DNA from: a virus
Virus record (IMG/VR): IMGVR_UViG_3300020462_000016
Coordinates: 1 to 40,462 of that record
Length of the DNA: 40,462 bases
Strand: one strand, 5' to 3'
In this document: piece by piece, positions 1 to 40,462 of the stretch
Numbering within the stretch: the first letter of the stretch is position 1
How the letters are laid out: each line of letters starts with the position of its first letter
Position numbers and translations under genes: made by a program
Notes under the pieces: model-generated
Seen by the model: only the letters and a program-made list of their open reading frames with translations
Databases searched by the model: none
Told to the model about the DNA's origin: nothing

Positions 1-80
1 CCTGGAAAGAGTCAGAATATAACCCCCCTGGCGTGTAATTATATGCTTTTTGATTGTTGATAGGGGATACAGGGTATGAT
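1..80. repeat. Left copy of an 80-bp inverted repeat
   Basis: The first 80 bases are the reverse complement of 13627-13707. They are identical except for one base in a G/C homopolymer (six C here, seven G in the right copy). The arm contains a minus-strand copy of the TTCTGACTCTTT element at 6-17. It ends exactly where the first gene's stop codon begins. The true left end of the repeat cannot be seen because the window starts inside or at it. Confidence 0.95.
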
Positions 81-1165
81 TACCTTCGTTTTCTATCTCT
101 ATCTATAAACTTCTTAGGTTGAATTGGTCTTTTGTAATTACCTTTCATAAACTCTTTTAATACATATACAGCGTCTCCGTGTGGCAGCCAAAGAGCAGGT
201 TGTGTCTTAGCTCTTCTTCTTATCCTTTCTAACTCTTTTAAGGCCTTAGGATAAGCAGGAGTATCTTTAGGTATATTGTTCTTAATCCAAGCTTCAACTC
301 CATCTAAGTCTGCACCGTATTTATTTACTATATGGCTGTTATCTATATCGTTTATATATCTTTCTTGAGCTCTTACTTCAGGAAAAATAGTAGATAGTCT
401 GTCGTAAAATTCAGGGTCTTCCTTTGCCCACTTATCTAACTTTTTAGAATTCTCTGTATTTAAAGGTGTAGCAACTCTAAAGGTATCATCTGCCCATAAT
501 TGAGATTCATACCAAGAGGTATAAACATAACCTGTGTCGTGAAAGTATTTAAAAACATCATCAACTTCCCAATCATATATAGGCTTACATAGTTTTACTC
601 TTGTATTGTTAGGACTTTGTGAAATGTAATTATCATACAAAGCGTTTACAACGGATCTATATCTAACTAAAGACTCAGAAGCTCTTACACCTGTCATTAT
701 TGCTACACTTCCTTTGTATTTCTTTGCAATAATATTATCTACTGTGTATTGCGTATTTACTGCTTTAGTATCATTCAGTGTTTCTGCCCAAGAAGGTTTA
801 GGCCTCATCCATTGTCTATCTTGAAAAGGTGTCCAAAAAACAACAGAGGAACTTTCTCCTAATATATATTTTGTACTTCTTAAAGGTATTGCATACCAAG
901 TTAAATTACACCAAGGTTGTTGTGAATACCATTGAACAGTGTCTAATACAGCTGTAGGAACTAATTCTTCATCTCTAAACACTACATCTATACTGTCGTA
1001 ACCTCTTTCTTTGGCTACTTCCCAATGTAAGTTAATCAATACTGCTGAGTCTTTACCACCAGAAAACGATGAAACTACATTATCGTGTAGATCATATATA
1101 TGATTTATTCTTTTTTTAGCTTCTGTTAAGACATCTGTCTCTATAAAGTTTCGCTGTCTAGCCAA
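80..1165 (-). CDS. PAPS-reductase-family PP-loop protein (IbrA/DndC-like)
   Basis: A 361-residue protein of the phosphoadenosine-phosphosulfate reductase superfamily. The PP-loop SGGKDS is at residues 35-40 and binds ATP or PAPS in this superfamily. A GVRASESLVR motif lies near residue 165, as in the IbrA/DndC side of the family, not in classical sulfate-assimilation CysH. Phage members are often found beside ParB-like IbrB proteins, and two ParB-like genes lie just upstream in this operon. The reaction is unknown; proposals for the family include DNA or RNA thio-modification, anti-restriction and gene activation. It starts on ATG directly after the stop of the 77-residue gene and ends at the edge of the inverted repeat. 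Confidence 0.8.
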   Translation of the reverse strand: MARQRNFIETDVLTEAKKRINHIYDLHDNVVSSFSGGKDSAVLINLHWEVAKERGYDSIDVVFRDEELVPTAVLDTVQWYSQQPWCNLTWYAIPLRSTKYILGESSSVVFWTPFQDRQWMRPKPSWAETLNDTKAVNTQYTVDNIIAKKYKGSVAIMTGVRASESLVRYRSVVNALYDNYISQSPNNTRVKLCKPIYDWEVDDVFKYFHDTGYVYTSWYESQLWADDTFRVATPLNTENSKKLDKWAKEDPEFYDRLSTIFPEVRAQERYINDIDNSHIVNKYGADLDGVEAWIKNNIPKDTPAYPKALKELERIRRRAKTQPALWLPHGDAVYVLKEFMKGNYKRPIQPKKFIDRDRKRR

Positions 1166-1399
1166 TTAGAAGTCTTCTGCTCCATCAAAATCTAACTTGT
1201 CCATTATTCTTGAACGCATAAAGCTAATTTCTTCTTTAGCCTTATGGTCTAATTTTCTTTCAATAGCACCTGTTATAGTTCTAACTATTTGTAATTTCTC
1301 ATTTGGTATGAATAAGTTATTCTTTTCACAATAATCCAAATAATTTTTAGTCGCTTCTATTATTTGTAAAGGCGTCATCTCATCTTTCTTTTTGCTCAT
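1166..1399 (-). CDS. Small hypothetical protein between ParB-like and PP-loop genes
   Basis: A 77-residue charged, probably all-helical protein that I do not recognise. Its ATG overlaps the stop of the upstream ParB-like gene (ATGA), and the PP-loop gene begins at once after it, so the three are translationally coupled. No cysteine cluster, signal peptide or membrane segment is visible. Position suggests a partner or accessory of the ParB/PP-loop pair, but this is inference from context only. Confidence 0.75.
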   Translation of the reverse strand: MSKKKDEMTPLQIIEATKNYLDYCEKNNLFIPNEKLQIVRTITGAIERKLDHKAKEEISFMRSRIMDKLDFDGAEDF

Positions 1400-2058
1400 T
1401 CTTCTTCTCCGTATATTAGTTTTTTTATATGGTTATCTAATCGTTCAGCATGAGTGTCTCCATGCTCCATAACTCTTAGAAAATCTAAAAATTTATAAAA
1501 TACTTGTTGTTCATATTCAGTATCAAACATTAAATCAAAGTATTTGTTGTCTTCTCTTTCCCCTGGCTCTTCGTACTCTGGTTGTTCAAACTCTAAAGAT
1601 GTCTCAGTATCTTCTAACATATCATTCATATCTTTGTTAGATATACCTAAATCAGACAAATCTCCTGTTGAGTCTTCTATCATTTCTATTGCTTCTAATA
1701 ATTCAGGAGTATTCCAGCCACCGAGTTCTTCTAATCTATTGTCTGCAATTAGATAAGCCATAGCATCTTGTTCATTCTCAATGTTTACACCTGACACTAC
1801 AGGAACTAACCATTCTCCATCTTCTTCCTTAAGGTGATCTGGGAGACTTAGTTGTTTCTTTTGCATTAGCTCTAATGCTTTTTTTCTACCGTGTCCTGCT
1901 AATAACTTACCTGTTTTATAGTTTTTTATAAAAGGAGTAACAAATCCAAATCTTTCAATAGACAACATAATTTTCTCTATGTCATGATTCTTAGGATTTT
2001 TAGGTTCAACTTCTAAGTCTGAAAGTTTTAACCATTCTATGTTAAGTTCTTCACTCAT
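1396..2058 (-). CDS. ParB-like nuclease-domain protein, copy 1 (IbrB-like)
   Basis: A 220-residue protein with an N-terminal ParB/sulfiredoxin-fold domain. The pattern 'NPKNHD...I..SI..FGF..P' is followed by the family signature AGHGR near residue 55. The C-terminal half is acidic and helical. The domain binds CTP in chromosomal ParB and acts as nuclease or ATPase in relatives; no chromosomal-partition partner (ParA) is present here. It is a clear paralogue of the next gene upstream. I start it at ATG 2058, 6 bases after an AAAGGAG-type ribosome site, rather than at the in-frame TTG one codon earlier. Confidence 0.85.
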   Translation of the reverse strand: MSEELNIEWLKLSDLEVEPKNPKNHDIEKIMLSIERFGFVTPFIKNYKTGKLLAGHGRKKALELMQKKQLSLPDHLKEEDGEWLVPVVSGVNIENEQDAMAYLIADNRLEELGGWNTPELLEAIEMIEDSTGDLSDLGISNKDMNDMLEDTETSLEFEQPEYEEPGEREDNKYFDLMFDTEYEQQVFYKFLDFLRVMEHGDTHAERLDNHIKKLIYGEEE

Positions 2059-2677
2059 CAATTACTCCTTTTATATGTTCTATCAGCCTTCCAGATACAC
2101 TATTTATATCTGAATTGTCTTTGAGCCACTCTAAAAATTTAAACCAATTACCTTGTTGTGTTGTGTTATCAAATATAACTCTGTGCTTTATTCTTGGGTC
2201 TCCTAAACCTCTATCTGTGTCATCTGCGTCCCATTCAGCTTCCATGTTATCTAAAATATCTTGAGCGTCATTATGGTCAAACCCAACACCATCTAAGTTA
2301 TCTATATCTTTTAACATATCTAGTAAAGCTTGTTCATTCCAACCACCAACTTCAGATAGCTTATTATCAGCAATTAAATAAGATAATGCTTCTTCTTCGT
2401 TTTCAAAATTTAATCCTGTGACAACAGGGACTAACCACATATCATCTTGTATAAGGATTCCTTTAGGTAATGAATAACCACTTTTAAACATAGTTATTAG
2501 AGCTTCTAATCTTCCATGCCCTGCAACTAACTTCTGTGTATCTTCGTTTCTAATAAGAGGAGAAGTAAATCCAAATCTTTGTATAGCAGTAATTAAGACA
2601 CCAATATCATGGTCTTTGGGGTTAATATCAGCACCTAATATCTCATCTATTCGTATGTATTTAACTTTAGGCTCCAT
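2051..2677 (-). CDS. ParB-like nuclease-domain protein, copy 2 (IbrB-like)
   Basis: A 208-residue paralogue of the neighbouring ParB-like protein. It shares the order 'INPKDHD..V...AI.RFGF.SPLIRN' and AGHGR, then 'LIADNKLSEVGGWNE'. The C-terminal thirds diverge. A GGAGG site 7 bases upstream supports ATG 2677; a longer reading frame to 2713 would start inside the upstream gene without a better ribosome site. Its 3' end overlaps the start of copy 1 by 8 bases. Tandem duplication of this domain beside a PP-loop protein suggests a two-component or heteromeric complex (inference). Confidence 0.85.
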   Translation of the reverse strand: MEPKVKYIRIDEILGADINPKDHDIGVLITAIQRFGFTSPLIRNEDTQKLVAGHGRLEALITMFKSGYSLPKGILIQDDMWLVPVVTGLNFENEEEALSYLIADNKLSEVGGWNEQALLDMLKDIDNLDGVGFDHNDAQDILDNMEAEWDADDTDRGLGDPRIKHRVIFDNTTQQGNWFKFLEWLKDNSDINSVSGRLIEHIKGVIDE

Positions 2678-3248
2678 TTTTAAACCTCCAAAAATCTTCT
2701 TTAGCTTTTTCAATATCCTGTAACTTTTTACCTAAAGGATTAAAATTTACAGTTTCTTGCCTTCTATATTTTGCAATCTCTTCCATTTGTTGAGCTCTGT
2801 ATTTAGTGTATGCAGTAAAAGCAACTGCTGTCATATATCTAGGGTAAATAGCTAATCTTTTTTTACCTACATAATTATGTATAGACTGATAACTTATGTC
2901 ACTTTCTTTACTGAATTCATCAAAATCTACAGGAGTTCCATGCAATTCTATCCAATAGTCTCTCCACTTTTCAGGTTTAAGAATATTTATATATTCATTT
3001 AGTTCTGTAGTGTTTACATAAAACTTTTGGAGTTCATGAGTCATTTCTGTATATCTTTTTAATGACTTTAAAGTAGGATCTGATGTCCTACCATTTATAA
3101 AATAAGAAAGGTTGGCACCTCGATTAGCCGGTAATCCAATCAAGGTACACAACTTTCTATAACTCATATCAGGATGTTCTTTCCTAACACGAGTAATAAT
3201 CTTTATTAAAGAATCAGCTGAGAGAAGTCTATAATAATCTTCACTCAT
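2667..3248 (-). CDS. Hypothetical protein with possible HTH segments
   Basis: A 193-residue basic protein with no family that I can name. Residues 28-60 ('MSYRKLCTLIGLPANRGANL') and 105-135 ('FDEFSKESDISYQSIHNYVG') each resemble a helix-turn-helix. A double-HTH DNA-binding role is therefore possible. It sits between the excisionase-like HTH gene and the ParB pair, with overlapping stop and start codons at both ends, so it belongs to the same leftward operon. Confidence 0.7.
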   Translation of the reverse strand: MSEDYYRLLSADSLIKIITRVRKEHPDMSYRKLCTLIGLPANRGANLSYFINGRTSDPTLKSLKRYTEMTHELQKFYVNTTELNEYINILKPEKWRDYWIELHGTPVDFDEFSKESDISYQSIHNYVGKKRLAIYPRYMTAVAFTAYTKYRAQQMEEIAKYRRQETVNFNPLGKKLQDIEKAKEDFWRFKNGA

Positions 3249-3448
3249 TATCTGAATCTTGTTATTGGTAGTTTTCCCGTTGCTTTAGCCCAAGTCTCAA
3301 TATCTTCTCTGTACCATAAAGGTGTCTTACCGTTGTTGATATATTGCTTAGGCACAGGCATTTTTTTTCTATGAAGCCATACAGCAACTCTGTTAGGCCT
3401 CACAGACAATAGCTCTGCAACTTCATGTGTAGAAACTATATTTTCCAT
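3248..3448 (-). CDS. Excisionase/MerR-type HTH DNA-binding protein
   Basis: A 66-residue protein that is essentially one winged HTH of the excisionase type. It opens with 'STHEVAELLSVRPNRVAVWL' and ends with the wing 'GKTPLWYREDIETWAKATG'. Such proteins act as DNA-architectural factors (Xis) or small transcription regulators in phages. No integrase is visible in the window, so a regulator of this operon or of replication is as likely as an excisionase. The preceding SSB stop is one base upstream of its start. Confidence 0.8.
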   Translation of the reverse strand: MENIVSTHEVAELLSVRPNRVAVWLHRKKMPVPKQYINNGKTPLWYREDIETWAKATGKLPITRFR

Positions 3449-3925
3449 TTAGAATGGTGCTTCGTTTTCAGCAATTTCCTCCATTGGTCTAGCTACAGGC
3501 TCTTCAATATTTGAAGTAGCTGATGTGCTAGCAACAGGGGAAACACCGTCATTACTGTATCCTTGGCTTAAACCACCAACTTGAGAATACTTAAGAGATA
3601 CTCCTACATCTTCAGCAACAATTTGTGTTGAAGACCTTTTAATAGGATTACCTTCAGCGTCTGTACCACTCTCATAGGTATTGAGTTCTACCCTTCCTGT
3701 TACAACAGCTCGGAAAGATTTCTTTCCTGCTGCAACAACAGCCTTAAAGGTTTCATCAATGTTCTGTGCTAAATCTCCAAAGGCTACGAAGTCAAACCAC
3801 ATTGATTCTTCATCGGGACCTTTAGATACAGCTAATCTACCTCTGCAATAAGCATTGCCATTGCTAGAGAATTGTAGATCAATGTTAGTTAAGTTACCTT
3901 GAAAGGTTCCTTGTGTAACTGCCAT
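3449..3925 (-). CDS. ssb: Single-stranded DNA-binding protein
   Basis: A 158-residue SSB with one OB-fold domain in the first 110 residues ('GTFQGNLTNIDLQFSSNGNA', 'WFDFVAFGDLAQNI', 'VTGRVELNTY'). A low-complexity Ser/Thr linker follows, then an acidic tip ending in ENEAPF. That tip resembles the canonical DDDIPF tail used to recruit other replication and repair proteins. It coats single strands during phage replication and recombination. Its neighbours are a nuclease candidate and a replication initiator, as expected for a replication module. The start is preceded by a strong AGGAG site. Confidence 0.9.
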   Translation of the reverse strand: MAVTQGTFQGNLTNIDLQFSSNGNAYCRGRLAVSKGPDEESMWFDFVAFGDLAQNIDETFKAVVAAGKKSFRAVVTGRVELNTYESGTDAEGNPIKRSSTQIVAEDVGVSLKYSQVGGLSQGYSNDGVSPVASTSATSNIEEPVARPMEEIAENEAPF

Positions 3926-3926
3926 T

Positions 3927-4478
3927 TTATTTCTCCTCGTTAAATCTATCCCAATTATCTTGGATAGCTTCTATTACTTTATCTAATTCGCTTAGGCGAA
4001 TGATACATAGCCCATCACTCGTGCCTTCTGGCATAGCAACCATCATAAATGGTTTACTTTTCCCATCACCGCCTATCGCATCTTTCACATTCTCCCAAGA
4101 TTGTGCTTCTGCTTTTTGGAATCTAGTCCAGATAGGTCCAACTTGTTTTCCACTCTTGACTTCGATTCTTACAGAAGAATCCCAATTCTCTTCGTGAGCA
4201 TCAGCTCCGTGAAACTTTCTTGAAGGAATTTTCAACTTTTTCCTAACAGCATTTTGTTTTGTTCTACCTTTACTTCTATTTCTACGATTGATACAAGTTC
4301 GGCAAGAACATTTTCTTTTGGGAACACCTGTGACTTTACATTCCCCTCTCTGTCTGATAACAGAGTTAGGTTGCGAAATACTTTTACTATGGCTAGTTTT
4401 CCTAGCCTTGAATTCTTGAAATGTTTCATTCTCAAGGTCCCATCCATCTTTATTGTTAGGTGTAATCATTCCTGTCAT
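3927..4478 (-). CDS. PD-(D/E)XK nuclease / Holliday-junction-resolvase-like protein
   Basis: A 183-residue basic protein. A zinc-binding-like cluster (C48, C57, C59, C62) precedes a stretch with the PD-(D/E)XK look: D93, E97-E98, then 'VRIEVKSGK' with E106 and K108. This combination fits a phage resolvase or replication endonuclease. The family assignment is from motif only. The ATG at 4478 lies 8 bases after a TAATAT box with no ribosome site between, suggesting a leaderless message. An internal ATG three codons on is the alternative start. Confidence 0.6.
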   Translation of the reverse strand: MTGMITPNNKDGWDLENETFQEFKARKTSHSKSISQPNSVIRQRGECKVTGVPKRKCSCRTCINRRNRSKGRTKQNAVRKKLKIPSRKFHGADAHEENWDSSVRIEVKSGKQVGPIWTRFQKAEAQSWENVKDAIGGDGKSKPFMMVAMPEGTSDGLCIIRLSELDKVIEAIQDNWDRFNEEK

Positions 4479-4500
4479 GTAATTTTATATTACACTATTT
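4479..4500 (-). promoter_or_regulatory. Probable leftward promoter (extended -10, leaderless)
   Basis: On the minus strand the sequence TGTAATAT (TAATAT at 4492-4487) lies 8 bases before the ATG at 4478. No good -35 hexamer is seen 16-18 bases further up. The 40-base gap is the only real gap in the leftward gene block, so a second promoter here is plausible. Confidence 0.45.
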
Positions 4501-4518
4501 AAAAAAAGATTCTTTGTT

Positions 4519-5262
4519 TTAAGAATTTTCTTTAAGTCTTGCTTCCTGTTTTTTCTTCTCTAAAGAAGTAACAGAATATTGAACAGCCCCTGGTTGTTTA
4601 GAATCAAGAGCATGCCACCATTTAGCTAAAGCAGTAGGTGTTAACTCTGCGTCTCCAAATCTTGTTCTATAAGCTTTAGCTTTAGTAAAGATTTCATCGG
4701 GAGTTGCACCGTACTCTTTTAACTGTGCCATAGCTACATGAAAGGTCTTTGTCATTGCTTTATTACCTTTTGGATCATAACCACATACATCCACTAATGG
4801 TCTATACAATGGTTGAGTAACTACAGCTCTTTTCTTTTTAATAGGAACATCAACAGCAAAAGAGTTATCTTCAACTGCTTCTACAACAATCTCTTCAACA
4901 ACATCCTCTACTTTTGGTTTTACATCTACAATTTTTGTAGATACATAGTATTCAGGTGGTTCCCACTTTAATATATAGTTATTAGATTTTTGATGTCCGT
5001 CTTCATATCTTCGTTCAATATGAATACATCCTTTGTTTTCTAATTCTTTTATTCTGTTTATTATTGTATTTCGAGAAACACCCAACTTTTTTGCAAGTGT
5101 AGAGTGCGAAACAAAAGTCTCTTTAGTTTCATTATTCGCATATTTAGCTAATGCACCATAAACCATATAGGCTCCTGCTGATAAGGATATATCTAGGAGC
5201 CACTCTGGTATCATAGCGAACTTTGTTGTAGCTTTTACGCTGAATTTTTTCTCGTTTGACAT
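4519..5262 (-). CDS. Winged-helix phage replication initiator-like protein
   Basis: A 247-residue protein. Residues 15-90 form a winged HTH ('AMIPEWLLDISLSAGAYMVY', then 'STLAKKLGVSRNTIINRIKE' and a wing). The middle is acidic and low-complexity (about residues 118-140). The C-terminal helical part contains 'YGATPDEIFTKAKAYR...LTPTALAKWWHAL', which is DnaD-like in character. Such proteins recognise the origin and help load the replicative helicase. It lies between the nuclease candidate and the Rad52-like gene. The helicase itself is not in the window. Confidence 0.7.
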   Translation of the reverse strand: MSNEKKFSVKATTKFAMIPEWLLDISLSAGAYMVYGALAKYANNETKETFVSHSTLAKKLGVSRNTIINRIKELENKGCIHIERRYEDGHQKSNNYILKWEPPEYYVSTKIVDVKPKVEDVVEEIVVEAVEDNSFAVDVPIKKKRAVVTQPLYRPLVDVCGYDPKGNKAMTKTFHVAMAQLKEYGATPDEIFTKAKAYRTRFGDAELTPTALAKWWHALDSKQPGAVQYSVTSLEKKKQEARLKENS

Positions 5263-5693
5263 TATGCTATGTCTTTAATATCGATGTTGATATCTTTAGC
5301 TAACTGAATGTCAAGAAAATACTGATCTTGAGCCCATAGGTGCAAGCCAACTCCTAATCTAGCTGCTGCTCTCTTAAGTGCGTCAGATTCCATTTTCTTA
5401 AGTTTTTCTCCTGTACTATCGCCTTCGAATGTTTCCGTTCCTGTACCGACTACAGAAACTTCATTGCCGTCTACTGTAGCAGTAATTCTACCACGAACTG
5501 CAACGACTTTCTCGGCTTCATATATAGGTTCATAATCCCAACTAAAAGCACCAAGGACTTGTAAAAGTCTTTGTGTGATAACTGCGTGATTAATATAGTC
5601 TTCTTCTCTATTGCCCTTCTTAATAGTTCTAACTAATTGTGAAGGGAATTTCTTAGCTAATCTAAGAATGTCTTCTTTTTTAGATTCACTCAT
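5262..5693 (-). CDS. Rad52/Rad22-like single-strand annealing protein
   Basis: A 143-residue protein of the Rad52/22 (DdrA-like) annealing family. The pattern 'YINHAVITQRLLQVLGAFSW' is followed by a beta-rich middle ('VVAVRGRITATVDG') and the signature 'MESDALKRAAARLGVGLHLW'. It anneals complementary single strands in phage recombination. I prefer ATG 5693: the GGAG site is 9 bases away from it but directly abuts the earlier ATG at 5702. The start overlaps the end of the upstream gene, so the two are coupled. Confidence 0.85.
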   Translation of the reverse strand: MSESKKEDILRLAKKFPSQLVRTIKKGNREEDYINHAVITQRLLQVLGAFSWDYEPIYEAEKVVAVRGRITATVDGNEVSVVGTGTETFEGDSTGEKLKKMESDALKRAAARLGVGLHLWAQDQYFLDIQLAKDINIDIKDIA

Positions 5694-6237
5694 CAGTGTC
5701 ATCTCCTTTGTCTCTATCTATTTGGATAAGCTCTTCCTCGTCTAAGTCTTGTAAATATTTAGGTGCCTTATTAACAGGTACTATATTTACACCAGGAACT
5801 TCTACTTGTTCAAATAGAGATTCCATAATTACCCAAGGGTCTTGTCCTCTTTGTCTTGCGATTGCTTGTATGCCTGTAATTCTGAATTCAGGTCTTACAA
5901 CATGTTTCCAATCTTCGCCTAAATATTCTAGCACCTTATTTTTATCGTAAGGCTTCCATTTATATTTAGGTCTTCCAATAACGATGTCATCATTAAATCT
6001 TTGTGCAGACTTATAAACATTTCCTTGCAATCTATCTGAAAGAATTTTCTTTATATCTCTTAAGTTAGAAGTTAGTCTTTCAATCCCTTTCATAAGATCA
6101 TAGATTTCTCTATTAGACATTCCTTCTAAATCAGAAATAACAAAGTCTTCGTCATTGTCGCTATAGTACTTTTGGTCATCAATCATTTCTTCAAGATGAA
6201 GTGCTTTAGCTCTTTGTACTTTTCTATAGCCTTCCAT
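5686..6237 (-). CDS. Hypothetical phage protein upstream of the annealing protein
   Basis: A 183-residue, highly charged protein that I do not recognise. The first 85 residues look helical, possibly coiled-coil ('EIYDLMKGIERLTSNLRDIK'). A compact basic-aromatic stretch ('GRPKYKWKPYDKNKVLEYLG') and an acidic tail follow. Placement directly upstream of a single-strand annealing protein, where many phages put an exonuclease or gyrase-inhibitor partner, suggests a recombination role. No nuclease motif is evident, however. Confidence 0.7.
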   Translation of the reverse strand: MEGYRKVQRAKALHLEEMIDDQKYYSDNDEDFVISDLEGMSNREIYDLMKGIERLTSNLRDIKKILSDRLQGNVYKSAQRFNDDIVIGRPKYKWKPYDKNKVLEYLGEDWKHVVRPEFRITGIQAIARQRGQDPWVIMESLFEQVEVPGVNIVPVNKAPKYLQDLDEEELIQIDRDKGDDTDE

Positions 6238-6560
6238 TATCTGGACCTAGCATATAGAGATATTTGTATTTCTTTATTATTTACACTTCGTGTACTTCTT
6301 ACAGTAGTTTCTAACTCTCCGTAAGTTTCACGAGCATATTTACCACGCATATACAAATTAAGTCTTGTCTTCCTTACAAGCTCTTTGTTCTCTGTATTTA
6401 GCCAATCACTATTAGCTACTAAGAACCAAGCTTGTGGATTAGACTTTAATTCGTCAAGAACTGAATCAGTAAAGATTTCATTTTTTCTTCCTGAACCTGA
6501 TCTTGCAATCGTAGGTAATTCTGTACCAACAGGTTTAAAGTTGGTTTGATAATTACTCAT
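6237..6560 (-). CDS. Hypothetical protein, first gene of the leftward operon
   Basis: A 107-residue basic protein with an internal segment 'PQAWFLVANSDWLNTENKEL'. No family is recognised. It is the promoter-proximal gene of the leftward block. A GAGGAG site lies 8 bases upstream of the ATG, and a sigma-70-type promoter lies 28-55 bases upstream. Being first suggests early, strong expression. Confidence 0.7.
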   Translation of the reverse strand: MSNYQTNFKPVGTELPTIARSGSGRKNEIFTDSVLDELKSNPQAWFLVANSDWLNTENKELVRKTRLNLYMRGKYARETYGELETTVRSTRSVNNKEIQISLYARSR

Positions 6561-6587
6561 ATTGTCTTCTCCTCACTTTGTAATCTA

Positions 6588-6615
6588 ATATTACATACAT
6601 TTAAAACCATTGCAA
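6588..6615 (-). promoter_or_regulatory. Leftward sigma-70-type promoter TTGCAA-N16-TAATAT
   Basis: On the minus strand TTGCAA (6615-6610), a 16-base spacer and TAATAT (6593-6588) stand 28 bases upstream of the 6560 start. This should drive the replication/recombination operon. The -35 hexamer is its own reverse complement and may also serve the rightward side (TTGCAA-N16-TATTTG, 6610-6637), whose -10 is weak. Confidence 0.65.
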
Positions 6616-6650
6616 ACTATTAGTAAAGAAATATTTGGCTAGACTAGAGT

Positions 6651-7169
6651 ATGGAAGAAAATAGTAATGAATACAGAGTGTGGATAGGTACAGAAGCTTT
6701 AGAAACATGCGTATTTTGTGGCGAAATATCTATGGGTATACACATGTCATCCTGCCCATCTAACTTAATTTCTTTACATGAAGGCCAAGTTCAGTTGTTT
6801 ACAAGACTACAAGATGATGACAGAACAGAAGAAGAATATCATTCTGATATAGGCAAACAATTAATGTATGCTGCAGACACAATAATCAAAAGTCAAAGAG
6901 AGTGGAGCAGGAAACATACTCTTGAAAAAATGGAAGAAGTTTTTAATAATTGGAGTTGCATCACCGACTTTGCAGAAGTTCTTTATGAATTAGGAATAGT
7001 GCAAACTGCTACAGAAGTTATTGATTATTACAAAAATCCAACAATGTATGAATCTGAATTTTTAATATGGTCTGAATATGACTTTCCTTTTTCTAACGAG
7101 AGTCCTTGGCACGATTTTAAAATGCGTGTAGACTTACTCCACAATGGAGACACAAGAAGAGAGACTTGA
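6651..7169 (+). CDS. Hypothetical protein with N-terminal zinc-binding-like cysteines
   Basis: A 172-residue acidic protein, family unknown. Near the start it has 'CVFCGEISMGIHMSSCP', a CxxC plus a distal Cys and His that could bind zinc. The rest is helical. It starts the rightward block, divergent from the replication operon. Its ATG lies 13 bases after a weak TATTTG box with no ribosome site, so leaderless translation is likely. The 3' end overlaps the next gene by 26 bases. Confidence 0.7.
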   Translation: MEENSNEYRVWIGTEALETCVFCGEISMGIHMSSCPSNLISLHEGQVQLFTRLQDDDRTEEEYHSDIGKQLMYAADTIIKSQREWSRKHTLEKMEEVFNNWSCITDFAEVLYELGIVQTATEVIDYYKNPTMYESEFLIWSEYDFPFSNESPWHDFKMRVDLLHNGDTRRET

Positions 7170-8280
7170 TTTAGTAATTGCTTTATTAAACGATTACGAC
7201 ATAAATGTTTTTAAATTAATACAAACATACGAAGATTCTGAATTTCTATTACGCATAGTTGGTCTAGATCCAACTTGGGATGATTCACACGATGAGAAAC
7301 TAGCAAAGCTACTTCCTGGTACAGCACATCATAGAGACTCCAGGTCCTTAAAAGAATATGCAGAGAGCTTAGTTAGAAATTGGTTAGTCGAAGATTTAAT
7401 TTACTACATCTTAAAAGGGTACAAGTTAAATGTAAAAAGAGAAGGTTCTGATAGTAAAAGACAGCTACTAGAAGGCAAAGCTGTTAGTGGAGCACCTGAT
7501 TTAAAAGTAGAAGATAAAAAAAATCTTTGGATAGAAGTAATTGCTAGTTATACACCTTATTGGGAAAAGAACGGTGTTTACGATTTACGAGATAAAAAAC
7601 TTGTAGGACTTAAAAATAAAAGCAAAGAAGACAGAACAGTTGTTGTAGGTGTATCTCTTCACAACAAATCTTTTTTTATGCAAAGCATAGACAGTTCTAT
7701 TGAGACCTTAGATGAAACTGAATGGGAAAAGTTTGGTAATAAGTACACAACTAAAGTAAAATTTCCTGACGGCAAACCAAATTTAAAACCAATCAATGCT
7801 TTACCTAATTTAGTTTTGAATATTGTTCAAGAAAAAATATATAAACCTTTAGACCAAAACAACAAAATGGAGAGTTTTATGACACAATATTTTGAAGTTC
7901 ACAGAGGTGGTTGTATGGTATTAGAACCTTTAGAAGAAACTACTCATGTAAAAATGAGAATAGCAACTAATGATTTACAACATTATGCTGTTCATTATCA
8001 AGAAGCAGACGAAAAACATGGCAATGGTGCAGTAATAATTCCTTTAGACCATGTAACTAATGATTATGACTTTGGATTTCAATTTAATTTTAAAGAAAAA
8101 GATAGGATACTATTTTGGGAAGGTAGTGTGCTAAAACACCACATTGTTATGAACTTACAAAAGCACAAAGTATGGGAAATTTATCTTGATAATAACCGAG
8201 AAAACTTAATTTTACCCCCTCAAAATGTACCAAATCTTAAGGTTTTACCTATTTCTGAAAAATTCCAAAAAATCATGTAA
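7144..8280 (+). CDS. Large hypothetical protein with weak PD-(D/E)XK-like segment
   Basis: A 378-residue protein that I cannot place. Residues about 95-150 include 'LVEDLIYYILKGYKLNVKRE', then 'SGAPDLKVEDKKNLWIEVIA'. This is the layout of a PD-(D/E)XK nuclease fold, but the catalytic Lys after the second acidic residue is missing, so activity is doubtful. The C-terminal half is beta-rich and unrecognised. Its stop codon lies inside the -35 box (GTAACC) of the following promoter. A restriction-like, anti-restriction or modification-linked role is possible but unproven. Confidence 0.7.
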   Translation: METQEERLDLVIALLNDYDINVFKLIQTYEDSEFLLRIVGLDPTWDDSHDEKLAKLLPGTAHHRDSRSLKEYAESLVRNWLVEDLIYYILKGYKLNVKREGSDSKRQLLEGKAVSGAPDLKVEDKKNLWIEVIASYTPYWEKNGVYDLRDKKLVGLKNKSKEDRTVVVGVSLHNKSFFMQSIDSSIETLDETEWEKFGNKYTTKVKFPDGKPNLKPINALPNLVLNIVQEKIYKPLDQNNKMESFMTQYFEVHRGGCMVLEPLEETTHVKMRIATNDLQHYAVHYQEADEKHGNGAVIIPLDHVTNDYDFGFQFNFKEKDRILFWEGSVLKHHIVMNLQKHKVWEIYLDNNRENLILPPQNVPNLKVLPISEKFQKIM

Positions 8281-8305
8281 CCTTTTTGTCATATTGAGTG
8301 TCTAA
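8277..8305 (+). promoter_or_regulatory. ECF-like promoter A1: GTAACC-N17-GTCTAA
   Basis: GTAACC is at 8277-8282 and GTCTAA at 8300-8305, 17 bases apart. The -35 overlaps the upstream stop codon. The expected start is near 8312, and an intrinsic terminator follows within 65 bases. Confidence 0.75.
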
Positions 8306-8309
8306 GTTG

Positions 8310-8376
8310 TAGGGGTAGGAAGAAAGCATTATTTAAATAATGATACTAAATAATATATTGCTTACCCCTATTTTTT
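8310..8376 (+). ncRNA. Candidate short RNA or attenuator ending in an intrinsic terminator
   Basis: TAGGGGTA (8310-8317) pairs with TACCCCTA (8363-8370), followed at once by six T. The loop contains the perfect palindrome CATTATTTAAATAATG. The whole unit lies between an ECF-like promoter and the next ATG at 8391. It is therefore either a terminated small RNA of about 65 nt or a leader attenuator for the gene that follows. Confidence 0.55.
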
Positions 8377-8390
8377 AAAAAAGGATAAAT

Positions 8391-8636
8391 ATGATATGTG
8401 AACAGCAAAAACTGTTTAATTCTTTGGATAAAGACCAAAGATATAAACACACAATGGAATGGGAAGATATAACTTACAGAGGTTTCTGTAATGCTTTAGA
8501 TCATCCCGAACAATATAAGTGGCCTATGCCAGACTTTGTGTTTAAAGTAGAACATGTATTACACAACGCTACTTTCTGTACTTTTGTCGCTTGTAATTGT
8601 GATGAACCTTGTGAAGTAAGAATGGAGATGACATGA
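8391..8636 (+). CDS. Small hypothetical Cys-containing protein
   Basis: An 81-residue protein with a C-terminal cluster 'CTFVACNCDEPCEVRMEM' that could bind metal. Family not recognised. It starts at ATG 8391 behind an AAAGGAT ribosome site and overlaps the next gene by ATGA. The attenuator-like hairpin upstream suggests that its expression is conditional. Confidence 0.7.
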   Translation: MICEQQKLFNSLDKDQRYKHTMEWEDITYRGFCNALDHPEQYKWPMPDFVFKVEHVLHNATFCTFVACNCDEPCEVRMEMT

Positions 8637-8965
8637 CTGAAATATTAGATAAAGATTATATTGAACCAGAGTTTCCTAAATCTAATGTAGCTAGAAAAAT
8701 AAAAATGACATATTCTATCTGCGGTGAGGTTGAGATAAACGATATGGGAGATGAGTATGTATCTTTTAAAGATAAAGACCAACAAGACAGATACGATAAA
8801 GCACACTTTATTTCTTGGTTTAAAAATAGAGTTAAGACAAAAGGTCTAGAAGGTTTAGACTTCAACATTTCTATCAAAAGTAAAGATATGGATGAAGAGA
8901 TGTGGAATGAAGTTACTAATACAAAACCTAAAGACCCAAATGAAGAAGAGGAGAAACCGTTCTAA
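8633..8965 (+). CDS. Hypothetical acidic protein with an SSB-like C-terminal tip
   Basis: A 110-residue protein with a probable small beta-rich core ('MTYSICGEVEINDMGDEYVS', 'FNISIKSKDMDEEMWNEV'). Its tail ends 'PNEEEEKPF'. That ending resembles the acidic Pro-Phe tip of SSB proteins, through which SSB recruits partners. The core does not show a convincing OB-fold by eye. It is coupled to the gene before (ATGA) and ends one base into the methyltransferase start. Confidence 0.7.
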   Translation: MTEILDKDYIEPEFPKSNVARKIKMTYSICGEVEINDMGDEYVSFKDKDQQDRYDKAHFISWFKNRVKTKGLEGLDFNISIKSKDMDEEMWNEVTNTKPKDPNEEEEKPF

Positions 8966-9510
8966 TGGAAGAAACAAATAGAAAAGTAAAAACATTTACA
9001 TTTCACGATAGTGTTAATGAAAGTCATGAGTGGTACACACCAAGACCTTTGATTGAAAAGCTAGGTATAGATTTTGACTTAGATCCTGCAAGTAGTGTTG
9101 CAGCTAATAGTTTGATTCAAGCAAAAAATATATTTACTAAAGATATTGATGGATTGAAACAAGATTGGTATGGCAATGTATGGCTTAATCCTCCGTATGG
9201 AAAAGATGTTCCTATATGGTTAGAGAAAGCTATTTACGAAAGTAAAACAAACAATGTTCAGGTTATGGCCTTAGTGTTTTCTAGAACAGATACAATATGG
9301 TTTCATGAGTATGCTACTAAGTTTGACCAGATATGTTTTATGAAAGGCAGATTAGCTTTTATTAAGGCAGAAACTATGGAAAAAGGTAGTACAAGTGGAG
9401 CTGGTAGTATGTTATTAAGTATTGGAGAAGAGATGAATGCTGCTATTAGAGATGCAAAATTAGGTTTTTGTGTACCAGCAGGTAGCAATTGGGTAAGAAA
9501 GGGACTTTAA
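8965..9510 (+). CDS. DNA N6-adenine methyltransferase (phage Dam-type)
   Basis: A 181-residue phage adenine methyltransferase. The signature order is HEWYTP (21-26), 'FDLDPAS' (37-43), 'FTKDIDGLKQDW' and catalytic NPPY at 75-78. Members of this family transfer a methyl group from SAM to adenine, commonly at GATC. In a phage it would protect the genome from restriction or time gene expression. GATC clusters in the intergenic spacers of this window are possible targets. Its stop overlaps the next start (TAATG). Confidence 0.88.
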   Translation: MEETNRKVKTFTFHDSVNESHEWYTPRPLIEKLGIDFDLDPASSVAANSLIQAKNIFTKDIDGLKQDWYGNVWLNPPYGKDVPIWLEKAIYESKTNNVQVMALVFSRTDTIWFHEYATKFDQICFMKGRLAFIKAETMEKGSTSGAGSMLLSIGEEMNAAIRDAKLGFCVPAGSNWVRKGL

Positions 9511-9689
9511 TGATTAAGAAATATAGAGTTAGTGGACAATGGCATAAGTTTTATTTTGCTAATGACGCAACTCACGCTAATAAGTTAGCACATGAAGATG
9601 TAAGTATGATTAATGTAAATCAGATGAATCATTCTGTGCAAAAAATAGACGAATTAGAACTTGGATTAAAAGCTGTCGAAGATAACTAA
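9510..9689 (+). CDS. Small hypothetical protein
   Basis: A 59-residue protein beginning 'MIKKYRVSGQWHKFYFANDA'. ATG 9510 shares its first base with the methyltransferase stop (TAATG). A reading frame from 9489 would need to overlap the methyltransferase by 22 bases. Family not recognised; small, mixed charge. Both ends are coupled by TAATG to neighbours. Confidence 0.65.
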   Translation: MIKKYRVSGQWHKFYFANDATHANKLAHEDVSMINVNQMNHSVQKIDELELGLKAVEDN

Positions 9690-9814
9690 TGTTTTGTCAA
9701 ATGTGTGAAGTGTTTGTTGGAGACTTTTTACAAGAACTAACAGGAGTATTGTGTGAAGATTGTAAAACAGGCATGAGAAACGAAATATTTGCTAGAATAG
9801 AGTTAGATGAGTGA
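9689..9814 (+). CDS. Mini zinc-ribbon protein (41 aa)
   Basis: A 41-residue reading frame with two CxxC knuckles ('CQMCEVFVGDFLQ' and 'CEDC'), a minimal zinc ribbon. It starts at the TAATG junction and ends inside the start region of the next gene, leaving no gap. The position and the four paired cysteines make it a likely real gene despite its size. Function unknown. Confidence 0.6.
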   Translation: MFCQMCEVFVGDFLQELTGVLCEDCKTGMRNEIFARIELDE

Positions 9815-10214
9815 TGGTAATGATATCTATTGGGATTTATACGAACTTAACCCAGACGCAGTAATTTATATAGAATATGAAGATGCCTATGTAGGTTACA
9901 CAAGTAATGCAAAAGGCTTCTGGGTTGCAGTTTATGACAACGGAGCTATAACAGAAGCTATTACTGCAGGTTTACTTGCAGAACCAGACTTTATAGATCA
10001 GTGTATCAAAGAGATAGATGGCAAAGTAAAAGAAAGCGAAGTACAACAAGCTATCTTTAAATTAGCCTCACTTGAAGCAATGAAACAAGCTAGTCGATTA
10101 GCAGATAGTTGGATAACAGGGAATCATACTCCTTTTATGCTTCATCTACCAGAAATTATAAATATGGAAGAAGAAGCTGACAGGATATTTAGGGCAGAAA
10201 ACCTTGAGGAATGA
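9807..10214 (+). CDS. Hypothetical protein
   Basis: A 135-residue acidic protein, family not recognised. The N-terminal part is beta-rich and aromatic ('AVIYIEYEDAYVGYTSNAKG'). The C-terminal part is helical ('QQAIFKLASLEAMKQASRLA'). It overlaps both neighbours and lies directly before a ParB-like gene, so the two may act together. Confidence 0.7.
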   Translation: MSDGNDIYWDLYELNPDAVIYIEYEDAYVGYTSNAKGFWVAVYDNGAITEAITAGLLAEPDFIDQCIKEIDGKVKESEVQQAIFKLASLEAMKQASRLADSWITGNHTPFMLHLPEIINMEEEADRIFRAENLEE

Positions 10215-10734
10215 CCCCTGTTTCAATATCGAATGGTATGACAGTTCTTTATTCAAAGCAAATGATTGGAACCCCAATAGAGTATTAAAAGCAGAATACG
10301 ACATACTTGTAAGAAATATAGAAGTATTAGGTTGGGTACAACCAATAATTGCTAACAAGGACTTTACTATTATCGATGGCTTTCATAGATGGAAGATATC
10401 AACTGATGATAAAACAATATTTAAACTTTACAAAGGAAAGATTCCTGCTGTCATATTAGATGTGGATCTAAAGACAGCTATGATTTTTACAATAAGAATG
10501 AACAGAGCTAAAGGAGTTCATGCTAGTAATGGTATGCAATCAATTGCTAAAAAACTTGTAAACGAGCATCAGATGACACAAAAAGAGCTAGAATTTGAAC
10601 TAGGAATGTCTAGTACAGAAGTTGAATTGTTACTAAGCGATTCAGTTTTAACTGCTAGAAACTCAAAAGATTGGAAATACAACAAAGCTTGGTATCCAAT
10701 AGAGGACGGTAAAAAATATGGCAAAACGACCTGA
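10204..10734 (+). CDS. ParB-like protein, copy 3
   Basis: A 176-residue protein with a ParB N-terminal domain: 'NDWNPNRVLKAEYDILVRNI', 'LGWVQPIIANKDFTIIDGFH', then R. The DGFHR motif replaces the GHGR of the two leftward copies. Residues about 110-140 ('HQMTQKELEFELGMSSTEVE') form an HTH, as in full ParB/KorB-type proteins. It starts at a TTG overlapping the upstream stop; no ATG lies near. Whether it acts with the PP-loop protein or alone is not clear. Confidence 0.8.
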   Translation: MRNDPCFNIEWYDSSLFKANDWNPNRVLKAEYDILVRNIEVLGWVQPIIANKDFTIIDGFHRWKISTDDKTIFKLYKGKIPAVILDVDLKTAMIFTIRMNRAKGVHASNGMQSIAKKLVNEHQMTQKELEFELGMSSTEVELLLSDSVLTARNSKDWKYNKAWYPIEDGKKYGKTT

Positions 10735-11062
10735 TAATATTTGGTCTTGGCTTTTAGCTAGATGGTTTTATCATCAGAATATTTATAAAGGACCTAAAGA
10801 AGTTTCTTTTGATGATTTATTAACTATCAAAGATAGAGCCGAAGATTGGATTAAGGGAGAACTACAAGAAGATGTTACTGATATAGATATATTAGATAAC
10901 CAATTATTTAGAATAAGAAAATATCTGAGAGCAGTGAGAGAAGGAAGTATTAAGTTTGATATGACAGATATGCAAAGTCATTTAGACTATGATCTACTAC
11001 CAAAAACTCACCAATTTCATATAGATAGAGTAAGAGATGAGGGATATGAGCAATTTGGATAA
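10718..11062 (+). CDS. Hypothetical protein
   Basis: A 114-residue protein starting 'MAKRPDNIWSWLLARWFYHQ', mostly helical, unrecognised. A GAGG site lies 8-9 bases upstream of the ATG. It overlaps the ParB-like gene by 17 bases and the next gene by 26, so it belongs to the same compact operon. Confidence 0.7.
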   Translation: MAKRPDNIWSWLLARWFYHQNIYKGPKEVSFDDLLTIKDRAEDWIKGELQEDVTDIDILDNQLFRIRKYLRAVREGSIKFDMTDMQSHLDYDLLPKTHQFHIDRVRDEGYEQFG

Positions 11063-11321
11063 AGAAACATACGAATACTTACAAGACCAAGACATAAAGG
11101 CTATATTGTTAGACCAGGCTAGACAAGTTGAAACATTGTTAATTCAACATAATATTTTTAAGCCTAGTAAGTTACAAGATTCAGCTGCATTTATGGAATG
11201 GCAGAATAAAGAAACTATGATTAAAAATAGTTTAAAGATGGTTAAAAAAGCCATATTTGAAAGTGGTTTTAGCAAGGAAGATTTATTGGAATTATTAGAA
11301 AATTCCGAAAAAACTGTGTAA
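11037..11321 (+). CDS. Small helical hypothetical protein
   Basis: A 94-residue, almost entirely helical protein ('EYLQDQDIKAILLDQARQVE'). Two starts are possible, ATG 11037 and ATG 11046; the second follows GAGGG very closely. Its final codons overlap the -35 box of the promoter for the acetyltransferase gene. No family recognised. Confidence 0.65.
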   Translation: MRDMSNLDKETYEYLQDQDIKAILLDQARQVETLLIQHNIFKPSKLQDSAAFMEWQNKETMIKNSLKMVKKAIFESGFSKEDLLELLENSEKTV

Positions 11322-11345
11322 CCTTTTATTAAGAAGTGAGTCTAA
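11318..11345 (+). promoter_or_regulatory. ECF-like promoter A2: GTAACC-N16-GTCTAA
   Basis: GTAACC is at 11318-11323 and GTCTAA at 11340-11345, 16 bases apart. It lies directly before the GNAT gene. The expected start leaves a leader of only about 7 bases before ATG 11359. Confidence 0.75.
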
Positions 11346-11358
11346 TTAGGTAGGAGAT

Positions 11359-11769
11359 ATGTACAAGTGGACATTGTGCGAGTGGAAAGATGTTGAACAC
11401 TTGCGTAAAATAGCTAAAAAAGAAAAACACAATGTAAATCCTAGTGTAAATACTGTATGGTTTGGTCTTACTAATGATAAAGAATACATTGGTAGTGCAG
11501 GCATTCTATTATTTGCAAAAGGTATTGCAAGGCTAAAAAGTATGTTTATACTTTCTGAGTATAGAAATATGGGACATGGTACAAAAGCTGTTGAAATCAG
11601 AGAATCTTATGTATTTGAAACATTAGGTTATAGAAGACTTGATGTTATATCAAGGTTTAGAAAGTTTTGGCAGGGTAGAGGCTACAGAGTAGCAGTAGAA
11701 ATAAACGATAATAAAGACCATTTATTTATTACAAATAAAGAATGGCAGAAAGAAAAAAATGGTAACTAA
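11359..11769 (+). CDS. GNAT-fold acetyltransferase
   Basis: A 136-residue GNAT-superfamily protein. The acetyl-CoA pyrophosphate-binding loop is R69-N-M-G-H-G-T-K-A77, preceded by the beta-strand 'IARLKSMFILSEY' and followed by 'FETLGYRRLDV' and 'RFRKFWQGRGYRVA'. Substrate unknown. Phage GNATs include Mom, which modifies adenine in DNA, and various protein acetyltransferases. Neighbouring Dam and ParB-like genes make a DNA-modification role worth testing. It has its own ECF-like promoter. Confidence 0.75.
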   Translation: MYKWTLCEWKDVEHLRKIAKKEKHNVNPSVNTVWFGLTNDKEYIGSAGILLFAKGIARLKSMFILSEYRNMGHGTKAVEIRESYVFETLGYRRLDVISRFRKFWQGRGYRVAVEINDNKDHLFITNKEWQKEKNGN

Positions 11770-12436
11770 TACAAAAAATACTATTAAACCTTCTAATGAA
11801 AAACTGCAAAAAGCAGATGATGATTGGAAAATTAGGTTTAATAAGAAAAAAGCTTTTGAGCAGTTTAAAAAAGATAATGCTCAAAAGATTATAGATAAAT
11901 ACGGATATTACGGTGGTAAGAGATTTTTAGGTATCAATAAAAATGGTACAGAAGTGTGGATTAAGTTTAAATGCTTCGCTGACACTATTGAAATTAGTGT
12001 TACTAATGATGACTTATTTGCCTGTGAGCCTGTATATAAAGTAACAGAAGATGAAGACGGATATGAAGTAAAGACTAATGTTGGTGGAGAATATGCCAAT
12101 GACAGATATCAATACTTCTATACAGATCCTAGAACTAGAACACATGAAACTTATGACCCTGCGACTCTAAAAGTTACAGAAGTTTCTAAAAAGATTCGTT
12201 CAGGTAGAGTAACTCACACAACTCTGTTAGCATTACAGGGAATTATTAATGAATGTGATAAGTTTACTTATAAAGGGAAAAAACCTCCTAGGTCAGTTTA
12301 TAGACAATTGTCGTGGTTGGTACTCCCAGGTACTTGGAGTGCAGGTCCAAGTCTTCCACAAACTAGCTGGGATTATGTTGCCGATATACAAAAGTATACG
12401 GACCCCGAAGGCTACTATTGGTGGAATAACATATAA
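11759..12436 (+). CDS. Hypothetical protein
   Basis: A 225-residue protein with a basic N-terminus and a beta-rich middle ('GTEVWIKFKCFADTIEISVT'). The aromatic C-terminus is 'WDYVADIQKYTDPEGYYWW'. No family is recognised and no catalytic motif stands out. It overlaps the acetyltransferase gene by 11 bases and so is co-transcribed with it. Confidence 0.7.
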   Translation: MVTNTKNTIKPSNEKLQKADDDWKIRFNKKKAFEQFKKDNAQKIIDKYGYYGGKRFLGINKNGTEVWIKFKCFADTIEISVTNDDLFACEPVYKVTEDEDGYEVKTNVGGEYANDRYQYFYTDPRTRTHETYDPATLKVTEVSKKIRSGRVTHTTLLALQGIINECDKFTYKGKKPPRSVYRQLSWLVLPGTWSAGPSLPQTSWDYVADIQKYTDPEGYYWWNNI

Positions 12437-12464
12437 GAAAAGTTTGGGTGGGGTACAATTTTCG

Positions 12465-12581
12465 ATGTCTCTTTTAAAAAATAGATGGCATACCCTGTTG
12501 GAAAAGCGTCCTCGCCCAATGTTTCTTTTAACTAAATACATAGTTAAAAAAGAACAAGAAAGATATTATGGGAAAGATTGA
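12465..12581 (+). CDS. Probable 38-aa basic protein
   Basis: A short frame filling the gap between the 225-residue protein and the kinase-like gene. It begins 'MSLLKNRWHTLLEKRPRP' and overlaps the next start by 14 bases. A GGGTGGGG stretch about 11 bases upstream may serve as ribosome site. A longer frame (from 12249) lies mostly inside the previous gene and is not credible. Real-gene status is uncertain. Confidence 0.4.
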   Translation: MSLLKNRWHTLLEKRPRPMFLLTKYIVKKEQERYYGKD

Positions 12582-13461
12582 TTACAAATCTGTTTTTGAA
12601 GAAATAGAACATCTTATAACTCCTGGTACTGTACCTTTTAAATCATCAAGTCCAAAACATTTAGAAGAACATTCAACACCAATTCTTGGTGGTTGGACTA
12701 ATGATAATATAAAATATGGAAAGCTAGTTATTAGAGTTCCTATCCCTGAACTTGCACCATTCTTTAACAGAAAGAATGAATACTACAATGTAGAACAAGC
12801 TAATAAGTTTGTAGAAATTACTGAGATGCCTTTATATTTCAACATGGAAACAGGCCTTAAAGTACAAGAATTCAGATCCCCTGAAATTTATATGAGAGAC
12901 CAAGACATAAGTTTTGATTACATCGCCTTAGCTATCAAAAACCTAAATCAATTAAATGGTCATGGTGTGCAAGCAAGAGAAGCTTTTAATATGGAAGAAG
13001 CATTGAATTACTTTAAATATCAAGAAAGAGTTGCACCTATGTTAGACGCTAAGACACAATTATGGGTACAAAACTTTTATAAAAGATTTTTTAAAGAACA
13101 TAAAGCTACTGAGTTCTCTCATAATGACCCAACATTTGCTAACTTTACAATTACTGACCAAATTATAGATTTTGAATATTCTGGTATGGCTCCTGTTCTT
13201 TCTGATCTATGCAATATGCACTCTTTTTATATAGATAATTTAGAGTTTGAAAACTTTCTTACTAAGACAGAAGCTCCTTTTATGGACATGCAGCCTCTTG
13301 TTATCTTTTGGATGTTTTTCTGGGGGCAGTGGAGATTATCTAAAGGTTTTCTGCCAGATAATAAAACTGAAAAGCAAGTTAAAAGTTACCACAGACAAGC
13401 TAGGCTAAAGCTAAATTATGCTAAAGAATTGTTAGATGAATATATGACTAAAAGGTATTAA
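12568..13461 (+). CDS. Choline/ethanolamine-kinase-like phosphotransferase (LicA/APH fold)
   Basis: A 297-residue protein of the APH/choline-kinase superfamily. It has 'GGWTNDN' (41-47), 'KLVIRVP' (52-58), 'NRKNEYYN' with E71, the Brenner catalytic motif HNDPTFAN (185-192) and the metal-binding 'IDFEYSG' (200-206). The last two match choline kinases (HND...N, IDFEY.G) better than aminoglycoside kinases. It should transfer ATP phosphate to a small hydroxyl substrate such as choline or ethanolamine. All catalytic residues are present. It is unusual for a phage and is the last rightward gene before the inverted repeat. Confidence 0.75.
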   Translation: MGKIDYKSVFEEIEHLITPGTVPFKSSSPKHLEEHSTPILGGWTNDNIKYGKLVIRVPIPELAPFFNRKNEYYNVEQANKFVEITEMPLYFNMETGLKVQEFRSPEIYMRDQDISFDYIALAIKNLNQLNGHGVQAREAFNMEEALNYFKYQERVAPMLDAKTQLWVQNFYKRFFKEHKATEFSHNDPTFANFTITDQIIDFEYSGMAPVLSDLCNMHSFYIDNLEFENFLTKTEAPFMDMQPLVIFWMFFWGQWRLSKGFLPDNKTEKQVKSYHRQARLKLNYAKELLDEYMTKRY

Positions 13462-13607
13462 GAGTCTTCTTCCCACTCTGTGTCGTAATCATCAATCCAT
13501 AAGTCTTGAAGAAAATTAATTTCCATAGTATATTGAAGTTTATCTCTTAACCAAGAGTACATATCTCTTGCACAAAATCCAATCATAAAGTAAATTAATA
13601 TTTCCAT
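13458..13607 (-). CDS. Probable 49-aa membrane-anchored acidic protein
   Basis: A minus-strand frame of 49 residues in the gap before the right inverted repeat. It has a hydrophobic start ('MEILIYFMIGFCA'), then a charged, acidic tail ending 'DYDTEWEEDS'. Its stop overlaps the stop of the kinase gene in a tail-to-tail arrangement. No clear ribosome site is seen, so translation could be leaderless. The typical phage-like composition supports it. Confidence 0.5.
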   Translation of the reverse strand: MEILIYFMIGFCARDMYSWLRDKLQYTMEINFLQDLWIDDYDTEWEEDS

Positions 13608-13626
13608 AGTATAAGTATTTTATTGT

Positions 13627-13707
13627 ATCATACCCTGTATCCCCTATCAACAATCAAAAAGCATATAATTACACGCCAGGGGGGGTTATATTCTGACTCT
13701 TTCCAGG
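13627..13707. repeat. Right copy of the 80-bp inverted repeat
   Basis: This is the reverse complement of 1-80 with one extra G in a run of seven. It begins ATCATACCCTGTATCCCC and ends TTCTGACTCTTTCCAGG, taking in the first half of element B1. The two arms face each other across 13.5 kb holding the whole leftward operon and the first rightward operons. Confidence 0.95.
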
Positions 13708-13716
13708 TCCTTAATG
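13691..13716 (+). promoter_or_regulatory. Intergenic element B1: TTCTGACT-N12-TTAATG
   Basis: TTCTGACT is at 13691-13698 and TTAATG at 13711-13716, with exactly 12 bases between. AAATATAGATA follows. The element straddles the right end of the inverted repeat. Function unknown. Confidence 0.65.
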
Positions 13717-13844
13717 ACCATAAATATAGATAAATAGATACAGAATCAGGTATAAATCAGGGATCTGACGATAGATCTACCCGGTATTGTGACTATTTTC
13801 CAGGCCTTAATGAACTAAACATACTATATATAGTGGTATCAGGC

Positions 13845-13880
13845 CTACTGATCTGGATAGATCTGGCTGCGATCTGGGAA
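13845..13880. promoter_or_regulatory. GATCTGG cluster
   Basis: Three GATC sites occur within about 30 bases, each as GATCTGG, just upstream of promoter A3. GATC is the usual target of Dam-type enzymes such as the one at 8965, so methylation-sensitive binding is possible. No protein is known to bind here. Confidence 0.35.
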
Positions 13881-13899
13881 AAAAAAGATAATAAACTGT

Positions 13900-13928
13900 G
13901 TAACCCTTCTGCAAATGTGATAGTCTAA
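13900..13928 (+). promoter_or_regulatory. ECF-like promoter A3: GTAACC-N17-GTCTAA
   Basis: The boxes at 13900-13905 and 13923-13928 are 17 bases apart. They are followed by the common leader ACAACAAAGGAG and the ATG at 13953. Confidence 0.75.
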
Positions 13929-13952
13929 TAGGTACACAACAAAGGAGAATAA

Positions 13953-14132
13953 ATGTTAGACGCCGAATTTTATAAGGCTATAACCGGAGTAGAAAGCACA
14001 GAGTTAACCGGGGAAGAAGATCTGGACTGTGGTAACTGCTTTACAAGTATACCCAAAGAAGTATTGGTAGATGCAGGTGACATAGTCTTCCTAAGAGATT
14101 ATGAATGCGAAAGCTGCAACGAACCGTTTTAA
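13953..14132 (+). CDS. Small zinc-ribbon protein (59 aa)
   Basis: A 59-residue acidic protein with two CxxC pairs ('DCGNCF' and 'CESCNEPF') spaced like a treble-clef or zinc ribbon. A near-perfect AAAGGAG lies 6-7 bases before the ATG, behind promoter A3, so it is very likely expressed. The function is not recognised; similar mini zinc ribbons lie at 9689 and 21422. Confidence 0.75.
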   Translation: MLDAEFYKAITGVESTELTGEEDLDCGNCFTSIPKEVLVDAGDIVFLRDYECESCNEPF

Positions 14133-14141
14133 CCAGGGATA

Positions 14142-14163
14142 TCAGGGTCCACCAGGGCCCTGA
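14142..14163 (+). terminator. Hairpin after the zinc-ribbon gene
   Basis: TCAGGG (14142-14147) pairs with CCCTGA (14158-14163) just after the stop at 14132. There is no T-run. Element B2 follows within four bases, a hairpin-then-B order also seen at 19.6, 20.9 and 22.9 kb. Confidence 0.4.
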
Positions 14164-14166
14164 ATA

Positions 14167-14192
14167 TTCTGACTCTTTCCCAGGATTTAATG
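14167..14192 (+). promoter_or_regulatory. Intergenic element B2: TTCTGACT-N12-TTAATG
   Basis: TTCTGACT is at 14167-14174 and TTAATG at 14187-14192. It is the first of a tandem pair with B3. Confidence 0.6.
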
Positions 14193-14199
14193 AGTTAAG

Positions 14200-14225
14200 A
14201 TCTGACTCTTTTTGGGATCATAATG
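14200..14225 (+). promoter_or_regulatory. Intergenic element B3: ATCTGACT-N12-ATAATG
   Basis: CTGACT is at 14202-14207 and ATAATG at 14220-14225, followed by AGTATAGATAGATA. It repeats B2 33 bases downstream and lies 42 bases before promoter A4. Confidence 0.6.
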
Positions 14226-14266
14226 AGTATAGATAGATATATATGGTTAAATAATTAAAAAACTAT

Positions 14267-14294
14267 GTAACCCTTCTGTCATTCTGTAGTCTAA
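14267..14294 (+). promoter_or_regulatory. ECF-like promoter A4: GTAACC-N16-GTCTAA
   Basis: The boxes at 14267-14272 and 14289-14294 are 16 bases apart. They are followed by a GGAGGAGG ribosome site and the ATG at 14311. Confidence 0.75.
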
Positions 14295-14310
14295 TTAGGG
14301 AGGAGGAATT

Positions 14311-14454
14311 ATGACAAATACAGACATAATACACAATACTGCCATCATTTATGCCCAGAAGAAGGGTATGGAGATGCAAATTACAGAAGAACTATTACAG
14401 AAGATGGTTCAGGACCTGAAGTTACTTGGCCCTGAATATGGGATAGAACTATGA
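14311..14454 (+). CDS. Small hypothetical protein (47 aa)
   Basis: A 47-residue helical protein ('IIYAQKKGMEMQITEELLQK') behind promoter A4 and a strong GAGGAGG site. The stop overlaps the next start (ATGA), showing translational coupling. Family not recognised. Confidence 0.7.
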   Translation: MTNTDIIHNTAIIYAQKKGMEMQITEELLQKMVQDLKLLGPEYGIEL

Positions 14455-14645
14455 ATGAGAAGGATCTATTATATGATGTTTTCATAAATGCTATTGAAAA
14501 CTGTTATAACGAGAAAGATGATGCCCAGATCATAGAAGACGCAGAAAAGTTGTATCAAAAGTTAGCGAAGGTGATACAGACAGTCTTCTGGGACGAATGG
14601 GACGAAGAATACTTAATAGATGAGTTTGATGTAAAAAAACTCTAA
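14451..14645 (+). CDS. Small acidic hypothetical protein
   Basis: A 64-residue, strongly acidic helical protein ('DDAQIIEDAEKLYQKLAKVI', 'WDEWDEEYLIDEFD'). It is coupled to the 47-residue gene by ATGA. Small acidic proteins of this sort in phages sometimes mimic DNA, but nothing specific supports that here. Confidence 0.7.
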   Translation: MNEKDLLYDVFINAIENCYNEKDDAQIIEDAEKLYQKLAKVIQTVFWDEWDEEYLIDEFDVKKL

Positions 14646-14652
14646 AAAGTAT

Positions 14653-14680
14653 GTAACCATTTATGACGAGAGGAGTCAAA
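14653..14680 (+). promoter_or_regulatory. ECF-like promoter A5: GTAACC-N16-GTCAAA
   Basis: The boxes at 14653-14658 and 14675-14680 are 16 bases apart; the -10 is a GTCAAA variant. The ATG at 14686 is only 5 bases after the -10, so the transcript would be leaderless. Confidence 0.65.
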
Positions 14681-14685
14681 GTAGT

Positions 14686-14979
14686 ATGGACGAAAAAATA
14701 AAAGTAAATAATGTTATCGATAACTCAGATATGATAGCTGTTACTTGTGACATTGCTGACATGATTATGGATGCAAAATATCAAGGTGACCCAAATTTAT
14801 ATATGACCATTGTCGATGATGAAGGAACTTCTGAGTTTCTACCCGAGGCTCAAGAAGTATTCAATAGACTATATGACGAAGTTCAAGACCGAATAGCCAC
14901 AGCTTTCAACATTGAATTTGGTAAAGGAGACTATTGGATAAGCAAAATACTATTAAACACAAGCGAGAAGGAGATATAA
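14686..14979 (+). CDS. Acidic hypothetical protein
   Basis: A 97-residue acidic protein beginning 'MDEKIKVNNVIDNSDMIAV'. No family recognised. Its start lies right at the predicted transcription start of promoter A5, so leaderless translation is likely. The GAGAGGAG sequence overlapping the promoter could serve only on read-through transcripts. Its TAA overlaps the next ATG. Confidence 0.7.
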   Translation: MDEKIKVNNVIDNSDMIAVTCDIADMIMDAKYQGDPNLYMTIVDDEGTSEFLPEAQEVFNRLYDEVQDRIATAFNIEFGKGDYWISKILLNTSEKEI

Positions 14980-15260
14980 TGGCTGATTTGCAAACAATAA
15001 TCAAGGCTGTCCAAACAATGGAGGCTGACGATTTAAATACTGTAGTTACTGCAATTAAGGATAGAAGAGACTATCTAAGACTTGTAGAGCTCAGACAATT
15101 TAGCAAAGGTGATACAGTATCTTTTTCAGATAAATTTGGTAACCCTAAAACAGGGGAAATCATTTCTATCATGAAGAAGAACATAAAGGTCAAAGAGACT
15201 GATAGCTCAGTTACTTGGCACATTTCACCTAACTTTTTAACAGTTGTAGAGACTGTTTAA
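14979..15260 (+). CDS. Hypothetical protein with SH3/KOW-like C-terminus
   Basis: A 93-residue protein. The first 40 residues are helical ('TIIKAVQTMEADDLNTVVTA'). The rest reads like a small barrel ('FSKGDTVSFSDKFGNPKTGE', 'IKVKETDSSVTWHISPNFLT'), typical of SH3-like or KOW-like folds that bind RNA or protein. ATG 14979 (TAATG, GAAGGAG upstream) is preferred over 14934. It directly precedes the tRNA-like RNA region. Confidence 0.7.
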   Translation: MADLQTIIKAVQTMEADDLNTVVTAIKDRRDYLRLVELRQFSKGDTVSFSDKFGNPKTGEIISIMKKNIKVKETDSSVTWHISPNFLTVVETV

Positions 15261-15261
15261 G

Positions 15262-15480
15262 GATTATCAATCACCTTGATAATGCTGAGTAGTTCTAGGG
15301 GCGAGAGCCCCTAGTTCTTAAGATTTATGGGGGCAAATGGTAAGTGGATCGTTTGATGCTGCGCATTTAACAATTCAAACTCGGGTTCGATTCCCGATGC
15401 CTCCACTGTGAAGGGTAGGACGAGAGGAACCTTCGGGTGATAAAATTTCCAGATGATCTGGACATTCAAAGTCTCTTTCA
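15262..15480 (+). ncRNA. Structured RNA region around a tRNA-like element
   Basis: This 225-base gap has no gene but five helices. ATTATCAA/TTGATAAT is at 15263-15283. A perfect CTAGGGGC-GAGA-GCCCCTAG hairpin is at 15295-15314. The tRNA-like fold is at 15329-15405. The perfect hairpin CCAGAT-G-ATCTGG lies near 15450-15462. A closing TGTGAA/TTCACA brackets the part after the tRNA-like fold. It probably belongs to the transcript from promoter A5 and may be processed. Structure was read by eye only. Confidence 0.55.
15329..15405 (+). tRNA. Alanine-type tRNA-like RNA (tRNA-Ala(UGC) or tmRNA-like domain)
   Basis: This 77-base element has a 7-bp acceptor stem GGGGGCA/TGCCTCC whose third pair is G-U. 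The discriminator base is A and there is no encoded CCA. The T-arm is perfect: TCGGG, loop TTCGATT, CCCGA. G3-U70 plus A73 is the alanine identity set. The rest is not canonical. An imperfect arm with TGC at its tip has C, not U, before the anticodon. Alternatively a 6-bp helix GTTTGA/TCAAAC abuts the T-arm, as P2 does in tmRNA. The D-stem is weak. The T-arm and acceptor are certain; which fold is real is open. Confidence 0.6.
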
Positions 15481-15501
15481 CATAAATTTAAATAAAACTA
15501 T

Positions 15502-15529
15502 GTAACCCTTCTTCAAAGAAGGAGTCAAA
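15502..15529 (+). promoter_or_regulatory. ECF-like promoter A6: GTAACC-N16-GTCAAA
   Basis: The boxes at 15502-15507 and 15524-15529 are 16 bases apart. The spacer contains CCTTCTT-CA-AAGAAGG, an inverted repeat overlapping the promoter. Confidence 0.65.
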
Positions 15530-15550
15530 GTAACGAGGAAAGGAAAAATT

Positions 15551-15739
15551 ATGGCGATGAGTAACGCAACAGAAATATCACGAGTTGTTTTGGTGGTAAG
15601 TCACCCTGACAAATTTGATGTATTAACTGACATATTAGATGACCTAAGCAGAGCTAAAAACTTTGATAGAGCCATTATTGACTATGACAGTCAAAATATG
15701 TGCAGAGTAAATACAGAAGGAGAGGTAGAACTTGGATAA
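15551..15739 (+). CDS. Small hypothetical protein (62 aa)
   Basis: A 62-residue protein with a ferredoxin-like alternation ('ISRVVLVVSHPDKFDVLTDI', 'FDRAIIDYDSQNMCRVNTEG'). It starts at ATG 15551 or at the ATG two codons later, behind AAAGGAAAAA. It overlaps the next start by 8 bases. No family recognised. Confidence 0.7.
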   Translation: MAMSNATEISRVVLVVSHPDKFDVLTDILDDLSRAKNFDRAIIDYDSQNMCRVNTEGEVELG

Positions 15740-16004
15740 GTTATATTATGTCAAGTACTCACAGGAGTCTGAGGCTTATGTAAAAGCTAGTTCGTCTCAA
15801 GAGGCTGTAGATTATATTACTGAACTAACTGAAAATGGCGGTGGCAGCAATATGAACTCAGTTCGTTTGAACGAATGTGGCTGGTATGTAGAGGAAGAAC
15901 TTGGTGAGCTTAAGAAGCTCGATGATGATACAGAAGATTATGCTTCACATGAGGCCGATGATAGGTACTTTAGTGAAGGTGACTTCGGACTGTATTGGGA
16001 TTAA
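15732..16004 (+). CDS. Acidic hypothetical protein with TTG start
   Basis: A 90-residue protein beginning 'MDKLYYVKYSQESEAYVKAS', a beta-rich opening typical of small phage proteins, with an acidic second half. The likely start is TTG 15732, inside the upstream gene and behind GGAGAGG. No better ATG lies near. Function unknown. Confidence 0.65.
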   Translation: MDKLYYVKYSQESEAYVKASSSQEAVDYITELTENGGGSNMNSVRLNECGWYVEEELGELKKLDDDTEDYASHEADDRYFSEGDFGLYWD

Positions 16005-16020
16005 TTATGAGGAGGAATAG

Positions 16021-16125
16021 ATGTTTATAGGTTTATTAGATGAATGGCTTCAAGAGAAAGCACGAAAAGCAGGAAAGAAACCAAAGCGAAAACCTCCTCG
16101 TAAGAAAGGTTATTATAAGATCTGA
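16021..16125 (+). CDS. Mini-protein family member 1 (34 aa, MFIGLLDEWLQEK...)
   Basis: A 34-residue frame with an excellent GAGGAGG site. It has a hydrophobic-amphipathic head (MFIGLLDEWLQEKARK) and a very basic tail of Lys, Arg and Pro. Two similar mini-proteins lie at 21045 and 22808, all sharing the M-(F)-I-G-(L/I)-L-D..L.(K/E)E head. Its stop codon TGA is part of the CTGACT core of element B4. It may bind nucleic acid or membrane; function unknown. Confidence 0.7.
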   Translation: MFIGLLDEWLQEKARKAGKKPKRKPPRKKGYYKI

Positions 16126-16145
16126 CTCTTTTCAGATCATTAATG
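16120..16145 (+). promoter_or_regulatory. Intergenic element B4: ATCTGACT-N12-TTAATG
   Basis: CTGACT is at 16122-16127 and TTAATG at 16140-16145. It overlaps the stop codon of the mini-protein gene. Confidence 0.6.
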
Positions 16146-16232
16146 GTAATAGAACCAGGTGAGCTAAGTAAAAAACACCACCCTTAAAGGGAGTTTGCAC
16201 AATGGACAACACCTAAGTCCTTTACCATTTTT
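16142..16232 (+). terminator. Long inverted-repeat terminator candidate before promoter A7
   Basis: AATGGTAA (16142-16149) pairs with TTACCATT (16222-16229), followed by TTT. Within it CCCTT/AAGGG form a small hairpin and AACACC is repeated. It may end the upstream transcript or be a short structured RNA. Confidence 0.4.
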
Positions 16233-16244
16233 CTAAAAAACTAT

Positions 16245-16273
16245 GTAACCTTTTTGTCTTATCGAGTGTCTAA
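16245..16273 (+). promoter_or_regulatory. ECF-like promoter A7: GTAACC-N17-GTCTAA
   Basis: The boxes at 16245-16250 and 16268-16273 are 17 bases apart. It serves the YubB-like gene at 16314. Confidence 0.75.
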
Positions 16274-16313
16274 TATATGAGGCCCGAAAGGGAAAGCAAT
16301 ATAAGGAGGCATA

Positions 16314-16967
16314 ATGCCAAATTACTGTGATAACTATATACAACTTGAAGGTGATGTTGATGTCATCAGAAAGTTAGTAAAAGACAACACAATGAAATAC
16401 GCTAGTTGGCAAACTAACGATGTAGAAGTCGATAGCTTTGACCTAACTATGATGAGACCTACACCAAGGGTTCTTGACCAAATAACAAGTGGTGCAATGA
16501 CACACGAAGGTGTAACACTTAGCAATTGGGTATACAGAAACGCTGAAGGCGAATTTGTTGACCAAGACATAGAGAATAGTAAAGATGACAGTCTTACAAT
16601 TGTTCCTATATCTTATAGAGAAGGTGAATTTCCAAACGATACAAAAGTTCTTACTGAAGAAGGTAAGAAGATTTTTGCAGAGTTTGGTGCTAGGGATTGG
16701 TATCAGTGGAGGTTAAACAATTGGGGAACCAAGTGGGTAACTCCTACTCCTATCGATGAAGTTCACGAAACTGAGTTAATCAATCTTAGTAACGATAAGG
16801 AAAGCTTAGCGATTGAGTTTGCAAACCAATCAGCTTGGGGACCTCCTTACGAATTGATTTCTTATATTTGTAAAACTTACGACCTCAGAGGAAGTTGTAG
16901 GTGGCATGAAGAAGGTGGTAATGCTGATTGGGGACACTTTGATAACAAAGGTGAACTAGTTAGTTAA
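16314..16967 (+). CDS. Api92/YubB-like ferredoxin-fold protein
   Basis: A 217-residue protein with the Api92/YubB layout. It opens with 'MPNYCDNYIQLEGDVDVIRK', where the family has MPNWC.N....G. The central 'WYQWRLNNWGTKWVTPT' and the late 'FANQSAWGPPYELISYICKT' are the other family landmarks. The fold is ferredoxin-like; the role is unknown, though the family is common on phages and plasmids. It starts behind AAGGAGG and has its own ECF-like promoter, with a hairpin right after the stop. Confidence 0.8.
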   Translation: MPNYCDNYIQLEGDVDVIRKLVKDNTMKYASWQTNDVEVDSFDLTMMRPTPRVLDQITSGAMTHEGVTLSNWVYRNAEGEFVDQDIENSKDDSLTIVPISYREGEFPNDTKVLTEEGKKIFAEFGARDWYQWRLNNWGTKWVTPTPIDEVHETELINLSNDKESLAIEFANQSAWGPPYELISYICKTYDLRGSCRWHEEGGNADWGHFDNKGELVS

Positions 16968-16977
16968 TTTTATAAGT

Positions 16978-17013
16978 TTGTAAAGGTGGGTGCCAAGACA
17001 CTCACCTTTGCAA
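16978..17013 (+). terminator. Hairpin after the YubB-like gene
   Basis: Arms of 15 bases (TTGTAAAGGTGGGTG and CACTCACCTTTGCAA, two mismatches) enclose CCAAGA, 10 bases after the stop. The T-run is absent. The next gene's ribosome site follows, so it may be a processing or stability hairpin rather than a full terminator. Confidence 0.5.
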
Positions 17014-17032
17014 TTAACAAGGGGGAAGTTAA

Positions 17033-17365
17033 ATGAAAGATGTACATGAATTACCTAAAGATATAAAAGAGTTTCTTGTAAGAGAAATTCCAAACTTTAG
17101 GAAATACAATCCTAGTACTCTGCCTTCGGGTAAAGATATATGGGATTTGTATGAGGATTATGTCAAAGAACTATGGTATTGGTATAAAGAATACCAGAGA
17201 AGCGAACAGCCAACTCAATACGACAATGCCTGTGAAATGGCCGGTATGGGAAGGCAGTGGGCAATAATGTGCGACAGCTGCAAAGACAATTTAGAAATTG
17301 TTTATAAAGCTGATGAAGTATTGTTCTGTAGTTCTGAAGACTTTTACTCAGAATATTCTGACTAA
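17033..17365 (+). CDS. Hypothetical protein with C-terminal Cys pair
   Basis: A 110-residue protein, helical and aromatic in the first 65 residues ('DLYEDYVKELWYWYKEYQRS'), with a CxxC-containing end ('MCDSCKDNLEIVYKADEVLF', then C). It may bind zinc. It begins behind AAGGGGGAAG and has no ECF-like promoter of its own, so it is transcribed with the YubB-like gene. Not recognised. Confidence 0.7.
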   Translation: MKDVHELPKDIKEFLVREIPNFRKYNPSTLPSGKDIWDLYEDYVKELWYWYKEYQRSEQPTQYDNACEMAGMGRQWAIMCDSCKDNLEIVYKADEVLFCSSEDFYSEYSD

Positions 17366-17371
17366 ATCAAG

Positions 17372-17548
17372 GGGTTTAATGGTTTAAGGTCGTAAGATCA
17401 TAATCGTAAATACCTCCTTGGTTGCTTATGGTTGGGGAGGCCACTAGAGGAACTAACTCTAATTCACGGGGAGTTAATGTACGCTGTTAACAGTACAGGT
17501 TCCGAGGATTACCACGGGTTTACCCGTTGTGGCCAATCCAATTTTTTT
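17372..17548 (+). ncRNA. Structured 3' region or RNA ending in a strong terminator
   Basis: About 180 bases without a gene. Helices seen are TGTAC/GTACA with an internal GTTAAC, GGAAC/GTTCC, and CCTCC with GGAGG. The end is an intrinsic terminator (17506-17548): GGATT-A-CCAC...GTGG-CC-AATCC, then seven T. This is a long 3' UTR of the 110-residue gene or a released RNA. No promoter lies directly upstream. Confidence 0.5.
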
Positions 17549-17558
17549 ATAAAAGTAT

Positions 17559-17587
17559 GTAACCTTTTAGGAGGAGATGAAGTCTAA
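17559..17587 (+). promoter_or_regulatory. ECF-like promoter A8: GTAACC-N17-GTCTAA
   Basis: The boxes at 17559-17564 and 17582-17587 are 17 bases apart, directly after the terminator. It serves the operon beginning at 17615. Confidence 0.75.
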
Positions 17588-17614
17588 ATAGTACAGGCAA
17601 AACAAGGAGAAGAA

Positions 17615-17851
17615 ATGTCTAACAAACACGAGATAATCGGAAAGTTCACACTCAGATTTGATGAGGCAGATTTAGGTGATGAATTTTGGGAGGCTCACGA
17701 TAAAGCTGATAAGGACCAAGTAGGGTTCTTTACTGAGGCACTTGATATGGAAATAGGTATGTGGATATCACACCTTTTTGGTGGTAATGTTCCTGACATA
17801 CAATTCCTACAACATAGTTGTATCAAGGAAGTCAAGGAGGAAATCAAATGA
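17615..17851 (+). CDS. Acidic hypothetical protein (78 aa)
   Basis: A 78-residue acidic protein ('FTLRFDEADLGDEFWEAHDK') with a C-terminal helix. Clear promoter A8 and AAGGAG support it. The stop overlaps the next ATG (ATGA). Function not recognised. Confidence 0.7.
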   Translation: MSNKHEIIGKFTLRFDEADLGDEFWEAHDKADKDQVGFFTEALDMEIGMWISHLFGGNVPDIQFLQHSCIKEVKEEIK

Positions 17852-18003
17852 TTGACTTCGTAGTAAAGCGATTGCTTGAAATTATTGGCGAAGGTGGTAC
17901 TGAGGAAAATTATGCTAGAGAAGAAATTCTTAGCATAATACATACTCTTGAAAACCAATGGGGATATGAAGTACCTAATATGGCATACCTAGAGGAGGAA
18001 TAA
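17848..18003 (+). CDS. Small hypothetical protein (51 aa)
   Basis: A 51-residue acidic helical protein beginning 'MIDFVVKRLLEIIGEGGTEE'. ATG 17848 is chosen because it overlaps the upstream stop and follows GGAGGAAATC; a frame from 17818 would lie in the upstream gene. It ends in TAATG with the next gene. Confidence 0.7.
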   Translation: MIDFVVKRLLEIIGEGGTEENYAREEILSIIHTLENQWGYEVPNMAYLEEE

Positions 18004-18158
18004 TGGCCACTTTATGGGTGAATTTCAATTTTGAAGTTCCATTTGATGTGGATGACCAAGAAGAATTACATGAAAGTGTAATGGATTGGTTCCAGGAAAT
18101 TAGAGAAGACAACTTACCTTATTATGAGGTAAGTAAAAAATCTAAAGACGAAGAATAA
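18003..18158 (+). CDS. Small hypothetical protein (51 aa)
   Basis: A 51-residue acidic protein beginning 'MATLWVNFNFEVPFDVDDQE', third gene of a tightly coupled trio (TAATG, GAGGAGG). The beta-then-helix pattern suggests a compact fold. Function unknown. Promoter A9 begins 15 bases after its stop. Confidence 0.65.
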   Translation: MATLWVNFNFEVPFDVDDQEELHESVMDWFQEIREDNLPYYEVSKKSKDEE

Positions 18159-18172
18159 ATTTTAGAAAACCT

Positions 18173-18201
18173 GTAACCTTTTTAGGTTGCAGGTAGTCTA
18201 A
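18173..18201 (+). promoter_or_regulatory. ECF-like promoter A9 with embedded hairpin; serves ncRNA 1
   Basis: The boxes at 18173-18178 and 18196-18201 are 17 bases apart. The -35 sits in the dyad ACCTGTAACC...GGTTGCAGGT, which follows the previous stop and could form a 3' hairpin. No gene but a structured RNA follows. Confidence 0.75.
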
Positions 18202-18207
18202 GTAGTA

Positions 18208-18530
18208 TAGGGCTTACTAGCTAAGTCAATATATTAGAGAGGGTCGTAAAGCGGTTCATAGTCTGATATCGAAACTACAGTTACTCACGAAGAAATAGAG
18301 GGCAATCTCTTGATAATGTTTTTTCCTAGGGCAAAAACATTTGACAGACATCCTAACTAAATTCACGAAACGGAACAGTATCGAAATGAAACTACCTGTC
18401 GCAGACCAAAATCCTAACGGGTTAGTTCGAACTAAACTCTTGATATATTGACTTAGGTAGTAAGTTCGTAGCATATTGGGTTACAAAGTAATTATAATAA
18501 AGCAGACTGCACCCTAGTATGTTACGAAGT
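18208..18530 (+). ncRNA. Candidate structured noncoding RNA 1 (~320 nt)
   Basis: This gene-free stretch lies directly behind promoter A9. Arms at 18213-18234 and 18443-18464 pair over 22 bases with one mismatch, starting about where the transcript should begin. Inside lie a 9-bp hairpin (AATGTTTTT/AAAAACATT), GACAG/CTGTC, and repeated TATCGAAA and TCACGAA motifs. A second helix, TTCGTAGCATA (18465-18475) with TATGTTACGAA (18518-18528), follows head-to-tail. No credible start/ribosome-site pair is present. It matches no RNA class that I know. Confidence 0.7.
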
Positions 18531-18542
18531 TATGATCTAGAG

Positions 18543-18568
18543 TTCTGACTCTTTACCAGGCCTTAATG
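18543..18568 (+). promoter_or_regulatory. Intergenic element B5: TTCTGACT-N12-TTAATG
   Basis: TTCTGACT is at 18543-18550 and TTAATG at 18563-18568, followed by ATATAGATACCAGG. It lies just after ncRNA 1. Confidence 0.65.
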
Positions 18569-18673
18569 GTATATATAGATACCAGGACCTGGAAGCAGCT
18601 GGATCTGCCGAATCTTGGCCAGATCATAATCTATATCTTGACTTTACATCTAGATTAATTTTTTAAAAAACAT

Positions 18674-18702
18674 GTAACCTTTTTGCTTCTAAGAGTGTCT
18701 AA
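18674..18702 (+). promoter_or_regulatory. ECF-like promoter A10: GTAACC-N17-GTCTAA
   Basis: The boxes at 18674-18679 and 18697-18702 are 17 bases apart. It serves the gene at 18728. Confidence 0.75.
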
Positions 18703-18727
18703 ATAGTACGCAACCAGAAAGGGTAGT

Positions 18728-19105
18728 ATGTTAAAAGACTTACAACCAAAAGACCAAAAAATTGTATATAACCATGATGGGTTATGTATTACGCATACCA
18801 AAGATAGTGCTCAAGCCATGTTAGAAAATGCAGGGTTTGTTGCTCTAGATATACCAAATTTAGTTGGTGCAACTATTGTTGATATCAATTATGAAAACAC
18901 TTGGTTTGATAGAGATGGCACTTGGGATTTGGATTGCTCAAATATTGTGGTTACCTTATTACTAAGAGATAAAACAACTAGGCGATGGGTTATACAAGCT
19001 GATGAGGAAAACAATAGAGGTGGTTATATTGGCGAATTCGATATGAATGGCGAGATGATAACCAATCCTAAAGAGGGTAAGAGGTACAGAGAGCTTCAAT
19101 CCTAA
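18728..19105 (+). CDS. Hypothetical protein (125 aa)
   Basis: A 125-residue protein, probably alpha/beta ('GATIVDINYENTWFDRDGTW', 'NIVVTLLLRDKTTRRWVIQA'). It starts behind AAAGGG and promoter A10 as a single-gene unit. Family not recognised; the beta-rich second half resembles small ligand-binding folds only in a general way. Confidence 0.7.
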   Translation: MLKDLQPKDQKIVYNHDGLCITHTKDSAQAMLENAGFVALDIPNLVGATIVDINYENTWFDRDGTWDLDCSNIVVTLLLRDKTTRRWVIQADEENNRGGYIGEFDMNGEMITNPKEGKRYRELQS

Positions 19106-19124
19106 AAAATATTTTAGAAACCCT

Positions 19125-19153
19125 GTAACCTTTTTTGGTTATGGGGTGTCTAA
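19125..19153 (+). promoter_or_regulatory. ECF-like promoter A11 with embedded hairpin
   Basis: The boxes at 19125-19130 and 19148-19153 are 17 bases apart. The dyad CCCTGTAACC...GGTTATGGGG includes the -35 and lies right after the previous stop. Confidence 0.75.
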
Positions 19154-19176
19154 TTAGTAAGCAACAAAGGAGAACT

Positions 19177-19593
19177 ATGGGGACAAGAAGTCTACATTAT
19201 TTCTACAGTTCCGAAAAGGAATTAGAAAAACAAGAGCCAACAGCTTGTATATACAGGCATTGGGATGGATACCTTGAGGGGGCAGGACTCGACATAAAAG
19301 AGTTTCTAGAAACCTTAAGAGATACAGATATGGACAGCCGATTTGGGGATGCTTCATATTTAGCATCTAAGTATCTAGTCTATTTGGCTCAAAACTTTGC
19401 AGGCGATTGGAAAGAAAATCCACTCGACTTTTTATCTGTCGGTATTATGCCGACTACTAAAGGTCTTGATGCTTGGCAAGATTACACATACCATTTTGTG
19501 TGTGAAGTTCAAGACAATGGACTTCCTAAGGTGGTATTTGATGGCTACAACGAGGAGAAAGAGGATTTATTTCTCTCTTTGCAAAAACTTTAA
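19177..19593 (+). CDS. Conserved-type hypothetical protein (MGTRSLHYFY..., 138 aa)
   Basis: A 138-residue protein opening 'MGTRSLHYFYSS', then 'CIYRHWDGYLEGAGLDIKEF'. I have seen this type in phages and bacteria (MGTRS..., Y.HWDGY.EG.G), but no function is known to me. ATG 19177 follows GCAACAAAGGAG; the longer frame from 19135 would begin inside the promoter. It is a single-gene transcription unit. Confidence 0.75.
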   Translation: MGTRSLHYFYSSEKELEKQEPTACIYRHWDGYLEGAGLDIKEFLETLRDTDMDSRFGDASYLASKYLVYLAQNFAGDWKENPLDFLSVGIMPTTKGLDAWQDYTYHFVCEVQDNGLPKVVFDGYNEEKEDLFLSLQKL

Positions 19594-19639
19594 CAACCCC
19601 TTGTTGTTAGTGGCTTGAGGGGGGAAACCCCCTCAAAGC
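19592..19639 (+). terminator. Double hairpin after the MGTRS gene
   Basis: AACAA-CCCC-TTGTT (19592-19605) is followed by TTGAGGGGG/CCCCCTCAA (19615-19636) with a tight GAAA-type loop, extended by GC pairs. No T-run. Element B6 follows after 8 bases. Confidence 0.55.
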
Positions 19640-19645
19640 TTTAGG

Positions 19646-19671
19646 ATCTGACTAATTCCCTGGTCTTAATG
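19646..19671 (+). promoter_or_regulatory. Intergenic element B6: ATCTGACT-N12-TTAATG
   Basis: CTGACT is at 19648-19653 and TTAATG at 19666-19671, then TGTATATAGATATAC. The usual CTCTTT is AATT here. Confidence 0.6.
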
Positions 19672-19713
19672 TGTATATAGATATACAGATCATGAAAAAA
19701 TTTTATTTTATAT

Positions 19714-19742
19714 GTAACCTTTTATAAATTCCTGGAGTCTAA
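19714..19742 (+). promoter_or_regulatory. ECF-like promoter A12: GTAACC-N17-GTCTAA
   Basis: The boxes at 19714-19719 and 19737-19742 are 17 bases apart, followed by AGTACGCAACAAAGGAG and the ATG at 19769. Confidence 0.75.
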
Positions 19743-19768
19743 GTAGTACGCAACAAAGGAGAAAAAAT

Positions 19769-20083
19769 ATGGGATATACAACAGCTATGAATGTTAGCCA
19801 AATATTAGGTCTTGAAGAAGGTCTAAAGGCTCATTTTAGAGGTAATTGTTATCCACCTATTCCTTTAGCTATGGTTCCTGTAGCTAAAGAAGTAATTGAA
19901 AATGTTGTACAAGGAGAATTAATGAGAGACTCTAGTTTCCTGGATATAATGATTCAATTACCAAAGATGGAAGATGGGTTCCAAATAACGCATAAAGGTA
20001 GTGACAAGGTCCGTACCGAAGATGCTTTATATGGTTTACATTTAGCAGCATTCGTTGATTCCATCTTAATGGAAGAGGAATAA
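19769..20083 (+). CDS. Hypothetical protein (104 aa)
   Basis: A 104-residue protein beginning 'MGYTTAMNVSQILGLEEGLK', mostly helical, not recognised. A single-gene unit with promoter A12 and a full AAAGGAG site. Promoter A13 with its hairpin begins about 15 bases after the stop. Confidence 0.7.
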   Translation: MGYTTAMNVSQILGLEEGLKAHFRGNCYPPIPLAMVPVAKEVIENVVQGELMRDSSFLDIMIQLPKMEDGFQITHKGSDKVRTEDALYGLHLAAFVDSILMEEE

Positions 20084-20101
20084 AATTATTTAAGATTCCT
20101 T

Positions 20102-20130
20102 GTAACCTTTTGGGGTTGCAAGGAGTCTAA
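20102..20130 (+). promoter_or_regulatory. ECF-like promoter A13 with embedded hairpin
   Basis: The boxes at 20102-20107 and 20125-20130 are 17 bases apart. The dyad CCTTGTAACC...GGTTGCAAGG contains the -35; its outer bases differ from A9 and A11 yet stay complementary. Confidence 0.75.
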
Positions 20131-20158
20131 TTATTACAAGCAACAAAGGAGTTCCTAA

Positions 20159-20413
20159 ATGGAATTAAAAGAGATGCCATTGAGTGATTTAGCTCAAATG
20201 GTTAGAGAAGATTGGGATAACCCACATTTTGGGGCGGTCCCATATTTAGATGCGATGGCAACTATGGAGTCTATAGAAGATAAATACTTCTTAGATGATG
20301 GAGATGACATTGTTATCTATTTTCTTGCTAATGCTCAAACCTGGCGCGGCGAAGTCGCTAGGAATGTTAAGAAGGAATTAAATAGAAGATTCCAGGCTAA
20401 CAAGGGCAAGTAA
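20159..20413 (+). CDS. Hypothetical protein (84 aa)
   Basis: An 84-residue protein ('MELKEMPLSDLAQMVREDW', 'IVIYFLANAQTWRGEVARNV') with a basic C-terminus. A single-gene unit behind promoter A13 and AAAGGAG. Family not recognised. Confidence 0.7.
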   Translation: MELKEMPLSDLAQMVREDWDNPHFGAVPYLDAMATMESIEDKYFLDDGDDIVIYFLANAQTWRGEVARNVKKELNRRFQANKGK

Positions 20414-20432
20414 AAAAAATTTAGATTTGTGT

Positions 20433-20460
20433 GTAACCTTTTCGGTTACACGCAGTCTAA
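20433..20460 (+). promoter_or_regulatory. ECF-like promoter A14 with embedded hairpin; serves ncRNA 2
   Basis: The boxes at 20433-20438 and 20455-20460 are 16 bases apart. The dyad GTGTAACC...GGTTACAC holds the -35, 17 bases after the previous stop. Confidence 0.75.
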
Positions 20461-20466
20461 GTAATA

Positions 20467-20705
20467 CAGGCAAAAAAAACATAGTGCGATTGTGTTGAAT
20501 GCGAAGGTCTTTAGGCTAAGGCATTGATACAGTTCTCAGAATGTTGACACATATAGTATATTTTAAGTTATCCAATGGCTCTAACTTAAGAAGGAGGTAT
20601 GGTTTATCACATTGAACACTACGCAGTGAATGTACGCTAAGCTCCACTAAAGTGGAATTAATCTTGCAAGATAAGATTTAGCTACGACACAGTCGCAGTA
20701 TGTTT
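20467..20705 (+). ncRNA. Candidate structured noncoding RNA 2 (~240 nt)
   Basis: A gene-free stretch behind promoter A14. CATAGTGCGATTGTG (20480-20494) pairs with CACAGTCGCAGTATG (20688-20702), with one mismatch and one wobble. Inside are TTAAGTTA/TAACTTAA, CATT-CACT...AGTG-ATG and a three-way element: GCTAA/TTAGC enclosing TCCACT-AA-AGTGGA and ATCTTGCAAGAT. The AAAGGAG and ATG of the next gene follow within 22 bases. It is therefore either a stand-alone RNA or an elaborate 5' leader. Confidence 0.65.
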
Positions 20706-20723
20706 TCAAGCAAAGGAGAAATT

Positions 20724-20900
20724 ATGGATAAAACAGTATTTTGGTCACAAGATGCAGACTTTGATAAAGAGTTCAAAGGTGGAATGTATGTTCGTTCCGA
20801 TTTGGGTAAGTCTTTTGCAAAGTGGAAGGACAATGTAAAAATTGTCGGCATCGCTATTGATGACTCAAATGAAGTTGAATTCATCGTTGATGAAAACTAG
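20724..20900 (+). CDS. Small hypothetical protein downstream of ncRNA 2
   Basis: A 58-residue protein beginning 'MDKTVFWSQDADFDKEFKGG', then a beta-rich end ('VKIVGIAIDDSNEVEFIVDE'). ATG 20724 follows AAAGGAG; a frame from 20700 would start inside the closing helix of ncRNA 2. Its ribosome site is just outside that helix, so RNA folding could control its translation. Confidence 0.7.
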   Translation: MDKTVFWSQDADFDKEFKGGMYVRSDLGKSFAKWKDNVKIVGIAIDDSNEVEFIVDEN

Positions 20901-20901
20901 A

Positions 20902-20917
20902 GTGGCCGAAAGGCCAC
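20902..20917 (+). terminator. GTGGCC-GAAA-GGCCAC hairpin
   Basis: A perfect 6-bp hairpin with a GAAA tetraloop, directly after the stop at 20900 and without a T-run. It precedes element B7. Confidence 0.5.
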
Positions 20918-20931
20918 ATCTGGTTATAAAG

Positions 20932-20957
20932 TTCTGACTCTTTTAGTGGATCTAATG
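20932..20957 (+). promoter_or_regulatory. Intergenic element B7: TTCTGACT-N12-CTAATG
   Basis: TTCTGACT is at 20932-20939 and CTAATG at 20952-20957, then CGATATAG. Confidence 0.6.
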
Positions 20958-21009
20958 CGATATAGCTTTAAGATCATTTACCAGATAACCAAAAAAATTT
21001 AAAAACTAT

Positions 21010-21038
21010 GTAACCAAACTAAAGAAAGGATAGTCTAA
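21010..21038 (+). promoter_or_regulatory. ECF-like promoter A15: GTAACC-N17-GTCTAA
   Basis: The boxes at 21010-21015 and 21033-21038 are 17 bases apart. The ATG at 21045 is 6 bases after the -10, implying a leaderless message. Confidence 0.7.
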
Positions 21039-21044
21039 GTTCGT

Positions 21045-21152
21045 ATGATAGGAATATTAGATATGCTGTTGAAAGAAATGGCAAAAAATAAAAAACAAAA
21101 AAAATTAGAAAATGATGTAACCAATATGGAGAAATCAAAGTCTAATAAGTAA
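21045..21152 (+). CDS. Mini-protein family member 2 (35 aa, MIGILDMLLKEMA...)
   Basis: A 35-residue frame with the shared head MIGILDMLLKEMAKN and a Lys-rich tail, similar to 16021 and 22808. There is no ribosome site; the ATG sits at the predicted start of promoter A15 transcripts. The following promoter, A16, lies inside this frame, so the last third may be translated promoter sequence rather than selected protein. Confidence 0.6.
   Translation: MIGILDMLLKEMAKNKKQKKLENDVTNMEKSKSNK
21117..21145 (+). promoter_or_regulatory. ECF-like promoter A16 inside a reading frame
   Basis: The boxes at 21117-21122 and 21140-21145 are 17 bases apart and lie within the mini-protein frame. It serves the KTSC gene at 21174. 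Confidence 0.75.
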
Positions 21153-21173
21153 GCAACTAAAGGAGTTGATTAT

Positions 21174-21425
21174 ATGTTCTTTAAAAGAGCAAGAATTTTT
21201 GGTAGTCCCAAAAGTTCGGTAATACAAACAATTGCTTATATAAGTGATTGGAAAGAGCGAAATTTATTCGTTACTTTTAACAGTGGAGCTACCTATAAAT
21301 ATAGTGATGTTCCATTTTCTCATTATAAGACATTGGCAAAAGTCAATAAGTCCGATGAGAGTTTAGGTAGTATCTTTAACGATACTATCAAAGGTAGTGG
21401 CTACGCTTATACAAGAGTTGTATGA
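21174..21425 (+). CDS. KTSC-domain protein
   Basis: An 83-residue protein that is one KTSC domain: 'SSVIQTIAYISDWKERNLFV', 'FNSGATYKYSDVPFSHYKTL', 'KSDESLGSIFNDTIKG'. The domain is a small fold found alone in phages and fused to bacterial stress or Lys-tRNA-synthetase proteins; its role is unclear. It starts behind AAAGGAG and overlaps the next gene by ATGA. Confidence 0.8.
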   Translation: MFFKRARIFGSPKSSVIQTIAYISDWKERNLFVTFNSGATYKYSDVPFSHYKTLAKVNKSDESLGSIFNDTIKGSGYAYTRVV

Positions 21426-21535
21426 GCGTTCCATTATTTGAGTGTGATGAGTGTTACAACGAATTCGCACCAGAAGAGGATTACCAAAAAATTTGTAATC
21501 CATGTGCCGATTTGGTTATAGCTAAATTAATTTAA
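21422..21535 (+). CDS. Mini zinc-ribbon protein (37 aa)
   Basis: A 37-residue acidic frame with two CxxC pairs ('CDECYNEFAPEEDYQKICNP', then C). It is coupled to the KTSC gene by ATGA, and promoter A17 starts 6 bases after its stop. Likely real on cysteine spacing and packing. Function unknown. Confidence 0.6.
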   Translation: MSVPLFECDECYNEFAPEEDYQKICNPCADLVIAKLI

Positions 21536-21541
21536 TTAGCT

Positions 21542-21570
21542 GTAACCTTTTCTGTACTTTTATAGTCTAA
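21542..21570 (+). promoter_or_regulatory. ECF-like promoter A17: GTAACC-N17-GTCTAA
   Basis: The boxes at 21542-21547 and 21565-21570 are 17 bases apart, followed by AACAACAAAGGAG and the ATG at 21597. Confidence 0.75.
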
Positions 21571-21596
21571 GTATTAGAGAACAACAAAGGAGAGAT

Positions 21597-21797
21597 ATGG
21601 AGTTCGCAAATAATGTTGAATTTACAGCATTTGTTATTATGGTTGGCTTAATAGGAGCTGTAGCTTTTATGGTCTTTAGTTCTATTCTTAATGATAGGAA
21701 AGAAAGACACCGCCAAACAGCTAGAGATTTGAGAGAGATTAAAACAAAACTTTCTCTTATTGAAAGTAAGCTTAAAAATCAAGTGAGTAGCTACTAA
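21597..21797 (+). CDS. Small single-pass membrane protein (66 aa)
   Basis: A 66-residue protein with one hydrophobic segment at about residues 9-29 ('FTAFVIMVGLIGAVAFMVFS'), then a charged helical, coiled-coil-like tail. It probably lies in the inner membrane with the tail in the cytoplasm. It forms a pair with the next membrane protein (TAATG). A holin or superinfection-exclusion role is possible but the usual lysis neighbours are absent. Confidence 0.7.
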   Translation: MEFANNVEFTAFVIMVGLIGAVAFMVFSSILNDRKERHRQTARDLREIKTKLSLIESKLKNQVSSY

Positions 21798-21925
21798 TGT
21801 GGCTACTACTTGACTTTTCTGGAAATGGAATATTTAACACTTTAGACATAATCCTAATATGGTGTTATGGAGTTATGGCTGTAGTGTTTTATAAAACTGT
21901 TATCAAAAAAGTTTTAGGTAAATAA
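21797..21925 (+). CDS. Tiny membrane protein (42 aa)
   Basis: A 42-residue frame coupled to the previous gene by TAATG. It has a hydrophobic segment at about residues 14-33 ('NTLDIILIWCYGVMAVVFYK') and a basic end. Two small membrane proteins under one ECF-like promoter suggest a shared membrane function. Function unknown. Confidence 0.6.
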   Translation: MWLLLDFSGNGIFNTLDIILIWCYGVMAVVFYKTVIKKVLGK

Positions 21926-21962
21926 TGTATCTATGTAACTGTATGAATTTAATTTATATTAG

Positions 21963-21990
21963 TTGCATAGTTAGATTGATTTATTATACT
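21963..21990 (+). promoter_or_regulatory. Sigma-70-type promoter TTGCAT-N16-TATACT
   Basis: TTGCAT is at 21963-21968 and TATACT at 21985-21990, 16 bases apart. Both hexamers and the spacing are identical to those at 23259-23286. It serves the gene at 22017. Confidence 0.75.
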
Positions 21991-22016
21991 GAAAGAAATA
22001 ACAACAAAGGAGAAAT

Positions 22017-22289
22017 ATGAATAACTTATACACAACAGATACTGTTGAAAAGCAAAGAAAAGAAATGGATAGAAAACTAGCTAACCATTACAACGCAAGT
22101 AATTGCGATGAAATGGAAAAGCCATTAGTTGAGTATCCAGAGTATTACACAAACAGCGAAGGTGTAATAATGGAGTTAGTTGAAGTAATTAAAAACACTT
22201 CAAAGAGCTGTCCAAAAAAACACAACAGTGATACAGCTGTTTATAAAATATTTGATGGAGCTTTAGGTTACGATAACCTAAGACTATAA
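22017..22289 (+). CDS. Hypothetical protein, paralogue A (CPKxHN...TAVYK)
   Basis: A 90-residue protein paralogous to that at 23465. Shared features are a similar N-terminus (NLYTTDTVEKQRKEM here), a central Cys and EKP, and a C-terminal block 'CPKKHNSDTAVYKIFDGALG'. The two conserved Cys and one His could bind metal, but the spacing is unusual. It has a sigma-70-type promoter instead of the ECF-like type, suggesting expression by host polymerase early in infection. Confidence 0.75.
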   Translation: MNNLYTTDTVEKQRKEMDRKLANHYNASNCDEMEKPLVEYPEYYTNSEGVIMELVEVIKNTSKSCPKKHNSDTAVYKIFDGALGYDNLRL

Positions 22290-22327
22290 AATAAACAAAG
22301 GACAAGAAAGAGTTAGGACCCAAAAGG

Positions 22328-22353
22328 TTCTGACTCTTTTCTTATGTCTAATG
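22328..22353 (+). promoter_or_regulatory. Intergenic element B8: TTCTGACT-N12-CTAATG
   Basis: TTCTGACT is at 22328-22335 and CTAATG at 22348-22353, then AAATATAGATAGAC. A CTGATCTTGACCAGATCA stretch follows. Confidence 0.6.
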
Positions 22354-22446
22354 CTAAATATAGATAGACATACCCCTATATGGATCTTGATTTTCTGATC
22401 TTGACCAGATCATAGGGGGTAGGCCAAAAAAAAAATAATTTTTTAT

Positions 22447-22474
22447 GTAACCTTTTAAAAGTATGACAGTCTAA
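22447..22474 (+). promoter_or_regulatory. ECF-like promoter A18: GTAACC-N16-GTCTAA
   Basis: The boxes at 22447-22452 and 22469-22474 are 16 bases apart. It serves the genes at 22506 and 22808. Confidence 0.75.
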
Positions 22475-22505
22475 TTCTATGTAGGCAAAAATAAAGGAGA
22501 TTATT

Positions 22506-22808
22506 ATGGCTATAACCGAACATGTAACTCGTGAACATTTTGTTCATAGGTTCATGACAATGCGACCAAATCAATTTAGTTATGGGGGCTTATCTGCTCT
22601 TTACGATTATTTGGACGATTTGAGCGAAGATATGCACAAAGACATTGAATTAGATGTCATTGCGATATGTTGTGAATATGCCGAGTACGACTCAATAGAA
22701 GAAGTACTAAAAGATTACGACCTAATAAAAGATAGGGAAGACCTTGAAGATAATACAGTTGTAATTGATATACCCAACGAAAAAAGTTTAATTATAGGGC
22801 AATTCTAA
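22506..22808 (+). CDS. Phage hypothetical protein (ALYDYLDDL / CCEYAEY type)
   Basis: A 100-residue acidic protein with 'GLSALYDYLDDLSED' and 'LDVIAICCEYAEYDSIEE'. This pattern recurs in small proteins of many phages, but its function is unknown to me. It follows promoter A18 and AAAGGAG. Its stop overlaps the ATG of the mini-protein gene (TAATG). Confidence 0.75.
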   Translation: MAITEHVTREHFVHRFMTMRPNQFSYGGLSALYDYLDDLSEDMHKDIELDVIAICCEYAEYDSIEEVLKDYDLIKDREDLEDNTVVIDIPNEKSLIIGQF

Positions 22809-22876
22809 TGATTGGTTTATTAGATTTGTTACTTAAAGAAAACGCAAGGCGAAAGAAAGAAAACAAAAATTCTTAA
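22808..22876 (+). CDS. Mini-protein family member 3 (22 aa, MIGLLDLLLKENA...)
   Basis: A 22-residue frame, MIGLLDLLLKENARRKK followed by ENKNS, at a TAATG junction. It matches the heads of the mini-proteins at 16021 and 21045. Recurrence of the same short amphipathic-basic sequence in three places argues that it is translated. Confidence 0.6.
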   Translation: MIGLLDLLLKENARRKKENKNS

Positions 22877-22902
22877 TTGTTCTTGTTGGGTATGAGACAA
22901 TA

Positions 22903-22944
22903 GCAAACCAGGGGGGCAGCAATGCTCCCCTATTTGCATTTTAT
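22903..22944 (+). terminator. Probable intrinsic terminator
   Basis: GCAAA-CC-AGGGG (22903-22914) pairs with CCCCT-AT-TTGC (22927-22937), followed by ATTTTATT. Element B9 starts at the end of this tail. Confidence 0.6.
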
Positions 22945-22969
22945 TCTGACTCTTTGGATCTACCTATGG
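22944..22969 (+). promoter_or_regulatory. Degenerate intergenic element B9: TTCTGACT-N12-CTATGG
   Basis: TTCTGACTCTTT is intact at 22944-22955, but the downstream half is CTATGG. The following 290 bases hold no credible gene, only AT-rich sequence and the next promoter. Confidence 0.45.
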
Positions 22970-23258
22970 AGAAGGCCTTTAGGACCTGGAGCAGTTTAGA
23001 TCCTGCTGATCCTCGAACATTTGTTCTGATCCCCTTATTGCAAATCATTTGCATTAATCAAAATATACAAAACCCTTTAATTCCTGGATTTTTACAAATA
23101 CCCTCTATTTGCCATTTAAAGCCCCTTGTAGAAGTTTTACCCCCCTTTAGCTGTTGGGTATGGAGAAGGACAGCATAGCCTCTTAGAAACGATTTAAAGG
23201 CATACAATATATAGTATGTCTGTATGAAAAAAAATATACCCTTTTTCTATATATAGAG

Positions 23259-23286
23259 TTGCATATAGTTCTCATATCTGTATACT
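23259..23286 (+). promoter_or_regulatory. Sigma-70-type promoter TTGCAT-N16-TATACT
   Basis: TTGCAT is at 23259-23264 and TATACT at 23281-23286. The hexamers and spacing are identical to those of the promoter at 21963. A TTG start lies 8 bases after the -10. Confidence 0.75.
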
Positions 23287-23294
23287 GATATTAA

Positions 23295-23450
23295 TTGGAT
23301 AACACAGAGCAACCGAAATCTGAAACCAAGAAGAGCAAGAAGAAATTCTTGAGAAGTGAAAAATTTACTCAACTGCTTTCACACAATAAGAAAAACTTAT
23401 TGAATGAAAATATTCAATATGGATATTTTCATAGAATAAGCAACCATTAA
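23295..23450 (+). CDS. Probable leaderless basic protein (51 aa, TTG start)
   Basis: A 51-residue frame from TTG 23295: 'MDNTEQPKSETKKSKKKFLR', Lys-rich, ending 'GYFHRISNH'. The start codon sits where the transcript from the adjacent promoter should begin, fitting leaderless translation. The stop lies just before the ribosome site of the 23465 gene. Without a homologue its status is moderate. Confidence 0.5.
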   Translation: MDNTEQPKSETKKSKKKFLRSEKFTQLLSHNKKNLLNENIQYGYFHRISNH

Positions 23451-23464
23451 CAAAGGAGAAAAAA

Positions 23465-23758
23465 ATGGAAACACTATTCAACACAGAGACTAGAGAAGAA
23501 CAGCAAAAAGAACTCAATGCGAAGAAACCATTTCACATTGACAACTTAGCTACTAGTTGCAACCACTTAGAAAAACCTGCCGACAATTTCGAGGAGTACA
23601 AAGAACACCCCGAATTAGGGCTTATGGTTCTTGATTATATAATCGAGAATAATTCTAAGCGTTGTCCGAAAATACATAATGGTAATACTGCAGTTTATAA
23701 GCAGTACAAAGGAGCTAAGGGGTACGACGATTTAGTATCCCTTAACACTCCGAGATGA
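23465..23758 (+). CDS. Hypothetical protein, paralogue B (CPKxHN...TAVYK)
   Basis: A 97-residue paralogue of the 22017 protein. It shares 'TETREEQQKELN', a central C..LEKP and the C-terminal block 'CPKIHNGNTAVYKQYKGAKG'. ATG 23465 follows AACAAAGGAG. It is transcribed from the same kind of sigma-70-type promoter as its paralogue. The duplication is old enough for much divergence, so both copies are probably in use. Confidence 0.75.
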   Translation: METLFNTETREEQQKELNAKKPFHIDNLATSCNHLEKPADNFEEYKEHPELGLMVLDYIIENNSKRCPKIHNGNTAVYKQYKGAKGYDDLVSLNTPR

Positions 23759-23883
23759 AGTTAAAATTTCATCAACCAATACTAAATAATAAAGAGCTAG
23801 ACAAAAAGGAGAAGAGGGCAAACCTCTTCTCCTCTAGCTCCAGGGATACGAACAACAAGGAGATAGACATTGAAAAAAATTAA
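23755..23883 (+). CDS. Possible 42-aa protein overlapping a large hairpin
   Basis: A 42-residue Lys/Asn/Ser-rich frame coupled to the previous gene by ATGA. Its middle codons are the arms of a strong hairpin (23794-23840), which explains the charged-then-Ser-rich composition. It may be only a by-product of that structure. Low confidence. Confidence 0.3.
   Translation: MKLKFHQPILNNKELDKKEKRANLFSSSSRDTNNKEIDIEKN
23794..23840 (+). terminator. Large stem-loop (18 paired bases)
   Basis: GAGCTAG and AGGAGAAGAGG pair with CCTCTTCTCCT and CTAGCTC around a GCAAA loop, with a 6-base bulge on the left side only. There is no T-run. It is probably a 3' end or processing signal for the gene at 23465. Confidence 0.55.
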
Positions 23884-23983
23884 GATTGAATTAATTTCTA
23901 TACTATGTACTTTATTTAATATCGAAGTATACAAAGATGATGACATTGTATATTTATATAAAGGCATACATTTAGAAAATTAA
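23870..23983 (+). CDS. Small hypothetical protein (37 aa, TTG start)
   Basis: A 37-residue frame from TTG 23870 behind ACAAGGAGATAG: 'MKKIKIELISILCTLFNIEV', then an aromatic end. It is the last frame before the intrinsic terminator at 24003. Hydrophobic residues alternate with charge; function not recognised. Confidence 0.5.
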   Translation: MKKIKIELISILCTLFNIEVYKDDDIVYLYKGIHLEN

Positions 23984-24002
23984 TTCTAATATAAAAAATT
24001 AA

Positions 24003-24040
24003 AGAGCAGGAGGGGGGCAACCTTTTCCTGCTTTTTTTTT
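24003..24040 (+). terminator. Intrinsic terminator
   Basis: AGCAGGA pairs with TCCTGCT, followed by a run of nine to ten T. This is the clearest rho-independent terminator of the small-gene island and marks its right end. Confidence 0.85.
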
Positions 24041-24114
24041 GCTCTAAAATAATTTGGCAGGGGGTGGATCAATAAAATTTTTTATGATCTGGAATTATTC
24101 ACAAATGCACAAAG

Positions 24115-24143
24115 TTTTCACAACCTATACCCCATTGTGAAAA
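24115..24143. promoter_or_regulatory. Inverted repeat TTTTCACAA-N11-TTGTGAAAA
   Basis: A perfect 9-bp dyad with an 11-base centre, typical of an operator for a dimeric regulator. A third TTCACAA lies just upstream at about 24098. It stands in a 580-base span between the island terminator and the terminase-like gene. Confidence 0.5.
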
Positions 24144-24224
24144 TCGCTAGAATTTTTTTTTCTGCTGCTATATACTACCAAGAACGCCGATGATATATTT
24201 CAAGGTAAGAGCAGATTTCGCACC

Positions 24225-24404
24225 TTATAGTTCATCATCTAGGTCGTCCCAACCATAGACTTCACAGAATTCTTTATTGTTTGTTTCTTCTTCCATAACC
24301 ATCAATTCTCTACCGTTTGAGAGAATCTGTTGCCAGATCCCCTCATGTAGACGATAGACTATATCTCGAGGATAGTATTTAAAGTATAGTCTACAATTCC
24401 AGAA
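24225..24404 (-). pseudogene. Minus-strand open frame lacking a usable start (remnant or frameshift)
   Basis: On the minus strand about 58 codons are open and read like a phage protein: '...YYPRDIVYRLHEGIWQQI', '...NNKEFCEVYGWDDLDDEL'. No ATG, GTG or TTG start lies in the first half. An ATG at 24408 is in another frame and meets a stop after five codons. One missing or extra base would join them. It is either a decayed gene, a sequencing error, or a short protein starting at the internal ATG. Confidence 0.35.
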
Positions 24405-24564
24405 TCATAGCTATTTTTAAAAAAATCTGGGGGTACCCCACAGTTCCCATATAGGGTCTTTTTACTCTCTTATCTCTTACTGTTTTTTTATTTATTTATA
24501 TGGATATATGTAATAACAAATTCCCTTTTCCTACAAATACATGTGTTAAAATAGATATATAACT

Positions 24565-24960
24565 ATGGGTAGACCAATCAAACTAAATGAAGATAAAATG
24601 CAACAGGTGTGCAAGTGGCTCACTGCAGGACATTTCATTGAACAAGCTGCATCTTTGAGTGGTGTAAGTTCAAGTAGTATATACAATTGGCTTTCTAAAG
24701 GCAAGGCTGACCAGGATGCCGGAGAGCAAACAATTTATTCAGAGTTTTTGGACAGGGTAATCGAAAGTAAAGCAAAAGCAGAAGCACTGTTTTTAAACAC
24801 AGTTAGACAGGCTGCACAGAACGGAGTGTGGCAAGCTGCAACATGGTATTTGGAACGATCTAACCCAAGATGGAACAAAGAACTACAGAAACAACTCGTA
24901 GAACAGGCTCAACTAGAAGCACAATCTGAAGAAGTCATAGAGATTCAATACTCGAAATAG
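24565..24960 (+). CDS. Terminase small-subunit-like HTH protein
   Basis: A 131-residue protein with the small-terminase layout. It opens 'MGRPIKLNEDKMQQVCKWL', then an HTH ('EQAASLSGVSSSSIYNWLSK'), a central helical part and an acidic end. It should recognise the packaging site and load the large terminase. The large subunit is 3.6 kb downstream, farther than usual, so a transcription-regulator role remains possible. There is no ribosome site; a TTAAAAT box lies 12 bases before the ATG. Confidence 0.65.
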   Translation: MGRPIKLNEDKMQQVCKWLTAGHFIEQAASLSGVSSSSIYNWLSKGKADQDAGEQTIYSEFLDRVIESKAKAEALFLNTVRQAAQNGVWQAATWYLERSNPRWNKELQKQLVEQAQLEAQSEEVIEIQYSK

Positions 24961-25125
24961 GTAGCGTTCCGCGCCAATGCCTTAATGAAATTTCGAAATA
25001 ACTGATTACAAATTTTTTTTTATTTCCGAATGGATCTGTATATTTGTTTGGGCCTGGATGTATTTGCCCAGGGGAAAAGCTAAAGGGACCCCGAAGAGTC
25101 CCCTTAACCAACAAAGGAGGACACT

Positions 25126-25182
25126 ATGAGTTTTCAAAGAGAAATACGAATCGCTCTCAGATCATATTGTCTTAATCTATAG
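25126..25182 (+). CDS. Possible 18-aa leader peptide
   Basis: ATG 25126 follows a perfect AACAAAGGAGG site. The frame reads MSFQREIRIALRSYCLNL and stops. A GGGAC/GTCCC hairpin lies just upstream. The strong ribosome site is the only support; it may be the remnant of a longer gene. Confidence 0.35.
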   Translation: MSFQREIRIALRSYCLNL

Positions 25183-25595
25183 TATATATCTAGATTTTAT
25201 GGTATATCAAGTCAATAAGGGTATCTTTATTGCGAAGTCAATGTTTATAGGGTTTTTAAAGCCAGATTTTTCTATGTTTTGCAGATGGGTTGCACTGTTA
25301 TAGGTGATACATACTAGATATGGTATACCAATCTGTTGTACCACTATATGTAGGGTGTAACGATATTTTGGCCCCTAGGGTACCAGATCCTTTAACCCCT
25401 AGGGGTAACGCAAACTTGGCACTAACTATACCTAATTAACTATACCTATATAACTAAACCTACAGGATGGGAGGAAAGACAATAGGGGGGTGTATCGGTT
25501 TAATCCGAATATTCTAGATCCGAATATATATAGAAATGTATGGGTATATAGATATAGGGAAGTGTAAATATATATAAAAAAAGATAAAAAAGTAT

Positions 25596-25623
25596 GTAAC
25601 CTTTTTAAATTAAGTAAGTCTAA
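25596..25623 (+). promoter_or_regulatory. ECF-like promoter A19: GTAACC-N16-GTCTAA
   Basis: The boxes at 25596-25601 and 25618-25623 are 16 bases apart. It is the last copy in the window and serves the operon starting at 25719, with a leader of about 90 bases that also contains a TATAAT box at about 25687. Confidence 0.7.
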
Positions 25624-25718
25624 ATTTAGGACGGGAAAAGATATAGTAATATATTTTTCAAATTCTAAGCATATATATATTATTCATATATAATACTTAA
25701 ATAAACAAAAGGAGAACT

Positions 25719-26138
25719 ATGGAAAATAGTAACGAAGAAGAGATAAGAAATAGAGCTGTAAGAAACTCTAATGCTATTCGAGCCAATTGGTCACAATATC
25801 AAAGTGCGTCAACTATGGGTCGAACAATTCCTGACTTCAACCCTTTCATATTAGATGATGATATGGCCTGGGCTAAGAAGAAGACAGGTAAAGGTAGGGC
25901 TAGTATCTATTTCACAGAAAAGATACAAAAGTTCATGAATGACAATCCTAATAAATGGATTTGTGTTTATGAAGAGCAAGGTCTTCCAATGGAGACTGCT
26001 AGAAAACTAGCTAACACTTTAAGATCATCTGCTGCTTATTTTGGAAACAAGAATCCAAACTTTAAATACAAAGTTGTAACTAAAGGTGTTGGTAATGTTT
26101 TATTAGCTGCAGGACTTTTCGATACAGATGACGAGTAA
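25719..26138 (+). CDS. Hypothetical protein (139 aa)
   Basis: A 139-residue protein with a basic core ('WAKKKTGKGRASIYFTEKIQ', 'METARKLANTLRSSAAYFGN') and an acidic end. It could bind nucleic acid, but no family is recognised. It starts behind AAAGGAG as first gene of a six-gene operon that leads into the terminase. It overlaps or abuts the next gene. Confidence 0.7.
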   Translation: MENSNEEEIRNRAVRNSNAIRANWSQYQSASTMGRTIPDFNPFILDDDMAWAKKKTGKGRASIYFTEKIQKFMNDNPNKWICVYEEQGLPMETARKLANTLRSSAAYFGNKNPNFKYKVVTKGVGNVLLAAGLFDTDDE

Positions 26139-26166
26139 TGACTTAACTCCGATAGGAGATTCCAAC

Positions 26167-26841
26167 ATGTCGTTAGAAGAGTTAGCACAACATCAACCAA
26201 AACCCGTATTAGATGATGAAAGAAAAACATTAGTTGGTATGTCTAAGGCTGATTGGTATGAAATCGTTCAATGGCTTCAACTAAGAATGTCTGATGCTAC
26301 TAAGTGGGACGAGGTATATATTGATGTTTGGTATTCCGACCTTAAGAGTTATAGCAAGAAAGATGTTTTTAACGCTGTTCGTTCTTTATATGAAGACGGA
26401 AGAGTAAAAGCACCTGAAGGTTCGTTGATTGTTGCGAGACTTAAAGAACTTAATGTTCCTAAAGTAAGTAAACCAACACAATCTACACAACCCTTTGATA
26501 AATTTAGTGGTGGTGCTTGTAAATCAGATAATGTTGCTTGTAGCTTTTTAGATAAGAGGTGGGTTCCTGATGAGTATGGAAACTATTCTCATTATGAGGC
26601 TTGCATGACTGAAGACTCAAAAGGTAATCTTTGCGAAGAACTTAGGACATGTACTCCTAACGAAAGCGAATTAAGAATGAAACCAACAAAATCTACTAAA
26701 GGAGAGTTGTATCCTACTTTGGTAAGAATGGGATTGAGTAATGAAATGAAGAAAGCTGTATGGAAACGATATGCAAAGTATCCAGATGGCAATTTAGAAG
26801 AAATGTTAAAAGCACATGGAAAGGCAGAATGGTATGAGTGA
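26167..26841 (+). CDS. Hypothetical protein, possible helicase-loader-like N-terminus
   Basis: A 224-residue protein. Residues about 25-100 are helical ('WYSDLKSYSKKDVFNAVRSL', 'APEGSLIVARLKEL'), resembling the small helical domain of phage helicase loaders such as G39P; this is weak. The middle has several Cys (C130-C175 region) that may bind metal. I start at ATG 26167, 8 bases after TAGGAG, rather than at 26128, which has no ribosome site. It overlaps the next gene by 8 bases. Confidence 0.6.
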   Translation: MSLEELAQHQPKPVLDDERKTLVGMSKADWYEIVQWLQLRMSDATKWDEVYIDVWYSDLKSYSKKDVFNAVRSLYEDGRVKAPEGSLIVARLKELNVPKVSKPTQSTQPFDKFSGGACKSDNVACSFLDKRWVPDEYGNYSHYEACMTEDSKGNLCEELRTCTPNESELRMKPTKSTKGELYPTLVRMGLSNEMKKAVWKRYAKYPDGNLEEMLKAHGKAEWYE

Positions 26842-27871
26842 GATTGGTGACAATTGGTCTTGGGAAGAAGACTTCCAAGAAGACCTTGATAAAGGAGCAG
26901 CAGAAGTAGAGAGCTTTGCAAACTCAGAACTTGTTGTTCATGGACCTGTATTAGCAGGACATATAGAAAAGATATACAACTCTTCTTTTGGAATGGCTGA
27001 ATATCTAAGAGATAACCCAGATGAAATGGTCGATTGGAATGATGAAGAATTAGATCATGTAGAAATTATAAAAGAAGGATTCCTAAATGCTTCTATACCT
27101 ACAACATTTTTGTTTGGTCAATTTTCTGATGGTGGTAATTTTGGAAAACTTGTAGTTTCTAACTTTCCAACAGATGACGAAGAAGATGACCTAGAACGAA
27201 CTATTAATAAAGTTGGAAAACATTTAGCTAGACTTTCACAGTTAGTAGATAAAAACAAAATAGATTTTTGTATTGTATCTTATCCTGTGGTTTTTGATGC
27301 AGACCAGGATTGGGGAGAAGGATATGATGCAAACAAATTACATTTGTTAAGTATTATTTTTACACCTAATGGATCTGTTGGAAGAGCTTTTTCTACTAGA
27401 AGAGAATTAACAGAAGATGAAGTAAATTGTGAGCATGACCACAAGCCAGTGCAAATTCAATATGAACTACCAAGTGGTAAAGATAAAATGATTATCACTT
27501 ATAGAGAATTAATGAAGATGTGGAAAAGACTTAAGAGTGATAACGAAGCTATGTACTATGCAAAAATGGTACAAGCATTTTTTAAGACTCCAAGTTTTTA
27601 TACTAAGTCAGCTATGAAAAACGACTTAAACCATCTCATTGATGGAATGGGTAAAAACAAATCTTTATTTATAGGAAGTAAAAATATATTTCATAAAGAA
27701 ATACATGATGACATTATGTCTGTTCCTAGTGATGGGTTTGTAATTATAGAAGATGATGTAAAAGAATACTTTCTTGACGAGATGAAAGTTATGTTAGAAG
27801 ATGGCATGATTCATGAAGCTGACTTTGATAATATGACAAGAATATTAAAAGGTTATCAAGAGGAAGAATAA
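26834..27871 (+). CDS. Hypothetical protein (345 aa)
   Basis: A 345-residue acidic protein, mixed alpha/beta, family not recognised. It has segments 'FCIVSYPVVFDADQDWGEGY' and 'HLLSIIFTPNGSVGRAFSTR' and an acidic end. It contains no nucleotide-binding motif that I can find. ATG 26834 overlaps the upstream stop; a frame from 26816 would overlap more without a better site. It may be a maturation or early head-associated protein, but this rests on position only. Confidence 0.7.
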   Translation: MSEIGDNWSWEEDFQEDLDKGAAEVESFANSELVVHGPVLAGHIEKIYNSSFGMAEYLRDNPDEMVDWNDEELDHVEIIKEGFLNASIPTTFLFGQFSDGGNFGKLVVSNFPTDDEEDDLERTINKVGKHLARLSQLVDKNKIDFCIVSYPVVFDADQDWGEGYDANKLHLLSIIFTPNGSVGRAFSTRRELTEDEVNCEHDHKPVQIQYELPSGKDKMIITYRELMKMWKRLKSDNEAMYYAKMVQAFFKTPSFYTKSAMKNDLNHLIDGMGKNKSLFIGSKNIFHKEIHDDIMSVPSDGFVIIEDDVKEYFLDEMKVMLEDGMIHEADFDNMTRILKGYQEEE

Positions 27872-28002
27872 TGAGAGAAGCTATGTTAAAAAAAGCTTTT
27901 AGGCATTTATCTATTGCAGCAAAAATAATTGTTACATGGGATTTAGATGGGAACTTTGTTTCCCATCTTATGTCTGAATTAAACGAAACGGAGGAAGAAT
28001 GA
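27871..28002 (+). CDS. Small hypothetical protein (43 aa)
   Basis: A 43-residue frame between two coupled genes: TAATG before and ATGA after. It reads 'MREAMLKKAFRHLSIAAKII', then an acidic tail. The exact fit between neighbours is good evidence of a gene. No function recognised. Confidence 0.65.
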   Translation: MREAMLKKAFRHLSIAAKIIVTWDLDGNFVSHLMSELNETEEE

Positions 28003-28220
28003 GTAGTCAAGTATCACAAGGCGTGATGAAATTAGTTGACGAAGTTGCCGAATGGTTCGGTGAAGAGATGATGAGACTAGAAGAAAGAGATATGTCTAAG
28101 TATCCTAATGATAGAAATCAGAGGTTAAGAGAACATACCGTTATTGCAAAATCAAATATTGCAGGTCTTCTAGACGATATAAGAAGAGAGAGGCAGAGTG
28201 GAAAAAAAAGAAATAGATAA
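27999..28220 (+). CDS. Small helical hypothetical protein (73 aa)
   Basis: A 73-residue protein, mainly helical and charged ('MKLVDEVAEWFGEEMMRLEE'), with a basic end ('RRERQSGKKRNR') suited to binding nucleic acid. ATG follows GGAGGAAG and overlaps the previous stop. Not recognised. Confidence 0.7.
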   Translation: MSSQVSQGVMKLVDEVAEWFGEEMMRLEERDMSKYPNDRNQRLREHTVIAKSNIAGLLDDIRRERQSGKKRNR

Positions 28221-28434
28221 ACTGTACGAAGAGACAGGAATCTATGCGTGGCATACAAATGAAATAAAACAAGACTATGCAGATATGACTGTTGAGTTTG
28301 GTTTTCCACCTATGACTGATGTTGAAGATGCTATTAAGCAAATTAACGAAGCATTAGAGAAAAGTGGTTTGAATTATGAAATGAAAACTTGGACTATGCC
28401 ACACACAGATAACTATGACGACATAGAGGGATAA
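28198..28434 (+). CDS. Small hypothetical protein (78 aa, GTG start)
   Basis: A 78-residue acidic protein starting at GTG 28198 behind GAGAGG. It is helical at both ends ('DVEDAIKQINEALEKSGLNY'). It is the last gene before the terminase; a hairpin follows its stop. Family not recognised. Confidence 0.65.
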   Translation: MEKKEIDKLYEETGIYAWHTNEIKQDYADMTVEFGFPPMTDVEDAIKQINEALEKSGLNYEMKTWTMPHTDNYDDIEG

Positions 28435-28450
28435 GTTGAAATCTTGTAGT

Positions 28451-28483
28451 AAGGAAGTGTAGACTAAAGTAGTCGGCTTCCTT
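28451..28483 (+). terminator. Hairpin before the large terminase
   Basis: AAGGAAG (28451-28457) pairs with CTTCCTT (28477-28483), with inner GACT/AGTC pairs. It may end the upstream operon; there is no T-run. Confidence 0.45.
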
Positions 28484-28506
28484 GCTGACAAGCCCTCCCA
28501 TCAACG

Positions 28507-28536
28507 CCTATCTCTTCGGAGATAGGTGTATATAAT
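28507..28536 (+). promoter_or_regulatory. TTCG hairpin and TATAAT box before terL
   Basis: CCTATCTC-TTCG-GAGATAGG is a perfect 8-bp hairpin with the very stable UUCG loop. TATAAT (28531-28536) then lies 6 bases before ATG 28543. No -35 is recognised 16-18 bases up, since that position falls in the hairpin. It could be an activator-dependent late promoter giving a leaderless message. Confidence 0.45.
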
Positions 28537-28542
28537 AGGAAT

Positions 28543-29808
28543 ATGGAAGAGCCAAAGTTCAGCAAGCTACTTGAAGAAGAGTCGCAAAAGAAAAAAATAA
28601 TTAAATTACCTCCTTTGCACGAGAATCAGCAAACAGTTTCAGATTCAGAAGCCCGTTGGAAGATTCTTTGTGCAGGTAGGCGTTTTGGGAAGACAAGGCT
28701 CGGGGTTCAACTCTGTATAGAAACAGCGATGAAGGGAAAACGAGCCTGGTGGGTGGCACCTACTTTTTCTATAGCTCGTGTCGGATGGCGAGATATTATG
28801 GCAGCAGGGTATGATCTTGGCGAATCGATGGGTGTTGATGTCAAAATGGGAGATATGACAGTTACATTTCCTAATGGTGGATTTATTGCTGTAAAATCTG
28901 CTGATAATCCTCAAAGATTAAGAGGTGAAGGCCTTGACTTCTTAGTTATGGACGAGGCTGCCTTTATTAAAGAAGAAACATGGACAGAAGTTCTTCGTCC
29001 AACCCTTACAGAAAGAAAAGGATCTGCATTATTTATTTCTACACCTCGTGGTATGAACAATTGGTTCTATCGTTTATGGCAAGATGCAGATGAAAGAGAA
29101 GATTGGGACAAATTTAAGTTCTCAACTGTAGATAATCCAAGTATTGACCCCGAAGAATTAGAATCTGCAAAGCAAGAAATCGGTTCATTAACTTATGCAC
29201 AAGAATATGAAGCAGAATTTGTTAATGAAGGAACTCAAATGTTCAAACAAGATTGGTTTAACTACTACCAACCTGCTGTTCGGGGAGCAAAATTAGAAGG
29301 TTTTACTTATGAATTTGACCACATGCCAAAATATGCCACTGTGGACTTAGCAACCTCAACAAAACAAACTGCTGACTACACAGTTATGACAGCTTTTGCT
29401 CATGATTCGAGTGAAAATAAATTATTTGTTATAGATATGCTTAGAAAAAGAATGGAAGCACCAGATATCATTCCTTCTATGAAAAAATTTTACAAAAAAA
29501 ATAATCTTGATTGGATTGGAATAGAAAGAGCAGGGTTCCAATTATCAATAATTCAATTTGCTAAGAGAGAAGGCCTTGTTGTTAGAGAATTAAAAGCAGA
29601 TAAGGATAAACGCTCCAGAGCGACACCTTTGTCTGCTAAAATGGAAAGTGGTCAAGTGTTTTTTCCCGATGACCCAATGTGTGATTGGGTACATGAAGCA
29701 GAAAGAGAACTTTTAACTTTTCCTTTGGGAGCACATGACGACATAGTTGATACGCTAGCTTATGGCGTACTAAACTTAAATAAAAGAATAGGTTGGAAAG
29801 CGTTTTAA
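28543..29808 (+). CDS. terL: Terminase large subunit
   Basis: A 421-residue packaging ATPase-nuclease. Walker A is GRRFGKT (45-51), Walker B VMDEA (135-139) and the coupling motif STPRG (166-170). The RNase H-like nuclease domain begins near 'YATVDLATST' (about 265) and ends with 'HDDIVDTLAYGVLNL'. It cuts concatemers and pumps DNA into the prohead through the portal encoded next. Length is normal for the family. All key residues are present. Confidence 0.93.
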   Translation: MEEPKFSKLLEEESQKKKIIKLPPLHENQQTVSDSEARWKILCAGRRFGKTRLGVQLCIETAMKGKRAWWVAPTFSIARVGWRDIMAAGYDLGESMGVDVKMGDMTVTFPNGGFIAVKSADNPQRLRGEGLDFLVMDEAAFIKEETWTEVLRPTLTERKGSALFISTPRGMNNWFYRLWQDADEREDWDKFKFSTVDNPSIDPEELESAKQEIGSLTYAQEYEAEFVNEGTQMFKQDWFNYYQPAVRGAKLEGFTYEFDHMPKYATVDLATSTKQTADYTVMTAFAHDSSENKLFVIDMLRKRMEAPDIIPSMKKFYKKNNLDWIGIERAGFQLSIIQFAKREGLVVRELKADKDKRSRATPLSAKMESGQVFFPDDPMCDWVHEAERELLTFPLGAHDDIVDTLAYGVLNLNKRIGWKAF

Positions 29809-32145
29809 ATGGCAGAAAATAAGTCACGATACAGAAGAGCTGTTGAATATTTACAAAGACCACCACAGAGAGCTACAGAAGGCAAAAAAAGTTTTACTTT
29901 TAACCAGACATCAGGCTTAGATGGTACTGTATTTGGATATAATTCAGATTCAGGATTTGTTCCTGAAAAAATGCTCAAACAAATTGGAGACGGAACAGGT
30001 AACTCAGCAGTAGTTTCTTGTCTTAATGTTTTAGCTACCTCATTTGCTGAACCAAGAATCAAAGTTATGAAATATGTAAATGGTGATTCAGAGATTATGG
30101 AAAATCACCCTGTACAAGAATTAATGGCAAGGCCTAATCCTTACACTTCAGGTTCATTACTTGCTCATTACATTATCACATCTCTAAATGCAGAAGGTGA
30201 TGCTTATCTTTTTAAGAATAGGTCTAGAAATGGAAGAGTAGTTGAACTCATTCCTCTTATTCCAATGTATGTAAAGCCTAGAGGTAATGAAAAACAATTA
30301 ATTACTCATTATGAATATTATGTAAAAGACAGTAACAAAGTTGATGGAAACGAATTTAAAGTTATACCTGCTCAAGATATAGTTCACATTAGACAGGGAG
30401 TAGATCCAAATAATCATAGAAAAGGTTTTGCTCCATTAAAAGCTGTACTTAGAGAAATCTTAGGAGACGAAGCTGCAGGACAATATGCTGCTGCATTATT
30501 GCACAACATGGCAGTTCCAGGAGTTATTCTTTCTCCTAAAGATGACAGTATGGGTGGACCAAGCCAAGAAGAAGCTGAAGCAATTGCTCAGATTTATAAA
30601 CAAAAGTTTGGTGGTTCAAATAGAGGAGCTCCTATGATACTTTCAGGTTCTATGGATGTGAAAGTTGTATCTTGGTCTCCTGAACAATTAAACCTTAATC
30701 AACTTAGGAGATTGCCAGAGGAAAGAGTTTCTGCTGTATTAGGTGTTCCTGCTATATTGGCAGGTTTAGGTGCAGGTCTTGAAGCTGCTACTTACAACAA
30801 TACAAGAGAATTAAGAGAATTTTTTACAGAGCAAAAGCTCATTCCTTTATGGCAAACAGTTGCTAACGAGATTACTCATCAATTACTTTTAGCAGACTTT
30901 ACTTCAGATAAAAATATTCACTGTAAGTATGATTTAGACGAAGTAAGAGCTTTAGATGTAGATAAAGGCGAACAATATAAGCGTATGCAAACAGGAGTTT
31001 CAGGAGGTTGGATTACCGTTGCTGAAGCTAGAAAAGCTGTTGGACTAGAAGTAGGACCTGAACACGATGTGTTTTTAAGACCTTTAAACTTAGAACCAAC
31101 TGATCCTAAAGATTATCAAGATTTTATGACTAGCGATGTTGTAGAAGAACCTCAAGAAGAAACACAAGAAGAAGCAGAGAAAGCAGCTATGGATGAAGAT
31201 ATATTCGACAATTCAGCAGATGCTTTAGCAAGATCAGAAGAACTATCTTGTGCTATTGGTGTTCATACTCATGAAGTAGACGGTGAAGAAGTATTTATGC
31301 CGTGTCAAACACACGAAGATTATGAAGCAGCAATTGCTAAAGCTTTTTATGAAGATTTAGAAGAAAAAGTAAGTGAAAAAGTTAAAAAAGCTCTTAAGAA
31401 AAAAGTAGAAGATTTTAACGCTAAAGACCCAAAGTATAGAGCAACTCTAAGAATGCTAACTGCAGTATTTAGAAGAGGAGTTGGTGCATACAATACTAAT
31501 CCTGGAAGTGTTAGACCTAGTGTAACTTCTTCAGATCAATGGGCTTACGCTAGAGTTAATGCTTTCTTAAAAGGATTAAAAGGTAAATTTCCTAGTAAAC
31601 CATTTGATACTGATTTACTTCCTAGTGGTCATCCACTAAGTAGCAAAAAATCTATCAAAGGCAAATATGACGATATGAATTTTACAATTCCTTCAGGTGC
31701 TAAAAAAGAAGCAAGAAGAGGATTAGATTGGGTAAAAGAACATGGTAGAGGTGGTACTTCAGTTGGTAGAAACTCAGCAAGATATCTTTTAAATAACTCA
31801 ACTGCTGGTCCTGAAAAAGTAAGACACATTGCAAAATACTTTCCAAGACATGAAGTAGACAAAAGAGCAGAAGGATGGAGGCCTGGAGAAAAAGGTTATC
31901 CTTCAAACGGTAGAATTGCATGGGCATTATGGGGTGGAGAGACCGGAAAGACTTGGTCTGCAAAACTTGTTAGAGGTATGAACTCACGAGACGGCAAAAA
32001 AGATACTTTAACAACAGAATCATTTCAAGTTGAGGTAACAAGAGAAGGTAATATACAACCTACACCAACACGACTTGATAGACAAAATAACAAAAAAGAG
32101 GATACTTCCGTACACAAAGAGGAAAACGAACATCTCGAAGATTAA
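29809..32145 (+). CDS. HK97-type portal protein with two extra C-terminal domains
   Basis: A 778-residue protein. Residues 1 to about 430 are a phage portal of the HK97 type ('NPYTSGSLLAHYIITSLNAE', 'GVPAILAGLGAGLEAATYNN'). It forms the ring through which DNA enters. An acidic linker follows. About residues 540-620 ('FRRGVGAYNTNPGSVRP', 'QWAYARVNAFL') and 624-723 ('EARRGLDWVKEHGRGGTSVG', 'YPSNGRIAWALWGGETGKTW') are two domains seen in other phage proteins; their function is unknown. The usual portal length is 400-500. The start follows the terminase stop directly. Confidence 0.88.
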   Translation: MAENKSRYRRAVEYLQRPPQRATEGKKSFTFNQTSGLDGTVFGYNSDSGFVPEKMLKQIGDGTGNSAVVSCLNVLATSFAEPRIKVMKYVNGDSEIMENHPVQELMARPNPYTSGSLLAHYIITSLNAEGDAYLFKNRSRNGRVVELIPLIPMYVKPRGNEKQLITHYEYYVKDSNKVDGNEFKVIPAQDIVHIRQGVDPNNHRKGFAPLKAVLREILGDEAAGQYAAALLHNMAVPGVILSPKDDSMGGPSQEEAEAIAQIYKQKFGGSNRGAPMILSGSMDVKVVSWSPEQLNLNQLRRLPEERVSAVLGVPAILAGLGAGLEAATYNNTRELREFFTEQKLIPLWQTVANEITHQLLLADFTSDKNIHCKYDLDEVRALDVDKGEQYKRMQTGVSGGWITVAEARKAVGLEVGPEHDVFLRPLNLEPTDPKDYQDFMTSDVVEEPQEETQEEAEKAAMDEDIFDNSADALARSEELSCAIGVHTHEVDGEEVFMPCQTHEDYEAAIAKAFYEDLEEKVSEKVKKALKKKVEDFNAKDPKYRATLRMLTAVFRRGVGAYNTNPGSVRPSVTSSDQWAYARVNAFLKGLKGKFPSKPFDTDLLPSGHPLSSKKSIKGKYDDMNFTIPSGAKKEARRGLDWVKEHGRGGTSVGRNSARYLLNNSTAGPEKVRHIAKYFPRHEVDKRAEGWRPGEKGYPSNGRIAWALWGGETGKTWSAKLVRGMNSRDGKKDTLTTESFQVEVTREGNIQPTPTRLDRQNNKKEDTSVHKEENEHLED

Positions 32146-32235
32146 GATGTTAAAATAAATAGTACAGACAACTTATTTGATACGCAACAATACAGAGTGC
32201 TATTATTATAAGAGGTAATACAAGGAAAAAGGTGT

Positions 32236-33444
32236 ATGGATAATAAAGAGATAAAAAGTTTTGAGCTTAATATCAAAGAAGAGGGCGATGATAAAGGAGC
32301 AGTCGAAGCTGTATTCTCAGTTTTCGGCAATGTAGATAGCGACGGGGATGTAGTTGTTCCTGGAGCAGTAAAATCAGGTTTTAAAGATACACAAGTACCA
32401 ATGGTGTTTGCTCATAAATGGGATCAGCCAATAGGTAAAGGTTCAATAGTACAAGATGATGAGAAAGCTGTTTTCAAAGGTTCTTTCTTTATGGAAACAG
32501 AAGCAGGAAAAGAAGCATATAACTTAGTTAAATCAATGGGAGACTTACAACAGTGGTCTTTTGGTTTTAGAGTTGATGATTCAGAAGTTGCACCTTTCAA
32601 AAAATCAGACGAACCAGGCGACGAATATGATGTTCGCTACTTAAAAGAATTAACAGTTTACGAAGTATCCCCTGTGCTAGTCGGTGCAAACCAAGAAACA
32701 TACACACTAGCTATCAAATCAGGCGAAGATACTATTTATGAGAAAACAGAAGAAAAAAAGTATGGCTCTTGTAACCATGAAGAAGATGGCTCATGTTACA
32801 AAGAAAGCAAAAAAGAATTGAAATCAGACCCTGAAGATGAAGAATGCTGCGGTGGAGATAGCTGTGGCGAAAAAGGATCTGAAGAAGTTTCCAATGAAAA
32901 CGAATCCAGCGTGTCAGGAAGGCGTTTCTCGGAAGAAGTCAAAGATGTACTTGTTGCATTAGATGACTTAGTTGAAAGAGCGAAGGCTATAGGGTCTTTG
33001 CGTTCACAGGATGGTAGGAAATTGTCGGAGAAAGCTACGGAAGCTTTAAGAGCAGTTCAAGAAGACTTGAATGAGGCTTGGAACGAAATTGACGAAGTAA
33101 TTGTCGAAGTCGGAACAATGACTGACATAGAAGAAGAAACTCCTGATACGGAAGAAGAAATTGAAGTTGCTGAAACAGAAGAAGAAGTTGAAGCTCCCGA
33201 AGAAGTCGTTGAAGAAACTACTGAGGTGGAAACACCTGAGGTTTCTGAAGACGAAGTCGTCGTGGAAGAAGAAGCTCCTGCTGAAGAAGAAGTAACAGAA
33301 GTTGAAACAGAAGTCGAAGAAGAATCTTCTGAAGAAGAAGTTGTTGAAGACGAAGAGAATGACGGAATTGATGAAGTTATACTCGAGGCTCAACACATGG
33401 TCACTGAATCTCTTATAGCTGAAACCGAATTAGACGAAATATAA
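32236..33444 (+). CDS. HK97-family prohead protease with long acidic tail
   Basis: A 402-residue serine protease of HK97 prohead-protease type. The N-terminal 165 residues hold 'FGNVDSDGDVVVPGA', catalytic H60 in 'FAHKWDQP' and S108 in 'QWSFGFRV'. A Cys-rich stretch (about 180-215) and then some 100 Glu-rich residues follow. It matures the capsid by cleaving the scaffold. The acidic tail may act as internal scaffold or DNA mimic inside the prohead and be self-cleaved; this is inference. The family usually has about 200 residues. Confidence 0.88.
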   Translation: MDNKEIKSFELNIKEEGDDKGAVEAVFSVFGNVDSDGDVVVPGAVKSGFKDTQVPMVFAHKWDQPIGKGSIVQDDEKAVFKGSFFMETEAGKEAYNLVKSMGDLQQWSFGFRVDDSEVAPFKKSDEPGDEYDVRYLKELTVYEVSPVLVGANQETYTLAIKSGEDTIYEKTEEKKYGSCNHEEDGSCYKESKKELKSDPEDEECCGGDSCGEKGSEEVSNENESSVSGRRFSEEVKDVLVALDDLVERAKAIGSLRSQDGRKLSEKATEALRAVQEDLNEAWNEIDEVIVEVGTMTDIEEETPDTEEEIEVAETEEEVEAPEEVVEETTEVETPEVSEDEVVVEEEAPAEEEVTEVETEVEEESSEEEVVEDEENDGIDEVILEAQHMVTESLIAETELDEI

Positions 33445-33491
33445 GCTACAAGTTTAGAAAAATCTAAACTAGAAATAGGAGACAAATAAAC

Positions 33492-34751
33492 ATGTCAAAT
33501 GACATTAAAGATCTTCGTGAAAAGTTAGCTTCTAAAAGAGTTGAATTAAAAGAACTCTTTGAGTCAGTTGAAGACGGTAAATATACTGCAGACCAAAAGC
33601 AGGCTATTGCTGACAGAAACTCAGAACTCGCTGGATTAGTAGAGGAAGTAAATTTAGCTTCCGCTAAAAGTAAAAACGAAAAAGCTATGGAAGCAGATTC
33701 GCAACCAGCAGAAGCCCCTTCTTACGGAAGTGAAAAAGTTCAACCAAAATCAGTTGGTGAACAATTTGTTAACACAGCCGCTTATAAGAACTATAAAGAA
33801 AATGGAGTTAAAGGAATTGACGCTAAAGTAGGTTTTAGCCCAAATGAATTTAAAACTTCATTAACAACCACAGGTTATCCACCTGAGGTTTTGAGAGAGC
33901 CTGGCATATTAGAGTCAGCTCTTAGAGATCCAAATGCAGTTATTGGACTATTCGACCAAATCGAATCAGACCAAAATGCTTTTGCTTATCTCGAAGAGAC
34001 TACATTCACAAACAACGCAGCTGAAGCTGCTGAAGGTGCGGCTGTAGGCGAAGCTGCTCTTGCATTCACAGAACAAACAGAAGCAATCAGAAAGATTGGT
34101 GTATTTATACCTGTCACAGACGAATTGCTTTCTGATGTAAATGGAATTCAAGGGTATGTTAACTCAAGACTTCAGACCATGATGAAACTAAGATTAGACT
34201 CGCAGTTAATTTCCGGTAACGGTACTGCTCCTAACTTAGAAGGTTTATTGGATGCTGGTAAGAGCTCAGTAGGTTCTTCAGACTTCAACAGTTACAATGG
34301 TAACTTAGGAAGAATTGGAGCAATCTATAACGCAATTACTGACATCAGAGTAAACTCTTTCACAGAACCTGATGCTATTGTTATGCACCCAAGCGATTGG
34401 AATCAAATCGTAACATCCGTTGGCGCAGACTTTGCTGGAACATCTTCAGCAGGTTATGCAGAAAAGTCACCACTTTTCGTAGCCGCAGGCGGAATGGGCG
34501 CTGGTCCAGCTGCATCAATTTGGGGACTAAAAGTTATCCCTACCACAGCAATTTCCAACAACACAGTGCTTGTTGGTAAATTCGGCGGTGGCGAAGCAGC
34601 TAATGTTGTTATGAGACAAGGCATCGAACTTGCAGTTACTGATAGCCATTCTGATTTCTTTGTTAAGAATCAGCTTGCTATTAGAGCTACAATGAGAGTT
34701 GGTTTCCCTGTTTACAGACAAGCAGCTTTCCATAAAATACTAAATATGTAA
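33492..34751 (+). CDS. Major capsid protein (HK97 fold)
   Basis: A 419-residue capsid subunit. The first 110 residues are helical and charged, as in the HK97 delta domain that guides assembly and is removed by the protease. The rest has HK97-fold landmarks: 'AVGEAALAFTEQTEAIRKIG', 'PVTDELLSDVNGIQGYVNSR', 'LISGNGTAPNLEGLLDA' and 'PDAIVMHPSDWNQI'. It starts behind AGGAGAC. A strong terminator follows, typical of a highly expressed capsid gene. Confidence 0.92.
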   Translation: MSNDIKDLREKLASKRVELKELFESVEDGKYTADQKQAIADRNSELAGLVEEVNLASAKSKNEKAMEADSQPAEAPSYGSEKVQPKSVGEQFVNTAAYKNYKENGVKGIDAKVGFSPNEFKTSLTTTGYPPEVLREPGILESALRDPNAVIGLFDQIESDQNAFAYLEETTFTNNAAEAAEGAAVGEAALAFTEQTEAIRKIGVFIPVTDELLSDVNGIQGYVNSRLQTMMKLRLDSQLISGNGTAPNLEGLLDAGKSSVGSSDFNSYNGNLGRIGAIYNAITDIRVNSFTEPDAIVMHPSDWNQIVTSVGADFAGTSSAGYAEKSPLFVAAGGMGAGPAASIWGLKVIPTTAISNNTVLVGKFGGGEAANVVMRQGIELAVTDSHSDFFVKNQLAIRATMRVGFPVYRQAAFHKILNM

Positions 34752-34773
34752 ATTATCTAGTATTTAGATACTT

Positions 34774-34807
34774 GAAGAGAGCCGGTTAAACCGGCTTTCT
34801 TCTTTTT
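34774..34807 (+). terminator. Intrinsic terminator after the capsid gene
   Basis: GAAGAGAGCCGG and CCGGCTTTCTTC form a near-perfect stem around TTAAA, followed by five T. It lies 23 bases after the capsid stop. Confidence 0.88.
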
Positions 34808-34828
34808 ATAGAGTAAAATGATTTTATT

Positions 34829-35083
34829 ATGTCAGATATATTTAAACCAGAAAAGACAATTTGGAAAATGGCTGATGGAACTTTCTTTGAAGGTTCTATA
34901 GCTGAACTACCTAAATCTGGAGCATCCAAACTTGCACCAGCTGGAAGAGAAATCTCTAAAGCTTGGTTAAAAGAACAAGGCTGGAAAGATAAAAAAGCTC
35001 CTGCTAAAAAGGCTCCTGCTAAAAAAGCAGCACCAAAGAAAAAGGTAGAAACCAAAGCTGTCAAACCATCAGAAGATAAATAA
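34829..35083 (+). CDS. Small protein with histone-like Lys/Ala/Pro tail
   Basis: An 84-residue protein. The first 50 residues form a small domain ('MADGTFFEGSIAELPKSGAS'). The last 30 are repeats of KKAPAK/KKAAPKKK, as in histone-H1-like tails. It could bind DNA or the capsid surface or interior. It sits in the place often used for head decoration or head-completion genes. A TAAAAT box is 9 bases before the ATG, so a separate leaderless message is possible after the terminator. Confidence 0.7.
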   Translation: MSDIFKPEKTIWKMADGTFFEGSIAELPKSGASKLAPAGREISKAWLKEQGWKDKKAPAKKAPAKKAAPKKKVETKAVKPSEDK

Positions 35084-35095
35084 AAGGAGTCCTAA

Positions 35096-35740
35096 ATGGC
35101 TCTTTGTAGCGTTAGTGATGTTGAACAATTTCTACAAATAGATTTAAACTCTACTGTAGAATCTTCAGTCACAAATACTTTTATACCTTATGTAGATTCT
35201 GCTATTAAAAGATTTCTTGGGTATGATGTCGAACAAGCAACATTTACAGAAACTTTTGACGGTAATGAACAACAAGATTTATTTTTAAGACACATACCTA
35301 TTGCTTCTATTACTTCAGTTGTTGAAGATGGTAATACTTTAGTATCTGGTAATGAAAAAGATTATGTACATTACGACAATGGTAGATTAAGAAGAATTGT
35401 TGTAAGATGGTCCGGAATTAAACCTAAAAATATTGTAGTTACTTATGTAGGTGGATATCAAGCTGCTGATATACCTGCAGTAATAAAACAAACCTCTGCA
35501 AAAGCTGCTGCAAGAATGCTTATGACATCATTACAAATAGCTTCCAAAGCAGATACTGGACAAGTAGGTAGTCATTTAGCAGACAATACTGCTTCTTCAA
35601 GTTTTGATGTTGCTCTTACAGAAAGAATAGGCGATTATGATGTTGCTTATGCTGATGTAGTAATACAAAATTTAACACCTGTTCTTACACAAGGAGATAT
35701 GTTAATACTAAACCCTTTCAAGAGCAGATTCTTTGTATAA
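35096..35740 (+). CDS. Head-tail connector (gp6/adaptor-like)
   Basis: A 214-residue head-tail connector of the HK97 gp6/SPP1 gp15 type. It opens 'MALCSVSDVEQFLQIDLNST', then 'YVDSAIKRFLGYDVE', beta-rich 'IPIASITSVVEDG' and helical 'IPAVIKQTSAKAAARML'. It forms a ring under the portal. The start follows AAAAGGAG. The C-terminal 60 residues are less typical. Confidence 0.8.
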   Translation: MALCSVSDVEQFLQIDLNSTVESSVTNTFIPYVDSAIKRFLGYDVEQATFTETFDGNEQQDLFLRHIPIASITSVVEDGNTLVSGNEKDYVHYDNGRLRRIVVRWSGIKPKNIVVTYVGGYQAADIPAVIKQTSAKAAARMLMTSLQIASKADTGQVGSHLADNTASSSFDVALTERIGDYDVAYADVVIQNLTPVLTQGDMLILNPFKSRFFV

Positions 35741-35747
35741 TTAATAT

Positions 35748-36395
35748 ATGGTACATAGAAAAGCTCCTTCTCTAGAAGAAGCTAGGGAGCTCTTTCTAGC
35801 TGACCCTAATAAAATGTTACAATCATGGGCTGACGAATGGGGTGTTACGCATGAAAGAGTTAGGCAATTAAGAATAGAATCCGGAGTTCCACAGCGTGGA
35901 GCTTATAACGCAGATATAGCTGACTCTATATTAGAAATAATTAAAACAGGTCGTGGTGGACTTACAACTCCTAGAACATATGAAGACCAACCTATTGGCT
36001 TAGAAAGATTTAAAACTTGGATAGAAGAAGAAGAAGGATTAGCAGAAAAGGTATCTGAAGCTCAAAAATTAGCAGCTAAAAGTCTTAAAGACCCTATTGA
36101 AAAAGAATGCAAATATTGTAAGGAATGGAAACCTGTAGAAGATTATAAAAGAAATCAAAAATATTTAGATGGTCTTACTAAATTTTGTATAATTTGTATT
36201 GATATACTTAAAGAAAAGAAAAGTAAAATAGGAGATGAAAAATTAAAACTATGTTTATCTTGTAAACAAGAAAAAAAGGTTTCGGAGTTTTCTAAAAATC
36301 CAAACGCACCAGATTCTTTAAGAATATTCTGTAAAAATTGTCATAAAGCACAAAAAAGAAAACAGAGAAGACAAGCAAGGAAATTCAATGCCTAG
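35748..36395 (+). CDS. HTH plus tandem zinc-ribbon protein
   Basis: A 215-residue basic protein. Residues 24-48 ('QSWADEWGVTHERVRQLRIE') form an HTH like sigma region 4. Two zinc knuckle units follow: 'CKYCKEWKPVEDYKRN...CIIC' and 'CLSCKQEKKVSEFSKN...CKNC'. Such knuckles accompany HNH-type nucleases in phages, but no HNH residues are seen. It looks like an accessory DNA-binding protein placed among head-tail genes. Function not established. Confidence 0.7.
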   Translation: MVHRKAPSLEEARELFLADPNKMLQSWADEWGVTHERVRQLRIESGVPQRGAYNADIADSILEIIKTGRGGLTTPRTYEDQPIGLERFKTWIEEEEGLAEKVSEAQKLAAKSLKDPIEKECKYCKEWKPVEDYKRNQKYLDGLTKFCIICIDILKEKKSKIGDEKLKLCLSCKQEKKVSEFSKNPNAPDSLRIFCKNCHKAQKRKQRRQARKFNA

Positions 36396-36633
36396 ATATG
36401 AACATCAATGTATTATGCATAAATGCTACTTTGAATTTGAAGTAACTTATTCAATACATGAAGACCCTTTAATTAAATGTCCAAAATGTGAATCTAACAC
36501 TAAAAGACTTATTGGTAAAAATGTAAGATTTGAAACTCCTGTTGATGTAGATTGGGAAAAGAATCCTAAAGATTTGTCAGAAAAATCTTTTAAACAGTTT
36601 CAAAAAGCAAAAAAAGTTAAATATAGATGGTAG
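36388..36633 (+). CDS. FmdB-like small zinc-ribbon protein
   Basis: An 81-residue protein of FmdB/regulatory zinc-ribbon layout: 'YEHQCIMHKCYFEFEV', 'EDPLIKCPKCES' and a basic end. Such small ribbons are common in phage head regions; their role is unknown. It overlaps the previous gene by 8 bases. Confidence 0.75.
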   Translation: MPRYEHQCIMHKCYFEFEVTYSIHEDPLIKCPKCESNTKRLIGKNVRFETPVDVDWEKNPKDLSEKSFKQFQKAKKVKYRW

Positions 36634-36641
36634 GAGAAAAT

Positions 36642-36854
36642 ATGGAATACGAATATATAACTGAAGAAGATAAAAAAGTAATTATAGATAATCAATTAAA
36701 GCAATTAGAAGCTAATCATTACAGTCTTTCGTTAGGGGAACCCTCTAAACTTAAAGACATAAATGAACATATGGTATGGCAACAGCAAATAGATTTATTA
36801 GAAAATACTATAACAAATCTTCGCAGACATAAAATTAAGTTAGATAATGGTTAA
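36642..36854 (+). CDS. Small helical hypothetical protein (70 aa)
   Basis: A 70-residue helical protein ('NQLKQLEANHYSLSLGEPSK', 'WQQQIDLLENTITNLRRHKI'), probably a coiled coil. ATG 36642 follows TAGGAG at good distance and is preferred to the in-frame start at 36627, which lies in the upstream gene. It overlaps the next gene by 8 bases. Confidence 0.65.
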   Translation: MEYEYITEEDKKVIIDNQLKQLEANHYSLSLGEPSKLKDINEHMVWQQQIDLLENTITNLRRHKIKLDNG

Positions 36855-38031
36855 AGACAACGGAACTGAAGAGATTATATCTGGTAAGAATAGATATTTT
36901 TTACATTATAAAAATTATGGAATATTAGACGACCCTGTTCAAAAGAATAACTTTTTAGTTTCTTTTAACATTCCTGTTAAAGAACTAATATATGAAAAAC
37001 CCGGTATTAAACAAGTAGTTCCAATACATCCTAATTGTAATGTAGTAGATGTAGATAAAAAAGTACACGAAGATATTGGTAAAGCAATTAAACAAGAGTT
37101 TGGGGAAATAGGAACATTTCATCTAAAAACACAAAGTGTAAAAATAATTTGTAAAGATTTAGAAGTATCAGATACTACACAAAGAGTAAGTTTTACTATA
37201 GATGACACTTTACATCAAGGTATTGTTGATGGTGCTAATTTATACCTAGCTATTAACAGTCTAAAACTAGAAGAGATATCAAAACACTCTTATGTCAAAG
37301 TAGATTTTTATGTAATGAAAGATACAAGTATTTCAGATGATATGGTCAAAACATTAGATGCAAAATTAACAATAGATAAAGAAATCAACATAACTAAAAA
37401 AGAATTACATTGGCTAGAAGAGATAATACAAGAAACAGATTATGCAGGAAAAATGGACGCTGTAGATGTATTGTGTTTAATTAATCTATTTAGAAATAAC
37501 TATTACGACGCAGAAGTAAGTAATCAACCAATAGAATCATATTGGAATAAACAAAGAATAAAAGAGCTATACAAAGAAAACCCTAATTCTTTTATTCAAT
37601 ACAAAACAATAGTTAAAGATATATTGTACTTATATGATTATGTAAATTGGAAAACACAAGAACTGTGGCCGTCAAAAAAAGGTAGCTTAAACAGTTTAGG
37701 TCTTACTACTAAGTACAATCAAAAAGCTTACGAATTTTACATACTTGACAAAAAGTTAGATTATAAGTTACACGATGCAGTTATTTTTATTTTATTAAAT
37801 GGTTTTAGACCTTTTGTAATATTTAATCAAGACACTACTGCAAGATGGTCAAAAGATTTCGGTAAAATACTAGAACTGTATGACACAATATTAATAGAGA
37901 TAATATCAATAATAAAAGATTACAGTGGTCAAATGGGTCATAACCCTCACTTGCTAGGTAAAAATAAAATGCTTTATAGCATAATTTACAAAGAATTTAT
38001 GATGGGAGATTTGCTTAACCAATTTTTGTAA
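36847..38031 (+). CDS. Accessory protein resembling AIPR / DGQHR-type families
   Basis: A 394-residue protein inserted among head-tail genes. Residues 125-136 read GIVDGANLYLAI after a beta-rich stretch ('KTQSVKIICKDLEV', 'RVSFTID'). That recalls the 'IVDG.H....I' core of AIPR abortive-infection proteins and DGQHR/ParB-like domains. The C-terminal half is helical and unrecognised. It may be an accessory ('moron') gene for superinfection exclusion; the resemblance is short and could mislead. Codon use looks like that of its neighbours. Confidence 0.5.
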   Translation: MVKDNGTEEIISGKNRYFLHYKNYGILDDPVQKNNFLVSFNIPVKELIYEKPGIKQVVPIHPNCNVVDVDKKVHEDIGKAIKQEFGEIGTFHLKTQSVKIICKDLEVSDTTQRVSFTIDDTLHQGIVDGANLYLAINSLKLEEISKHSYVKVDFYVMKDTSISDDMVKTLDAKLTIDKEINITKKELHWLEEIIQETDYAGKMDAVDVLCLINLFRNNYYDAEVSNQPIESYWNKQRIKELYKENPNSFIQYKTIVKDILYLYDYVNWKTQELWPSKKGSLNSLGLTTKYNQKAYEFYILDKKLDYKLHDAVIFILLNGFRPFVIFNQDTTARWSKDFGKILELYDTILIEIISIIKDYSGQMGHNPHLLGKNKMLYSIIYKEFMMGDLLNQFL

Positions 38032-38053
38032 ATTCTTGATGTAAAGTAAAGGT

Positions 38054-38389
38054 ATGCCTTTACGACATAAATTATTACCAGAGACAGCAACAATTCAAAC
38101 CGTATCAGATAGCAATATTGATGAAAGAGGTTTGCCTAGTGACAATTGGGCAAATACTTATACTAATGTTAAATGTAAATTTATTTCATCTGGTTCTGAA
38201 GAAGAAAGAGATGGTAGAAATACTACTACTGAAACTTTTAATGTTTATGTTGAAAAAGGTGTAACTGTAACACCCGGAGACAGATTAAAAAGAGGTAGTG
38301 ATTTTCACGAAATAGTTATGGTACAACCTGTATTAGATAGATATGGTGTTGAGTGCTACAAGCTACTTCAAACTTTTGTTTCTAAGTAA
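38054..38389 (+). CDS. Head-tail joining protein (head closure)
   Basis: A 111-residue head-closure protein of the phage head-tail joining family. It has 'ETATIQTVSDSNIDERGLPS', 'VKCKFISSGSEEERDGRNTT' and 'DRLKRGSDFHEIVMVQPV'. It seals the connector after packaging. It starts behind AAAGTAAAGG. Length fits the family. Confidence 0.82.
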   Translation: MPLRHKLLPETATIQTVSDSNIDERGLPSDNWANTYTNVKCKFISSGSEEERDGRNTTTETFNVYVEKGVTVTPGDRLKRGSDFHEIVMVQPVLDRYGVECYKLLQTFVSK

Positions 38390-38400
38390 AGGAACAAATT

Positions 38401-40443
38401 ATGGGTCAAATATATTACCAATCTAAAGTTCCACTAAAAGAAAGAAATCGAAATTCACAAAAAACTAAAAGTGAAGTATTTAGAACTAACTTATATAAAT
38501 TTGGTAAATCAGCCGGTACTCTTCGTTCTATTCCCGGAATAGCGGGAAGTAACTTTGGTCAAACATTAGCAAACTCTAGAAATAAAGCATATCCTATAGC
38601 TCGTTTTTTAGGTAACTATCAAGCATTTTCTAAACAGGGTGATAAATCTGCTAATAATTTTTTAAGACAAGGTATACAGAGAGGCGGAAGAATACTTTCT
38701 GGTATGGTTTCTGGTAGAGCAATCGATATGGTTGTTAGACCATTTGGTGATTTTGGAATGGGTAGAGGAATGGGAATGTTAATTGGTCGTCAATTCCGTA
38801 TTCAATTAGGTAAACAATTACAAGGTGGTAAAAACCCAGTAGATAAAGCTATTAGAAAAATGACTGACAGAATAACAGTTGACTCAACAGCAAAAGTAGA
38901 TGGTAGAAAACTTAACTCCGATGTTAGACAAAATAAAGATATTGCAAGAATAGCTCAAAAAGTATTAACTAAAGCATTTTTAAACGCACAAGCGTTTGCA
39001 CCAGATGTTTCTTCTGGACAATTTGTAGTAGGTGGTAAAGGTCTGAAAAGAAATACAGGTATGTTAAACGAAGATTTAATGTTAGATGTAGAAAATTTTA
39101 ACAGCAGAGGTATTGCATATAGAGATACAAATACTAATAAAAAATATTACAGAGATGTTTTTGGTTTTAGAAAACCCGGACAGGCACGGTCTCATTTACT
39201 TAACAGTATTGAAATGATGAGTGTTAGACCAACAAAAGGACAATTTCCAGCAGTTAGGTCTTTTTTTAGAGGAGAAGTTAGTGCTGGTGGTTCTTTGGGT
39301 GGTTTTCCTTGGATATGGGCAGTTGAGTATGGTGGAGATATACCAGTATTATATCCTGCAAAATCTCCCGGTGATAAGCGAAAAGGTGGAGGTAGAGGAA
39401 GAAGAAAACGCTCTAGAAATGCATTAAATTTTGATGACCAAGGCAATCCAATTTTTGGAGATAGGTTAGATACTTTAAGTGACGCAGCTGCAAAAAAAGC
39501 TAGAACTCAATTTAATATGAAATATGCTGAAAAAGATGAAGTTGTTCCTAAAAATCATTATATAAACCCAAGCTTCTTTCTTCATAGAGCTGCTCATAAA
39601 GCAGGTCAAACAGCTCACGGAATGGCACATGTAAAAGAAGTTAAGATTACTTCTCCATCAAGTAAATATTATGAAGCATGGTTAAGAAATGCTAAATCTA
39701 AAAAATACAAAAATCAAGGTATACAAACTATGGGTGCTAAATCTTTACCATTTCCAAAAGCTAAAGCAACTATGGCAAGATTAGCTTTTAGAGAAAGATA
39801 CAGACAAGACAGAGGTGCTGGTGCAGGTGGTTTTAGTAATTTAGAATCTCTTGTACCGGGTCCAAGAGTAGACATAGCTCATGGTGGATTTTATTCTAAA
39901 GATTTACAAGATGCTATTGGTATTCAATATGCACCAGATGATTTTTCATTCTCATTTTCATTTCCTACTAAAGTTACTGATTCGCCACAAGTGTTAAAAG
40001 TTGCGTTAGACGAATATCTAAGAGTTGGTGGATTTAGTAAAAGCTTTGATAATAAAGGTGATAAAGCTGTTATAGCTATTGCTAAAAGACTTAGTGTAAC
40101 TCCCGGCAGAAAAAGAGAATCTACTGAAAGCTTAATGGCTGATGCACAAAGATATGTTAACTTATTTAAAAAATACGAAGATGCACAAGGAAATGTTATT
40201 CAATTAGGGCAAAAAGGGCGTAGAGCAGAATATTTAGATAAAGTATTTAATTTGTCAATTAAAAAAACTCCCGGCAATAGAAGAGCTTCTGTTAGTTTAA
40301 GAAGAAAACAAGGAAGCGTTCTTAAACAAACAAAGGCTAAAACTGCTGCTCAGAAAAAAGCAAATGAAAAGAAAAGAAAATTAGGGGAACAAGTATTTAG
40401 TGATATTGATTTGCGTACCATTCTTGATGAAATGGGTGGATAG
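38401..40443 (+). CDS. Very large HK97 gp10-like tail-completion protein
   Basis: A 680-residue basic protein in the place of the tail-completion gene. Around residues 295-415 it has features of the HK97 gp10-like family: 'GGFPWIWAVEYGGDIP', an insertion of basic residues, and 'NHYINPSFFLHRAAHKAGQT'. The family normally has 120-180 residues, so this is a strongly expanded form with Gly-rich N-terminal and long basic C-terminal parts. Two proteins may have fused, or it may be a different structural protein. A final ATG at 40460 may begin the next gene. Confidence 0.55.
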   Translation: MGQIYYQSKVPLKERNRNSQKTKSEVFRTNLYKFGKSAGTLRSIPGIAGSNFGQTLANSRNKAYPIARFLGNYQAFSKQGDKSANNFLRQGIQRGGRILSGMVSGRAIDMVVRPFGDFGMGRGMGMLIGRQFRIQLGKQLQGGKNPVDKAIRKMTDRITVDSTAKVDGRKLNSDVRQNKDIARIAQKVLTKAFLNAQAFAPDVSSGQFVVGGKGLKRNTGMLNEDLMLDVENFNSRGIAYRDTNTNKKYYRDVFGFRKPGQARSHLLNSIEMMSVRPTKGQFPAVRSFFRGEVSAGGSLGGFPWIWAVEYGGDIPVLYPAKSPGDKRKGGGRGRRKRSRNALNFDDQGNPIFGDRLDTLSDAAAKKARTQFNMKYAEKDEVVPKNHYINPSFFLHRAAHKAGQTAHGMAHVKEVKITSPSSKYYEAWLRNAKSKKYKNQGIQTMGAKSLPFPKAKATMARLAFRERYRQDRGAGAGGFSNLESLVPGPRVDIAHGGFYSKDLQDAIGIQYAPDDFSFSFSFPTKVTDSPQVLKVALDEYLRVGGFSKSFDNKGDKAVIAIAKRLSVTPGRKRESTESLMADAQRYVNLFKKYEDAQGNVIQLGQKGRRAEYLDKVFNLSIKKTPGNRRASVSLRRKQGSVLKQTKAKTAAQKKANEKKRKLGEQVFSDIDLRTILDEMGG

Positions 40444-40462
40444 GTAATTGAGTGATATAATG

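Follow-up and report, generated by a model that had tools for sequence, protein, structure and literature searches.

What does a virus make from a stretch of several hundred bases that follows a promoter-like sequence and holds no apparent gene? The question is raised by positions 18208–18530 of a linear virus record from the IMG/VR collection, whose full 40,462 bases (hereafter, the window) were analyzed. A first-pass annotation had described the stretch as gene-free, preceded by a promoter of its own and encoding a candidate new large structured RNA. An ORF scan of 18159–18727 found no plus-strand ORF of ≥40 aa, and none inside the RNA exceeds 36 aa; a minus-strand ORF of 72 aa at 18256–18474, inside the RNA region, is without support, and a protein gene at the locus was thus rejected. 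The promoter-like motif, TGTAACC-N17-GTCTAA, is indeed present on the plus strand (18172–18201; predicted start at about 18205–18210). It is one of 19 copies of TGTAACC-N15/17-GTC(T/A)AA in the window (8276–25624), all on the plus strand and all 5′ of genes or gene-free units. The motif resembles an alternative-sigma promoter, and its spacer is self-complementary in several copies.

The gene that follows the RNA has a separate copy of the promoter motif, and no terminator was found 3′ of the RNA in the window. A recurrent element, UUCUGACUCUUU-N8-UUAAUG, lies 3′ of the RNA on the plus strand (18538–18578) as one of ten copies in the window, where TTCTGACTCTTT-N8-TTAATG is found at 13692, 13788, 14168, 14201, 16121, 17357, 18544, 19647, 20933, and 22329. 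The element apparently folds into a small hairpin whose loop is conserved; most copies lie directly 5′ of a promoter copy, and it is also present in the related record G006 (see below).

The RNA had been proposed to be closed by a 22-bp helix with arms so long that a chance origin was judged very unlikely. An exhaustive search recovered the pairing of 18213–18234 with 18443–18464 (21 Watson-Crick pairs, one mismatch). The extent of the helix had to be revised, as with G-U pairs allowed it begins at about 18210, and 18210–18237 pairs with 18440–18467 at 27 of 28 positions. The best helix in 150 dinucleotide shuffles of the locus was 14 (Watson-Crick) or 18 (with G-U), and the best among 89 tiles of 450 nt over the window was 15, against 21 and 27 observed, so a chance helix was rejected. 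The 323-base region 18208–18530 has a fold z-score of −4.0 and is more stable than 100 of 100 shuffles; judged only by folding energy, the minus strand is equally stable (z = −4.1). An 11-pair second helix (18465–18475 with 18518–18528) was found as annotated, one of its pairs being G-U, and the two motifs noted as repeated were located at 18267 and 18379 (TATCGAAA) and at 18285 and 18363 (TCACGAA).

Comparison with known RNAs bore out the earlier view that the sequence fits none of GOLLD, ROOL, 6S, tmRNA, or an intron. There was no gathering-score match to Rfam 15 in the window, nothing at the locus up to an E-value of 5 except an insignificant SmY match, and no match in the homologues described below. 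Group I and group II intron models matched nothing in the window, the locus, or the homologues. ARAGORN called no tRNA in the window or in nine homologue loci, and no tmRNA, with its tRNA-like ends and tag reading frame, in the window. Elsewhere in the window, a tRNA-like stretch at 15330–15406 (GGGGGCA...GGGTTCGATTCCCGATGCCTCCA) has an odd anticodon region and no ARAGORN call, and adjoins a strong GC-rich hairpin.

To BLAST, 18208–18467 showed no convincing relative. A weak near-full-length nhmmer match (E = 0.12) was obtained in L125, a contig that combines the terminase type of the window with the helix cassettes described below; in its alignment to the window, loop motifs are shared and the closing helix differs in sequence. 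A profile built from this pair retrieved a third member, L115 (E = 1.2e-9), a scan with the motif common to all three gave nine stretches in eight contigs, and a covariance model recovered the full-length copy of one cut stretch, in G086. Homologues of the plus-strand stretch 18212–18470 (hereafter, domain 1; models R2 and R3) lie on eight other virus contigs and one contig assigned to an archaeal MAG. The conserved core and the closing helix are kept in all of them, the helix sequences being mostly unrelated, and the closing helix spans 23–33 positions in every full-length member examined.

A lack of compensatory changes in homologues had been set beforehand as grounds to refute this RNA. Such changes are present on both sides of 39 of the 61 predicted pairs in an alignment of eight members, the window among them, in which 89.1% of cells pair. 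All 500 shuffles fell below the observed values, and slid versions pair 35–43% of cells. Within the closing helix, 23 of 24 pairs have two-sided changes (84.7% of cells paired). Because the structure was derived from this same alignment, the most weight is carried by model R3, which was built without the window and finds 18212–18470 with 82.7 bits (E = 1.8e-19; next match 9.8 bits). We conclude that 18212–18470 almost certainly represents a real structured RNA family. The structured RNA proposed for 18208–18530 thus stands, and its limits change to a conserved domain at 18212–18470 and a second element that extends to about 18536. The family is common to uncultured marine phages and previously undescribed; no description of it was found in the open-access literature, a DNA search of named phages returned no detectable copy of the RNA in the collection searched, and the protein of the neighboring gene, used as a query, had no relatives.

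The anatomy of domain 1 is nested. From the outside in, the closing helix (plus-strand arms 18210–18237 and 18440–18467), conserved as a helix only, is followed by a short covarying helix (GUC/GAC in the window; CUC/GAG, ACC/GGU, and CCU/AGG elsewhere), inner pairs that are GCG/CGC in the window versus GUG/CAC in relatives, the core, and a variable apical arm. The core is nearly invariant. Its two plus-strand segments (alignments A5 and A6), strand A (GGGUCGUAAAGCGGUUCAUAGUCU..., 18241–18274) and strand B (GAAACUACCUGUCGCAGACC, 18388–18407), both read CAUAGU then GAAACUWCCUG in most members, and the TATCGAAA repeats fall within it. Read from the alignment, the core appears to be nearly two-fold symmetric. 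On the 3′ side is a fully covarying hairpin (18410–18423, plus strand) with a UAAC loop (UAAC, UAAA, or GAAA in relatives), two-sided changes in five of five pairs, and 100% of cells paired. It is followed by a palindrome (18424–18433, plus strand; AGUUCGAACU, or AGUUGCAACU in relatives) that is self-complementary in all members listed. This sequence, AGUU(CG or GC)AACU, does not vary apart from a double change in the window, after which it is still self-complementary.

The second helix has a different origin. A viral-contig scan with TAGGTAGN{0,5}YTYGTAGCAYAT returned at least 120 stretches, and most of those among the matches listed consist of a left arm, an insert of 23–279 bases, and a complementary right arm (hereafter, L/R cassettes). 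An alignment of 33 elements has 99.6% of cells paired and two-sided changes at 11 of 22 pairs. As these elements were partly chosen for pairing, the test was repeated on elements chosen by basal motifs only: in 24 non-standard distal arms, 10.3 of 12 positions are paired, compared with 6.9 (maximum 8.0) for shuffled partners (2,000 shuffles). Plus-strand arm positions that are not Watson-Crick comprise 574 G-U and 12 A-C combinations among the matches listed, indicating that the paired molecule is RNA of the plus strand. The inserts, with a mean folding z of −0.5 and both strands alike, are only slightly beyond shuffles and are therefore not claimed to be strongly folded. An antisense or guide role for them was rejected, since the loci compared held no matches except copies of the element and one 29-nt stretch. 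Rfam had no match in the 22 L/R loci scanned.

A model of these 33 elements (R1, without the window), searched unfiltered, placed 18454–18536 of the plus strand first (29.1 bits, E = 3.5e-4; next 14.2), and the second helix is therefore a diverged cassette (hereafter, domain 2). The basal block GUAGGUAGCUU/AAGCUAUCUAU is absent from domain 2; the basal pairs mismatch and only the distal block is kept, which makes it a diverged relative rather than a typical L/R member. The exact pattern from domain 2 was found in no other contig, the pattern TCGAAACTACAGTTNCT was found in 12 contigs sharing nothing beyond the motif, and the 21-mer GTAGGTAGCTTGTAGCACATA was absent from the GTDB species genomes searched. 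The two helices thus belong to two different element families, the second within a widespread cassette system. The window also carries an RNA module on the plus strand at 16157–16216 (GGTGAGCTAAGTAAAAAACACCACCC...), common to the cassette-array linkers of other marine phages (85–91% identity to L109, L188, and L193). Two further features recur in the arrays: linkers of L188, L186, L100, L210, and L175 contain a hairpin, AGTARGAG-[stem]-GCCCTGTT-[stem]-RACYGAAA, with an apparently covarying stem, and inserts of L216, L133, L173, and L120 contain a tRNA-like T arm (e.g., GGTTCGAATCC).

Inspection of the cassettes revealed that nearly identical flanks may enclose unrelated inserts. Among the matches listed, 22 of 43 element pairs with alike 60-base flanks have unrelated inserts, and 110 of 151 pairs with like inserts have unlike flanks. 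The swap takes in exactly what lies between the arms, as in L114 and L140, whose flanks are identical and whose inserts differ. At least two phage lineages carry the cassettes: one whose terminases are about 640 aa long, and the lineage of the window. In T4-type phages, PeSL cassettes are promoter or stem-loop cassettes tied to module shuffling; they differ from the present case, in which the closing helix is constant and the RNA insert inside it is exchanged. Such an element, a conserved long helix around RNA inserts that can be swapped, is unreported, and nothing found matched either the RNA family or the exchange of helix-bounded cassettes.

Relatives of the window have comparable units. 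G006 (IMGVR_UViG_3300025815_000021), with a terminase at 87% and much gene order in common with the window, has the same promoter motif at the corresponding position, followed by ~795 gene-free bases, 721 of which fold with z = −8.4. Its first bases close a domain over 19 positions of unrelated sequence, followed by helices of TAGGTAGCTTGTAGCACATA and TGTGTGTTACAAGCTATTTAT. A similar gene-free unit is present in G012, and copies of the TGTAACC promoter motif in both records precede roughly 550–800 gene-free, strongly folding bases. The window itself has a second large structured RNA domain on the plus strand (20466–20712; z = −3.89), behind the promoter copy at 20432 and closed by a 22-position helix (20476–20497 with 20685–20706), with a homologue in G012 (4416–4637; E = 1e-8). 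Despite its alike layout, this domain is placed outside the domain 1 family because the family model gives it no score above background. Many related contigs start at 25420–25494 of the window, possibly marking a genome end or a hypervariable junction.

The genomic contexts of domain 1 bear on whether it is a separate RNA or part of a message. Of the eight other virus records carrying domain 1, six encode a window-type terminase (59–65% identity), and in those six the RNA lies roughly 8–18 kb upstream of terL on the same strand. In L322 (4292–4525), a Red Sea contig binned as a Woesearchaeota MAG, the RNA is flanked by two opposite-strand genes and followed 28 bases downstream by an intrinsic terminator. 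The proteins of this contig did not match those of the other carriers, and its binning may be in error, the contig possibly belonging to a phage. The closest gene calls in L308 run antiparallel to the RNA, and the next gene in L125 and in L310 has a promoter-like sequence in front of it. These four contexts favor a stand-alone RNA over a leader. In L115 a possible ORF starts shortly 3′ of the RNA, which could therefore be a leader there.

We consider 18208–18536 to be probably a two-domain phage noncoding RNA with its own promoter that stands alone and serves as an early, trans-acting scaffold or decoy. Judged from sequence, a stand-alone transcript is likely, and the scaffold or decoy mechanism is put forward tentatively. 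Early transcription from its own promoter would give a stable, trans-acting RNA, in which the long helix would join the ends of the transcript and protect it. The core would display a nearly two-fold symmetric site for a putative protein, probably a dimer given that near-symmetry; alternatively, its partner may be the RNA itself, via the palindrome. Early in infection the RNA would serve as a scaffold or decoy in trans.

Long helices are typical RNase III-like substrates, and in the T7 early region the long helices of early phage transcripts are RNase III sites between early genes. The helix here could likewise be cut by an RNase III-like enzyme to separate and protect early mRNAs, a role in cis for mRNA processing or insulation. 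Consistent with this, most of the related L/R cassettes among the matches listed have neighbors running in one direction (79 of the 92 for which a gene was called on either side), and about a quarter of them end ≤21 nt from the next start codon. However, a processing site does not need a near-invariant 200-nt core, the flanking genes are antiparallel in L322 and L308, and in the window the RNA and the next gene have separate promoter copies. A T7-type cleavage site explains neither the conserved core nor the antiparallel contexts, and we regard this explanation as unlikely.

Assembly of the RNA with itself alone, as a homo-oligomer via the palindromic hairpin AGUU(GC or CG)AACU, is suggested by the invariance of that sequence, save for the double change in the window that leaves it self-complementary, and by the precedent of GOLLD, ROOL, and OLE, all of which oligomerize and of which GOLLD and ROOL come from phages (PMC12286853). 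On the other hand, the palindrome provides a single compensating event only, the same bases can form a plain 3-bp hairpin, and there is no sequence kinship with GOLLD, ROOL, or OLE, making such an oligomer a doubtful reading of the sequence. GOLLD, a large ornate phage noncoding RNA with marine examples and unknown function, is alike in having a conserved part plus a less conserved part (PMC12286853). It differs in length (many are >800 nt versus about 235 nt for the conserved domain here) and in often lying near tRNA genes, none of which was called near this RNA, which has no Rfam match. ROOL is likewise phage-encoded, large, and of unknown function (PMC12286853), and is unlike domain 1 in that no Rfam match was found here. 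Domain 1 resembles 6S RNA in its long terminal helix and its large internal domain, and in principle the phage RNA could also act on a host machine in trans; 6S, however, has one large bubble in a rod, whereas domain 1 has a branched junction and two small hairpins and gave no Rfam match. GOLLD, ROOL, and OLE (PMC12286853), together with marine and cyanophage motifs (PMC2864571), are the closest in kind and not in kinship.

A riboswitch or other 5′ leader controlling the next gene would account for a conserved core with covarying stems, and the ORF that begins soon after the RNA in L115 and the ORF that follows the second RNA of the window (20466–20712) fit this arrangement. The gene after the RNA nevertheless varies or runs antiparallel from member to member, neither an expression platform nor a terminator was found consistently, and promoter-like sequence separates RNA and gene in L125, L310, and the window, so we consider a leader improbable. 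An inverted repeat or MITE-like mobile element acting as DNA rather than RNA, to which the L/R cassettes bear some resemblance (they look like terminal inverted repeats around inserts that change, and the exchange takes in exactly what lies between the arms), is very improbable and was already disfavored, as the arm mismatches are of the G-U type expected for RNA pairing and the domain 1 arms are mostly unrelated between lineages yet complementary.

Returning to the two-domain RNA acting in trans, it is possible, at less than even odds in our judgment, that both domains belong to a combinatorial RNA system. A conserved core RNA (domain 1) would be joined with arrays of RNA domains, and the constant helices enclosing those domains would double as RNA handles and recombination boundaries, letting phages exchange entire RNA domains just as they exchange genes. 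The palindromic loop of the core RNA may allow it to dimerize, and the domains that are exchanged may act as decoys directed at host targets that change.

Large phage RNAs whose structure is strongly conserved are rare, and no role is known for them. The covariation of domain 1 is dense, and its structure is thus open to direct probing. The cassettes look like natural shuffling of noncoding RNA domains between phage lineages, with precise boundaries; such shuffling would add a new way for phages to exchange modules and would supply ready-made RNA domains.
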